Positions 1 through 64,000 of a DNA stretch of 64,000 nt are shown here, in pieces (position 1 is the stretch's first letter; every line of letters starts with the position of its first letter). Source of the stretch: Mya arenaria (taxonomy: Eukaryota > Mollusca > Bivalvia > Myida > Myidae); the NCBI RefSeq assembly GCF_026914265.1, contig NC_069124.1, positions 90,424,628 to 90,488,627 of the forward strand. Direction: 5' to 3'. The notes below the pieces were generated by a model. That model did not search any database and was not told the DNA's origin. It saw only the letters and a program-made list of their open reading frames with translations. Position numbers and translations under genes: made by a program.

Positions 1-93
1 ACTGCACTCTGACAGCACTTGGTACAGATACCGGCACACTGACAGGACTTTTTTCAGTTGCCTGCACACTGACAGGACTTTGTTCAATTGCCT

Positions 94-144
<51 letters not shown>

Positions 145-215
145 CACAGAGGACTTCGTTCAATTGCCTGCACACTGACAAAACTATGTTAAATTGCTTG
201 CACAATGAAAGAACT
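1..215. repeat. Short tandem repeat with (ACGC)n/(AC)n microsatellite
   Basis: Copies of a unit containing GCACACTGACAGGACTT recur near 31, 71 and, diverged, 169. The middle is replaced by an ACGC run that passes into AC (about 94-148). No coding potential is seen. Confidence 0.85.
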
Positions 216-717
216 TTTAGTATAGATACACAAACAACAAACAGTGCACCATCCAATAAAATCAATAAACTGCCTTAAGCTCTAATAATCAAATACCAGA
301 ACACATTCAGCACCTTCCACTAATATCATTGCTTCTTCCATCTATGTCATCATCACCTTCCTTCACATGTTCAAGTTCAAATTTTTCTTTAAACAGATAA
401 AGGCTTTTTCACTATTCACACAGAAGATAAGATTGTAGCTTAGAATAATCTATATGAAGTTCAATGGAAAAGTCTGATTATTAAATTTATTATTAAATAA
501 AAATGAAAATTCTTCTAAAGAATAAAGTGTATAATAATTATTTCAATCTATGAACACAAAAAATGAACAATAATTACCTTTAAGTGACTATGTTGAAGAC
601 TTTAACATTTAAATCTATTCCCTTGTTACTAAAAACAGAAAGTAGTGGAATCTCCAACAAAAGGGGAGACCATATAGCAAGACATGCTGCCCTTGCTTCA
701 AGAGTAAACTTTACATA
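216..717. other. No recognisable feature
   Basis: AT-rich sequence with no long open frame, no exon with convincing splice borders and no repeat that I recognise. Confidence 0.5.
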
Positions 718-1110
718 ACTATCAGAGTTTAACATTTTGGCCATTTTGTTGTTGTTGTTGTTGTTGTTGTTGTTGAATCATGACCTTTGGTGTATTTTTG
801 GAGATGGTCACCCAAGGAAGCTTTCTGTAAAGTTTCATTGAATTTGGGCTGGTAGTTTTAGAAGAGATGTTTTAAAGCAAAACTGGAAGTTGGCCATTTT
901 GCTGTTGTTGTTGTTGTTCATCAATCGTGACCCCTTGTTGTATTTTTGTAGATGGTCACCCAAGGAAGCTTCATTGAATTTGGCGTAGTAGTTTCAGAGG
1001 AGAAGTTTTTTAAGCAATTGTTGACGGACGGACGGACTGACGGACAGACGCTGGACAAAGACCGATCACAATAGCTCACCTTGAGCACTTCGTGCTCTGG
1101 TGAGCTAAAA
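718..1110 (+). repeat. Dispersed bivalve-type repeat with TTG runs and 3' hairpin
   Basis: Two tandem diverged copies of a unit of about 170 bp share the segments GGCCATTTTG, (TTG)n and GATGGTCACCCAAGGAAGCT. They are followed by a GACGGACG microsatellite (about 1022-1050) and a hairpin, AGCTCACC...GGTGAGCT (about 1074-1107). Unit array, GACG run and terminal hairpin match the layout of pearl-type, Helitron-like bivalve elements. The class is an inference; the repeat structure is seen directly. Confidence 0.65.
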
Positions 1111-2368
1111 ATGCATGAGCATTTATAAATGGGAATTTGTCGATTTATAGCTACTTGACCAATCATCCCCAGTTGAAAAGCGCTAAAATATTGCTAATAT
1201 TATTTTTATCAATACACAAATCATATGTTTTCCTTTTTCTTTTGCATCTATCAAGTGTATACTACATAAATATTGTACACCTTTAATATCATGGTTATTG
1301 ACCGAGACTATACGGTATTTGTACACATATCTTTCTTAATACCATGCTTTATTCGCAGTATTCCTGATGATTAAAAAACACGGTTGAAAAATCAAGGCAC
1401 CATCCTACTTTGCAAAATACAAAATAAATAGTAGAACAGTCTACAAACATTCAGCCGATAAGAAAAATGAACAACTCAACTAGAACAAAACTCTATCCAA
1501 TGGAATAATGTTGAAAACACAGTCGCTTAAACTAACAATACGAGACATCGGGAATTCCAATACAAATTCATTATGAAACTCCTTTAGATTATTGGCACGC
1601 TTTACACATATACTAGTGTTGCATCCAAAACATATGCTTTTTGTTAAATGTATATTGACACCAACATAAATATGTTCTACACAGACGTCTTGGGCTAAAT
1701 TCAGATTATTTATAACTTACTCGTTCAATGAAGTTAGCTTTAAAACGTATTATCAAACAAAGCTATAACTGATATTATCGTATATACTAAGAAACATTTG
1801 GTTTTCGAATAAATTGATCCCTTTAGAAATATTCCATTTTTAAATAAAAAATATGAAGGGAAAAAGTTGTGCCATGTTAGTCCAATGTCTTAGTAGACGA
1901 GTAGAAAACAATAGTAACAATAATGAAAGAATCAACACCTTTAAAAAACGATGGCAACAATAAGAAAACTTATAATGTTAGTAAAACAGTTCTAGTATAT
2001 AGTATGTTATCTAAATAAAATATCCATAAACTACTGTTGTTTTTATAAGATTTTCTGCATTCAATTTTACGTTTATGTTAGAAACATTATTAAAAATAAC
2101 TAAATACACACCATCTCTTCCTTTTTTATCTATTCTTGTGTAAGTCCCAAATGTTGAACAGTTATGGCAAACAAAGAGTTAGACCAATATGAACTTGTTC
2201 ACGTTGATATGTTTTGGTAAAACGCTTTGTACTGCATGATGTGTCAATTAAAAATTGTTTGTATGAATGTACACTTGGGTAATAAAACAGAAACCAAAAA
2301 TGAGTGTTCATACATAGTTAATATGTTATGATAAACAAGATAGGATTTGATTGATTTACTTCACTCAC
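1111..2368. other. No recognisable feature; possible 3' part of the kinase gene
   Basis: AT-rich. Further 3' exons of the minus-strand kinase gene could lie here, but no candidate has both splice borders and a compatible frame. The best one, near 2112-2170, is blocked by in-frame stops. Confidence 0.45.
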
Positions 2369-2468
2369 CTATTGTCTGATGACTATGTTTGTTAATGAAT
2401 GACTTGGGCAAAGGGTCTGTTTCCGGATGGCTGTTACTTCCACGCAGATTCGCTCTTTTGGTTGGTGG
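2369..2468 (-). CDS. Kinase gene, C-terminal exon
   Basis: The acceptor CATGTAG and the strong donor G|GTGAGTG border 100 bp, entering in phase 0 as required. It reads PPTKRANLRGSNSHPETDPL onward, low-complexity and polar. At least one more 3' exon is needed and was not found. Confidence 0.55.
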
Positions 2469-2946
2469 CTACATGACATAAATGCTAATATAAAATACCT
2501 ATATTTACACCTTAACTTCCATTCCTTAAATGAACTGCCTTGCAGCAATTGCGTTCATCAATCGATGAACGCAACATCTTCGGATATGTTCGGATCGTAA
2601 TTCATTGCATAACAATATACATGGAAGCTATTGATCTTGTTATTGGTTGTATTGTGTCAGCAGGTCCTGTAAAATATAGATCAACATTTTAGAAAGTGTT
2701 AGTTTATTATATTTTAAATATATTGGTGCCAGAAGTGTTTCAATTTTTACGTTTTAAAGTGATTTCAAGTGGTTGATCTTTTCCCGCGTTATTGTGACGT
2801 CATTTGAAAAAAAACGTTTCCGGTTATAGTCGGGTCGTTCTATTTACCGAATTGATAAGAACGGATTACTGAAAGGTTTTCTTAAATAAAATGAAGTAGT
2901 TTTTTAACAATTCTTGAATGAAATAATGAACTATTGGTTTAAATAT

Positions 2947-3101
2947 AAGGAATGAATTGCGTGGTTGATGTCATTATCGGGGATATGAACGCAATTGGGT
3001 TGGTCAAAGTACGCGTGGAGTCCTTCGGACTCTACACACATTGACCAACCCAATTGCGTTCATACCCCGATAATGACATCAACCCCGCAATTCATTCCTT
3101 A
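2947..3101. repeat. Near-perfect 155-bp foldback element in a kinase intron
   Basis: Arms of about 75 bp pair almost perfectly around GTCCTTCGGAC (centre near 3024). The outer ends read AGGAATGAATTGC and GCAATTCATTCCT. It lies in the intron between the two last kinase exons. It resembles a foldback/MITE insertion; no clear target duplication was identified. Confidence 0.85.
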
Positions 3102-3544
3102 AATAACACTTTCCCTGGTACAAATATTAACATAATGGTTCAATAGTTTAACAAAATTTTCAAAATGTTCTTTTAAATTCCATATTGATGGACCTTTACA
3201 TACCATACTCATATTTAAATTACAAATCATACTTGAAACAAAGGAATTAGATGGAGTGCTTTGTGGCGTAAGCGCCATATTCAAGTCAAGTTTAGTCAAA
3301 AAGGTTTGTTGTACATAAGCTATGTACAACATATGGAGGACAGTGAACACTTCTATACGCAATACACGGGAAATTGTCATAATGTGGTTGTGCTCAGGGA
3401 ATATTTTGAAGTTTTTTGTAACTCACCCCATCCCCATCCCGTTTTAAGAAAAAGTTAAGTCTCGACTACATTTCATTGACACAATCTATTTTCCACCAGA
3501 AACATATCATAAAACATTATAACTAATCAAATTATTTTACAAAC

Positions 3545-3647
3545 CTCTATATTGTCAGGCTCACTTTGTTTTGCAACCCCTGTAACGAACTGATCTTGGA
3601 CTATGTCATCTTGTAGTATTCTGGCATTGAAAAGCTCAAACAAATTC
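3545..3647 (-). CDS. Kinase gene, post-catalytic exon
   Basis: The acceptor TTTTTCAG and donor GAG|GTTTGT border 103 bp. It reads NLFELFNARILQDDIVQDQF onward and ends in phase 0. The entry phase fits the preceding donor (AG|G). The products beyond the kinase domain are of unknown function. Confidence 0.65.
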
Positions 3648-4372
3648 CTGAAAAATTAACAATTAAATATGTTCATGCATTAGCTTAAAGTGACTCTCTT
3701 ATTCAAAATCAATACATACACATGTATAACAAACATTAGTTTTGACTTACTAAATCATGCATTTATGGAAAAAATTAATTAATGATAACAAGATTGTAAC
3801 CATGTATTTAATAGCAGAAAGCACCAAAATATTAAATGATTGGTGAATGCTTAAATATATACTGTGGTCTTCTTTAGTCTCATAAGGTAGAAATAATTTG
3901 TATAATGCTCATTTCTTTCAAATGAAATTCGTTATCCTTCATAAAAACATTGATTTTGACATTATTCATCCTTTATAGAATATTAAAACAATAGTATCCA
4001 TTGTGGTAAATCTTATCTGGTTGTAAGAGTGCATCTTTAAATAGAATGTTTCAAAGTACAGACTTTAATATAATTTAAAAACGAGTAATACCATGCTGTG
4101 CCTTGTGTGCTGTTTGTTATATATCTCATTTATTTTGACGGTTATTAGGTCATGGCTCTTAAAAGGTCTTGGTCGAAATGTTAATTCAAAATATAACTAG
4201 GATTTTAGTAAATATTTAAACAAAATAGCTAGTTTTCTATTTCCAAACTCTCAAATTTTATGAGTACCTTAGTCTTTCAGGAAAAATCGAATATACAACG
4301 AACAACGTATAATGTATAATAGATTTATAGGATTGCATCAAAGGTGATTAAAATTGCTTTTAAACATAATAC

Positions 4373-5362
4373 CTTTCAGATAAAGCTGATTGTTCGCTCT
4401 GAAGAATTGCGTACACATACTCTGCAGTAGGTCGTCTTTCAAACTTTGAACATAGTTCAAAAGCTTTTGAAATCTTCATCCAATGGAAATTCCTTTGTTT
4501 TTCATACTTTACACCATGCTTAGGGAGATTTTTGCTAGCGAACAGTTGCTTTAGGAATTCAAGATTTGTCAACCCTGCTGCCTTGTCTCTTTGTAACTCA
4601 ATTTGGTATGGGTATTTCATATCGGTATTGATCAAAACAAACAGCGTCATGCCAAGCGACCAAATATCCATTGATTTCAAATCACTGATAGTTGCTGCCT
4701 TCTTTGAGTGCGCATGGATTTCAGGTGCCATATATACAGGTGTCCCCCTGTATATATTCTCTGTTCTGGTATGCACTAGGTTGGCTGTTTGGATCAGCTC
4801 AGACCTACTTTCACCAAAGTCAGTAAGCTTGGCCACAATTGGGTATTTGTGCCAATTTTTTATCAGTTCTTGTTCTGTTGAATAGTGTTGATTAGACACT
4901 AGCACATTTTCTGGTTTCAGGTCTCGGTGCACTATTCCTTTTTCATGTAAATATGAAAGTCCTCGAACTATGTCTAGTGCTATGTCCTTGTGCAAGTCCT
5001 CAAATTCTTTACAATTGAAGGAATCCATTACACTCAACAAGTCCTTAAGAGAAGAAACTTTTCTGTCTTGACCAAAAAAAAATCAAATCGAAGTACATAT
5101 ACTCCATCAAAAATGCACTTACTCCTGGAGATCCACCTTTCACAACACTGTCAAATTTAACAACATTCTCATGGTTTGCTAATATTATCACTCGCATTTC
5201 TTTCGCAAAGAGATCTTCATCAGACTCAGTACTTAACATTTCTTTCATTATGAGAGTTTAACATTTCTCTGACAAAGTTTGACCATTCCATAACTCGATA
5301 GTTTCGATCAGTCTTTAGCGTTGCAGCTGGTATCTTTGGTAAAGAAGGTATTTTAATGCCAT
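4373..5362 (-). pseudogene. Kinase gene, catalytic-domain exon (two frameshifts)
   Basis: The acceptor TTTTTCAG precedes GAT-GGC-ATT and the donor is GAAAG|GTATTA. It carries all the visible kinase motifs. A tandem insertion of 25 bp shifts the frame after NFVREML, and an extra base in the homopolymer shifts it again after YMYFDLIFF. The downstream frame is then open for 226 residues to the donor. Confidence 0.85.
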
Positions 5363-5730
5363 CTGAAAAACATCAAACATTTTTACAGATTGACAAATTG
5401 ATTAATTTGACATCAATTTACATTTTATTACTAGGTAGTGTATTGAAAATAAAATGTTCTAAAAGTAGAACATTCTTCACAATTTTCAGACACACTGTGC
5501 TCGTGTCTCAAAAATAAAAAATAACTTCATAAGCTATGAGAAAGAAATAATCTGAAGCGAACTTCCCATTTTTTTTATTTTATAATTACCCAATATAATT
5601 ATCGATTAAGATATAAATGTGTTAATTAATGTACATTGTACATTAGAGTATCGACAAAAATTAAGAAAATGAATAGAATATTACCTATAATTGTTTGTTT
5701 GTTTTTTTAAATGCGAAGAAAACAGCTTAC

Positions 5731-5783
5731 CTTTCTTGCAGAGAACCAAACAGCGTGTGAAACGGCAAACGGACAGACAAGTT
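5731..5783 (-). CDS. Kinase gene, tentative 5' exon
   Basis: It ends at a good donor (AAAG|GTAAGC) in the phase needed by the next exon, reading ...CRFTRCLVLCKK then D. The 5' border at an internal CGCAG acceptor is a guess; an in-frame stop lies a little further upstream. Confidence 0.45.
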
Positions 5784-6480
5784 CTGCGAGAGTTGCGTTA
5801 AAAATTAATAGGTTGCTAGTGACACTGCACGCGTTGCTAATTAAGCTCGGACAATTGACCTATGCATGAAATCGCGATGATGACACTGCGTCACAAGATG
5901 TTCAAAGAAATAAATTAATCGTGCAGTTATTATCTTCTTAAATCTACCTAATATTATAATTATAACGAAAAGTCGACGCTAGAGAACTTTATATCAAAAA
6001 AAACATCAGGAAAATGCATAAGCTTATGTTGGAAAAAGAAACACGTCAATTGCGTTGTATATGACTATTAGTGTTTTATTCAAGTATCATTTTAGATATT
6101 GTACACATCATGAGGTTATATAGCAATTAAATAGAATTTCATTCTCTAACTGATCTGAAAAAGATATAATCATCTTTACCTCAGATAATCAATTTAATGT
6201 CATTATGGACCTTAACTAAAGACCGACAGCGATCTCTCTGGTGATATGCAATCTATACGGCTTCTTGTAGAACGCGCTGGTAGAAAAAAGATAATGCGGT
6301 CAGATTTTACCGGCTGGTCATCAGGTCAGGCATTAAATTTATGATCGAAGATCGCGAGGAGAAGCCATAATTATTATATAGTCTAATTGGCGTTTCCCTA
6401 CCCACATTTTACGTGTTAGTATGTAGGTATTATCATCGTTTCATACTTCCTAACTTCATTTAATTTCGTTATACGAAAAA
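5784..6480. other. No recognisable feature
   Basis: Sequence upstream of the kinase gene. It may hold its promoter or further 5' exons, but nothing specific can be supported. Confidence 0.4.
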
Positions 6481-7160
6481 CGTAAGTAAATTCTTCTTAC
6501 GTTTTCATGCGATTTCTATCAAACTTTCACAGATTGATGACTATATAGTGACACAGCGCATATTGTCGGGCTTTTGCGATTGGACCATTATTGAAAGAGT
6601 TATAGCCCTTTGTCTATTTTATATTTAAAATTGGTTTCTTCGCAACTCCTCTTACGTTTTTCATGCGATTTCTACCAAACCTTCACAGATTGATGACTAT
6701 ATAGTGACGCAGCGCGTATTGTCGGGCTTTCGCGGTTCGGCCATTTTTGAAAGAGTTATTGCCTTTTTTACATTTAAAATTGGTTTCTTCGCAACTCCTC
6801 TGACGTTTTCATGCAATTTCTACCAAACTTTCACAGATTGATGACTATATAGTGACACAGCGCATATTGTCGGGCTTTCGCGATTCGACCATTTTTGAAG
6901 AGTTATTGCCCTTTCTTTATTTTGCATTTAAAATTGGTTTCTTCGCAACTCCTTTTACGTTTATGACTATATAGTGACGCAGCGCATATTGTCAGGCTTT
7001 TGCAAGTTGACCTTTTTTGAAAGAGTTATTGCCCTTTCTTAATTTTACGCATTTCTTTTGTTCCTGAGAAACTACCCTTACCATTGATTGGCTTTCGTTA
7101 CAAAAAATGCCCCCATGAGGCGGGGGATATAGCTGTCTGTGACCGCTCTTGTCTTAAATT
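6481..7160 (+). repeat. Four-unit ~150-bp tandem array with 3' hairpin tail
   Basis: Units starting near 6496, 6651, 6800 and 6953 share GATGACTATATAGTGAC and ATTGTCGGGCTTT. The array is followed by ATGAGGCGGGGGATATAG and an AGCTGTC...CGCTCTTGT tail. This is the layout of a Helitron-like, pearl-type bivalve element. The last unit is shortened at its start. Confidence 0.8.
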
Positions 7161-7978
7161 GTGTTTCCGTTGTTTTTTTTAAATTTTGGTAAGTCAATGT
7201 CTTTGATATGAAGAGTCAGATTAAGTGCACATGAAAACAAATAATTATGATACGCTTTTGACATTGTTTATCTTCACCCGTAGTGATGAAGTTAAAGTAA
7301 ATTAAAACTTAGGGTTTTTCCGTCAGATAGGAATCATAAAACATACTTACTTAAAATAACAATTTTTTTTTTACTTTATAACCTTATGATATAACCGTCC
7401 ACTGTGACATTACATTTTACGCCAAACCATTAATTTTGATAGACATGCTTGACTGTAGCGGCTTTCACAGATTCATGGAATCATTTACCATGATTAATAG
7501 CCCCTTGAGTAGATGCCAAGATTTTATAGCCATTGTAGCTTATCACTAAAATTGACAACACCATGATCATGATGTACTGATGAATCATGATTGCAGGTCA
7601 GCAAAGGTTTAACATAGTTTATCTTATACAAAGCTATACAGTTTTCCGCCAGTTCATACCAGTAACGTTTTAACGGCATGTTGGGTCACAGCCATGTGGT
7701 ACTTAATATGGTTTATTCTGTGTATTTTTGAAGCACATTTCTTCTCTGTTTGTTTCTTGTCTATACTTCTTCCCTTGTAGTAAGCCATGTATCATTCTTA
7801 CACGCTTGATTTTAATGACCGCATATATCATATAAATTCTCAGAAATCTATTGCTTGGCATTTAATAAACAACAAATCGAAACAAAATATATTATATTAC
7901 ACAAACAACCGAACCTACATCATTATATTTAATTATTTGATATTTTTTTCAGTGCTGCGAAAGTCAAGCACAAATATT
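7161..7978. other. No recognisable feature
   Basis: AT-rich; short chance open frames only. Confidence 0.4.
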
Positions 7979-9020
7979 TAAAGCTAGTCTTAAACGCTTG
8001 GCATTTCCATAAAAAAAAATACGTTCCGTTCCGCAAAATACAGTTAGCCACACGGGTAACTGTATTTTGCGGAACGGAACAATTATTTTGTTCCTAAATA
8101 GCAAAAATAAAGGTACCTATATATATGTCTTTCTCAAATGATGTTTTAATTTCGGGAAAAAGGTATTGTCTTCTGTGCTTCGAATTCATGTCTATAAAGC
8201 TGGTCTTAATTAAAGCGCATGTTTTCAGTAACCGTAACCTGTATATAAATTCTCTGATCTCTAATCATGGCGATTCAAAAACTTACACGCCTGTTTTCAG
8301 TGACCATATATTTCATATAAATTCTCTGATATTAATTGTTTGGCATTTCACAAACATTAAATCGATTTTAATTATATCACACAAATAAAACAACCTTCAA
8401 TATTACGTCTTGAACACTTGTTTCATTTTCGGGGAGATAATATTAATTCATTGCTTCGAAATATACACACATATTTTTAAGCTAGTCTTCAAGGCTAAGC
8501 ATTTCTTGATATATTTTTGTTCCGTTCCGTTTCGCAAAATACAGTTAGCCACACGGGTAACTGTATTTTGCGGAACGGAACGGGACAATTAGTTTGTTCT
8601 TAAATATCAAAAATAAAGGTACACATGTATATGTCGTTTTCAATTGATGTTTTACTTTTGGGAAAATGATATTGTCTTCTTTGCTTCGAACACATGTCTA
8701 TAAAATTTGTCAGTGCTTCAAGAGGCCCAGACATTTTTTTAAAGCTAGTCTTAAACGCCTGGTATTTCTTAATATATCTTTGTTCCGTTCCGCAAAATAC
8801 AGTTACCCGTGTGGGTAACTGTATTTTGCGGAACGAAACGGAACGGAACAAAACTCTTTAAATAAACAAACTAACGGAACGTGTTTCCAGTTAATAGTAC
8901 ATGTATTAAGTTAATAAAGTCTTTAGTTGAGTAAGCAGAACGAAAGCAAGTGTATTATAGATTTTCTTCCCCGTTTGGTGCCCCAACTCTTGTTCCGTTC
9001 CGTTCCGTTCCGCAAAATAC
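7979..9020. repeat. Irregular tandem array carrying palindromes
   Basis: Three related units each hold a strong palindrome, at 8023-8080, 8519-8582 and 8782-8848. The arms contain GTTCCGTTCCGCAAAATAC, and the loop reads near GCCACACGG. A half-palindrome follows at about 8992-9020. Flanking sequence is shared too (GCTAGTCTTAAACGC before, AAAATAAAGGTAC after), so whole units were copied. The third palindrome differs in the loop while its arms stay paired. Confidence 0.85.
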
Positions 9021-9279
9021 AAGCCTTACAAAATAAAAGGATTGTAGAATGGCAATTTCAAAAAGAAATTTTAATTGTTTGGTCAATATTTATCCAGACA
9101 TTGATATTAACCAGTCAAATCATTTATATGTGCAAACTAACCATAAGAAAAACTGTTGACAATTGAACCAAGTTTTATATATTTGGCTGCTGGTTTACTA
9201 AGAATCACCTAGAAGCATTCCTTAGAACAAAGTAAATTGCACTATAACGATGCACTATTTTGTTTTCTGAAGTAGATGG

Positions 9280-9490
9280 AATACGAACATGTATATTTCA
9301 CCTCGTTTCCGATCAATAACTGGAGAAAGCAGGGACACAGCGATCTCAAAATTGGTAGGCAGGTTGGTCAGTGTGTCACAGGATAGGTTCAATAACAGAT
9401 AAACACTTAGGCTTAGCTCATAGTTGAAAAACTACCAGCGGTTGAGCCCTTTTGACTCTGAGGTCAGTAGGCGAAAGGTGATTCTTATTA
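9280..9490 (+). repeat. Dispersed bivalve-type repeat fragment
   Basis: It shares TTTCCGATCAATA, TAGGCAGGTTGGTCA and GAGGTCAGTAGG with the arrays at 13.4-13.9 kb and 52.1-52.7 kb. A single diverged unit. Confidence 0.6.
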
Positions 9491-10795
9491 AAAAAAATGT
9501 TTTGTTCGACATGCTCGTTGTTCATACATATATGTCACCATTTAAACTATGTCTGTTTGTATATTATTAAATAAGAACGCTTTCTAGCCGTGGCTTATCT
9601 TGGACCATTATGCAAAATGCTTCGTAATCTTAATTGACTGACATAGACGTTTATACACATTTCACATGAGTTCTGCCTTTTCCTTTTTGGATTCGCCTGG
9701 TTGTGATGCCGGCACCGTCATACCAGCAAACACCATCATACACCATCATACACCATTCTTATTGTTTCCATCTGTTACTGGTTGTGTTAAATATACATGT
9801 ACTAACTGATTTAGGATAGTTTCAACATTTCAAAATGGACATCAGCAACATCATGTTATAGTATAGTTCTCTTTCAACTCTGAATGCTGATGTGGTTGCT
9901 AATGAACCCATGTGTTCATGAGTTTATATCATGATGTCATTCAAGAGTTTACAGAATAGTGTTGGAAACGGGTTTTATGTTTAAACTTTTGGCTACTGAG
10001 CTTGTTTCTGTAGTTTTTCACATAAGTATTGTTCCCATTTTTTGTCTTGAAATGTCCATTGTTCATTGTAACCATTTCCTTTCGTGATAATATTTGTTAT
10101 ATCTGCTCAATTTTAGTGTTGCCTTGTTGTCATCTACTATATCCCATCTGCTTTTCCGATTATGTTCCATTGTTGCTGTTGCTTCATTACAGTAAATGTG
10201 CACTGCTACTTTTTACCATTACCATGCATTTACAGTAGTATAATTACGTCTCATTTGTGACCTCATGAAATTTCTGTGACGATCAAAATAGGCCCATTTG
10301 ATCAAGATCTTATTATGTGTAATGCTTGACAGTACTATATCGATAATCTTCATTTCACTGAGACGCCACTGATGACAAAACGTGCACAACTTTACAACTT
10401 TATTTATATTTACTTTATACTCACACTTGTTTGTTGAATAGGATATGGACACTTTCAGAGAAATTAGCAGACTATCCCTGCAACTCTCTGGAATATTTGC
10501 CAGATTATAATACTGTTTATCTAAGTCTGATGCTAACCGTGAGTTGATGCTTATTACTGCTCGTCTAGACAAGGCAGACTTTTAGTCGGAACAGTTCCTT
10601 GACAGTCTAAACATGGAAAACAAACTGATGCGACTTTACCTTCAGAAACTCAATATGATTATATTCAAAGAAAAGGAACACGTCCCCCGTCATGACGCAT
10701 ACTGTACCTAGAGGAAATAATAAACAACTACTGGCAGCATTTGACACATTGAAAGAATGGACATATGCTGATAATACAATATAATTGGATCCAAA
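9491..10795. other. No recognisable feature
   Basis: Only short open frames. CACCATCATA is repeated three times near 9730-9757. Confidence 0.4.
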
Positions 10796-12070
10796 CATGG
10801 ATATCTCTGTATGTCGTACAGTACACGGTGAGCAGAACAAGGCTGAAGACAGAGCGGAGAAAAGGGATGGGAAGGGTATTGGAGATGATAGAGATTAGCA
10901 AGAACATGATGAGAAGAATGTTGACCGTGTCAAGAACAAGGCTGAAAATGGCGACAAACAAATGGATAACAAGAATGTTGGAGATGAAAAAGAGATGAAC
11001 AAGAACAGGTTGAGAAAAATGTTGACCGTGTCAAGAACAAGGCTAAAAATGACGACGAACAAATGGATAATAAGAATGTTGTAGACGATAGATATGAACA
11101 AGAGCATGATGAGAAGAATGTTGACCGTGTCAAGAACAAGACTTAAAATATTCGCTTGAATTTCATACTGTTCTAACAGCATCTGTTAATGTTTTGAGTT
11201 AATTGAGTTTAAAGTTTAAAGTTGTTATAACTTTTTTGTTTGTAAACGTAATTTCACCAAAACAAAATACAGACCATTTAAAAATGCAATTGTGTCGATG
11301 TTATATAAAAATTCATTAGCATGCAGTTCTTTACTTTTAGAATATTTACTAGAAAATGACCACAAATGTCACGCTATTGTTAAATTGTTTTTTTTATACT
11401 GTTATAATTGAGGTAGAGCAGTTTGTGTATGTGATATTGCACATATTGTGCATTTTTGTTATTAAGTGGGGTTTTCAAGTGTTCCAAACTCTTCTAAATT
11501 TTAAACATTTTGGATTTTTCAAAGAAATGAATCACGTGTCGTTGACACGATGATTTCATTGGCCAATTTAAGACTTAGAATAGTCTGAAAGTTATGAGAG
11601 TGGGAGATTTTGAGATAGAACAGAAAGAAATGTAAAACAACTCTCCAAACATAATAGATAGACTGTTCTAAGTTAGACCTAATGAAAGGGCTTGGAAAAA
11701 ACACAATTTCAATGCTATAAGAATCTTGAAATAACCCAAAAAATCGACTTAGAACAGTATGGAATGGCGAAATGGCGACAAACAAATTGATGACATTAAT
11801 GTTGGAGGTGATAAATATGAACAAAAGCATGATGAGAAGAATGTTGACCTTGTCAAAAACAAGGCTAAATATGTCGACGAAACAATTGATGACAAGAATG
11901 TTGGAGATCAAATAGATGAACTATAGCAGGATGAAAAGAATGTTGGCCCTTTTTAAGAACAAGGCCAAAAATGGCGACGAACAAATGGGTGACAAAAACG
12001 TTGTAGATGAAAAAGAGATAAACAAGAGCAAGAGGAAAAGAATGTTGACAATGAAAAACCAAAAGAGTGA
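10796..12070 (+). pseudogene. Decayed gene of 33-residue charged repeats
   Basis: Two blocks (about 10796-11147 and 11759-12070) hold copies of a unit close to 99 bp. In the frame where the unit is a codon multiple, it reads like EHDEKNVDRVKNKAKNDDEQ followed by MDNKNVVDDRYEQ. The unit at about 11013-11147 is open for over one full repeat before TAA, and the one starting at 11759 is open for 56 codons before TAG at 11924. Between units, stops and two-base insertions break the frame (a TAG near 10896; unit length 101 against 99). Highly charged Lys/Asp/Asn-rich repeats suggest a coiled or disordered protein. No family is recognised. About 600 bp without repeats separates the blocks, possibly an intron or insertion. 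Confidence 0.55.
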
Positions 12071-13330
12071 AATATGTTGATTACATTCTTCATAGTGACA
12101 TTTACATTATAGTTCAACCAGTGATTGATAGTAACATTGTTTTCTTCCTTATTACAATGCATGTAGTTCGTTCATTATTGATATTTTGTGAATGATATCG
12201 ATACTTCCATTGGCAGGAAAGTTATTTGATACCAGTTATTAATAATGACTGCGGGTACAATTTCTTTGGTATATGCTCCCAATCTTTAGTGAAAAAATTC
12301 AAATCACAAAAAAATGATAGCATCCTGCTTTTAGAAGTAATGACAAATTAGTTATAGTGCCAACTTGAAATAAATCTTATCTTATTGCGTCAATCCCCTT
12401 ACCCATCCCCCACCCCCTATTACCAATAACAATAAAGTGTACCTGGGCTGATCAACAGTCATGGGGGGACTTTAACTAGAACTAATAAAAAAAAAACATT
12501 CAAATTAAACATGTATATGTTTAACACAACTATCACGTTATCTTCTGTATTACATACTATACCACTTTTAAACACGTTTCGCTTCTTCTGCCTAAACGTT
12601 AAAGAGATGTATATATACATTTCTTCACGTATATCCATCCCTATAACAAAAAAATTGGCTGTGCACTATGCTCCAAAAAAACTAATATGACCAACGGACG
12701 ACTCGCAGTAATTGGGCTTTGCCCGAGTGCGAGTATAAATAAACGTACACACACACGTACACTTTGCATTAAGAAAGTCACGTGAGTAACGAATGTCGTA
12801 GTGACGATGTGCGCGCTAATATATGAATATTACGATTATTTCTAAGCTGAAACAGTTAAAACATCTTTAAGCTCTAATATGGCTTTGGAAATATATCATT
12901 TTTTTAAACTATAATGAATTTAAAATATTTTTAAAAAAAACTTAAGATGCTTCTTTGTAATACCGGTCCTGTTGTACTTCTAACATTCCCGCAATACAAA
13001 TACAGTGTGTTTATTAGGACTATTGTATTCTTGCTAATATTTTTGAGTATACAATCATGTAATTTTATTTCAAATATTATAAATGTTATTTTTTATAATA
13101 AATACCATTAAAATTGTCATAAACACTTTGAATTTCTGTTCTTATAATTTATATTCTCCTGTTTTGTATTAGCATACCCCCATATAAATTGAAAGTATTC
13201 AGAATATCCCTTATTCATACAAAGCTTATGTCACACTAAACTCATAACTAAAAACATAATACCTTTAGTCTATGATTCTTACTATTACAGCACATGGGAT
13301 TTGAATGGCCCAAAGGTAAGCATATTGTTA
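12071..13330. other. No gene seen; one hairpin
   Basis: AT-rich and otherwise featureless. A stem with arms ACTCGCA and TGCGAGT lies near 12701-12734. Confidence 0.4.
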
Positions 13331-13990
13331 TTTGATCATCTGTCCGTTCCTCCGTCCGTTCCCATGGTTTCCGTAGCTGAAGAACGTTAAGTCCCAGAGT
13401 TCTTAAATCTTGTAGGCAGGTTGGTCATGACAATGATATGAACTCTTTTGATTTTGAGGTCAGTGGGTTAAAGGTCACGGTCGTGGTGACTTTCAGTTGA
13501 AAATCGGTTTGCATTCAATATCTCAAGAACGCTTTGGCTCAGACGACCTCAAACTTGGTATATGATGGGTCTTGACCAGCAAATGAAGAATATCAATTTT
13601 GATGTCAGTGGATAAAAGGTTATTTTTAGTAGTGACCTTCAGCTGAAAATCGGTTTCCGATCAATATTTGAAGAACGCTATGACCCAGGGAGATCAAACT
13701 TAATATACAGGTCGGTCATAACCAACAGATGAACCATATTGATTTTTAGGTCAGTGGGTCAAGGGTCAAGATCGTTGTGACGTAAACTGCAAATACGCAG
13801 TTTTCTATCAATATTTGAAAATCGCTTAGCACTAGAGACCTCGAACTTGATAAAGGTCCCTCAAACATGATTAGCACCCTTGCTATTTTGACGTCAGTTG
13901 GTCAAAGGTTAAGTTCGTGGTGACCTCAAACAAAATGCTGGTACCTTAAATTTGGTATGCTGGTGAACTGAATCTGCTCCTTTTTAGTCA
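13331..13990 (+). repeat. Four-unit ~150-bp tandem array, bivalve type
   Basis: Diverged units contain TTGAAGAACGCT-like, GACCTCAAACTTG-like and GAGGTCAGTGGGT-like segments near 13380, 13530, 13660 and 13800. It is the same family as the array at 52.1-52.7 kb, and much older by divergence. Confidence 0.75.
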
Positions 13991-14269
13991 TGTTCTACTC
14001 AGATATGGACACACGGATCCAGGAGTTGTGGAAACAGTATGATTCGCATGTTTTCCTAAGTGAGCATTTTCTCAGAGATATTGGGAAGATCATGTAATCC
14101 ATTTTGTGATATTTATTTATTATGTATATATTTAATTTATAATCTTTAATTGTACATTATAATGTGTATTCTTGTATATAATAATTATCATGTGTTTGAA
14201 GTATGTATATTATTTAAACATGATATATATGTTTTGTTTATTTCTTATCATCGCGGAATCACTTTTATT

Positions 14270-14440
14270 GAACAGTATGCTACTGTTTTTATTCCAAATT
14301 TAGTCTTGATTTTGAAAATAAATTTCGATTTTTTTTTTTGTTTTAGTTATCATAAAAAATGCTACTGTTTTTATTCCAAATATAGTCTTGTTATTGAAAA
14401 TAAATTTCGATTTATTTCATTGTTTTAGTTATCATAAAAA
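14270..14440 (+). repeat. Tandem duplication of ~80 bp
   Basis: Two copies of a segment beginning ATGCTACTGTTTTTATTCC and ending TAGTTATCATAAAAAA lie head to tail. A G-run follows at 14546-14556. Confidence 0.8.
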
Positions 14441-14679
14441 AAAAAATATTTTCAAAAGGTAAGAAATCAAGGGGTTGAAAAGTCTGTTTATTTATTTAAT
14501 TAGGGATTGAAATTTCATAAGGGATTGAAATGCCTTCGTTCTGGGGGGGGGGGGTATATCACTTTTAAGGGTTGAAATGACGAAGGGGTTGAAAAGTCTG
14601 ACAGCCTTTCAAAAACATTCGCGGCGTATTTAATGCTTTGTATCAAAATTATTCTTGTTATCATCTAAAATAACCTTTT

Positions 14680-16994
14680 ATCCCAAATTGGAGACCTTAA
14701 TTTTAACATGCTTATTGATGACAAATGTGTACCACTTAGAAATTGCTGTGATATTTTTTACCTTGAAAATATTGTTAAAGATCCTACTTGTTACCCTGTT
14801 AACAGTAGCCCAACATTATGATGTTATTTTAACCACAAGCAAGAACCTACTCGGCAACATTGTTAATTTTGATTGTGGACTTAGTGATTGTCACAATTTT
14901 ATTGGTGTACAGTTCAAACAGGAAATAGATAAGATGAAGAATAGGTTCTGCAATTATAGAAGTTTTAAGCAATTTAATATTGAAAATTTTAACCAGGATT
15001 TATCTAAAAATCTTTTAACTGTAGATTGTTGTCAGACAGATGTAAACAAAATGTATAATGAATTTAGCAAAACTTTCACTGAAACTGCAAACAAACATAC
15101 CCCCTTAAAAAAGAAGAAAGTTTTCCAAAGACCGTCCCCATTTATGAATAAAGCTTTAAAAAATGCCATTTATAAAAAAAAGAATGTTTTTTAATAAATT
15201 TAATATGAACAAATCAACCAAAAACTGGGAAACTTTCAGAAAACAAAGAAACCTAGTAACTAGTTTGAGTAGAAAATCCTAAAATAAATATTTCATTGAC
15301 AGATGTGTGGGGGGTTGCAAATCAGCTGATTTTTGGCCTACTGTTAAACCTTTTCTGACAAATAAGGGGAACATCAAGCACAAAGATACCATCTTACTTG
15401 AAAACACAAAACTAGTAACAGATCAACAAGCAGTATGCAATGTCTTTAATGATTTCTTTGTCAACGTAGCCAAAACTTTTGGAAATAATTCCCTCGATGT
15501 AAATGAAAACCATCCAAGTATTGTATCAACTAAAGAAAACAACCCAACACAAACCGAGCTTCATTTTAAATCTGTAGATTCTAACTTTATTGATAAACAA
15601 ATTGATAAATTATGTATCAAAAAAGCAAAAGGCGCTGATGGTATATCAACTTTTCCTGATAGTTTAAAAATGGCACAAGTTACTCCTTTACATAAAAAGA
15701 ACAGTAATCTCGAGAAGGGCAACTATCGTCCAGTCAGAATTCTTCCTGTTCTGTCAAAAATATTTGAACGTGCCATGAACACTCAAAAAGTTGTTTTTTT
15801 AACAACATTTTAACATATTCTTGTCTGCTTTTAGACCAAAATTTGGATGCCAAACAACACTCTTAAAAATCATTGAAGACTGGAAGCAGGCACTAGATGA
15901 AAACAAATATGTAGCATCAGTATTGATGGACCTTTCTAAAGCATTTGACTGCCTTCTTCATGACTTGCTTATCCTCAAATTAAAATGCTATGGTGTAAGC
16001 GAAAATGCACTTAATCTAATCGAATGCTATTTAACCAATAGGAATCAATGCGTTAAACTATGTGAAATTACAAGTGACTTTAAACATATTTATAAGGGAG
16101 TACCCCAGGGCTCTATCCTTGGGCCTGTCTTGTTTAATATTTTCATAAATGATATTTTCCATTCTGTCAACAAAAGTAAATTATATAATCATGCTGATAA
16201 TAACACTCTGTCACATTCTGATCACAATATAAATGAAGTTAAAACACTCTAGAACAGGACAATATCTCTTTGATAAACTGGTTTTAAGATAACAAAATGC
16301 AAGCAAACCCAGATAAATTTCAGGCCATAGCTATAGGTCCAAAATCTAAAAAATGCAATTTAACCATCCAGCTAGAGAATAGTATCATCCCATAGAACGA
16401 AGAAGTAAAATTATTAGGTTTAACAATAGATTTAAGATTAAATTTTAATACTCATGTTTCAAACACTTGTAAGAAAGCATCAAGGCAATTAAATGTGTTA
16501 AAACGCATTGGGAAAAATCTCTGCAAGTTAGGTAAACTTAATATCTACTAATCTTTTATTATTTCCAACTTTAATTTCTGTCCCTTAACCTGGCATTTTT
16601 GTGGAGAAGTAAATACTGATAAGATTGAAAAGATACAAAAAAGAGCATTACGGTTTATCTACAATGACCATACATCAAATTATTCTTCTTTATTAATTAA
16701 GTCACATCTTCCATCACTAAAAATTAAAAGACTAAGAACTATTGCCTTAAAAACCTTTAAGATCATAAACAAACAAACACCAGTTTATCTTAACGATTTA
16801 GTTAAAATCAAAAACAACTCTTATTCTTTTAGGTATAGTAACACTGCCGATGTACCCCAGGTAAGGACCACAAAGTATGGCCTCAACTCTTTCCGGTCGG
16901 CGGCGCTCAAACTCTGGAACTCACTCCCTCAGCACTTTCGTGACGTAACAAACCTGAGTCAGTTTCGGAGTTTGACCAACGCATGTAACTGACA
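14680..16994 (+). mobile_element. Decayed LINE of the jockey/CR1 superfamily
   Basis: A non-LTR retrotransposon that starts inside its endonuclease domain (GDLNFNM, then DCGLSDCHNFIGV near 14880) and runs through reverse transcriptase to the conserved C-terminal tail (YGLNSFRSAALKLWNSLP, near 16880). RT motifs seen: KGNYRPV (15718), motif A VLMDLSKAFD (about 15923), motif B GVPQGSILGPVLFN (about 16098). Motif C, normally YADD, reads HADN, so the catalytic site is lost. A stretch of roughly 30 residues seems deleted between KGADGIS and PDSLKMAQVTPLHKK. Several frameshifts and stops occur (near 14815, 15194, 15812, 16250 and 16550). It is 5' truncated, as LINEs commonly are. The exact clade is not settled by eye. 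Confidence 0.85.
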
Positions 16995-19302
16995 GAGTTG
17001 TTGGTGTTTTTGTTGCGCTTCTCATAGTTAAACTTTCCCTTCTTTTTATTTCATCCCTAACTGTTTGTTGTCATTCTGTCATGCTTTGCTTTTGCCATGC
17101 TTTGCTTTTGCCATGCTTTTTAGTTTAGTTATGCTTAGTGCTTACCTAGCCTGTATTGCATCAATCAAATCTATTTCTAACCATTGCTTTTGTCATAGAT
17201 ATCCTTTGCCTTTACATTTGCTTTAAATTATGTTTATGTGCTTGCATGTTCACTGCATAAATGTTTGATGCAATTTCTGAGAGGCTGGGGCTAATCAGGT
17301 CATCTTGAATCTGATTCAAGCTGATATGTGTTTTAGTATCCTTTTAAGAAATGCACGTTTGTGCTACTTTTCCTTTCAGTTTTTTATTAAGTTCATCTTA
17401 AGATCTTTTTAGACTACGGTCAAGATTAGCGCTAGCATCCCAGTTTTTAAATGTGTATACTGTATATGACATCGATCTGCATTTATGTCTTAATCATGTC
17501 ATTGCCAACTTTGGAGAAATCCGCTGAAGCGAAAGTGCCTATAGAGTTATATAGGGGAAATATGGTTAAACAGTTCTCACGACTTAGTCTTTCAACAGAT
17601 CAACTTACTTCCTACATGTATGTTAGGATAATTCTTGCCCTTGAAGATGATGGTTTTGTATTAATTGTATGATTTTTACATTTTGGTCCTTTTTAAGGGT
17701 TTTGTTAGTCATTAAAAGTTACATTGAAATAAGAAGTAGCTAAAAATTGTTTTGCTATTTAAAGTTATTATAGACATCCGATCGCTTAGCTTCCAGCGGA
17801 TTACGATGCAGAATTATTTTCTATTTCAAATGCACTTTTCGAAATAATGAAAAAATATCTTTTGGTCCTTTTTGAACATTTATGTAAAATGTATACAAAA
17901 TCGATGCCCAGAAATTGTGTATTCAACTGAACGATAATGGTTTTATGGCCCACCCCGCGGCGTATTCACAGCAGGATAGATATTCCATCGGCAAGGTTAT
18001 GACACTGGGTATGACATGTGCAACGAAGTTTGTGATTTATAGCAATAAAATTATTCCATTATCTATTCCGGATGTTTTCCTGTTATCATTATTATATAAT
18101 TGAAATCATATATGATACTCGATTATTCATTTGAATTAGTAGTTAAGAAATATCATATTAAAAAGAAAGTAATATATTTAGCAAAAATTATACACTTTTT
18201 TAATCGCAATCACTATTACAAACAGTTGAGACTTAACACTTTTCATATCAAATATCAATGTTTCAAGTTTCATTGGCAATTTTGGAAATACATATGGGCT
18301 ATAAAACATAATAAGTAAGGGTATTCAAAGATAATAATTTACATCGAGTCAACATGTCCATTAGTAATGCTGAAATTCTAATTCTTAATGATTAACATTT
18401 TGGTCTACCATTTTGCAATCAACCAAACATGTTTATAAATTTAGCGTAAATATAATTATTTTGATTAGGCAAGAAATGTGTTACATGGAATTTTGTCAGC
18501 ATATTTTACTAACGAGTCTACTAGGTTTTCATAACATGTCAAAATGCCATTAAATCAACGTGCTGTTATGGAATAAAAGGGTATACCTGTCTTATTGTCA
18601 ATACAACATTAATGACATTTTAACTTGTATCGTTAAAGACCGGTACTAAATGATAGCAACTGCATTTAATATTTCATTTTAGCTGTTCCTTTCCGAAATT
18701 TCACACCCAATTTTGTTTTACACTGCTATTAGAAAAATTACCAAACTGTTAAAATATAGGTGTGGAAATGGACCCAATTGAATGTCTTGATAAACGATCA
18801 ATTATAAACTTCAACAAAAAAGACACGGAATATAATATGTAAAAGAAGTAAGTTTATCAGAGATTATTTGATATTTCAGTTCTTTATCAACTAACGTTTC
18901 CCCTATAGAACAGTTCTACCTAATTATGGCTAAATCTAAAATCGCCCAGAACTGAAATTTTCTATCGCAACTTATAATAAAAGGACGGGTCAACTTTATG
19001 ACCCTCATAAATTCTGTATTTCTTATCTGCCTTAATCTTACACTGCGTCCAGTAGATAAATAAGTGCTAAACTAGCGTATCTTAACGCTACTATTGCACT
19101 GAGATGATAAATCGATAGAGACCGTCGTACCCTGATAAGCTCCAAAGTTGGCAATGGCTATTTCACTATTTTAGTACCTGTACAATTTTCTTTAACACTT
19201 AAAATATGTTATATAGATATATTATACCTTACATAAATGTGTCCCTTCTGTGTGTATATAAAGTTGATCGGTCCGTATATCAATGTATTTTAATAAAAAT
19301 CT
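16995..19302. other. Probable LINE 3' tail, then no recognisable feature
   Basis: The first few hundred bases after the LINE stop may be its 3' untranslated region, with a short tandem of ATGCTTTGCTTTTGCC near 17081-17120. From about 17450 onward the sequence is AT-rich with only chance open frames. Confidence 0.4.
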
Positions 19303-19410
19303 AGTTTTTATGACGTCAGCGGTCCATATCATGTTTTTGGCAGGTCCGGACCTCGCCAAAAAAATAATATGCACCGCTGACGTCATACAATATGGACCGC
19401 TGATGTCATA
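19303..19410. repeat. Foldback element with perfect TGACGTCA in both arms
   Basis: The arms ATGACGTCAGCGGTCCATAT and its diverged complement pair around AGGTCCGGACCT. TGACGTCA, the CREB/ATF palindrome, is at 19311-19318 and 19378-19385. A third partial arm follows (ATATGGACCGCTGATGTCAT). Confidence 0.75.
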
Positions 19411-19542
19411 ATTAAGACTGGTGCGTGTTGCTTGTAATTTTCACAACGACATTAATTTCGCAAATAAACATTATTAGATTTGTTCAATAAAACACAATAA
19501 AGGCACTTTAAAATTATTAAGTGGTAAAAAAGTGTTCGATAA

Positions 19543-19717
19543 TATATAAGAAATATAACACACCACTTCGGCCCATATGGAATTATAAGGACCGGGTCAG
19601 CCCCCGAAGGTGAATGGACCTCGGCTAACGCCATGGTCCATATACACCTTCGGGGGCTGACTGATGGCTGGTCCTTATAATGTCATATGACTCTCAGTGG
19701 TGTGTAATATTTCTTAA
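19543..19717. repeat. 175-bp foldback element
   Basis: Arms of about 75-80 bp pair with few mismatches: outer ATATAAGAAATAT against ATATTTCTTAAAT, inner AGCCCCCGAAGGTG against CACCTTCGGGGGCT. The centre is near 19626. Confidence 0.8.
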
Positions 19718-19981
19718 ATAAGCTTGTTATAATATACATGTAGTCGGTCAATATATTCATAGCTAATGTTTTTCATACCGACTGAAAATAAAAGTTGATT
19801 TGATTTGAATTACATCATTAATTAGTCAGAATCATGGTACCGGAGTTTTGTTATTGAAAGTTCCGGCTAATAGTGGTGTTGTAATGAATGACTAGCCTGG
19901 GTTACCTGCCCTTACCATTTCATTACTCTTGTGCAGAGTACGCTGGGAACCAGACAATTGTAATGACTAGCAGGTTATTTA

Positions 19982-20559
19982 CAAACTCCGCGCAGTGTTA
20001 CTTCCCTTGCAGTACAGTAATCACTGCCTTCACAAATATCACGTGATGATAGATAAAACGGCACGTGATTGCAATTTACAAAATGGACGGAACACCTTTA
20101 AAAGAAATTCCACCAACATGTTTCATTTGTTTAGAAAATAAACGATTTTATTCCAAGAACATGCCGCCAACATTCGATTTGTTTTGGTTTTGCTTGCAAT
20201 CCTGGTTCAAAACGTTCGATACATGTCTGAATAGCTAACAACACATCCATGTTGATATTGTAATTTGTAAATCCTACTTTCAATTTGAAAAAAGACCGAA
20301 CATTTCCGAATGTTTTTTTTAATTGTTATTTTTTTATAAAACATATTATGCCTATCAACTGGCGTAAAGTAATTATTTAAGAAAGGATATAAGAATAAAT
20401 ATATATGATTAAAAAAAATGCCATTAAAAGTTTTCATCCAATTTTGGATTAAAATCTTGTGGTGGCAGTGATTACTGTACTGCAAGGGAAGTAACACTGC
20501 GCGGAGTTTGGTGGCAGTGATTACTGTACTGCAAGGGAAGTAACACTGCGCGGAGTTTG
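19982..20559. mobile_element. MITE-like element with 47-bp TIRs, right TIR duplicated
   Basis: The left arm (19982-20028, starting CAAACTCCGCGCAGTG) is an exact inverted match of 20464-20510. The right arm is repeated head to tail at 20513-20559 with a 49-bp step. The interior of about 435 bp is AT-rich, with no transposase. The class is unknown. Confidence 0.85.
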
Positions 20560-20560
20560 G

Positions 20561-20786
20561 GTTATTTAGTCATTTCGTACTCTCCGATTTTTGGTTATTT
20601 TCGTACCCTTTGGATAGTCACTTTGTACAGTACCCTACAGCATATCTTATTTATATTTGAAGTTATTTAACATTTGAAAAACAGTCATGGAATGAAGAAA
20701 CAGGTAGGGTACGAAATGACTGTAGGTAGGGTACGAAATGACCAAAAATCGAAGGGTACGAAATAGTAAGCGTACGAAATAACTAC
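20561..20786. repeat. Foldback element, ~225 bp
   Basis: The left half has GTCATTTCGTAC, CCGATTTTTGG and TTTCGTACCCTT. The right half has the complements AAGGGTACGAAA, CCAAAAATCG and GTACGAAATAAC. An extra copy of the GGGTACGAAATGAC motif lies at about 20706. It abuts the preceding TIR element. Confidence 0.75.
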
Positions 20787-20796
20787 TTCCCATTTT

Positions 20797-22125
20797 TACA
20801 AGATTCAAGATTCAAGATTCAAGATTCAAGATTTATTTTAGATCATGGGTTATTACAACCATGTGATCAGAACAATAACGCTTTAACAAACAATTAATTA
20901 AACATATATATATATATAAACAAAGTGGACATATATTACATACAGTTTCCTATAATAGGACATACTAAGACAAATAAGTCGTATTGTTTTTAAAGGAGAA
21001 TGACTATTTGACATTAGATACAAGGGATTTACAAAATATAGCCAGTTTAATAAGTTCTTTTTTGTTTTTACTGTTCATTAATTGATCTAACTTAATACAA
21101 TTAGGGTTACGACAAAAGTACAATTTAATGTTTTTCTTTCTATCGTCTGAAAAATGTTGACATTCAAACAAGTAATGAAATTCATCACCTAAACTATTAC
21201 TACTACACAAATGACATGTTCTACAAAATCTCTCAACATTTTGACCACGCCCTACTTCAATAGGAAATTTGTGATTCATAATTCTAAATTTAAGCAAATA
21301 CAATGAAAGATTCTTGGGTAGTATATCAATATAGCTTTCAAACCCAAAAACTTTTTTGTATACTTTATACATTTGACATTTTGGTGAATTTGAAACAATA
21401 CTATACCAATTTTGAATAAATTGGTCAGATAATCTGTTTCTAACCATATTTTTAAAAACAATAACACTATTAACCTGTTGCAAATCAAAGTACATACTTA
21501 ATCCTAAATCATTTAAAGAATTCTTAACAAAGGAAAGCCATGGGAACTTTAAGCCAGAGGTAACATCATTGTGCAAAGAATATGCAGTATTATACAATAA
21601 ATGACTAATTTTGCTGCTGCTCACATCAGCAGAATTTACTATTTTACTCCAAAAGGTCAAAAGCCTAGTTTTAGCTTGTATAGAAATTGGTTTTAAACCA
21701 AGTTCACCATAAATCATACAATTAGGGGTACACTGTTTTAAATTTAAAATGAGTTTACAATATTTTAACTGAAATTGGTCTAATATCTTAAGATCCTCCA
21801 TAGCCCATACCTCTGAACCATATAATAATATTGGTACAATCATTGAATTAAACAAATACAATTGTAAAGAGAAAGCTAAGTTAAGTTTACGAGATATCTT
21901 TATAAGTGCAAACATTGCTTTACGAGCTTGATCTACCAAAAGTTTTTTAGTTTTAGTAAATTTACCATTGTAGCTAAACATAACACCAAGATACACAAAC
22001 TCATCAACAATATCTACTTTAGCGCCATCATAGTAGAAATCCTGTTCTTTCAGTAATGTTCTTTTAGATTTGCAAAAAAACAATAACTTTAGTTTTACTA
22101 GGATACAACGCATCACTGTTTCGAC
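20797..22125 (-). mobile_element. 5'-truncated LINE with 7-bp tandem tail
   Basis: The minus-strand frame (22215-21004) is open for about 400 codons. It covers the end of reverse transcriptase (VDIVDEFVYLGVMFSYNGKF) and the characteristic C-terminal region (LFNSMIVPILLYGSEVWA), then a Cys/His cluster (CRTCHLCSSN...DEFHYLFECQHF). RT motifs A to C are absent, so the copy is truncated at its 5' end. After the stop the element ends in five tandem AATCTTG units (20799-20833 as CAAGATT on plus), a short-repeat tail of the kind CR1/L2-type LINEs use instead of poly(A). The lack of any break in the frame implies a recent insertion. The first ~30 codons of the open frame belong to a foldback, not to the LINE. 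Confidence 0.85.
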
Positions 22126-22201
22126 CATTCGGAGCTCCTCGGCCATTTTTTTCAAAAACAAGAGGTTGTTTTTGAAAAAAATGGCCGAGGAGCTCCGAAT
22201 G
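22126..22201. repeat. 76-bp foldback at the LINE 5' end
   Basis: Arms of 37 bp (CATTCGGAGCTCCTCGGCC and its complement) pair around AGAGG. A diverged third copy (AAAATGGCCGAGAAGCTCG) follows at about 22268. It may be a separate insertion or an inversion at the LINE integration junction. Confidence 0.8.
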
Positions 22202-22542
22202 TGTTTCGACATCACAGCAAAATCCGGGAAAGAAAAGCTATACTCACGTTTCGTATAAATTTCGATAAAAATGGCCGAGAAGCTCGAAATGAATGTCCGC
22301 TATACTGTAGGCATCTTTCTTGGGTTCTTCTTCCATATATATTGGGTTTTCGGATGTATAACTAAACTATCTTATACCTGCCACAGTTTTTCTTCTTATA
22401 CCAGTACAACTATTTATCATGATTTGTCAACATTTTATCAAAGCTAAAAATCCATGTGGGTTATATAATTATAAAGGGGTTTCGGAGTTATAGCCCCCCC
22501 CCCCACACACACACACACACATACAATTAAGTATAAAACCCT
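22202..22542. other. No gene seen; C-run and (CA)n microsatellite
   Basis: A run of C passes into CA repeats at about 22494-22521. Nothing else is recognised. Confidence 0.6.
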
Positions 22543-22763
22543 GGGGGCCGTTTCAATAAAGGATTTTAGTCGTAACTTCAATTATCTTAAACCTGTATAA
22601 AGATTAACAATACATGTACATCAATTATTTTTATTTACTCAATTTGGTGTTCATTTTCAATGCTGATTTGAGTTCAATTCACTCAAATATGTAATAAAAT
22701 AATGAAACTATGACACTAAGATAATTTCAATTTACGATAAAAATCTTTATTGAAACGCACCCC
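22543..22763. mobile_element. Short MITE-like element with ~45-bp inverted ends
   Basis: The left end GGGGGCCGTTTCAATAAAG and the right end CTTTATTGAAACGCACCCC are inverted copies. Pairing extends inward through the CGTAA and AATTATCTTA segments. About 220 bp, no coding capacity. The superfamily is not assigned. Confidence 0.7.
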
Positions 22764-22947
22764 TGACGTATAAACCACCTCGCATACTGTATTGTATATA
22801 TACCTATGGAAATTTAAGAGTTTTTTCGGTAATTCCACCAATCACTGTTAACCTGATCGCTGTGTTGAGATTTTGTTTGGATTCTTTTGGGAACTTGAAT
22901 TCTTAAACTTTTTGATCAGAATAAGTTGTTTTAATTTTAGTTATTAA

Positions 22948-25806
22948 CCCTTAACCCGCTCGACGCGACAAAAGTCGTTTACCGATATTGATCTCGTAAC
23001 GCTGATCACGACAATTGTTGCTTGACAGCGTGCTTGATAGTGACCCTGTTTACATGTGAAGTAACCTAATTTAGCGATGTAATATCGGTAAAATACTTGG
23101 TCAAAATGTTGTTGCAGCCCTGGTAATTGCATATATATGTAAAACTGTCAAATTGTTAAATTTACGTCTTGTTTTATTTACGCGTTCCGGAAGTTCGGGC
23201 TAAAAATAGGTCAAAAAGTTTTCTAAAATGGCGGATAGCGACTCGAGTGATTCTGAGATATACGATTTTCAACCAGATTTCTGGGATTCTAGCGACGATA
23301 GTGATGAGGAATTTGAGGGATTTGATCCAGTAGACATTAGAAGAAATAGAGGTGTTATAGTTGAGTTACCATTGCTGGATTTTGCACCTGAAATCGACGA
23401 TCAGTTTGATGTTGACCTTGACCATGGGTGGAGCCAAATGGATGACGTCGCATTCAGAGCACCTTTCACTGGGGAATCCCGACTCAATGTAGCTTTGGAC
23501 TCGTGATCCTATAGACTTTTTTAAGCTATTTGTTGACAATGAACTTATCGAAAAGTTGACGACAGAGACCAACGTCTATGCGGCTAACAAGATAAGGATT
23601 CTGGAAGCAGGAAACGCACTGAAACCAAACAGTCGTTTGAGAAAATGGTCGCCCGTTTCTGTGGAGGAAATGAAGGTGTTTCTTGCTGTCGTAATCAATA
23701 TCGGACTTGTTTTCAAGTCCGAAATCGAGTCCTACTGGTCAACAGACCCATCCACAGAGATCCCTTTCTTTGGGAAGACCATGACACGAGACAGGTCATT
23801 ATATATCCAAACTTTTTTCTTCTTTTTTTCTACACAGTGATACATATCTTTCTAATGTAGTTGTCTTGAGCATCAATTCATATGTTATAAAAGCTAATGA
23901 AGAAACACAAAGAAATTTATTCACCATAATTATGATGTATTATCTGGGTAAATAAATCAATAACAAATATATATTTTTATAACTTTTATTATTTACTTTG
24001 CAAAATATTTTTGGCTACTTATTTATTCAATAAAAAAGCATGTTTTCACTGTGTTATTTATTTCTTCAGGTTCCTAATCATTCTGAGTAACTTCCATGTG
24101 ATGAACGAGCTTGATAACCGGGATCCATTGACCAGACTGCGCCCACTAATCACGCATGCCATGGCCAGGTTCTCCGAGGTCTACACGCCAGAACAGAACC
24201 TGAGCTTTGACGAAGGAACATGTCCCTGGAAAGGTCGTTTGAAGATTAAAGTCTACAATCCAGCAAAGCCACAGAAATTCGGCATCAAACTCTTCCAGCT
24301 GTGTGAGGCTAGCAGTGGCTATTGTTTGGGGTTTGATGTTTATGCAGGAAAACGGAATGAGGACACCACCAACTACTGTGAGGCTGTAGGGGTTGATCCG
24401 GAAAACCTGACACTCACTTCCCAGGTGGTCGTAGGACTAATGGCTAGGTGTGGAGTGTTGTCCAAAGGACACCATGTATATATGGACAACTATTATACAA
24501 GTCCAGAACTATTTTCAGAACTAGATGTGCTCAATACATACGCTTGTGGGACACTTCGTGTGAATAGAAGCGGTACGCCTAAAGCCATTCAGCTGAAGCG
24601 GAAGCTGAACGAGGGTGAATGCATCTACAGAACTGGCAACAACATGCTTGCCATGAAGTTCAAGGACAAACGGGACGTCCATATGCTGTCAACCATCCAC
24701 AACCCAATGATGAATGTCCTGTGGAAGAAGATGCATGGCACAGACATCAATGTTCGGAAGCCCTCGGCCATAGTTGACTATTGTAAACATATGGGAGGCG
24801 TTGATCTACTAGACCAATTTGGCCAGTACAACACAGTGGCAAGGAAAACAAAAAAGTGGTGGAGAAAGCTGTTTTTTCACATAATGAACATATGTATTGT
24901 AAACGCCTACAGATTGTATGAGAAGTATTCCACAAACTTCCCGAAGAAGGACCATGAGGGGTTTCGGAAGTCCGTAGTAGAGGCCCTGATTGAGGAAGGT
25001 GGCGGACCTCGTGGGCAGTCTGTTCGGCGAGGAAGACCAAGCCTTGGGGAAAAGCCTGCTCGCCTTACAGGAAGGCACTTTCCTGACAGCATCCCAGCAA
25101 AACCAGGGGCAAAGCGTGCCAAGCCATGCCGGGACTGTGTTGCTTGCAACGACAAGCCAGGAAATCATGAAGGACACAAAAGGAAGCAGACAGCATTCTG
25201 GTGTCCAGAATACCAGGTAGCTCTGTGTAACCCCTATTGTTTTGGGATCTATCACACACACACCAGGACTATAAGACCATCTTGAATAATGTGTGATAAG
25301 TGTAAGCTGTGTGATGAAATAATTATGACGGACTTTGCTGATGTAAATACATGAGATCTACCTGTAATTACATTGACATGGTTGAGAAAATGTGACTCAC
25401 CTTGATTTCAAGTATTTTTACCTGTGTATATTTTCAACAATTTTGCCTATTTTGTGTTTGATATACAACTTAGATGCTACTGTTATTCATTGCCTATATA
25501 TGTATATACCTTTTGGACAGATTCATGTCATAAAAAGTATGAAACTAAATGACTTTATCATTTTCCCACCTATGTTCTAATTAACACACCTGTGCAGGTA
25601 AAAATAAATATAATTTACCTGTTTCGAGATTAGCATCGGATACCTTAGACTCTAACATGCAAGATACATATAGGTTTTTATACTCTTAGTCTTGAAATAA
25701 AGAAGATACAACAATTGAAGTGACATGGGTGTATTTCCACTAATTACCCAGTATTAATTCACCAGAGACAAAGGATGAATGCACTGAATACATAGCGGGT
25801 TAAGGG
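22948..25806 (+). mobile_element. piggyBac transposon, almost complete
   Basis: 13-bp terminal inverted repeats, CCCTTAACCCGCT (22948-22960) and AGCGGGTTAAGGG (25794-25806), are each flanked by TTAA (22944-22947 and 25807-25810). TTAA is the target duplication specific to piggyBac, and a TIR starting CCC fits the superfamily. The element is about 2.86 kb and holds one plus-strand transposase gene with an intron. Perfect TIRs, a perfect target duplication and a nearly open gene indicate a young copy. Confidence 0.93.
23228..25285 (+). CDS. piggyBac transposase (PGBD-like), one frameshift, one intron
   Basis: Cut-and-paste transposase for the surrounding TIRs. Exon 1 (23228-23794) begins MADSDSSDSEIYDF, an acidic N-terminus usual for the family. 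After NVAL (about 23497) the frame shifts by one indel, and TRDPIDFFKLFVDNELI continues in another frame. The intron 23795-24069 has GT-AG borders (GACAG|GTCATT ... TTCTTCAG|G) and joins TRD-R-FLIILSNFHV in phase. Exon 2 (24070-25285) carries the DDD catalytic residues: SFDEGTCPW, VYMDNYYTSPEL and HMGGVDLLDQ (with the extra conserved Asp). It ends in the Cys-rich domain (CRDCVACND ... FWCPEYQVALCNPYCF) that binds TIR DNA. The length without the indel is about 594 residues, normal for the family. Probably inactive as read, unless the indel is a sequencing error. Confidence 0.92.
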
Positions 25807-25810
25807 TTAA

Positions 25811-26298
25811 GGCATTTTGAGATTTTCTGACACTTTTCCCGAACTTTCATGATGTCTGTAGTTTAGGGTGAAGTGGTTGAGTGAGATGCAATGGACAATG
25901 TGTACTGTAATATTTAATATTCATGGACTGCACAACCAGCTATGTGCATCTATTCTATGTGGTTGCTGTGCATCTTGATAGGGAGCTTTTGTCATGATTG
26001 ATTATTGAGGATATATCCGTTGAAGCCATTTGTCTCCATTTTTATTGGGCACAATTTAGGTTGATGTAAAAAACTATATAAAAAATGGATTTTTATGTTG
26101 AACTTATTTGAATTTGATGATTAAAACAAAATGAAGCATATGATTTAGGTACAGATAAAAAATCCCTTCTAAATTTGTTTTTTTAATTGATAGCTACGTT
26201 GCCACCAATTTCCCAGTTAAAAAAGTGCCGAAATATTGGTAATATTTTTTAATCTGTACCTTAAAGCCTCAGTGGGTCTAAGGATTAAATAACTAGAG
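25811..26298. other. No recognisable feature
   Basis: AT-rich flank of the transposon with no supported gene. Confidence 0.4.
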
Positions 26299-26400
26299 AA
26301 AAAAAGTAGTGAGTATATAACTATGATAGATCTAACCGGGTATTTAATATTCATATACCCGATTAGATCTATCAAAGTTATAAACTCGCTTCATTTTTTT
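26299..26400. repeat. ~100-bp foldback
   Basis: GAGTATATAACTATGATAGA and TCTAACCGGGTAT pair with ATACCCGATTAGATCTATCA and the following TTATAAACTC around TTAATATTC. Confidence 0.75.
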
Positions 26401-27044
26401 CCGATTGAGTATGTAAGGCCACACCAAATTAATGTTTAGTTCCTTGGAATTTTGCCAAAAAAAATTGGAGCGAGCGAGCAAATTTTTTTTTAAACAATTG
26501 TCAGTTTTTATAAAAACCGAAGCGAGCGAAGAGCGAAACATATATTTTTCCTTTATATTCAATATAAATAAGAAAGAAATCATTGCCCTTAAACCCATTT
26601 TAATGCCATCTTGAACTGAACCTCTAATGGACATTGGGAAAATGATGGAATACATACTATTTATTCATCCGTGTTTAGTACAATCATTATATGGATAAAT
26701 CTAAGTTCTTATATAATTAAAACGTAAAACTTATTTTAATATGACGATCATTCATGATTTAATAAATAACCCTGCTTTTAGTAAAAAGTTTAAAACGACT
26801 TATATAAATCTACCTGAATCAGTTATAACATCATATGCAACTGTATTTAGACATAACTTAGGATTGATTTTGGATTTGTAAAAAATGATCACTTACACAG
26901 GCATCATCAAACATCAGACTCCATGTAACATAAGACTAAATTTTGTTTTTATTATCACAGGAAATGCAATGACATGTGCTTATTAAAACAAAAAGAACAA
27001 GGGTATTTTTCAGAGTACTTTTTTTGGTTATTTAGATGTTTTTA
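26401..27044. other. No recognisable feature
   Basis: AT-rich; GAGCGAGC-like short repeats near 26467 and 26522 only. Confidence 0.4.
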
Positions 27045-27374
27045 TGTACCAGTCAATTGTATATGCCCCCCCCCCCCCCCTCTAAGTCCGGAATAGCAGG
27101 GACTTTGACTTACAGTCTCTCAAAACCCGGGTAAAATACCCGACCTGCAGGGACACACTGCTGGTAAAATCCCTGCCAAATGGCCCCGCAACCCCGAATA
27201 CCTATGTGAGGCCCATTCCCGACTATTTTCAATATGAAGACAAAACCACATTCACTAGGCACTGCGGGGCCACCTGAAAGGTAAAAACACAGCCCATTGC
27301 CTCTGCTGTCCCCGGTATACCCCTGGAACAAGGGCGAGGGGTGGGCGGGGCAGTGGTTACAATTGACAAGTGCA
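27045..27374. mobile_element. PIF/Harbinger-type MITE, copy 1
   Basis: About 330 bp between target duplications TTA (27042-27044 and 27375-27377). The ends read TGTACCAGTCAATTGTA and, inverted, TGCACTTGTCAATTGTAACC. The interior is GC-rich with GGGGACTTTGACTT-like and GCGGGGCCACCTGAAAGGT segments shared with the copy at 38915-39227. The 3-bp TTA/TAA duplication points to PIF/Harbinger. Confidence 0.8.
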
Positions 27375-27377
27375 TTA

Positions 27378-28109
27378 CAATCCCGGATTATGCTGCAAAT
27401 AAAAACAAAATATAAGGTGATAAACTTAGGCTTACTTATGTTGAGGTATATCCAGACCAGTGTTTATATCGCTATTTGTTCAGTTTTGTCAGAATTTGAT
27501 CAAAAATGAGCTTGATACATCAATTTGGACCAAACAATGACTCATGTTCCAGTTAAGTTGACCTGTCATCTTCAGCATCGTCGTAACGAGGTAAAATTTT
27601 GGTCCCTTGTATTATGACTTGAATAAAATAGTACTAAGTTGATCATTCCGATTTACATTCAAAACGAGTCACTAATTACGCAATATAATCGCTACCAGTC
27701 TCGGATACACATGCTTTATTGCATAATGATTGCTTTAAATAATGATCCTTTAGTGCATGAGACGATCAACAATGACTCCAAGCATGCTCAAAACATATTT
27801 ATTGTCAAAAATAAGATTTAATTTCCAATTTCGAGCCACATTTTTTATACCGGAAGCCACCATTTTGATTTAATTGACAATTTATTGAAACACATGCGTA
27901 ACTGATCGATATACAGTATAAAAACACTACGCATCGGTAACTTCCCTTTACAAAAACATGAAAACTAGCGTAGAAAAATTGTTCATGATTATTTTTAGCC
28001 TTTTAATAAATTATTACCTGAAAAAAATCTGCTTGGCGGTCAAAATGGAGGTACGGGCGCACAAAAAAAATTTTTTTTTTTTTTACATTTTCAAAAAAAT
28101 AGGAGCGGT
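27378..28109. other. Upstream part of the SUB1 region; no firm feature
   Basis: A possible first SUB1 exon is ATG-GAG at 28045-28050 followed by a GTACGG donor. It would enter the next exon in phase 0, but there is no independent support. Confidence 0.25.
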
Positions 28110-28345
28110 AAATCAGCAGAACGAAATATCAATTTGGTGTGGCCTAAGGCACCTTTTGAAGCGCAATGTGTGTGCCCAGTCGCTGCAACCAAATCTCAGG
28201 GGGCTCACACATGTTATTCATAAGATTTGGGCAGCCATTCCACAACAGTATCTTCGCATATACATTATATCAATGAGGATAATGTGCCTTGCATTAATTG
28301 CTGGTGGACATACAGTATTAAAACAATATCAAATGCGACATGATT
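28110..28345 (+). pseudogene. Tc1/mariner-like transposase C-terminal fragment
   Basis: About 75 residues read NLRGLTHVIHKIWAAIPQQY then LRIYIISMR...LIAGGHT. These match the end of Tc1-type DDE transposases (W-x-x-IPQ, SM-R-R, ARGGHT-Y). The catalytic domain is absent. It lies upstream of or within the first intron of the SUB1 gene. Confidence 0.6.
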
Positions 28346-28674
28346 TGATCTCGCAGTTTTTGTTTTAAGGGTATCAATGTTAATCCTCTCTGTTAAGTTT
28401 GTTACCATGATCAAATTTCAATGAAGTTTTGTTTTACATTTTAGGAATAAATCCTATTAAACTTATATTCGGTTAGTTGTATTTTTCTCCAGATACTTTT
28501 CCTAAAATATGATAAAAAAAAACATCCTACAACATTGAAATTTGAATTCAATCTATAAAAAATGAACTCATCCAAACCTTGATACATTAAAGAAAAAAAA
28601 GATCTAAGACACTGACCTGAAAAAAACCATTCTCAAAACACAAGCTAAAAAAGTAGATCTTATTATACATAATA

Positions 28675-29080
28675 TATGTACATTGGGCAGTTTATAGTGA
28701 TGCCTGTTATTCTTAATTCAAGTGCATTGGTTAGTTTAAAGTGTATCATATAATTCATAGTACATGTACTTAGGGTAGTTTAAAGTGTAGCATATAATAC
28801 ATAGTACATGTACATTGGTCATATAATACATAGTACATGTACATTGGTTATATTAAAGTGTATCATATAATACAAAGTACATGTACAATGGTTAGATTAA
28901 AGTGTAGCATATGATACATAGTACATGTACATTGGTCATATGATACATAGTACATGTACATTGGTTAGATTAAAGTGTAGCATATAATACATAGTACATG
29001 TACATTGGTTAGATTAAAGTGTAGCATATGATACATAGTACATGTACATTGGACAGTTTATAGTGTAGCATATTATAATG
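28675..29080 (+). repeat. Minisatellite of ~33- and ~59-bp units
   Basis: Units are built on CATATAATACATAGTACATGTACATTGG with or without GTTAGATTAAAGTGTAG-like spacers; about nine copies. Each core contains the palindrome GTACATGTAC. Confidence 0.85.
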
Positions 29081-29327
29081 TATATATTTATTTCCTCCAA
29101 TTATGAAAAGCAAAACATATTTTCAATATTTACATATGCAATTTAATGTGGTTGATAATTATGCAATTCAACACAACTTAATAATACAATATGCAGTTGT
29201 GCATAATTAATATGTGATATGGCGCATACTAGCGTACCTGCATACGAGAAGTACATTTAAAAAAGGCGCTATAGTTTGAGCAGCACACATAGGACATGTT
29301 CATTGGTCAGTTTTTATACTTTTCCAG

Positions 29328-29384
29328 GTGAAGTCAAAGGAATTTGTGTCATCTTCGGATGAGTCCAGCTCAGACATAGAGGAG
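29328..29384 (+). CDS. SUB1: SUB1 Ser-rich exon
   Basis: Acceptor CTTTTCCAG, donor GAG|GTAAGC; 57 bp, phase 0 to 0. It encodes VKSKEFVSSSDESSSDIEE, a likely casein kinase II target region as in vertebrate PC4. Confidence 0.88.
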
Positions 29385-32300
29385 GTAAGCTTGTTTTGTG
29401 AAGTACACCTTAGGGAAGTACGCCTAGAGTGGAGCTTGACTTGAATCCATGAATGTCAGGATACAAAACAGTGCTCAACTGAATAAACTGGGTGATAGCC
29501 CTAACTCTGTTAGATTTGTTTTGGCATTCAATTTTTGATGTGAGTTAACACGATGAAATAGATGAAAATGCTGACACAACAATTGTGGTGATGATATCAT
29601 TTTTAGCTCGACTATTCGAAGAATAAGGAGGGCTATACTACTCGCCCCAGCGTCGGCGTCAGCGTCTGGTTAAAGTTTTAGGGCAAGTTAGGATTTTCAC
29701 TTATAAGTCCAATACCCTTAATTCAATTGACTTAATACTTCACACAGTTGTTCAGGGCCATCACATAATGTGGTTAGATAACTCCATATTATCCTTTATT
29801 CAAATTATGGCCCCTGATTGACTATGGAATTAAAGTTAAAATTTTAGGGCAAGTTGGGATATTTATTGATAACTTCTATACCCTTCCTTCAATTGACTTA
29901 ATACTTCACACAGTTGTACAGGACCATCACACAATGAGGTAACATAACACCATATTATACTTTGTACAAGTTATGGCCCCTGATTGACTTGGGTTAAAGT
30001 TTTAGGGCAGGTTAAAGTTTTAGGGCAAGTTGGGATTTTCACTTATAAGTCCAATACCCTTCATTCAATTGACTTAATACTTCACACAGTTGTTCAGGGC
30101 CATCACACAATGATGTTAGATAACTCCATATTATCTTTTATACAAATTATGGCCCCTGATTGCCTATGGAACTTGGGTTAAAGTTTTAGGGCAGGTTGGG
30201 ATATGGTTTAATAACTTCTATACCCTTCATTCAGTTGACTTAATACTTCACACAATTGTTCAGGACCATCACACAATGAGGTTACATAACTCCATATTAT
30301 TTTTAATACAAGTTATGACCCCTGATTGACTAAGGTTAAAGTTTTAGGGCAGGTTAAAGTTTTAGGGCAAGTTGGGATTTTAATAAAAAAAACTTACATA
30401 CCCATCATTCAATGCACTTAATACTTCGCAGAATTATTGACGACCATCTTATAACAAGGAACATAACTCCATTTTAACCCTATAAACAAATTTTGGCCCT
30501 TGAATGATTTTTTTTTATTATTTTTCTTTTAATTTTTTTTTGAAAGGTACATTTTTATTCTCTTAACCACATTTTCATGAAGGGAAAACAAGTTATTTGA
30601 ATGACTTGCGTCATTGTTCGGGCTAGGTTTGACTTAAAGAAATAAAACTTGGTATATTCGAAGAGTTTAAGGACACCTTTTATGGGAATGCATTGAGGCC
30701 CCTTTGTTCAAGGTCAAGGTTACTATTAATATAAAAGGGGTTGGTATTGAATAACTTAAGGGTCTACATATTGTGACCAAACTTGGTATATAGGAAGAGT
30801 TTAGAAGAGAACAAATCTCTTCTGCCAATCATTAAAAACCTGGTTTTGTCACATCGCGATTCTTGTTCACTTTTTAATTTGATTGTTTTATTGCTTTCGA
30901 CAGGCACATATAACATTGTTATTGTATTCACTTTTAAGTCAAAGCGGCGTAGTCGAGCACGCTGTCTTACGACAGCTCTTGTTCATGGTGCTGATGCATC
31001 AGCTTGTATGTATCGTTTGTACAATGAATGATGAAGTTGTTTATGATGATACTTGTTCTAACATTAAAGATTATTATTATTACTACAAATGTATTATTAT
31101 AAATCATTATGACTTATTCTAAACTGTACTTTTTGTACCATACTTCAGAGGCAAAAAGTAGTTGCGCTGTCTTTCCATCTGTCCGTTATCATTTTGTCTT
31201 GGCAATAACTAATAATGCAATGGAAACTACATGGTCAAGCCCTTTAGCCAAATATTTAACAAATGCCCTGTTTAAAGGTATAGACCACATTTGTATCAAA
31301 TGTTTCCCCCCAGAAGTGGGGAGATGTATTATTTTTGCTCGAGTTGTCTGACAGAATATCTGTCTGTCACAAATCTTTAACGCTTCATAATTCTTGAACT
31401 GCTGGAACGATTTTGAGATAACTTGCCACAAATGTTCACCATATTGCAGAGCACATGTAACAACCAGCTTGGTCCAAGGTCAAGGTCTCACTTAGAGGTC
31501 AAATGTCATATAACTACAATTTGTGTCTGCTTCACATCTATTGAACCCTTTGCAGTATTTTGAAATACTTCACCACAAATGTTTACCATGTTGAGACCAT
31601 GTGCAGAGTGCATGTAATTAACAGCTCAGTTCAAGGTTAAGGTCACACTGAGGTCAGAGGTCATGGGACTAAAATATTACTATTTTTTGTGTCGGCTCCA
31701 TATGTCTTGACATTTTTAAAGGATTTCGAAATAGCTCGCCACAAATGATCACCATATTAAGGCAATGTGCAAAGTGCTTGTTTCGACCAGCTGGGTTCAA
31801 GGTCAATGTCACAAATAGAGATCAAATGTCATATGGATTTCATACGACTTTTATTTGTGTCCTCTCCATATCTCTTGAACCCCTTGAAGGATTTAGAAAT
31901 AATACTCCACAAAATTTCACCATTTTGAGACTATGTAGAGAGTGCATGTATGTGACTTCTTTTTTTGTTCACTCCATATGTCTTGAACCCCTTGAAGGAT
32001 TTTGAAATACTTTAACATTGATAAAAAACACAGGCCAACTACAGCCAATTCTCACACTAGAGGTCGAGTTGCCACATGGACAGCGTACATAAACATAGGC
32101 TGGTAATGCTATCACATCACCACCATTGTTTCTATTCAGTGTGTACAAACCATCAGTTGATCCCATCAGTGATTTCTGCCAACACCTAGATGACATACTC
32201 AAAAATGTTACAACATCAACAGTTATTAAAGTGGGAGATATTAATGTGAACATTGCCAATTCTTAAAATGCACATTTAGAAACTGCACTGTCTGAATATC

Positions 32301-33958
32301 AACAAGTTACCGGTATATGTACTCCAACAAGCAGAAAAAGGACATTTGAAAGGTCATATATATAAAAACAAGTACAGTCGTTCCGGCTAGAGTTGTACCA
32401 ATCTATTACAATTTTCATGACAAAGCATTTGCAATCATTAGGTACAGTATCTAGTTTTAATCACTTTGATCAAACTTAACTAGAAGGAGTTTTAGCACCA
32501 TTCAGCATTGTTATCTCCCCTTGTTAATTTCCAATTCTCTTTGCTCATTTCAATGCTTTCATTCTTCAGTAACATTATTTTAAAAAATGTCCCTAGTAAA
32601 GGGAGTCATTAATTTTTAAAGTGGGACGCTTAGAAAGCAACATTACCACATGAACTCTATTTTATTCTTCAGCCTAAAAAGAAAAAAGCAAAGCAGGAAA
32701 AGAAAGAAAAAGAACCAAAGAAAAAGGCAGTAGAACCACCCAAAAAGAAGGCAGCATCTGCTGCCAAAGGTCCAAATGGAGACTATAGTTTTCAGGTGAT
32801 CTAAACAAAAAAACTGTTTAAAAAACGAATTTTCATGCAAACATTCAAAGGAGCGTCAAGCCATGTTATATTTCTTTGTAAATGTTGATAGGTTGGTTAG
32901 TAGACCAAACCTTAGAGAATGCTAGCACAAAGAATGAAACTTTGTATAGGGGTTGGTCATAAACAGCATATGACCCCTAGTAGTTTGGGGTCAGTAGGTC
33001 TAAGTTCAAGGTCGCCAAAAATTAAGAGAACGTCTGGACCTATGGTCCTCTAATTTGGTGGTGAGGTAGGCTATAGACTGTCGATCAAATCTCAATGTCT
33101 TCAGAGTGACTAAGTACGGGTACATGATTATCTTTTAAAACAGGTTTTTCAAAAAAAATAGAATGATTTAGAACTGTTTTGCTTGAAAGTTGATGATAGA
33201 TCAATGTTGTAATTTTTATAAACATATTATTTACCACTTCAATTGACCTATAAGGTACCTGTATAAATTGCATTAGCCATATTCTTGGCTTTATATTATC
33301 TATTTAACTTATTCACTGCTGTCAGAAGAATGTATATCGGTACATGTTTTACTGGAAACTATATCTTTAATGCCAACTTCTATAGCAACATTAAGATGAG
33401 GTCAAAAAAATTACCTACTATTCTTAAACTTGGAAGGGATGCTAGTTTAGTATAATTTCTAATTGGAACTTCACATAAAACATAGGGTGAGGCTTATTGT
33501 GTATTGTATTCTGTGTGGAACTTGGTATGAAACAACGGGTGAGGTTAAAAGGATTTTTTTCCAATTTCAGATAGCAAACAAGCGATTTGTGACTGTTAGT
33601 GAATTCAGAGGAAAGGTGATGGTTGGAATTCGGGAATTTTATGATGCTGATGGCGAGTTAAGACCTGGAAAGAAAGGTATTGATGATCTAAAAATTGAAC
33701 ATTCACCTTAAACATGTTTGAAGAAACTGCATCTTAGATTTTGATTGTATCTTATTCATAGGACATAAAACTTAAAAACAATAAAAGTGTGATCGCTCGA
33801 GGATGCCGGGGTCCGAGATGAAACCTTGAGGGAACCGAATTTTTGAACAAGTTCAATTTTCTAGTCTTTTTTCAGGGATAAGCCTGCCTCTTGATCAGTG
33901 GCGGCAGCTGAAGAATCAGATGGACGATATAGAGCAAGCCATCAGTGACCTTTCCTAG
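29328..33958 (+). CDS. SUB1: SUB1/PC4 RNA polymerase II transcriptional coactivator
   Basis: Positive cofactor 4 binds single-stranded DNA and stimulates activator-dependent RNA polymerase II transcription in the nucleus. Four exons (29328-29384, 32673-32795, 33571-33676, 33876-33958) join in phase. Together they encode 122 residues, against about 127 in human including the missing start. In order: a Ser-rich acidic segment (KSKEFVSSSDESSSDIEE, like the human SKELVSSSSSGSD region), a Lys-rich segment (PKKKKAKQEKKEKEPKKKAV), then the PC4 ssDNA-binding domain (KRFVTVSEFRGKVMVGIREF, GELRPGKKGISL, QWRQLKNQMDDIEQAISDL) to the stop. Only the initiator exon is missing; a candidate ATG is at 28045. 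Introns hold dispersed repeats, an endonuclease relic and a DNA-transposon end. Confidence 0.93.
29604..30982 (+). repeat. Pearl-like repeat element, copy 1 (SUB1 intron)
   Basis: It begins CTCGACTATTCGAAGAATAAG with CGCCCCAGCGTCGGCGTCAG. It carries about five tandem units of ~155 bp (TTTTAGGGCAAGTTGGGAT, ATACTTCACACAGTTGT, ATTATGGCCCCTGATTG). It ends in a hairpin GAGCACGCTGTCTTACGACAG then CTCTTGTT. The same start and end recur at 38.6-40.85 kb and 51.2-53.6 kb. The layout suggests a nonautonomous Helitron-like element. Confidence 0.7.
31360..32010 (+). repeat. Tandem array of ~155-bp units (SUB1 intron)
   Basis: About four units share CACAAATGTTCACCATATT, GGTTCAAGGTCAAGGTCACA-like and CATATCTCTTGAACCCCTTG-like segments, with units near 31390, 31545, 31705, 31855 and a partial at 31970. 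Confidence 0.75.
32130..32445 (+). pseudogene. Endonuclease (EEP-fold) relic of a mobile element
   Basis: Reads SVYKPSVDPISDFCQHLDDI, then STVIKVGDINVNIANS to a stop, then QVTGICTPTSRKRTFE in another frame. The pattern SVYKPP...GDFNxD...PT is that of apurinic-type endonuclease domains carried by LINEs and by Helentrons. The end of the domain (NFHDKAFAI) is reached near 32430 in yet another frame. No RT or helicase is joined to it. Decayed. Confidence 0.5.
32673..32795 (+). CDS. SUB1: SUB1 Lys-rich exon
   Basis: Acceptor TTATTCTTCAG, donor TTTCAG|GTGATC; 123 bp, phase 0 to 0. It is lysine-rich and ends GPNGDYSFQ, the start of the DNA-binding domain. Confidence 0.9.
33571..33676 (+). CDS. SUB1: SUB1 ssDNA-binding domain exon
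   Basis: Acceptor CCAATTTCAG, donor AAAG|GTATTG; 106 bp, ending in phase 1. It encodes the beta-sheet that grips single-stranded DNA (RFVTVSEFRGKVMVGIREF). Confidence 0.93.
33786..33850 (+). mobile_element. Fragment of the 45958-46842 TIR element
   Basis: TGATCGCTCGAGGATGCCGG and AAACCTTGAGGGAACCGAA match, with changes, the left end of the pogo-like element in the hexosaminidase gene. It lies in the last SUB1 intron. Confidence 0.6.
33876..33958 (+). CDS. SUB1: SUB1 last exon
   Basis: The acceptor TTTTTTCAG precedes 83 bp that complete GISLPLDQWRQLKNQMDDIE and QAISDLS, then TAG. It is the dimerisation helix of the PC4 fold. Confidence 0.92.
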
Positions 33959-34195
33959 CCCAAAGATATCCAGGACCATCATAAGACATTTAAAATGCAC
34001 ATCATACTTCAATTGTTGTAATTTTGTTTAATTTCACACATTCAAACAACAAGCAAAAACCATGTGTTCCTGGTTATAAACTGATATAAGCATTTTATGC
34101 TTGGTCAATGGCAGTTTTTACCATGTCTATTATACCAAAGAAATGATGAAAAAAAACAATGTTGATTATTGGGTTGCTCTCAAACAATAAAGTAT

Positions 34196-34201
34196 GGACT
34201 A
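34196..34201 (+). terminator. SUB1: SUB1 polyadenylation signal
   Basis: AATAAA lies about 240 bp after the SUB1 stop codon, a plausible 3' UTR end. Confidence 0.6.
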
Positions 34202-36152
34202 TTTACTCAGAGGTTGGTACACATGTTCACTTTGACACTTATACCTACTCAAGAAGCAAGTTCCATACATCTAGCTAGCATTTTGTCCTTTAATGTCCTT
34301 CATATCGACTGACAACAATATGCGACTGACAACAATATGCGAGATGTACATGTAGCATCTGCTCACGGATGCTAGTACTAATAAGATGTCTTTGTTCCAC
34401 CATCTTCTTCAAACTATAACTCTGGAACGCATGGTGTGTTTCCTAAAACTACAACAGAAACATCCTTGTATTCGTCCCTTTTAAAATTGTTCAAATGGTT
34501 CCGATGCACTGCACATTAGTATTCAAAGAACAAACTAAAAATCTGCTCATGAACCACAATGGTTAGAGGTTAAATTGTTTGAATAAGGCATTTTTAAATG
34601 ATGCACAACCAATGTATAGGGAAAAACTTTGAAAACTTCTCATGTATATCAATGGCTAGAGCTAATTAAGGTATTTTGTATTCAGCATTGTCTGGTGGTG
34701 TATTCAACCCTTTTTGTATAAACTGGAGCCACTCCTTTCATATTGACTAATGTTATGGTCTCCCGTCGCCGTTGTACTCATGTATTATCGTTACCCTTGA
34801 AATCGCCACTGTTACCACTCCTGTCGACGTGTACTTACTAACCAGTCCATCACTGTTAGTTGATGTCCCGTCATTAATACATCAAATAGCAGTCGTGCTG
34901 CCGAAGTGTTGTTTCCACGCGGAATTCAGTAATATAAGTTGCGAACGAATATTGGTAACGTCGTCGGATGTCATGCTTATGTAGTTTATAATGAGCGCAA
35001 GTAAAGCAAAAATACAAACTCATAGGATGGAAACTAAAGCATTCATTTTCGAACAGGCCATAACGAACATTAAGGGTTGAAGGTTTATAAAAACGCTCTA
35101 GTATTACAAACTTCCTGGAGGTCTTGGTAACTTGGGTGCGATGTCTTGATAGTAATTGTTTCTTACTTTCACTGATATCTGACGCCGATCACAATATTGT
35201 TAAAGATGTATTTCGACATGACTTAAACATACTTTTTCTTTATTTACTTCGTCCCTATGTCGTGGTTGCAAATAGTCGTCTGTGTGTCTTTTCGGATTAC
35301 GTTACTAGTAACTGTTACCCCCGATGCTTATTACTGTACAAAATATTGATAATTCGAATATACGTAGGAGCAATCGACCAGCACGCACCGCGATACGCCT
35401 GGCTTGCATATAGATATAAGTATCGGCGAAGGCAAGTATCGAAACATTATCGATATTCCCTGTATCGTCTTAACCCTAATTCAAAATTCAAAACAGCCAT
35501 CTGAGTTCATGCAAGGTTTAAAACTACGGTTAAATTATGTCTTCACACGGTTGCATCATTGTACAAACCAGCAGGAAAATCAATTGAACATCGAATAAAA
35601 CAATATATGCTGACGAATATTCTTCGAGATATCAAAATTAAAAAAAAACGTAAACTTTACAAACAGTATATTTTATGAAACAGGTTGCAAATGGATTTAA
35701 AAATAACCATATATCCGCAAGAAAACCATCCCGTACTCCAGCGCGACATGCATAGAGGAATCTTAAATTAACTTGGCACATATACATGTGTCCTTTCGAT
35801 GGCAAGACAGTTTGTCGCGTACAAGACTCAGTTCATTGTCAAACTTGTATGTCATTGGTTAATTCAAGATGGAGGACGTAATTTCGTTTCATGCAAACAT
35901 TAAGTGAGAAAAATGTTTCATGGCAAACAAAATGGCGAATTTAAAATGAAAAGTACCGATTCCGGTACCAACTTTTGCCTGGTAAGTGGACTTTTTCTTT
36001 GAATTTTGAAAAATGTATGCGTCCAGTATGTGGCAAAAAACATATTCTTCGATCGACATCTTAGTTTGGTATCGTAAATTTAAAGATAAAAAAGTTATTG
36101 AACGGATTGTGGCTTAGGAGACAATGTTTACAAATAAGTGTGTTGATTTTAT
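34202..36152. other. No firm feature; intergenic between SUB1 and HEX
   Basis: A short frame MKSTDSGTNFCL at about 35946-35981 ends in a good donor (CTG|GTAAGT). It could be a 5' exon of an unseen transcript, but no partner exon is found. The open frame at 35124-35504 has no family resemblance. Confidence 0.4.
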
Positions 36153-38098
36153 AGCTGTTTAAGAAATCTGAAGCTGATTATTTTATTATTTTTTAAATTT
36201 TGGTCATGTTATTATCGCATTATTTCTAAACGTTATTAGAGCCTTTGCATAACAATCATTTATTCTATAACATGAACATGCCCGATAAGGACTATAAAAT
36301 TTTGAAAACAGAGACCGGAGGAGCCGGGACCGGGAAATAGTGTCGCCCCAAAATCATTTCCCGGTCTCATCCGGTCTCATAATTCCCGGTTCATAACTTA
36401 TGGCTCGAGGCGACGGATTGTGTTGCCGATGTTTGTTAAACTAATTTTACAATCTTATTTGCTTTTATATGTAACAAAATAGAATAACATATATAAACAT
36501 AATGTCTTAATTTATGCAATTTGTTATAGGCCTAAACTATTGATGCAATTTGTTAAAAGTGTAGAGAAAGATGCGATGGCAATAAAAATGTTCATTTTTT
36601 TAAATAAAGGATTAAGGACGGCTAGAGTATGAAGAAACTTAGAATTGCACGTTTTAAATTATGTTTTGTCAAGTTGGTTTATTGTTTTTCTCTTCTGTTA
36701 AAAAAAAACACACATAATATTGTTTAAGCAGTCCAGCTATGAGTGTGCACGGTTCTTTTTGAAGCATTGTGTAAAATTAATGATTACAATTGAAAACGTT
36801 TCCATGGTTGCATATCCGACCCATGCATGTCGTTACGATAAGATATGTTTATTGCGTAAAACATTATACAGTGTTCATAGCATGTAAACAAGTAAATCAA
36901 TGAATGGTGAAAAAGTACACAAGATGTCTACAACTAGATGAAGAGTGTTTATTTGAAGTTGCGCCATTCTTAAGTAAGAAAAACATTACGTCTCCATTTT
37001 TCGTATATATATTTTTGTGCTATTCGCTTACATTGAATAAATTCGAATACCTTCGTCATTATTACACAACTTTAGCAGAATATATTTTATTTGTCAACTT
37101 TAACTTTGCAATAAATCTCTAACTGTTTAAGAAATCTGACGCTGATTATTTTTGAATTTGGTTATATGTTATTATCGTATTATTTCTTAACTTTACTAGA
37201 CCCTTTGCATAACAATCATTTATTATAATAAACAACCATATTTTTAAGGTATGAACCGAACAGAAGCCGTGCGTGTGTAATAAAACTGGCTTATCCATTT
37301 ATCATGTCCTTAACGATCGAGGGACATGCGCTAATCTCTGACACGCGTTGTATATCGCATTTACACCTTTCATGGTATGACATTATTGTGTATTGTCATA
37401 AACCTGTTATGAAGAGTTCCTTGATAATAATAATAGTAAGTATAGTAATGATAAATAAACTACTGAAATATTTGGAAGGCTATTTTACAAATGAAATATA
37501 ACTTACAAAATACAATAATCTTTATTTAAAGTCGTCATGATCGTTAAAATAGAATTGCCATTAGATAGCCAGCAATATGTATTATTTCAAACTCATCACA
37601 TCAAGTTAAATAGAACATGCAGGAACTGGACGTGGCACTGCATCTCTTGTAACAAAATCAATAGTGAAACAAAACAAAAATGTTAGAATTTATGAAGTAC
37701 TGAGTTAACTTACACATTTGATTTACATGTATTCTTGCATTTCTATTTATATTACTATTATCAAAAGTTTACTTATAACTGAATTTAATAAGGAAAAAAA
37801 ACACAATGTGTTTGTTATTCATTACATTAATTTTAGAACATGTGCATATACTATGTTTTTATCTTTGCCTTAATTTATTTTTTGTTTTATTGATATAAAA
37901 TATGAAATAAATGGTGAAATAATTATCATTATATATCTAATGTTTTAATTAACTGTAATCTTTTGTAATCCTATTACCCCCGCTGTCATTCACACCTTCT
38001 CGATCACGCCCGATAGCTACAATAAAATTTAGAAAACAGAGACCGGAGGAGACCGGGACCGGATGAGACCGGGACCGGGAAATAGTATCGCCCCCAAA
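36153..38098 (+). repeat. Duplicated segment upstream of the hexosaminidase gene
   Basis: 36153-36360 recurs as two pieces. The first (TGTTTAAGAAATCTGA to TTGCATAACAATCATTTATT) is at 37125-37225. The second (CCCGATA, then GAAAACAGAGACCGGAGGAG, then the GACCGGGACCGG run and ATCGCCCC) is at 38007-38098. The second copy is split by about 780 bp. The GACCGG-rich end of copy 2 sits directly before the hexosaminidase start. Confidence 0.75.
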
Positions 38099-38110
38099 AT
38101 CATGTGATTA

Positions 38111-38119
38111 TCACGTGAC
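38111..38119 (+). promoter_or_regulatory. CLEAR-like E-box (TFEB site) before the hexosaminidase start
   Basis: TCACGTGAC matches nine of ten positions of the CLEAR consensus GTCACGTGAC. In vertebrates TFEB uses this site to drive lysosomal genes, HEXA and HEXB among them. The CACGTG core is at 38112-38117; the ATG follows at 38129. A weaker CATGTG E-box is at 38101-38106. Function here is inference. Confidence 0.6.
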
Positions 38120-38128
38120 ATCTTCAAA

Positions 38129-38549
38129 ATGGCTGATATGGAGAGGGTATTTTGTGTGATGTTCTCTTGCTTGGTAGTTGTACTATGCAACACTCAAGAA
38201 CAGTACAGGGGTAAAAATGGTCGTGATTTCACAGATAAAATACAGGGTTCTGCTTGGCCGCAACCAAAATCATTGACAACCAGTATGACACAAAGAACAT
38301 TGGACGCCAGTGTTTTCCAGTTCCGTGTTTCAACGCCTTCAGAACGCTGTGACATTATTGATCAGGCGTTCATTCGCTACAGAAATTATGTATTTGGTAC
38401 AGATGTTGATACGTTGAAATTTAAGCCAAAGTCTAGACATGCATCTAGATCTGACCCATTACTCCGAAAGGCCACTCCACTGGAGGCACTGACAGTCAAG
38501 ATAGACACAAACTGTGATGGCTACCCTAATCTGGATTCTGATGAGTCAT
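38129..38549 (+). CDS. HEXA/HEXB: Hexosaminidase exon 1
   Basis: The start ATG reads [20 protein letters not shown], a signal peptide. It contains most of the N-terminal domain ([27 protein letters not shown]). Donor TCAT|GTAAGA, phase 1. Confidence 0.93.
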
Positions 38550-41500
38550 GTAAGAAAATAAAAGACATTCAAATGAAATGAATTTTATCTATAAAAATGA
38601 TTTTCCTAAAAACTAGCATTTCAAGATCGACTATTCAGGACTAAGGAAAATAATACTCCTCACCCCAGCATCGGTGTCAATTAAGTCACACCTTGATTTA
38701 GGTTTTGCATGTAACCACCTTTAGACAAATACAAATTAATTGCTAATAGTTGACTATTTGCTGAGTATTTCACCTTGGTAGGGGTGTTCATGCTCTTTCA
38801 CAAATATAAATTAATTGCTAATAGATGACTATTTGCTGAGTATTTCACCTTGGTAGGTGTGTTCATGCTCTTTCTTATTGCACAGGATGAACTACTAGTT
38901 TAACATGATCGTAATGCACCAGTCATTTGTATCCACGGCCCCCCCAGGTCCGGGGAATAGCGGGGACTTTGACTTTCGGTCCAGCCAACCCTGGCTAAAA
39001 TCCCTGCCCTGCGGGGACGAACAGATGGTCAAATCCCCGACAAATGCCCCCGCACCCCAGGGACCCTAGGTAAGGCCCATTCCCCGCTATATTTAAAGTG
39101 AAAACAAAACCACTGATTCACCCGGCACTGCGGGGCCACCTGAAAGGTTGAAACACGGCCCATTTCCCCGGCTGTCCCCGGTATACCCCCGGACCTGGGG
39201 GGACTGTGGTTACAATTGACTGGTGCATAACACTTCTTTTTTTTTTACATGTGACTGCTACATGAATAAATGCTGTTCTCTGAGAGTACCTGACTGATAC
39301 GCAAATATAGACCCTAGTTCAACATTTTTATTTGAGTCAATAAGATTTAAGGGTGGGCAGAAAAAAGAGGATACTTGCGGGATGAAAATCTAGCAATTAA
39401 TTTATAGTCTCCTTAGTAATTATCTCAGCAAATACATCATGTATTGCATTGTTACTTTAGATATGTATTCCAAACTATCCAACCAATCTAACTTAATTCA
39501 TGATCACCACGTTATCGTTTTAATCTATCTTTCCCTAAATAAGCATATCACACACTGGGATCATTTCGATAATTTGCCCCACGTCCCCCTGCATTAGACA
39601 ACACTATATGTGGCATTGCAAAGTGGTAATTAATGGTAATTAAGGTAATATAGGTAGATGTTTTTAATTTTCTGAAAGGTATTTCTTTGTTCCATCTTAA
39701 AAAATATAATTCTAGTCAGTTTAATTAAACTCGTGTAAGATAGGTTCATCCCGACCTGAGCATAGGGTGTTTTGCGGAAATGAGGTTTACCGAGTTTCTG
39801 CAAAACACCCTGCTCAAGGGTTGGGGTGAACCTATCTTACGTCAGCGGCTATGGCAGATGCTTTTTCTCCCACCTCAGTTAAACAAAATGAAGTAAAAAT
39901 GTATTTTTTTGGCTGGAACTCTTTTGTGCGTAGTGAAAATAAATGCGTTTGGATATATGATAATTTGTGGTTGTCATGGATATGCGTGCAGTGTTTCAGA
40001 TTATGTTAATAGTCAAATCAGTCTTTAAATAGTTCTGAGGCATTATTTCTTGAAAAAATTATGGTGCCATTTGAAGCGAGAAATAACTATTTAGCATTCT
40101 AAATATTGCCACAAGACAAGGTGTCCATAATGCTACAGACGACGGTCTTCAACAATGGAGGTAATTGTGTTATGACAATAAAAAAGGAGTTCCAAACGGG
40201 TACTTGTTTGATCTTTGCCAGTGGGCAAGATAAGAATTTCTAGCATGGTTAAAATTTTTGATCTACTTATCTGAGGTGGGAGAAATAATCATATACTGCA
40301 ATGACGCAATATCTCCTGCGAAGGCAATGCGTTGGTGGTGTAACACTATTTTAAGTATATTAAATGCAAATTGTTGCCCTGTATTATTCAACTTAGAAAT
40401 TCTGGTTGAGGTTTTGCATGTAAGCAACCATACCTTGGTAGGTTAAAATTTCAGTAACTACTGGAAATTTTGCATAAAGACCTTATACAACGGTTCTCAA
40501 CCATCCAACCTACTCAAATAAATTATTTTGCATATAATGCAAATAATGACCTTTTATTATTTGACTTAGAAATTCTGGTTAAGGTTTTGCATGTGACCAA
40601 TATCTCAGCAAATACATCATGTACATCATTAAAACTTTATAGAAGGGCTTCCAACCATCCAACCTTCAGGCTAGATAATTCTATCTTGCATTTTATATAA
40701 ATTTTGCCCCTTTCTTTTTTTACTAAGAAACTCTGCTTAAGGTTTTGCATGTAACCTAATTAAACAGCGTTCCATGTTCATCAAACTTTACAATCCTTAA
40801 ACTTAAAAGTGGGTGTAAATAGACCAGCATGCTGTCTCTGTTAGAGCTCTTGTTTTATCTGTCATTTTACATTTTACTTTTAATACACTGGTTAAAGAGT
40901 ACTATAAACTTGTAAGCACATTTTGTTTTATTGCACAAATATTAAAACATGTTATGCAGTTGAGAGTGGACAATTATTCCAGTCCTAACTTGCTGTTGTT
41001 TCAGATACTCTGCAAATTACAGAAGATGGTACAGAGGCTTCCATACAGGCCAGCCAAGTGTGGGGCGCTCTAAGGGGTTTGGAGACGTTCAGCCAGTTGG
41101 TTTTCCAGAACTCCTTTGGCACTGTAATATCATATGCATATTATTCATGATGTTGTTATTTAATAACTTGAGAAATACTAAATATTTCTCAAGAAAGAAA
41201 GTTAGGACCCTAATCTAAAAATCAGTATGATAAAATTTTGATTTATGTGATATACTTATTGTACGAATGAGTTCACATGCCAAACATACCAGTAAAATCC
41301 ACTGAAATGACATGTACTGTATCAATATTTTGCAAGCTTAAAATAAAATTATATATTCATTTTAAAGAAATCCCAGAAAATGTTCCACTCTGACATATAT
41401 GTTTGAATATTAATTAATTTTTATATTGCAATATTTTGATGTATATTTTCAGTTTGTTGTAAATGCCACTGCGGTGAATGATGTTCCGAGATTCAAGCAC

Positions 41501-44500
41501 AGGGGTGTTTTGTTGGACACCTCAAGACATTTCCTGTCCATGAGAGTGTTGAAGGAAAACTTGGTTTGTAGCAGCATGTCTTAAGATTGTTCTAGCAAGA
41601 ACTCTTTTATGGTATTACATAATTTAAGTGTGAATTCAAAAAAAAATTGTAACAAAGTCTACTAGAATTAGTACCGTATATACCAGTATATGTACAAAGT
41701 ATAATATGTTTGATACAAACATACATTGTTTGAAATGAATACTATAAAGGAATACCTTCCAATCATAATTAATTTATTTTTAATGTAAATTTAATGCAAA
41801 TTGCATAATAATATATAACTGAATTATTAGCTATGGAATGGAATAAAGTTTACCATTCTTTTATGCAGGAGCTGATGTCACAGAACAAATTCAATGTTTT
41901 CCACTGGCACATAGTAGATGATCAGTCGTTCCCATATGAAAGCAATACATTTCCAGATATGAGTGTGAAGGTAAAGAGAAATAAATGATGTCAAATTTTA
42001 AATGATATAGTTTGTTCTTATTAAGCTGTCAAAGTGGTGATTATTGAAACCTTATTCGTAGAAGCTCTTTTATTACGATTTATGATTGGAGTTGAAGACT
42101 GGCGATCTCATTAGAAATGGACAGTTCATGTTTAAGCCAAGTGTTAAAAAGGACTGGATACTGCTGAAAAGACACAGGATGCTAAGGGTGAAAAAGGCAC
42201 ATTGTATCAGAGTGTGAAAGAACTTGAACATTATGAACTTGACAGAAAATGTTGGGAAGTGTGTTTAATTGTAGTAATTGTAGCCTTCAACTGCCGAATA
42301 TGTGGTTTGTATGTATAAAATCATTTTTAATCAGTTTTAATTAAAACAAAATTATTATTTGACGGTCTAGAGCATTTATTTCTCTGAAGGCAGAAAGGTG
42401 ACCATGCTGATATCCGTAAGGGAAGAAGGGTGCGACCAAAACAAGATAGACTGCAGCACCTTTTCATTATTCTAAGGTTACACACCACCATTGTCATTTC
42501 CTCTATAATTCAATGTGAAATGATTATTTTTAGACAATATTTAAAGGCATTTCGAGCGAATGCAGACTATGATAAACATATATATTCGTAAAGTACAAGC
42601 TTTAAATTACCTTTTAAGCCAATAAAAAAGGGGGGTCAAGTTATTCCTATGAAAAATCTCTCCACTTGAAAAACAAACTCTCAAAATGGCACAGTCCGCC
42701 ATGACAGTTCTTCCAAAATTACCTTTCAACTATAGGGCAGCAGTTTATGCTTAAATCTCTATTCTAAATAATAAATCAAGCAATAATAGATACTTAAGGT
42801 ATAAAAGTTTATGGAATAAGGATAATTTTTATTTAAAGTGTATTGTGCATGTGAAAACATGTCAATCAGTCATGAAAACATTATTTTTTTATTGAGAATT
42901 TTCCACACAACGGAAGTACATATGATGCAATGGTGATGCCATACCTTTAAGCTAAAGCCCTATGGATGGCATTTTGAATCCAATGGCTAAGCAGCCATCT
43001 TTTGACATGCATGTACCAGTTTACACTATCCACTCAAAATAACGATTCATTCTTCTGTGAAAAGTTTACATTTATTAAGGGCAGGGATTTACATCTGCAC
43101 ATACAATATAATTATATATGTAACATTTTTATGAAACAGGTTTCCTCTCATTCTGTCAATGTTTGTTTGTGTTTTTTAGGGAGCTTACTCACCCAGACAT
43201 GTTTACACTTATGAAAATGTGAAAGAAATTATTGAGTTTGCTCGACTGCGTGGCATACGAGTAATTCCTGAATATGACACACCAGGTAAGAAGTAGCTCC
43301 AATAACATAGTATAATCTTAATGAATATCAACATGCTAACAGTTATTAGTTCCTTGGAATCAGGTCACGCTCATATACTTAGAACGTTTGGCTATTGCAT
43401 AATGTATAATGTATGACATTGACTTTGCCTTTGTTCATAAATTTCTTTCAAAAGACCTCTGTTAACATTTCCATCAATACTGTATATACATTCTAGTATT
43501 ACATATGGTTTAAAGGTCACACTCAATCTTGGGGTAAGGCCATAGAAGACCTGCTCACCAAATGCTATAAGGGAACAGAGTGGACTGGGGAGTATGGCCC
43601 CATAAACCCAGCCCTGAACTCTACCTTTGATTTCCTGGAGAAGTTCTTCACAGAGATATCCCAGGTGTTCCCGGACCACTACATGCACCTCGGAGGGGAC
43701 GAGGTGTCATTTACATGCTGGTAAGCAATCCGTTAAATGGTTGGTGAATATTCTGCTGTATTGAACTATTCACAAACAACTTTGCACATGTGTGTGTTCT
43801 GCCCTGTAATTTAACTCCCCAATTAGAAACCTATTTAATTGGGTTTGCATTTAACATTTGCTGAAAAAAATGACATAAGCCTTTGATTGATACAATTATA
43901 ATTGTTTTAAACACATTTTAACATCATTATTTGCTTGTTTTTTATTGTGACAAGCAGAAATAGTTCCTATAGGTCTGCGATCCATTTAAAAGATGATTAC
44001 TATGTTATTATGTCTGACCTGTTATTGCATTTTTACAGGGAGAGTAACCCTGATATCACAAAGTTCATGCAGGCAATGGGCTTTGGGAAAAAATACTCGG
44101 CTCTGGAAGAGTACTACATGCAGAGGTAACAGCAAAGCAAACATGTAGAAGTGTTTATTGTTGACTTCCAAAAATGGCCTATAAAGTCTCACTGTTACCA
44201 TGTATAATGATGTTGTAAAAATTATCAAGATGTGCAATAAGTTTCATTTAAAAAAAGTTTTTTTGTTTTTTTTTATTCCGACAAAGAATGGTTACTAATG
44301 GTACTAAATGGAGATTATCTTGTCATCAATTTTTGAATATGCGCTTTGTAACGAGGTGTTCCTGTTATTTAGTTGGGGTATGACGTTAGGCACCTGGGAG
44401 GGCGGATTAGCTTGTGCTTGAGATGGCCTCAACAATTAGTTAAGCTGTAACTTGGCATTGCATAATTGGATTTTTAAATAACTTGGCAAATGATCACTAT

Positions 44501-47500
44501 GACAAAATGGTGTGTTATGTAAAAAAAATCATGTCTGTAGGTCAAAGTTGAAGGTCACACAAAACAGTCATTGGTCAAATTCTTTAGATCGGAGTATGTT
44601 GTTGGGGTTGCTGGCTTTTCAGAGTGCAAGCTGATTAAAGCTGGTGATTGACATTGCCTCAACAATCTGTACGGGCTTTATCTTTGCCATGCTAAAGGAG
44701 ATTTTATAATAACTTGGCAAATGTTCACCATGACAAGATGGTGTGTTGCTGCAAGGCCCATGTCTGTAGGTGAAAGTTCAAGGTAACATTAAAGATAAAC
44801 ATTGGTCAACAACTCTTGTATTTCATTTTCCTGGCTTTAATTTGGCCATGCGTTTTGGAATTTAAAAATAACTTGGAACAAATGTTCACTATAATTAGCT
44901 TGATGCCAGAACAAAACCAATAAAACGATGAGTTCTTTATCAATAAAGACACTAATATTCAATTAAACAACCTTGCAAGAAAACTGTTTAATAATTCCTA
45001 CTCAGCGGCGGGCTTTTTGCCAACATAGACCAGATTGACAAGGGTATATGCTCACTATATGATTGGTCTATGTTGGCAAAAAGCCCGCCGCTGAGTAGAA
45101 ATTATTACTAACTGAGTATGGCCACTTTTGTATGGCAAATTGATAAACCAATGAAAACAGAAGACTAAAAATGGTGAAATGCAATTAAATCAGTTTCTTA
45201 ATTCTGGCAACAAAAGGTCAAATACGGCAACACCATACTGATGTTTCTTTCGTCATATTTACCACTCAAATTTATTTTTTGAAAATGCATTTTTTTTTTT
45301 TAAATAAAGTCACTAAAAACACATTGTTGTGAAGCCATGTTATGAAACAACAGAACAAAATGAAATTATGAGCCTCTGACAGCTTCTGGAAGACTGAAAC
45401 AGTTATATAGAATGGATACTCTGTTGGGTATTTCCTTTACATTCCACTAAAAATGGAGAATAAAGGTGTATTTGTTCAGGATTATAATTTTAAATAATTA
45501 TGTGTAAATAAAAGAATGGTATCAACATCATCCACTCCTTTTTATAAGTGAGATAGAAAAATAGTATTATAGCTTGACCACTTGATCCAATTGTTTTTGT
45601 CCATAATCTGACGAGAAAAAAAATGAAATTGATGTGGTTTTATGAATACCGGTATCCATTTTATAAAAATTTCCATGTTGTTGATATAAAAATGATGTAT
45701 TTCAGATTAATAAACATTGTGAATGGTGTGAAGAAAGGCTACATGATTTGGCAGGAGGTCATTGATAATGGGGCTAAGGTAGGAGGTTTTTGTTCACATA
45801 AAACTTTGTTTGTTTTACCAGACAGCAATACATGATTGGTTCTTGTTTAATCTTGTCTGAGGTTGATTGCAAAATAAAGCTACTTGGTACAATTTAGATT
45901 GCATTTGATAACAAGTTGAATTGCACATTTATAAACTGTGTTTGAGCATGTTATCTACAGTAAAACTGCGATCGCTCGAGGTCACCAGGGACCGAGACAA
46001 AACCTCGAGGGAACCGATGTTTCGAGCGACCTGATTTTCAATTTCCAGTTTGATATGAAATATCTTTCAGTGTATTTTAAGTTTGAAGTCGTCAAACAGA
46101 CTGTTTACTAAGACACCGATTCTTTCCTGTAAAGGACGTGAGTGGGCGTGTTGGTGTCTTGGTATAAGTAATGGGTCCTTCATTAGATTTCTCAGGTGTT
46201 TGACAATTATTTTCTTTCATTTGGGTGTGTCATTTTGAAAGTAAGGAACCCGATCTAGCTATCCCCCCAGTCATGGATCCTTCACTAGATTGCTCAGGTG
46301 TTCGACAATTTGTAAGTTCTTTCTCATTTGCCATATTGCAAAGCTAAGTGACAAGAAGGAATTATTTTCAGAGATTCCTATGTTGGATCGATATGGTAGT
46401 GTTTTAATCATATTTTTATTACTCATTTAAATTTCTCACAATGAACTTCTCGTCATTAACTTGTCATAATTATCATCTCAAATGCCCATATCAACTAATA
46501 TCGGTCATGCGTTAACAGTGATAAACGGTTTTTCACACCTTATCAAATTGCCTTTTAACTGTCATTGCAATTTTTACAACTTGCGAAAATTTTAACACCT
46601 GGCAATTGTTTGTTTATTTTGGAACACGCGTTCGGGAAAAAGTGTGAAATTATGACCTCGAGGGAGCCTTAAGGTTTTGTGCACGATTTGTGTACTTTGG
46701 ACCGAGGATATTGCTCGACTGCTCGACATAATTAGGTTTCGAGGCAGCGTGGGTATATTTTATATGAAAATAGAAGGAAAAAAGTTCGGGACCAAGCTCC
46801 GACCTCGAGCGACCGCTTGTTCGAGGGAACGCAGTTTCACTGTATTTAACTTCTTCATTTTTTTTGTCTTTTTTGAAGCTTGTTACTTTTTATGCTGTAA
46901 GGATATTTTGAAGCTTTGTCTATTTACAGTCTTTTGTATTCCATTAATGATTTCTATTTTTATGAGGATCCATATCATGGGCTAGTTTGTCCAAGTACAA
47001 CCTATAATTTGATCCAAGTCATGTTATGTGCCTTATTCAGAATGTCAATGTGGTAGGCATTTATGCAAATGCCATTTGAAAACTCCAGCATCAGAACATG
47101 AAAAATGAAACATAAATTAATGTTTTAAGATGCAAGACCTTTAAATGTCTGACCTCAATCGGATTCAGTGATGAAGAGCCCTCTGTTATTGCACATGTTG
47201 TCAAGGTCATGGGCATTTGTACATCATTTAATGTCCTCAAGCAGTTTAAATCATGTACATAACAATGGTCAGTCTCTTTACCTTATATGTGTAGCATTGA
47301 TTTTGAACACACAATCTTGAACATTATGCATGTTATGTGATAAAGATTTAAATCCTTCAAAAGGTTCGAGAGATACAGACAGCACCTGGAAAATAATGAT
47401 CCAACTTTTGACCTTTATATGAGACCTTGAGGCTTATACAGTCTCATAATCATCTAGGTTCAAGGGAACAGAGGGGGGGGGGAATGTAGTAAATTACTTT

Positions 47501-50500
47501 TTTATTCTTCTATCTTATTGACAAAGCAGATATTTCAGGAATACTATCATTTTTAAATTAAATACATATTTGTGGAGGCACTTTAGTTGCATAACAAATA
47601 GTTTTGCCCGTAGGTATCAGACGACTCAGTGATACATGTGTGGAAAAGTGGCTATGAAATGGAAGTATTTACTGTTACTCTCCTTGGCTACCAAGTGGTG
47701 CTATCTGCTCCTTGGTACCTAAGCGATATATCATATGGACAAGACTGGATTCACTATTATCAAATTGAACCAGTTAATTTTAATGGTAAGGCATTTATAA
47801 GAGCAAACCACCTTTAGATTTGAACTTTTGGCACTTCTGTGAATGTTCTAAAAGCTTGGTTTGCTAGATATTGTATTGGCTTGTGAAGCATTACTTTGAG
47901 TTATGATTTAAACATGCCTTTACCTTAAACAAGAACAAAGAAGGACGTCTGGTTCAACAAGTGTTACATCCATTTATAGTTGACTTAGAAATGGCTAGAA
48001 CTTAGTATTGGGTGAGAAAAGTTTTATATTAGTATTACTGTGAAATCATTAAAGTTCGTGGGGCATTTAATGGTTTTCGTGGGTTGGGTGATCCACAAAT
48101 TCAAGATCCCACGAAATATTGATCCTTTTTTCCCTTTTTCATTGCCATGTTATGTACATACTCTAGTTTATTCATTACAGAGGCCGCAGTATAGATCGTA
48201 AATATCTGTCTAACTGTATATCTTACTATCATTGTTTTGTTAATATGTTATATCAGCCTTTAACAAATAATAAACCAAATCATACCATGTTCTGTTCATG
48301 AAAATCTCCAGGTTTACAAGATGTGAGTGATGAGTGTCGGTTTTCGATTTTATTTCTTTAATTAAATAATTAATTGATTACATTAGAGGTTTCTGAGCAC
48401 CCAATGTGACAATGTACAAAACAAAGCGTTTAATATACTTATTAAACAAAAACGTGTGAATAAATATTGAAATGAGATGATATTCAAAAGTAATTGAATT
48501 TTAAACATCAGCTATCTTTAGGGATTGTTAACTCAAATAAACGGACCTTCTCGGTGTTTTCACAGTTTGCAAAATTCTTAATTGGCATTCAATGGCTTCG
48601 TCTATTTGTATTAAGGATCAAGGTACATGTACATCTTCTTTACTGACCTTAATTTCCAATTAAATCGATAATTGACACGGATATATGCACTAATTGGCAT
48701 GTTGTACCACTTAAGCGATTGTCATAAACAGAGTGATGTAGACAACGGAAATCAAGGGCCAGCGCATGGAATGCAGACGATCTAGGTTGATAGCAATTTC
48801 GATTATTTTTTTTTTCACAAATGAAAAACCACGAATTCAAGTACCCACGAAATTGTAATTTTTCGGCAAACCACGAAATTTCATGCCAACGAATATAAAT
48901 GATTTCACAGTATACCTCCAGGTTAACAAAAATACATGTGATAGTAAATGTGAACAATGTTCAATCTTGAAGTTCTGTCTAGGTTGCTGCAGACACTGTT
49001 GTTCATGTATGGAAGCCAGGCTATTGGTCAGAGCTTGCAAGGGCTACTGCCCTTGGTTTCAAGATTGTATTATCTGCCCCTTGGTACCTTGACTATATCT
49101 CATATGGCCATGATTGGATGGGCTATTACAAAATTGAGCCTTTTGAATTCAATGGTAAGATAATATTAAAAAGTGTCAGCTTGATTAAAATGCATGGTCT
49201 TTGCAGTGTCATCAATTCTTCAAATAGCGTTTAAAAACCTTTGTCCTGTACGTTAATTGTAACAACATAAAGTGTCCATAATTTGCAATGATTAAAGAGT
49301 GAAACACCTATTTAGGTTATACAATATTACATGGAATAATAATAATAATGTTGATCAGCATTTCAATTGTTCAGAAAAATAATATGCATAATTAATAGTC
49401 TGATCACACAGCAAAAACCATGCACTTACAAGCTAAGTTCCATTCACTCCCTAATCTTACTTGTAGTCGCTTGCATGTTGTAGGTGGCAGATGATTCTGT
49501 TGTTCATATTTGGAAAAGAGGCCTCTTTGAGGCTGAGCTTGCTAAGGTCACTGGTCTTGGGTACAAAGCTATTTTGTCCGCTCCTTGGTATGTGAACATT
49601 ATCTCATATGGAGATGACTGGAAGAAATACTACAAAATTGAACCACTGTCATTCAATGGTGAGAACTGCACATGCAAAGGCCACATGTTAGCGATTAACC
49701 AATACTGAATTAATACTGAGTCTTTGACTTTGCTATTTTGGCTTGGCTGAGTTGTATTAGCTTGATTAACCAATACTGAATAAATATTGAGTCTTTGACT
49801 TTGCTATTTTGGCTTGGCTGAGTTGTATTAGCTTGATTAACCAATACTGAATTAATATTGAGTCTTTGACTTTGCTATTTTGGCTTGGCTGAGTTGTATT
49901 AGCTTGATTAACCAATACTGAATTAATATTGAGTCTTTGGCTTTGCTATTTTGGCTTGCTGAGTTTTATTAGCCTGTCTGGTATTAATGTATTATGCATC
50001 ATATGCCATACATCTTGGCTAAAACTAAAAAAAACACTCAAGATATTCAAATGAATCTTAGTACACATTTGGCCAGATTCTATACACACGTGAAACAATG
50101 ACCATAATAATAATTATTAAGTGTTGCCCTTGTTCCATTGAAAACAAAACTAGGGTATAAGTATTGGCAGGCACTTGGTGGGGCTCTTGCTTTTATTATA
50201 AAAATGAAGCAGCCAAATTTATGTAATGAATTCTGCTTGTGTATAAGAAACAGGATGGCCTTTGAGGTCATGTGGCAATTTTCAGCTTTTGATACTTAGC
50301 CTGGCATGTAGAATGATTTCAATGTTTTAGGTGGCTAGTGACACTGTGATAGGGGTATGGAAGGGAGGTTATCAGGAAGAACTTACCAAAGTTACTGCCC
50401 TTGGATATAAAACACTTCTTCTTTCACCCTGGTATGTGAATTACATATCATATGGTCAAGACTGGACAAAGTACTACCAAATTGAGCCTCTCAATTTCAA

Positions 50501-53500
50501 TGGTGAGAAGTTAATTATCACCCATATATTATGAAATCATTGTCACTGGACACTGTAAAACCTGTATTTAAAACCCACTCTGCTTGTGCCACATTTTTTA
50601 TATGAAGAGCTTTTTCACAGATTAAATACTTGTATGTTCATTGTAATCACATAGAATGTTCTGTGCTATGCTTCATAAAGGTCGCACTATACTTTTCAGT
50701 TATGACCTTACCCTACTAACACATTCTGCACCTAGAAATGTTTTACCCAACTAAATAGGGGTGGAAAATTGGGGGGGGGGGGTCTTTAGACTGCAGGTGA
50801 TTTCTGACAGGTTGGATTTTGACAAGCCCATGTATATTGCCACCCAGGAAATACTTAAATTAAAAACTTCTTTTTATGAACAGACTTAGATGCATTTTTT
50901 ATATGATTATATACACATGGAACACCCCTGATCCCAGGGATTTTGACAAATTTCTTCAACAAGGGTTGGATACCATATTTAAAGAATGTCTCAATCACCT
51001 CAGTGTAATCCCCCCCCTCCAGATGAGGGGGAAAACATTGATAGGTACATTAGATGGTCTGGTAATACTGTGCATGGAAATCCTCACTATGAACAAAACT
51101 ATGTTTGATTAATCCCTTTGAATTTTACAAGTATGGTAATTAAGTTTTACTAAATGAGCTGACAGGATTTTATTGGCACGCCTATTCGAAAAATAAGGTT
51201 GACAAAACTACTTGCTCCAGTGTCTGGGTCAGCTTCTGCATCCGGTCCAGTTGTTGAGGACCATCACACAATGAGATTACATAACTCCATATTGCCCTTA
51301 ATACAAATTATGGCCCCTGATTGACTAAGGAACTTAGGTTAAAGTTTTAGGGCACATTGTGTCCAGTTTAAGTTTTAGGGCAAGTTAGGATTTTTACTAA
51401 TACATTATATACCCGTCATTCAATTTACTTTATACTTCACACATTTGTTTACGGTTATCTCACAATTAGGTTTCATTACTCCATATTATCCTAAATAGAA
51501 ATTATGGCGCCTGATCAACTTAAATAGCACATTTTTATTTTTTTAACCAAGTTTTTACAAAGTAAAACCTGGTAATTAGAATGATGTACATCGTTGTTTG
51601 GGGAGCCGGCAGGAATGCGGCGTCAAACTCACCTATGATATTGAATAATTTTATTTTGGTTCGTCATATAGCAACCAGGCTTAGTATATAGGAAGTGTTT
51701 ATGGAGACCTTTCATAGGACTGTGTTTGGGGCCTCAAGGTTGAAGGTCAAGGTTACTGTAGCTAAAAAAAGAACAAGTTGCCAGAAATATTTGGACAATT
51801 GAATGAAATATGCATGGACTGAAATGACAGCTGATTTGTCATTGGATGCATATGAGGCAGGTCATCTACTGGTCATACCTAATCTTCATGTCAAGTTTGA
51901 TGACCATAGGTCCGGGAATTGTTGAGTTATCACTCGGACAAGCTTTGGTCTTCCAACAGACCGACCGACATGTGCAAAGCAATTATATAACCCCTCTGCT
52001 TCGAAGGGGGGCATAATTAAACTAGATGTTCACTGAAAACTGATACTTCAACTCATGCATTTAGTGACATATAAATTTCTACTGTCTACTATATAAGAAA
52101 ATAAAATATGGACAATCAGAAAACCTTTTTTCAGCTTACAGTCACACTGACCTTGACCTTTGACCCACTGACCTCAAAATCAATAGGGTTCATCTGCTGG
52201 TCATGACCAATAAGCCTACCTAGTATGAGGTCCCTGGGTCAAAGCGTTCTCAAGTTATTGATCGGAAACCGTTTTTCATGTTAAGGTCACACTGACCTTG
52301 ACCTTTGACCCACTGACCTCAAAATCAATAGGGTTCATCTGCTGGTCATGACCAATACACCTACCAAGTATGAGGTTCCTGGGTCAAAGCGTTCTCAAGT
52401 TATTGATCGGAAACCGTTTTTCATGTAAAGGTCACACTGACCTTGACCTTTGACCCACTGACCTCAAAATCAATAGGGTTCATCTGCTGGTGATGACCAA
52501 TACACATACCAAGTATGAGGTTCCTGGGTCAAAGCGTTCTCAAGTTATTGATCGGAAACCGTTTTTCATGTAAAGGTCACACTGACCTTGACCTTTGACC
52601 CACTGACCTCAAAATCAATAGGGTTCATCTGCTGGTGATGACCAATACACATACCAAGTATGAGGTCCCTCGGTCAAAGCGTTCTCAAGTTATTGATCGG
52701 AAACCATTTGGTATTCCTACCGACCGACCGACAGACCGACCGACCGACCGACCGACCGACATGTGCAAAACAATATACCCCACTTTTTTCAAAAGGGGGC
52801 ATAAAAATTATTGATACTGCATAACTTTAGTTGGGTTGACATATTGCAACCAAACTTGGTTTACAGTATAGGAAGAAATTATAGAGACTTCTTGGGATCT
52901 TGTTTGGGACCCCAAGAGTCATAGTCAAGAAAACTGTAACTAAAAATAGAAAAATGGTTAGTACTGAACAACATTAGTTAGGGTTGATATATTGTAACCA
53001 AACTTGGTATATAGGAAGAGTTTATAGAGAACTTGAATGGGATTGCATTTGTGTCCCATAGGATCCAGGTCACTGTTATTAAAAACAAAAATAGTTGGTA
53101 CTGAATAACTTCAGTTAGGGTAGACCAAACTTGGTATATAGAAAGAGTTTATTGAGACCTTTCATGGGATTGTGTTTGGGGCCCCTAGGCGAATGTCACT
53201 GTTACAAAAAATTGATATCCATTTGATATTGAATAACTTTATTTAGGGTTGACATATTGTGACCAATCTTGGTATGTATGAAGAGTTTACCGTATGTGTT
53301 TGCATTTGTGGCTCTTTAGAGTCAAGGTCAAGTACACCGTGACAAAATAATAGAAAAAAGGATGAAACTGAATCTCACAATGAAGGCTACAGTTATTCTC
53401 TCAATAATTAAAAACATGGTTTTGTTGCATTGCTGCATTTCTTGTTTACTTTTCAAATATCTTTTTATTGCTTTTGACAGGCATATATTATATCATCGTA

Positions 53501-54766
53501 TTCATTTCTAAGACAAAGGAGTGTATATTTGAGCATGCTGTCTTATGACAGCTCTTGTAATTTTCATGTTTCCATTTACCTAACGAAAACTATATAATTC
53601 ATAGGTCATCAGTAACTTCAGTCTATATTCAAAATATAATTTTAAAAAGCTTTAAAATTTGCTACATGTGTATTTATTGAAAACTAGTTTATGAATGAAC
53701 CTCAAGGAGTTCTATGTATGTATTAACCAGGTACCGCTAGTCAGAAGGCACTGATCATGGGTGGGGAAACTTGTATCTGGGGAGAGTTTGTGGACGACAC
53801 CAACCTTACACCCAGGCTCTGGTGAGTACTCATATCACATGACTCGGCAATTCTCTTTCATTGGTTGATTTATTTTCAGAAAAACAAGTTCTTCGTTTAA
53901 CAACAACAAACTTAACCGTAGACTTAAACCTTTTAAATTGATACTACACAAAGATAGGTATTTATTTATCCCTTTATAGTCATATACTAATCTATGAATA
54001 AGTTGCCCATAAAGCATGAGTGTGTGTATATTTCAGGCCGCGTGCATCTGCTATAGCTGAGCGGCTGTGGAGCCCTGCCAACGTGAATGACTCTGGGAAG
54101 GCAATGGGAAGGCTGGAGGAACACAGGTGTAGGCTTATCAGGTACACTTCTTTACTTCGAAAACTAACTGACTTTAACATTCATTATATCTACCAAGGAA
54201 TATTTAACATTTACATGCTATTCTGTTGTATACTAATTCAGCAGAATTTGACAATCATTAGAAAGCTGCTTAAAGATAATGAATACAACTCTTAATTGAC
54301 TACCGGTATATTCATCCTCTTCATGAATATAGTCATGTCAGACAAAATATTTTTATGTCATAAAATCATGTTGTTGTTTTTTTAACTTAAAAAGCAAAGA
54401 AAAATTGCTTACAAATCACCGATTTGGTCTTGCTGCTAAATAAAAATAAGGTTTATGAAAGATGTTCTTATGAAGTTTAAGGCTATTCATTTTAATCTTG
54501 TCTGTCTTCTGAAGAAAAGAAAGGGTATATATTTAACTGAAACTTGGTACACATGTTGCCAGAGAATGTACACACATAAAGAGTTATGCCCCTTTTCAAA
54601 TGATAAAAAAATAAATAATTCTTGGAATTCTCACTGCGGTGCCCTTGTGATGAAACACATTTATCAATTATCCTGTCAGTACCCATTGAAGTATTTTTAT
54701 TTTTCCAGGCGAGGATTCCCTGCAGAGCCAGTGAATGGACCTGGGTTTTGTGACTATGAATATTAA
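38129..54766 (+). CDS. HEXA/HEXB: Beta-hexosaminidase (GH20) with four alternative exons 9
   Basis: Lysosomal glycosidase that removes terminal beta-GlcNAc/GalNAc from glycoproteins, glycosaminoglycans and gangliosides. Exons: 38129-38549, 41005-41123, 41453-41563, 41869-41970, 43180-43285, 43516-43720, 44039-44125, 45706-45778, one of four exons 9, 53731-53821, 54037-54141, 54709-54766. With exon 9a, 9b or 9d the product is 549 residues (human HEXA 529, HEXB 556). Seen in order: a hydrophobic signal peptide (about 7-20), the N-terminal GH20b domain ([42 protein letters not shown]), then the TIM barrel with Arg205 (LLDTSRH), [15 protein letters not shown], the His of DTPGHTQSW, catalytic Asp348-Glu349 ([12 protein letters not shown]), WQEV, exon 9 Trp and Tyr, and W-GE of CIWGEFVD. 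N-glycosylation sequons include NAT (184) and NST (321). No break is seen. Introns contain many repeats. Confidence 0.96.
38915..39227. mobile_element. PIF/Harbinger-type MITE, copy 2 (HEX intron 1)
   Basis: 313 bp between TAA duplications (38912-38914, 39228-39230). The ends are TGCACCAGTCATTTGTA and, inverted, TGCACCAGTCAATTGTAACC. It is homologous along its length to 27045-27374. It is nested inside the pearl-like copy 2, so it is younger than that element. Confidence 0.85.
39735..39840. repeat. ~106-bp foldback (HEX intron 1)
   Basis: GTAAGATAGGTTCATCCCGA and GGGTGTTTTGC pair with GCAAAACACCC and GGTGAACCTATCTTAC around GAGGTTTACCGAG. Confidence 0.8.
41005..41123 (+). CDS. HEXA/HEXB: Hexosaminidase exon 2
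   Basis: Acceptor TTGTTTCAG, donor GGCACT|GTAATA; 119 bp. It encodes [20 protein letters not shown] and [21 protein letters not shown], strongly HEXA/HEXB-like. Confidence 0.95.
41453..41563 (+). CDS. HEXA/HEXB: Hexosaminidase exon 3
   Basis: Acceptor ATTTTCAG, donor AACTTG|GTTTGT; 111 bp, phase 0 to 0. It holds [13 protein letters not shown], whose Arg (205) binds the sugar in the family (HEXA Arg178). Confidence 0.94.
41869..41970 (+). CDS. HEXA/HEXB: Hexosaminidase exon 4
   Basis: Acceptor TTATGCAG, donor GTGAAG|GTAAAG; 102 bp, phase 0 to 0. It holds [19 protein letters not shown], a barrel strand lining the active site. Confidence 0.95.
42473..42950. mobile_element. Possible MITE with imperfect ~20-bp TIRs (HEX intron 4)
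   Basis: TAAGGTTACACACCACCATTG on the left resembles the complement of CAATGGTGATGCCATACCTT on the right. No target duplication was confirmed. Confidence 0.35.
43180..43285 (+). CDS. HEXA/HEXB: Hexosaminidase exon 5
   Basis: Acceptor GTTTTTTAG, donor CACCAG|GTAAGA; 106 bp, ending in phase 1. It encodes [20 protein letters not shown] and [16 protein letters not shown]. Confidence 0.95.
43516..43720 (+). CDS. HEXA/HEXB: Hexosaminidase exon 6 (catalytic Asp-Glu)
   Basis: The acceptor GGTTTAAAG is weak but the frame is continuous (DTPG-HTQSWG); donor TGCTG|GTAAGC. 205 bp encode the catalytic pair in [13 protein letters not shown] (Asp348/Glu349; HEXA Asp322/Glu323) and the typical [14 protein letters not shown]. 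Confidence 0.95.
44039..44125 (+). CDS. HEXA/HEXB: Hexosaminidase exon 7
   Basis: Acceptor TTTTTACAG, donor CAGAG|GTAACA; 87 bp. It encodes [20 protein letters not shown] then [10 protein letters not shown]. Confidence 0.94.
44380..44880 (+). repeat. Dispersed repeat, two to three ~230-bp units (HEX intron 7)
   Basis: Units share CCTCAACAATTAGT-like, AATAACTTGGCAAATG, CTATGACAAAATGGTGTGTT and CATGTCTGTAGGTCAAAGTT segments. Confidence 0.65.
44990..45107. repeat. 118-bp foldback with 43-bp arms (HEX intron 7)
   Basis: TACTCAGCGGCGGGCTTTTT and GCCAACATAGACCA pair almost perfectly with their complement across a 31-bp loop. Confidence 0.85.
45706..45778 (+). CDS. HEXA/HEXB: Hexosaminidase exon 8
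   Basis: Acceptor TGTATTTCAG, donor GCTAAG|GTAGGA; 73 bp, ending in phase 0. It encodes [20 protein letters not shown] then NGAK; the Trp of WQEV is HEXA Trp373. It is the common upstream partner of all four exons 9. Confidence 0.94.
45958..46842. mobile_element. Pogo-like TIR element, ~885 bp (HEX intron 8)
   Basis: The ends CAGTAAAACTGCGATCGCTC and, inverted, CAGTGAAACTGCGTTCCCTC are flanked by TA on both sides (45956-45957, 46843-46844). A CAGT-R-AAAC end with TA duplication is typical of pogo/Tigger-type Tc1/mariner elements. No transposase is recognised inside, so it is probably a deletion derivative. Confidence 0.75.
47614..47785 (+). CDS. HEXA/HEXB: Hexosaminidase alternative exon 9a
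   Basis: Acceptor TTTTGCCCGTAG, donor AATG|GTAAGG; 172 bp, phase 0 to 1. It reads [20 protein letters not shown]... to [15 protein letters not shown] and [10 protein letters not shown]. Trp418 and Tyr443 (HEXA Trp392 and Tyr421) are kept. The substrate-specificity pair is Ser445-Asp446. Confidence 0.92.
48038..48910. mobile_element. TIR element, ~873 bp, between exons 9a and 9b
   Basis: The ends CTGTGAAATCATTAAAGTTC and, inverted, CTGTGAAATCATTTATATTC are flanked by TA (48036-48037, 48911-48912). Subterminal repeats of CCCACGAAAT/TTCGTGGG type lie inside both ends. It is Tc1/mariner-like, nonautonomous. Confidence 0.75.
48983..49154 (+). CDS. HEXA/HEXB: Hexosaminidase alternative exon 9b
   Basis: Acceptor TTCTGTCTAG, donor AATG|GTAAGA; 172 bp, phase 0 to 1. 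It reads [20 protein letters not shown]... to [15 protein letters not shown] and [10 protein letters not shown]. The specificity pair is Asp-Tyr, so the first position is as in HEXB. A second AG ten bases inside would shift the frame. Confidence 0.92.
49484..49658 (+). CDS. HEXA/HEXB: Hexosaminidase alternative exon 9c
   Basis: Acceptor CATGTTGTAG, donor AATG|GTGAGA; 175 bp, one codon longer, phase 0 to 1. It reads [20 protein letters not shown]... to [15 protein letters not shown] and [10 protein letters not shown]. The specificity pair is Asn-Ile; the Asn is as in HEXA. Confidence 0.92.
49693..49980 (+). repeat. 71-bp tandem repeat, four copies, between exons 9c and 9d
   Basis: Copies start at 49693, 49764, 49835 and 49906 with GATTAACCAATACTGAA and contain TTTGCTATTTTGGCTTGG. 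They differ at a few bases only, so the array is young. Confidence 0.9.
50331..50502 (+). CDS. HEXA/HEXB: Hexosaminidase alternative exon 9d
   Basis: Acceptor AATGTTTTAG, donor AATG|GTGAGA; 172 bp, phase 0 to 1. It reads [20 protein letters not shown]... to [15 protein letters not shown] and [10 protein letters not shown]. The specificity pair is Asn-Tyr. Confidence 0.92.
51176..53558 (+). repeat. Pearl-like repeat element, copy 3, with nested arrays (HEX intron before exon 10)
   Basis: It starts GCCTATTCGAAAAATAAG with CTTGCTCCAGTGTCTGGGTC and ends GAGCATGCTGTCTTATGACA then GCTCTTGT, the same termini as 29604-30982. Inside are TTTTAGGGCAAGTT units and TTGGTATATAGGAAGAGTTT units. Two nested pieces each end in GACCGACCGACATGTGCAAA and a GGGGGCATAA tail (near 51954-52016 and 52718-52803). 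Confidence 0.65.
52138..52715 (+). repeat. Four 145-bp tandem units rich in nuclear-receptor half sites
   Basis: Units start at 52141, 52286, 52431 and 52576 with GTCACACTGACC and are nearly identical. Each holds TGACCTTGACCTTTGACCC, which on the other strand is a DR1 arrangement (GGGTCAAAGGTCA) plus a further AGGTCA. A GACC microsatellite follows (52718-52760). Confidence 0.9.
53731..53821 (+). CDS. HEXA/HEXB: Hexosaminidase exon 10
   Basis: Acceptor TATTAACCAG, donor CTCTG|GTGAGT; 91 bp, phase 1 to 2. It encodes [20 protein letters not shown] then [11 protein letters not shown]. The Trp and Glu of WGE are HEXA Trp460/Glu462. Confidence 0.95.
54037..54141 (+). CDS. HEXA/HEXB: Hexosaminidase exon 11
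   Basis: Acceptor TATATTTCAG, donor ATCAG|GTACAC; 105 bp. It encodes [20 protein letters not shown] then [15 protein letters not shown]. Confidence 0.95.
54709..54766 (+). CDS. HEXA/HEXB: Hexosaminidase exon 12 (stop)
   Basis: Acceptor ATTTTTCCAG. It encodes [18 protein letters not shown] then TAA; the Cys near the end is conserved in the family. Confidence 0.95.
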
Positions 54767-54954
54767 TTTTTCATAAAGGATGGAGTTAATATCAAAATAT
54801 ATTTTGTGATGTGCTATGATCAATCTATTATGATCAATCTATTACTTAATTAGCATCAAATGCTGTTTTGTGTTCTGTGACAGTTGACTACGGTACTTTA
54901 TGATATAATATACATTATAATGTCATTCCAGTTTTTTTGTGTTAAAACTTGGGA

Positions 54955-54960
54955 AATAAA
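54955..54960 (+). terminator. HEXA/HEXB: Hexosaminidase polyadenylation signal
   Basis: AATAAA about 190 bp after the stop codon. Confidence 0.65.
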
Positions 54961-55099
54961 ATATACTTACATTCATTGTGTGTTATGAGACCCTAATTAC
55001 CTACCTGCTTTATTGTGTTGACAGAACAGGCAATCTAGGCATTACTTCTGGTGGCATAGGTGTTAGCTATATCTAACTACTGATAATGATGACTTTATG

Positions 55100-57043
55100 T
55101 ATTTATAGTTTAAGGTATACCGCAGTGAGCTTGTAAGTTGGTTGGTCAGTCTTGTCCAGGTGATAACTCATGAAATGGTTCACAGATTCATTACACATCA
55201 CTAAGTTATGGCCCCTTTTCACTTTGCCAAAGTATGGTGTCCAGGCAAAAACTCATGAAATGGACTTACGGTAATTGTTTTTTGATTGACAGATTTAAAT
55301 GATTATTAATACACATGTTTAATTCCATAAAACACAGGTAAAATATGACTTAAGTTACAAAACATTAATTGTTTAGGGAATCATGGACTGAATTTGCAAA
55401 TTAAAGTGTCTGGACCATAACTCGTGAAGGGTTGATGGTTTTAAACAAAGTTAGGTACACTTGTTGAACACCATGAAATACAGGTCAAACTTGCCCGTTT
55501 ACATAGCACAATTATTTTATGGAATTAATAACCCTTTTCAACTCACAATTTGCCGAAAATACAGTGTCCGGATAACTCGTGAAAGGGTCAAATTTGTCTT
55601 TGGTTACAAACCACTAAGTTTTTACAGAGCTATGTCCTCTTTTAAATGAAATAGTTTGTCATTCCTGTGTCCAGCATATTTGTCACTCCTGACAGCTTAT
55701 TTATCAAAATAATTGTGAAACTTAGTGTTTCTGTTACAAGGGACCCTTGAAAATCTGTGGATGCGCTAAATTATTCACCCAGTCAATCCATCAATCCGAC
55801 CACATTTGTTTATGTTTTTTGTTATTTTGTCAGCTGTTCAACATATAAAATTCATACTTTCTAAACTTCCTAACAGTAACAATACACTCTTTTGTGACAA
55901 GTTATTAATCTAATGCCTAAAGGGACTGGCTCATGTTTTGGACCAAGATTAGTTTTACAGTAATGCATCTGAAAACACTTATTTTATCATTATTTGACTC
56001 TATGATATAAAATTTGCAGAAAAAGATTTCAATTATAGTTTAAAAATGTGTTTTTGTTTTAGTAAGGCATGACCTATGCTGGAAAAATCAAGAACAAATT
56101 AGAAAACATCTTGATTTATTCAAATAAAATTTGCTGAAGGGTTCCAGCTTTTGGTATCTTTAATGGTTTTAACACTCTTGGTTATATGCCACAATTTATT
56201 TCATTATACAAAAAGTTCATTGTACAAAAACATGAGCCAGTCGCTTTAAATATTGTCAGGTTTGCATACTTAGAAATTATAACTGTTTTGATGGTTTTGT
56301 TAATAACTTAAAAACAGTTAAGGGCTATAACTCCATAGTAAATAGTGAGATCTGGTTATTGATCATTCTTGGTAGTGAAATCATGCTGATAAACATTGTA
56401 ACCAAGCTTGGTTAATGTTGGATACAAAATGCTGAAATTAGAAAGGGACCAAGAAGATTCAAAATGGATTAAATATTAACAATTTGTCCATATCTCCAGA
56501 TTGAATAAAGTCTGTTGATCAATTTGTCGTATCATATCATTGAGACCAAGTTTTGATAACAATGTTGCATGGTGGACATTAAATGTGGAGTCACTGCTGC
56601 GGGATAACATGATCCCTCATAGTCAGACATGTTACACAGGTGACATATAAATACCAAAGAACAAAAGCAACCACAGGAACGTGTCAAATGCTCAACATTT
56701 AGTCTTTTTTAAAGCTTTAGCTAATTAAGCTCATAATACAAATAAGAAATCAATAACAACTCTCAGTCAAAGCTTTGCCTTTTTCACTAAGATTCAAATG
56801 TATTTGAATGTGACAATTAAAATCTTAACACCACAAAATATCTTACCGTAAAACATAACTCTAACTTGACAAACCTCCAAGTGTGACCTTGACCTTTGAG
56901 AGAAGAGCACAATGTGACACACTTCCCTTAGGTGCTCTACAATTATGTATAGTTCGATTGAATTCCAATGAACAAATATAAAGTTATGACAGACACAAAT
57001 TATTGTTATGAACTGCTTTTTTTATCAAGGACCTATGGTTGAA
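55100..57043 (+). repeat. Diverged dispersed repeats; no gene seen
   Basis: Units near 55150, 55245, 55410 and 55570 share AACTCATGAAATGG-like and CACTAAGTTATGGCC-like segments. The rest, to the satellite, is AT-rich with no supported gene; AGTGTGACCTTGACCTTTGA recurs at 56880. Confidence 0.55.
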
Positions 57044-60000
57044 GTATGGTCCCACCTCACTAGACGTATGGTCCCACCTCACTAGACGTATGGTCCCACC
57101 TCACTAGACATATGGTCCCACCTCACTTGACGTATGGTCCCACCTCACTAGACATATGGTCCCACCTCACTAGACGTATGGTCCCACCTCACTAGACGTA
57201 TGGTCCCACCTCACTAGACGTATGGTCCCACCTCACTAGACATATGGTCCCACCTCACTAGACGTATGGTGCCACCTCACTAGACGTATGGTCCCACCTC
57301 ACTTGACGTATGGTGCCACCTCACTAGACGTATGGTCCCACCTCACTTGACGTATGGTCCCACCACACTAGACGTATGGTCCCACCTCACTTGACGTATG
57401 GTCCCACCTCACTAGACATATGGTCCCACCTCACTTGACGTATGGTCCCACCTCACTAGACGTATGGTCCCACCTCACTAGACGTATGGTCCCACCTCAC
57501 TAGACATATGGTCCCACCTCACTAGACGTATGGTCCCACCTCACTTGACGTATGGTCCCACCTCACTAGACGTATGGTCCCACCTCACTAGACGTATAGT
57601 CCCACCTCACTTGACGTATGGTCCCACCTCACTAGACGTATGGTCCCACCTCACTAGACGTATGGTCCCACCTCACTAGACTTATGGTCCCACCTCACTA
57701 GACGTATGGTCCCACCTCACTAGACGTATGGTCCCACCTCACTAGACGCATGGTCCCACCTCACTAGACGTATGGTCCCACCTCACTAGACGCATGGTCC
57801 CACCTCACTAGACGTATGGTCCCACCTCACTAGACGCATGGTCCCACCTCACTTGACGTATGGTCCCACCTCACTAGACATATGGTCCCACTTCACTAGA
57901 CGCATGGTCCCACCTCACTAGACGTATGGTCCCACCTCACTAGACGCATGGTCCCACCTCACTAGACGTATGGTCCCACCACACTAGACGTATGGTCCCA
58001 CCTCACTAGACGTATGGTCCCACCACACTAGACGTATGGTCCCACCTCACTAGACGTATAGTCCCACCTCACTAGACGTATGGTCCCACCTCACTAGACA
58101 TATGGTCCCACCTCACTTGACGTATGGTCCCACCTCACTAGACATATGGTCCCACCTCACTAGACGTATGGTCCCACCTCACTAGACATATAGTCCCACC
58201 TCACTAGACATATGGTCCCACCTCACTAGACGTATGGTCCCACCTCACTAGACGTATGGTCCCACCTCACTAGACATATGGTCCCACCTCACTACACATA
58301 TGGTCCCCCACACTAGACATATGGTCCCACCTCACTAGACCTCACTAGACATATGGTCCCACCTCACTAGACATATGGTCCCACCTCACTCCACATATGG
58401 TCCCACCTCACTAGACGTATGGTCCCACCTCACTAGACGTATGGTCCCACCTCACTAGAGGTATGGTCCCACCTCACTAGACGTATGGTCCCACCTCACT
58501 AGACGTATGGTCCCACCTCACTAGACATATGGTCCCATCTCACTAGACGTATGGTCCCACCTCACTAGACGTATGGTTCCACCTCACTAGACGTATGGTC
58601 CCACCTCACTAGACGTATGGTCCCACCTCACTAGACCTCACTAGACATATGGTCCCACCTCACTAGACCTCACTAGACATATGGTCCCACCACACTAGAT
58701 GTATGGTCCCACCACACTAGACATATGGTCCCACCTCACTAGACATATGGTCCCACCTCACTAGTCGTATGGTCCCACCTCACTAGACGTATGGTCCCAC
58801 CTCACTAGACCTCACTAGACATATGGCCCCACCTCACTAGACCTCACTAGACATATGGTCCAACCTCACTCCACATATGGTCCCACCTCACTAGACGTAT
58901 GGTCCCACCTCACTAGACCTATGGTCCCACCTCACTAGACATATGGTCCCACCTCACTAGACGTATGGTCCCACCTCACTAGACATATGGTCCCACCTCA
59001 CTAGACGTATGGTCCCACCTCACTAGACGTATGGTCCCACCTCACTCCACATATGGTCCCACCTCACTAGACGTATGGTCCCACCTCACTAGACATATGG
59101 TCCCACCTCACTAGACATATGGTCCCACCTCACTAGACGTATGGTCCCACCTCACTAGACGTATGGTCCCACCTCACTAGACATATGGTCCCACCTCACT
59201 AGACATATGGTCCCACCTCACTAGACATATGGTCCCACCTCACTAGACATATGGTCCCACCTCACTAGACATATGGTCCCACCTCACTAGACGTATGGTC
59301 CCACCTCACTAGACGTATGGTCCCACCTCACTAGACATATGGTCCCACCTCACTCCACATATGGTCCCACCTCACTAGACATATGGTCCCACCTCACTAG
59401 ACATATGGTCCCACCTCACTAGACATATGGTCCTACCTCACTAGACATATGGTCCCACCTCACTAGACATATGGTCCCACCTCAATAGACATATGGTCCC
59501 ACCTCACTAGACATATGGTCCCACCTCACTCCACATATGGTCCCACCTCACTAGACATATGGTCCCACCTCACTAGACATATGGTCCCGTCACACCACAC
59601 TAGAATTATGGTCCCACCACACTAGACATATGGTCCCACCTCACTAGACATATGGTCCCACCACACTAGACATATGGTCCCACCTCACTCCACATATGGT
59701 CCCACCTCACTAGACGTATGGTCCCACCTCACTAGACATATGGTCCCACCTCACTAGACATATGGTCCCACCTCACTCCACATATGGTCCCACCTCACTA
59801 GACATATGGTCCCACCACACTAGACATATGGTCCCACCTCACTAGACATATGGTCCTACCTCACTAGACATATGGTCCCACCTCACTAGACATATGGTCC
59901 CACCTCAATAGACATATGGTCCCACCTCACTAGACATTTGGTACCACCTCACTAGACATATGGTCCCACCTCACTAGACATATGGTCCCACCTCACTAGA

Positions 60001-60055
60001 CATATGGTCCCACCTCATTAGACATATGGCCCCACCTCACTAGACATATGGTCCT
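57044..60055 (+). repeat. 3-kb satellite of a 22-bp unit
   Basis: About 137 head-to-tail copies of a unit made of GGTCCCACCTCACTAGAC plus GTAT or ATAT. Variants: a T for A in CACTTGAC, GCATGG in a cluster near 57749-57950, and longer units with CTCACTAGAC doubled near 58338, 58638, 58660 and 58810. The left third is mostly of the CGTATGG type, the right third almost wholly CATATGG. The unit is not a codon multiple, so coding is unlikely. Confidence 0.97.
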
Positions 60056-60972
60056 CGGTCCCAGTGAGAGGTTCAGTTATGTTTGATTGTAAAACAAAGA
60101 CAGGTTGTAACCCCTTATAAGTGGTACACAGGGTTTTTGTGGGTAATCAAATGTGTGACCACTGAGTTGGCCACAGATCCGCCATATGTATCATGTCACA
60201 TAAAAACAGTGTGTATATTCACCAGACTATGAAAATGTGATTTGTAAAACTGATAGACCTTTTCATTTTCTTAGTAATTTCAAAAACAGTAGTAGATATG
60301 ATTGTTCAAGTCCCATTGACTATAATGGCAAATTCTGATGACAAGTAATCCAAAATAATATTAGGGTAATTTGAAAGAGTCATGGTTGCTGATCAAGGTT
60401 TTACGAATGAAATAGTGAAAATAAGTTTAAGAGACATTTTAAAGATGTTATATTCAAGATAATCACGGAAATCTACTTTCTTAAGTTAAATATGCTCTTT
60501 AAGTAACTAATTTGGCTGTATAAAATACAATACCTATTAGGCTTAAGATTTTTTGAGAAATTGGGACCAAAAGTACATCTATAGTCATTTACATTGAGAC
60601 AGTTGATTATACTTACAAACACTTGAACGTACTATGCAATCACAGTGTTTATGGATGTAGTGTCATGGCTTACTATGACAAACTCATCAATTTCAGCACA
60701 AACAAACAGTATATCATGGCATCAGGTAATAATTACAATATCGCAAAACATTTATATGTCATCAAAAATAAAGGATTTTCATACATCAACTTGTTCCATA
60801 TTTGCTTCAGCATTCTTTGTGATTTGTTTGTTTCAATTTAAGTACATTGCACAATGCTATTGCACAAATCAGTCTGTTTGTCAAAACATTACATCTGTCC
60901 ATCCAACTTCTCCTAATGGAATAAATGATTTACACTCAAAGTTCAACTGTATGTACATGTATGTAGTTATTT
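60056..60972. other. No recognisable feature
   Basis: AT-rich; short open frames only. Confidence 0.4.
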
Positions 60973-61044
60973 TCACACAATTCCGTCACAGGTCCTAGTG
61001 GCCTGCAGAACATGGCTGCGCTTTAACATCTGGATGTTTTCATT
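60973..61044 (-). CDS. Tentative last exon of the WD40 protein
   Basis: The acceptor GTGTTCCAG, entered in phase 0, gives NENIQMLKRSHVLQATRTCD, GIV and TGA. The frame fits the previous donor, but 23 residues without a family signature are weak support. Confidence 0.35.
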   Translation of the reverse strand, partial: NENIQMLKRSHVLQATRTCDGIV

Positions 61045-63716
61045 CTGGAACACACAAACAAAATGATGGTAGTGGAAATATACAAGCAGAAATAAATAAA
61101 CTGCATACGATGAAAAATGTCTAAAATAATCTCATGAACCTCAAGTATCAAGGCAACTATGATAGAAAGGGTAGTACCAGTACACCTAGTATACATGTGA
61201 GGACTGCTAGTATGCATGTAATGACTGCCTGTATACATGTGAAGACCATTTGTATATATGTGAAGACCACTAGCATACATGTGAAGACCACTAGCATACA
61301 TGTGAAGACCACTAGTATACATGTGAAGACCCTTAGTATACAGAAGACCACTAGAATATATGTGGAGACCACTAGTATATATGTGAAGACCACTAGCATA
61401 CATGTGAAGACCACTAGTATAAATGTGAAGACTGCATGAAGAAGTATTATTAACACAACTAGACACAACTGTAACGCTTGACACAACTATCATCAGATCA
61501 TCAGACCAGTGTATGCTACTCAAACCAATATGTGTAAAACTAAGGCTAGTATTTGGTTATCAAACGTATTGATATAAATGATTTGATAAACTATTTAATA
61601 AGAGTATCGCTAGAACCTATGGATGCTCCCCTTATGCCCATTTTCTATGAAAAGGCAGAAATTGTAATACAATGTTCTGGTAGAAGGTGAAAGATTGTAG
61701 CATTACTATACACAAGTTGAAAAAATAATAACATGGAAAGATATGGGCCGGCTTGAGAATTGAATTTGAAAGAAAATATAAGCAATGAAATAAAAAAGCA
61801 GCAATTGAAATTCACAAATGTCAATAGAAGGTGAATATTGAATAAGGATCTTCAAACATTTCATAATGACAATGCCATCTATCTATATACCAAGTTTCAT
61901 TTGAATTCCTTTAAAAACATTCCAAGATATGTCCATTATGAAGAAATATCAGGTTAAGGGAAGATAACTAAATAAATATATAGGATAATTATTACTGGGT
62001 ACTACACTTTCTTTATTCCAACCTATTTATATAGTAAGTTTATTCGAATCCCTTAGGTACATTCCAAGATATAACCTGGACAAGCAGCCATTATGGAAAA
62101 ATATAGGGTTAAGGAAAGAAAACTAAATAAATATGCAGGACGGGGTTATGATTCTTAGGTAATTCCTCTGATTTAAAGCTACAGTATCCCTTTATTAATT
62201 TCGGACCAGCACCCATTTTCGAAATTTTATCAGGTTACAACAGTGAGGAATATAACTATTAGCACCAAACTTTCTTCACTGCCATCTATCTTTATTTCAA
62301 GTCTCATTTAAATCTCTTAAGTATTTTTAAGATATGGCCCGGACAAACTCCCATTTTCTAACTATCAGATTAAGGTAACTCTCAGGGGAGATAATTAAAA
62401 AAATGCAGGGCAGGATAGTGGTTCTTGGGTACTGAACTTCCTTTTATTGCCATACATTTTTATTTAAGTATAATTTCAATCCCATACCTTTTTTCCAATT
62501 ATGGCCCAGACGAGCACAAAAAAAAATGGTTAAGGGAAATATGAATGATGAATTATGGTTCTTGTGCACTGTGCTTCCTCTCATTGCCATATATCTATAC
62601 TTTAAGATATTTTCGATCCCTTAACTATTTTTCAAGATATGGCCCAGAACATATAAGCAATTATACAATTATAAACATGGTTAAGGGGAATATGAATAAT
62701 AGGATTATGGTTCTTGTGCACTGCACTTCCACTCATTGCCATATATCTATATTTGAAGTTTTATTTCAATCCCTTTAGATATGGCTCTGGCAAGTACCAA
62801 TTATAAAAAAGGGGAGATAACTTATTAAATATGCATGACAGGATTACAGTTCTAGTGTACTGCACTTCCTCTCATTGGCATCTATTTATTGACCATATAT
62901 ATATTTTATTTCAATCTCTTGTGTATTTTACAACATATGGCCTGAACAAGCACCAATTATGAATAAATGTTCAGAAGAAACTATATTATTCAATTTTCAG
63001 ATGGAATAACTAGTTATGTGTTTAATATGAATATATATATGTATGGATACTGCTTGTAGTGTTTTATGATATATGACAGTTTTACCTTCCACACAATAAC
63101 AAGACCATCCACTCCACAGGAGACCAGGCTTTCATTATCACAGTTTAGCAGGGCCTGCAACACAAACACGCAACATGTATAGCCTGACGAATGACTTCTC
63201 ACATCAATCACATTGTTGCATGCATGAAGTTGACTACATATTGGACTGAGAATAAAAGGGAGTGAGAAATATAACATTATGTTATGACTCAACAAAGGCA
63301 AATATGAACATAAATTTGATGATTTTAAAGAAGAAATTAATAATTGTTCTTTGAAAAATAATTCTGGATGATCATAATCGATTATCACTGATATTGGGCA
63401 CCCATCGATGAGTACATGACTATATTCTGTTCTCCATGCTGCTGTTGGGAAGGTATAAATTTACTAAAGTGGAAAAAGGCATTGCGGTCATGCTTTATTT
63501 TCTGGCTAACAAGCGTGTTTCACTAAGTTTATTTGAAAACAGTAGGACTTTAAATCTGACCTCGGATTATTCAAGTCAAAACTAAGAAGCCGTTTGAATT
63601 GGAGAGAGAATCCCTCGCCCTGGGCAGAACTCACCTGTACAGGGCCATCATGGGCAAGACATTCACCGACAAGAGACACCCTCTGAACTTCCATCTTGTA
63701 CCACATCTCATACAGT
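60973..63716 (-). CDS. WD40-repeat protein, partial (3' part)
   Basis: Two firm minus-strand exons join in phase 0: 63716-63635 (LYEMWYKMEVQRVSLVGECL then AHDGPVQ) and 63154-63086 (ALLNCDNESLVSCGVDGLVI then VWK). The joined AHDGPVQALL...LVSCGVDGLVIVWK is one clear WD40 blade (GH-like AHDG, terminal VWK for WD). A tentative last exon is 61044-60973. The rest of the gene lies beyond the window. WD40 propellers are protein-binding scaffolds; which one this is cannot be said from one blade. Confidence 0.75.
61190..61440 (+). repeat. 21-bp minisatellite in the WD40 gene intron
   Basis: About eleven copies of ATGTGAAGACCACTAG plus TATAC or CATAC. The unit is seven codons, which keeps frames open on both strands by chance. 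Confidence 0.88.
61850..62990 (+). repeat. Tandem array of ~155-bp units, bivalve type
   Basis: About seven diverged units share CATTGCCATATATCTATA, TTCAATCCCTTA and AAGATATGGCCC-like segments, ending in GGTTAAGGGAA-like sequence. Confidence 0.75.
63086..63154 (-). CDS. WD40 protein exon
   Basis: Acceptor GTGTTGCAG, donor TGGAAG|GTAAAA; 69 bp, phase 0 to 0. It encodes ALLNCDNESLVSCGVDGLVI and VWK. Confidence 0.8.
63635..63716 (-). CDS. WD40 protein exon
   Basis: Acceptor TTGTTTAG, donor GTACAG|GTGAGT; 82 bp, entering in phase 2. It encodes LYEMWYKMEVQRVSLVGECL and AHDGPVQ. Confidence 0.78.
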
Positions 63717-64000
63717 CTAAACAAAATTGCACAATGTACTGTCCAGTCACTGTAATCTACTACATATAATAAATGGTTTAAAAACTATATAAACAAACAG
63801 TGGGTTAGTGTGATAATGCTTTGATTTCAATGATAAACATTACACACTTAATATCTTAGCAAATCCTGACACCAGAGATGCATATTCCTAAAAACAAAAA
63901 AGCAACAGAACTATTACAACAGAAAAGAAGGTTACATAGTTGTAAACATGAGAAGCATCCAGTAGTGATTAATCTGTAAGTGTTGCCTTGACTGAGATAT
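63717..64000. other. WD40 gene intron; no further exon supported
   Basis: A short open piece at about 63854-63893 (minus, after TTTTTAG, reading EYASLVSGFAK) lacks a donor in the phase needed by the next exon. Confidence 0.4.

Follow-up and report, generated by a model that had tools for sequence, protein, structure and literature searches.

A beta-hexosaminidase gene of the bivalve Mya arenaria carries four tandem versions of a single exon, exon 9, that encodes part of the substrate pocket. Judged from the DNA alone, the anatomy of the cluster is that of mutually exclusive exons, and all four versions are very likely functional and used one at a time. In our best reading, splicing would swap specificity-determining pocket residues in this gene, a role that in humans falls to the HEXA/HEXB gene pair.

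A complete hexosaminidase gene with four versions of one exon

We analyzed a window of 64,000 nt from contig NC_069124.1, which contains a complete 12-exon GH20 beta-hexosaminidase gene on the + strand (38129-54766) in which exon 9 alone is multiplied. A search of the window with the whole protein (E up to 1) located each of the other 11 exons once:

38129..38549, + strand, exon 1: ATG, GT donor, signal-peptide-like hydrophobic start (by eye)
41005..41123, + strand, exon 2: gapless against HEXB over the 3' junction, weak donor ACT/gtaata
41453..41563, + strand, exon 3: HEXB alignment, weak donor TTG/gtttgt
41869..41970, + strand, exon 4: HEXB alignment
43180..43285, + strand, exon 5: HEXB alignment
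43516..43720, + strand, exon 6: contains the GGDEV catalytic Asp-Glu pair
44039..44125, + strand, exon 7: HEXB alignment
45706..45778, + strand, exon 8: constant, phase 0 at its end
53731..53821, + strand, exon 10: constant, phase 1 at its start
54037..54141, + strand, exon 11: HEXB alignment
54709..54766, + strand, exon 12: HEXB alignment, stop codon included

The four versions of exon 9 are listed with their residues at HEXB positions 426/452/453:

47614..47785, + strand, exon 9a, alternative pocket exon: 172 bp, S/S/D
48983..49154, + strand, exon 9b, alternative pocket exon: 172 bp, P/D/Y, closest to HEXB
49484..49658, + strand, exon 9c, alternative pocket exon: 175 bp, R/N/I
50331..50502, + strand, exon 9d, alternative pocket exon: 172 bp, G/N/Y

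The product reads stop-free over 549 aa with 9a, 9b or 9d and over 550 aa with 9c. It reaches 617-621 bits with HEXB chains of full length in the PDB and 591 bits with HEXA, and its alignment with HEXB begins at residue 40. The 9b form matches PF14845 (E 1.9e-26) and PF00728 (E 9.4e-93), and it carries the pocket motifs DTSRH, VDD, DTPGH, GGDEV, IWQEV, APWY and WGEF aligned to HEXB, with the full GH20 pocket set of Arg, Asp, His, Asp-Glu, Trp and Glu; 9d has SPWY in place of APWY. By these matches the whole 9b form is unambiguously GH20. Taken singly, one of the four exon versions matched Pfam: 9b, at E 0.0073, which does not reach the curated cut-off. Roles were assigned to the pocket residues partly from ligand contacts looked up for the human alpha residues and partly as general background. 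Human HEXA exon 11, which we take to be 184 bp long with phase 0 to 1, would fit the borders of exon 9; published HEXA exon limits were sought for matching the human exon borders and were not found.

Each version has an AG acceptor, a GT donor, phase 0 in and phase 1 out, and a stop-free frame. In these features, as in coordinates and lengths, the initial annotation held throughout, including an intact remainder of the gene and single flanking exons 8 and 10 (ending at 45778 and starting at 53731), neither of which is duplicated within the window. The donors (gtaagg, gtaaga, gtgaga and gtgaga for 9a to 9d) are U2-like by eye and score 8.7-9.3 bits with an approximate matrix, which places them in the upper half of all 14 donors of the gene. 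Introns of 1197, 329 and 672 nt separate the versions. The first of these, between 9a and 9b, holds one further element:

48036..48912, no strand assigned, transposon-like insert: 27-nt inverted ends, 85% complementary arms

This insert lies beside the mechanism proposed below and is no part of it.

All six pairs of versions share 60-65% protein identity, in agreement with the earlier estimate by eye of about 60% for 9a against 9b, and 63-70% nucleotide identity. In tblastn against the whole window, each version matched its three sisters (E 2.9e-24 to 9.0e-23), the remaining matches having E of at least 0.13. The cluster is most likely the product of old tandem exon duplication. The alignment has 27 invariant columns out of 58, including W424 and Y450. 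Exon 9c carries one extra codon in the loop after W424; being one codon longer than its sisters, it has the loop length of HEXB, which is no step towards alpha. The exon had been described as encoding the active site. This is correct for the pocket residues W424, Y450, 452 and 453, but the catalytic Asp-Glu pair sits in exon 6.

Reading frame, selection and competing explanations

Only four of the 16 possible combinations of exon 9 versions are productive, each of them a single inclusion. The other 12, with none, two, three or four versions, run into a stop that lies 172-605 nt ahead of the last junction. Inclusion of all four in every transcript was considered and rejected: the junction from one version to another is out of frame, with a stop at codon 502. 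PMC3228551 sets out the criteria for predicted mutually exclusive exons, namely comparable lengths (with 20 aa as the default limit), a shared type of splice site and a shared reading frame, similarity between versions, and a position as neighbouring internal exons with flanking exons. Here the versions measure 172, 172, 175 and 172 bp, are all GT-AG and phase 0 to 1, show the above protein identity in every pair, and lie side by side between exons 8 and 10. Because only single-version inclusion yields an intact protein, one gene would probably give four enzymes. Four isozymes by mutually exclusive splicing had been proposed from the start. The frames (4/16), a dN/dS of 0.16 and the conserved pocket residues strongly support four alternative exons that can be used only singly, while the actual production of four isozymes is what we infer.

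The same frames could serve a different purpose. Inclusion might be differential and non-strict, some tissue transcripts carrying two versions or none as an mRNA-destroying switch (poison splicing). Every non-single combination does stop early, placed as nonsense-mediated decay requires, and introns of 329-1197 nt are long enough for versions to be joined. However, poison exons have no need of pocket residues, and the protein constraint points to in-frame use, which makes this explanation very unlikely; poison splicing may instead be a by-product of one-at-a-time use.

We further investigated the constraint on the four versions. Across pairs, pN is 0.21-0.25 against a pS of 0.67-0.85, silent sites being near saturation, and a one-ratio omega (dN/dS) of ~0.16 is preferred over omega 1 (2dlnL 60.1). 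Together with the 60-65% identity, this marks the versions as old and constrained and not as a recent assembly duplication. In tests of terminal branches (57 codons, silent sites saturated), omega = 1 was rejected for 9a (p 0.035) and for 9d (p 0.0025) and was not rejected for 9b (p 0.089) or 9c (p 0.82). In neutral simulations, protein identity reached at most 25% with both copies drifting (1000 runs per pair) and 32-47% at the 99.9th percentile with one copy drifting (2000 runs), against the 60-65% observed, and 0.25-1.15% of runs per copy retained both an open frame and intact splice sites. On this control, which assumes even base frequencies, pseudoexons were rejected.

These results also bear on the idea that a single version works, probably 9b as the most HEXB-like, and that the other three are old, functionless duplicates rarely or never spliced. 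Exon 9b is indeed nearest to HEXB (62% identity, versus 51-56% for the others), and the tests of the 9b and 9c branches, taken singly, did not reject omega = 1. Nevertheless, all four versions are stop-free with intact splice sites despite near-saturating silent change, a state that neutral runs rarely keep and at identities far below those observed, and all four donors rank in the upper half of the gene by the approximate matrix. We therefore regard a single working version as unlikely.

The initial annotation had raised the possibility of misassembly. An assembly artefact, in which haplotypes or several HEX genes in tandem were collapsed into one locus, could draw on the many tandem repeats in the window (46 rows) and on the false duplications that do occur in eukaryote assemblies. 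A false duplication would be expected to leave copies that are almost identical and introns that are homologous. Neither is present: at least two thirds of the silent sites differ between copies, and the five introns, compared in ten pairs (blastn, E 0.01), share one 14-nt match. The window also contains no second copy of the other exons and zero N. Misassembly is thus strongly disfavoured, and we give it a minimal probability.

Splice choice and related exon clusters

Under mutually exclusive use, the spliceosome would join exon 8 to one of 9a-9d and that version to exon 10, wrong products being cleared by nonsense-mediated decay. Catalytic residues from exons 3-6, 8 and 10 would be common to all four subunits, which would diverge in the loop that follows W424 and at two residues, the second and third past the pocket Tyr (HEXB 452-453). 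In humans, these positions set the beta subunit (neutral substrates) apart from its alpha counterpart (6-sulfated or sialylated substrates), so that the splicing of one gene would do the job of the vertebrate HEXA/HEXB gene pair. As Hex works as a dimer, mixed enzymes are possible.

How one version might be chosen was examined in the introns. Neither U2/U12 incompatibility nor steric exclusion fits U2-like donors and introns of 329-1197 nt, and both mechanisms suit clusters of two only, according to PMC6071210. Pairing of the docking/selector type between the flanking introns and the three internal ones did not rise above shuffles (six two-base-block and 40 dinucleotide-preserving). In the 40-shuffle run, from which the transposon-like insert in the 9a-9b intron was excluded, the best common docking site was matched by 19/40 shuffles for the left intron and 37/40 for the right, and the summed pairing score by 13/40 and 36/40, for one genome and ungapped helices only.

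Mutually exclusive exons alter the substrate preference or regulation of one enzyme in human CYP4F3 and PKM, which have two versions and other folds. The insect clusters of Dscam, Mhc, 14-3-3zeta, MRP1 and srp likewise consist of neighbouring homologous internal exons of similar length, phase and splice type (PMC3228551, PMC6071210). In those clusters one exon is used at a time, whereas here such use is predicted from sequence; the host here is a lysosomal-type glycosidase, and docking/selector pairing was not detected. Insect chitin synthase CHS-A, also a carbohydrate-active enzyme, has a pair of mutually exclusive exons, each 177 bp (59 aa) long (PMC2561029); these encode a membrane-spanning segment near the C terminus, unlike the four versions of a substrate pocket exon seen here.

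The statement that no such report is known for a lysosomal glycosidase agrees with searches of the open-access literature, where none was found among the matches listed, one of the searches covering 20 of 2,960 matches. The enzyme terms sought were absent from PMC5740500 on human mutually exclusive exons. In the Manila clam, mutually exclusive exons are among the rarest splicing events, and the word 'hexosaminidase' is absent from that paper (PMC9803972). Separately, a search for prokaryote relatives of exon 9 gave 19 stretches matching the pattern, with four weak loci confirmed; these were left out of the analysis.

Pocket residues and predicted substrate preference

PMC3587417 attributes the activity of alpha on charged substrates mainly to alpha N423-R424 in place of beta D452-L453; the sialic-acid-binding changes in its table include D426, D452 and L453, with S427 as a fourth position inside the exon 9 segment. 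Of the 58 columns, 16 show three or four different residues, and positions 426, 452 and 453 all belong to this set (chance 0.018). Position 427 is Gly in all four versions, and once it is counted three of four positions are variable (chance ~0.06, by hand). This makes the enrichment weak, and variability of the loop in general may account for it. The human subunits differ at 426, 427, 452 and 453, and hence in substrate choice (PMC3587417, PMC8162980). They are the products of two genes, while here one gene has four exons, 427 is invariant, and none of the four versions carries the alpha-type R at 453.

We put a change of substrate preference among the four versions at slightly under an even chance. 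Tentatively, and with a little less confidence once 427 is counted, we propose that four-way exclusive splicing would change pocket specificity at the positions that distinguish human HEXA from HEXB. Four subunits and as many as ten dimers would result. Among the versions, 9c (R/N/I) would be best for anionic substrates, whether sulfated or sialylated, while 9a and 9b, with Asp there, would suit neutral ones.

The exon swap affects residues central to Tay-Sachs and Sandhoff enzymology and to engineered HexB, and the exon 9 versions may give enzymes that differ in substrate preference. If this is true, the animal achieves through splicing the division between alpha and beta specificities for which vertebrates use two genes, and its four natural pocket variants, all set in one fixed scaffold, would be a ready experiment on what determines hexosaminidase substrate choice.

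A single beta-hexosaminidase gene with four versions of exon 9

The beta-hexosaminidase (HEX) gene is a single GH20 gene on the + strand at 38129-54766, with 12 exon positions whose limits were read from the sequence and GT-AG introns throughout. Its product, without the stop, has 549 residues with exon 9a, 9b or 9d and 550 with 9c. The 9b form carries PF14845 (E 1.9e-26) and PF00728 (E 9.4e-93), which bears out the initial annotation of a gene intact outside the repeated exon. PDB matches comprise 54 distinct sequences (E 0.001), led by full-length chains of the human beta subunit HEXB (616.9-620.7 bits; 5bro highest); the alpha subunit HEXA scores 591.1 bits. The exon 2/3 and 3/4 junctions look weak, and the HEXB alignment runs gapless across both, supporting the gene model there. 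The 9b form has the motifs DTSRH, VDD, DTPGH, GGDEV, IWQEV, APWY and WGEF. The segment encoded by exon 9 is present once in each of the human genes HEXA and HEXB.

Exon 9 versions, with equivalents of HEXB D426/D452/L453
47614-47785, +: exon 9a, open, GT-AG, phase 0 to 1; TAG acceptor 47611-47613; S/S/D
48983-49154, +: exon 9b, open, GT-AG, phase 0 to 1; TAG acceptor 48980-48982; P/D/Y
49484-49658, +: exon 9c, open, GT-AG, phase 0 to 1; TAG acceptor 49481-49483; R/N/I
50331-50502, +: exon 9d, open, GT-AG, phase 0 to 1; TAG acceptor 50328-50330; G/N/Y

All four open exons thus lie where first annotated, with the AG acceptors, GT donors and phases then proposed. Their position between single copies of exons 8 and 10 also held: in a whole-window tblastn search the versions matched one another at E 9.0e-23 or better (next match, E 0.13), and every other exon had one place. 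Introns 8-9a, 9a-9b, 9b-9c, 9c-9d and 9d-10 measure 1835, 1197, 329, 672 and 3228 nt, and ten pairwise comparisons among them gave a sole shared match of 14 nt (blastn, E 0.01).

The 9a-9b intron contains a transposon-like insert (48036-48912) whose inverted ends of 27 nt are 85% complementary and whose two edges carry TA; minus this insert the intron would be 320 nt long, similar to 9b-9c (329 nt). Tandem arrays occupy 49693-49973 (4.0 x 71 bp, 9c-9d intron) and 52141-52709 (3.9 x 145 bp, 9d-10 intron). Elsewhere in the window lie a protein kinase domain (4360-5082, -) and a PC4 transcriptional coactivator domain (33463-33708, +), both upstream of HEX, a reverse transcriptase fragment (15803-16249, +), a piggyBac-like transposase of the DDE_Tnp_1_7 family (23936-25282, +), and, downstream of HEX, a 22-bp unit repeated in an array of ~3 kb (57044-60054).

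Reading frame and the probable use of one version at a time

With an incoming phase of 0 and an outgoing phase of 1 in every version, two versions cannot be joined in frame, nor can exon 8 be joined in frame to exon 10. Accordingly, 4 of the 16 possible subsets read to the normal stop, namely the four single inclusions. The other 12 meet a stop 172-605 nt ahead of the last exon junction, where nonsense-mediated decay, by its established position rule, would be expected to act. Decay plays a part in mutually exclusive exon clusters, and it is unable to police those of more than three exons, whose lengths can add up to a multiple of three, according to excerpts of PMC6071210. Unlike that rule, four-fold inclusion here gives a total coding length divisible by three yet still meets a stop, at codon 502.

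As exclusion mechanisms, mixed U2/U12 splicing is disfavoured by the donor type of the versions, and steric lack of space by the intron lengths. For a Dscam-like docking site, the best common site and summed score were equalled in 19/40 and 13/40 shuffles for the left intron and 37/40 and 36/40 for the right, a low-power comparison based on one genome and ungapped helices. The acceptor is TAG in all four versions versus one of ten constant (single-copy) exons, which may be a trait retained from a common ancestral exon or the mark of a site that is weaker and regulated.

Age and constraint of the versions

Protein identity across the six pairs is 60-65%, in line with the roughly 60% first estimated by eye for 9a against 9b, with pN 0.21-0.25 and pS 0.67-0.85. 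Identity to HEXB is 62% for 9b and 51-56% for the others, so distances among the versions are about equal to the distance between 9b and HEXB. In a codon model purpose-written for this analysis, the one-ratio omega was 0.16 and omega 1 was rejected (2dlnL 60.1). The three topologies fell less than one log unit apart, so the tree does not fix the order of duplication. When terminal branches were tested singly, omega 1 was rejected on those of 9d (p 0.0025) and 9a (p 0.035); on those of 9b (p 0.089) and 9c (p 0.82) it was not. The small number of codons (57) and the saturation of silent sites make this a weak test. We also simulated neutral decay from exon 9b with fitted branch lengths: protein identity reached at most 25% with both copies drifting (1000 runs for each pair). 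When one copy was kept fixed, the 99.9th percentile of 2000 runs was 32% (9a), 47% (9c) and 33% (9d).

Pocket residues that differ among the versions

Exon 9 aligns to HEXB residues 416-471 (3lmy numbering). All four versions share W424, W449, Y450 and the motifs ISYG and DW. All versions also end in an invariant Asn, and joining to exon 10 (junctions 47785, 49154, 49658 and 50502 to 53731) makes this Asn part of a glycosylation sequon, N-G-T; HEXB has G-G-T there.

In human alpha, R178, D207, H262, D322, E323, E462 and R424 contact ligand in wild-type or mutant models (PMC3377590, in part). Alpha N423-R424 versus beta D452-L453 is named as the chief source of alpha activity on 6-sulfated or sialylated substrates in the relevant portion of PMC3587417, a like role is given to alpha R424 and beta D452 in a passage of PMC8162980, and a HexB variant D452N/L453R is described in PMC3243693 (excerpt). 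Since positions 426, 452 and 453 differ among the versions, exon 9 varies at the known switch. Like HEXB, 9b keeps the beta-type Asp at 452. The alpha-type Asn is found in 9c and 9d, with a nearby Arg at 426 in 9c; unlike human alpha, none has R at 453. 5bro aligns with NR at 452-453. The loop after W424 has HEXB length in 9c and is one residue shorter in 9a, 9b and 9d; human alpha has a longer one, S427 becoming DIPV, in the PMC3587417 table. The loop of constant exon 6 (43516-43720; 11 protein letters not shown, GTEW) looks by eye nearer HEXA GSEP than HEXB RQNK, loop names being those of PMC3587417.

Of the 58 alignment columns, 16 show at least three different residues, and the three sialic-acid-binding positions of the PMC3587417 table are all among these (chance 0.018). 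The fourth tabled position in exon 9, S427, is Gly in all versions; once S427 is counted, the chance that at least three of the four positions fall there is ~0.06 (hand calculation, same numbers). This enrichment is a weak signal; the tentative reading that the swap would alter substrate preference leans mainly on the known roles of residues 426, 452 and 453.

Among the matches listed, seen as titles and abstract openings from mostly open-access literature, we found no report of alternative exons for the pocket of a glycosidase, whether a hexosaminidase or another. Enzymes with mutually exclusive exons include CYP4F3 and PKM. With insect chitin synthase CHS-A (PMC2561029, excerpt) as a further precedent, this kind of cluster is already known. 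Judged from the sequence, its location within the hexosaminidase pocket would be a new and telling place.
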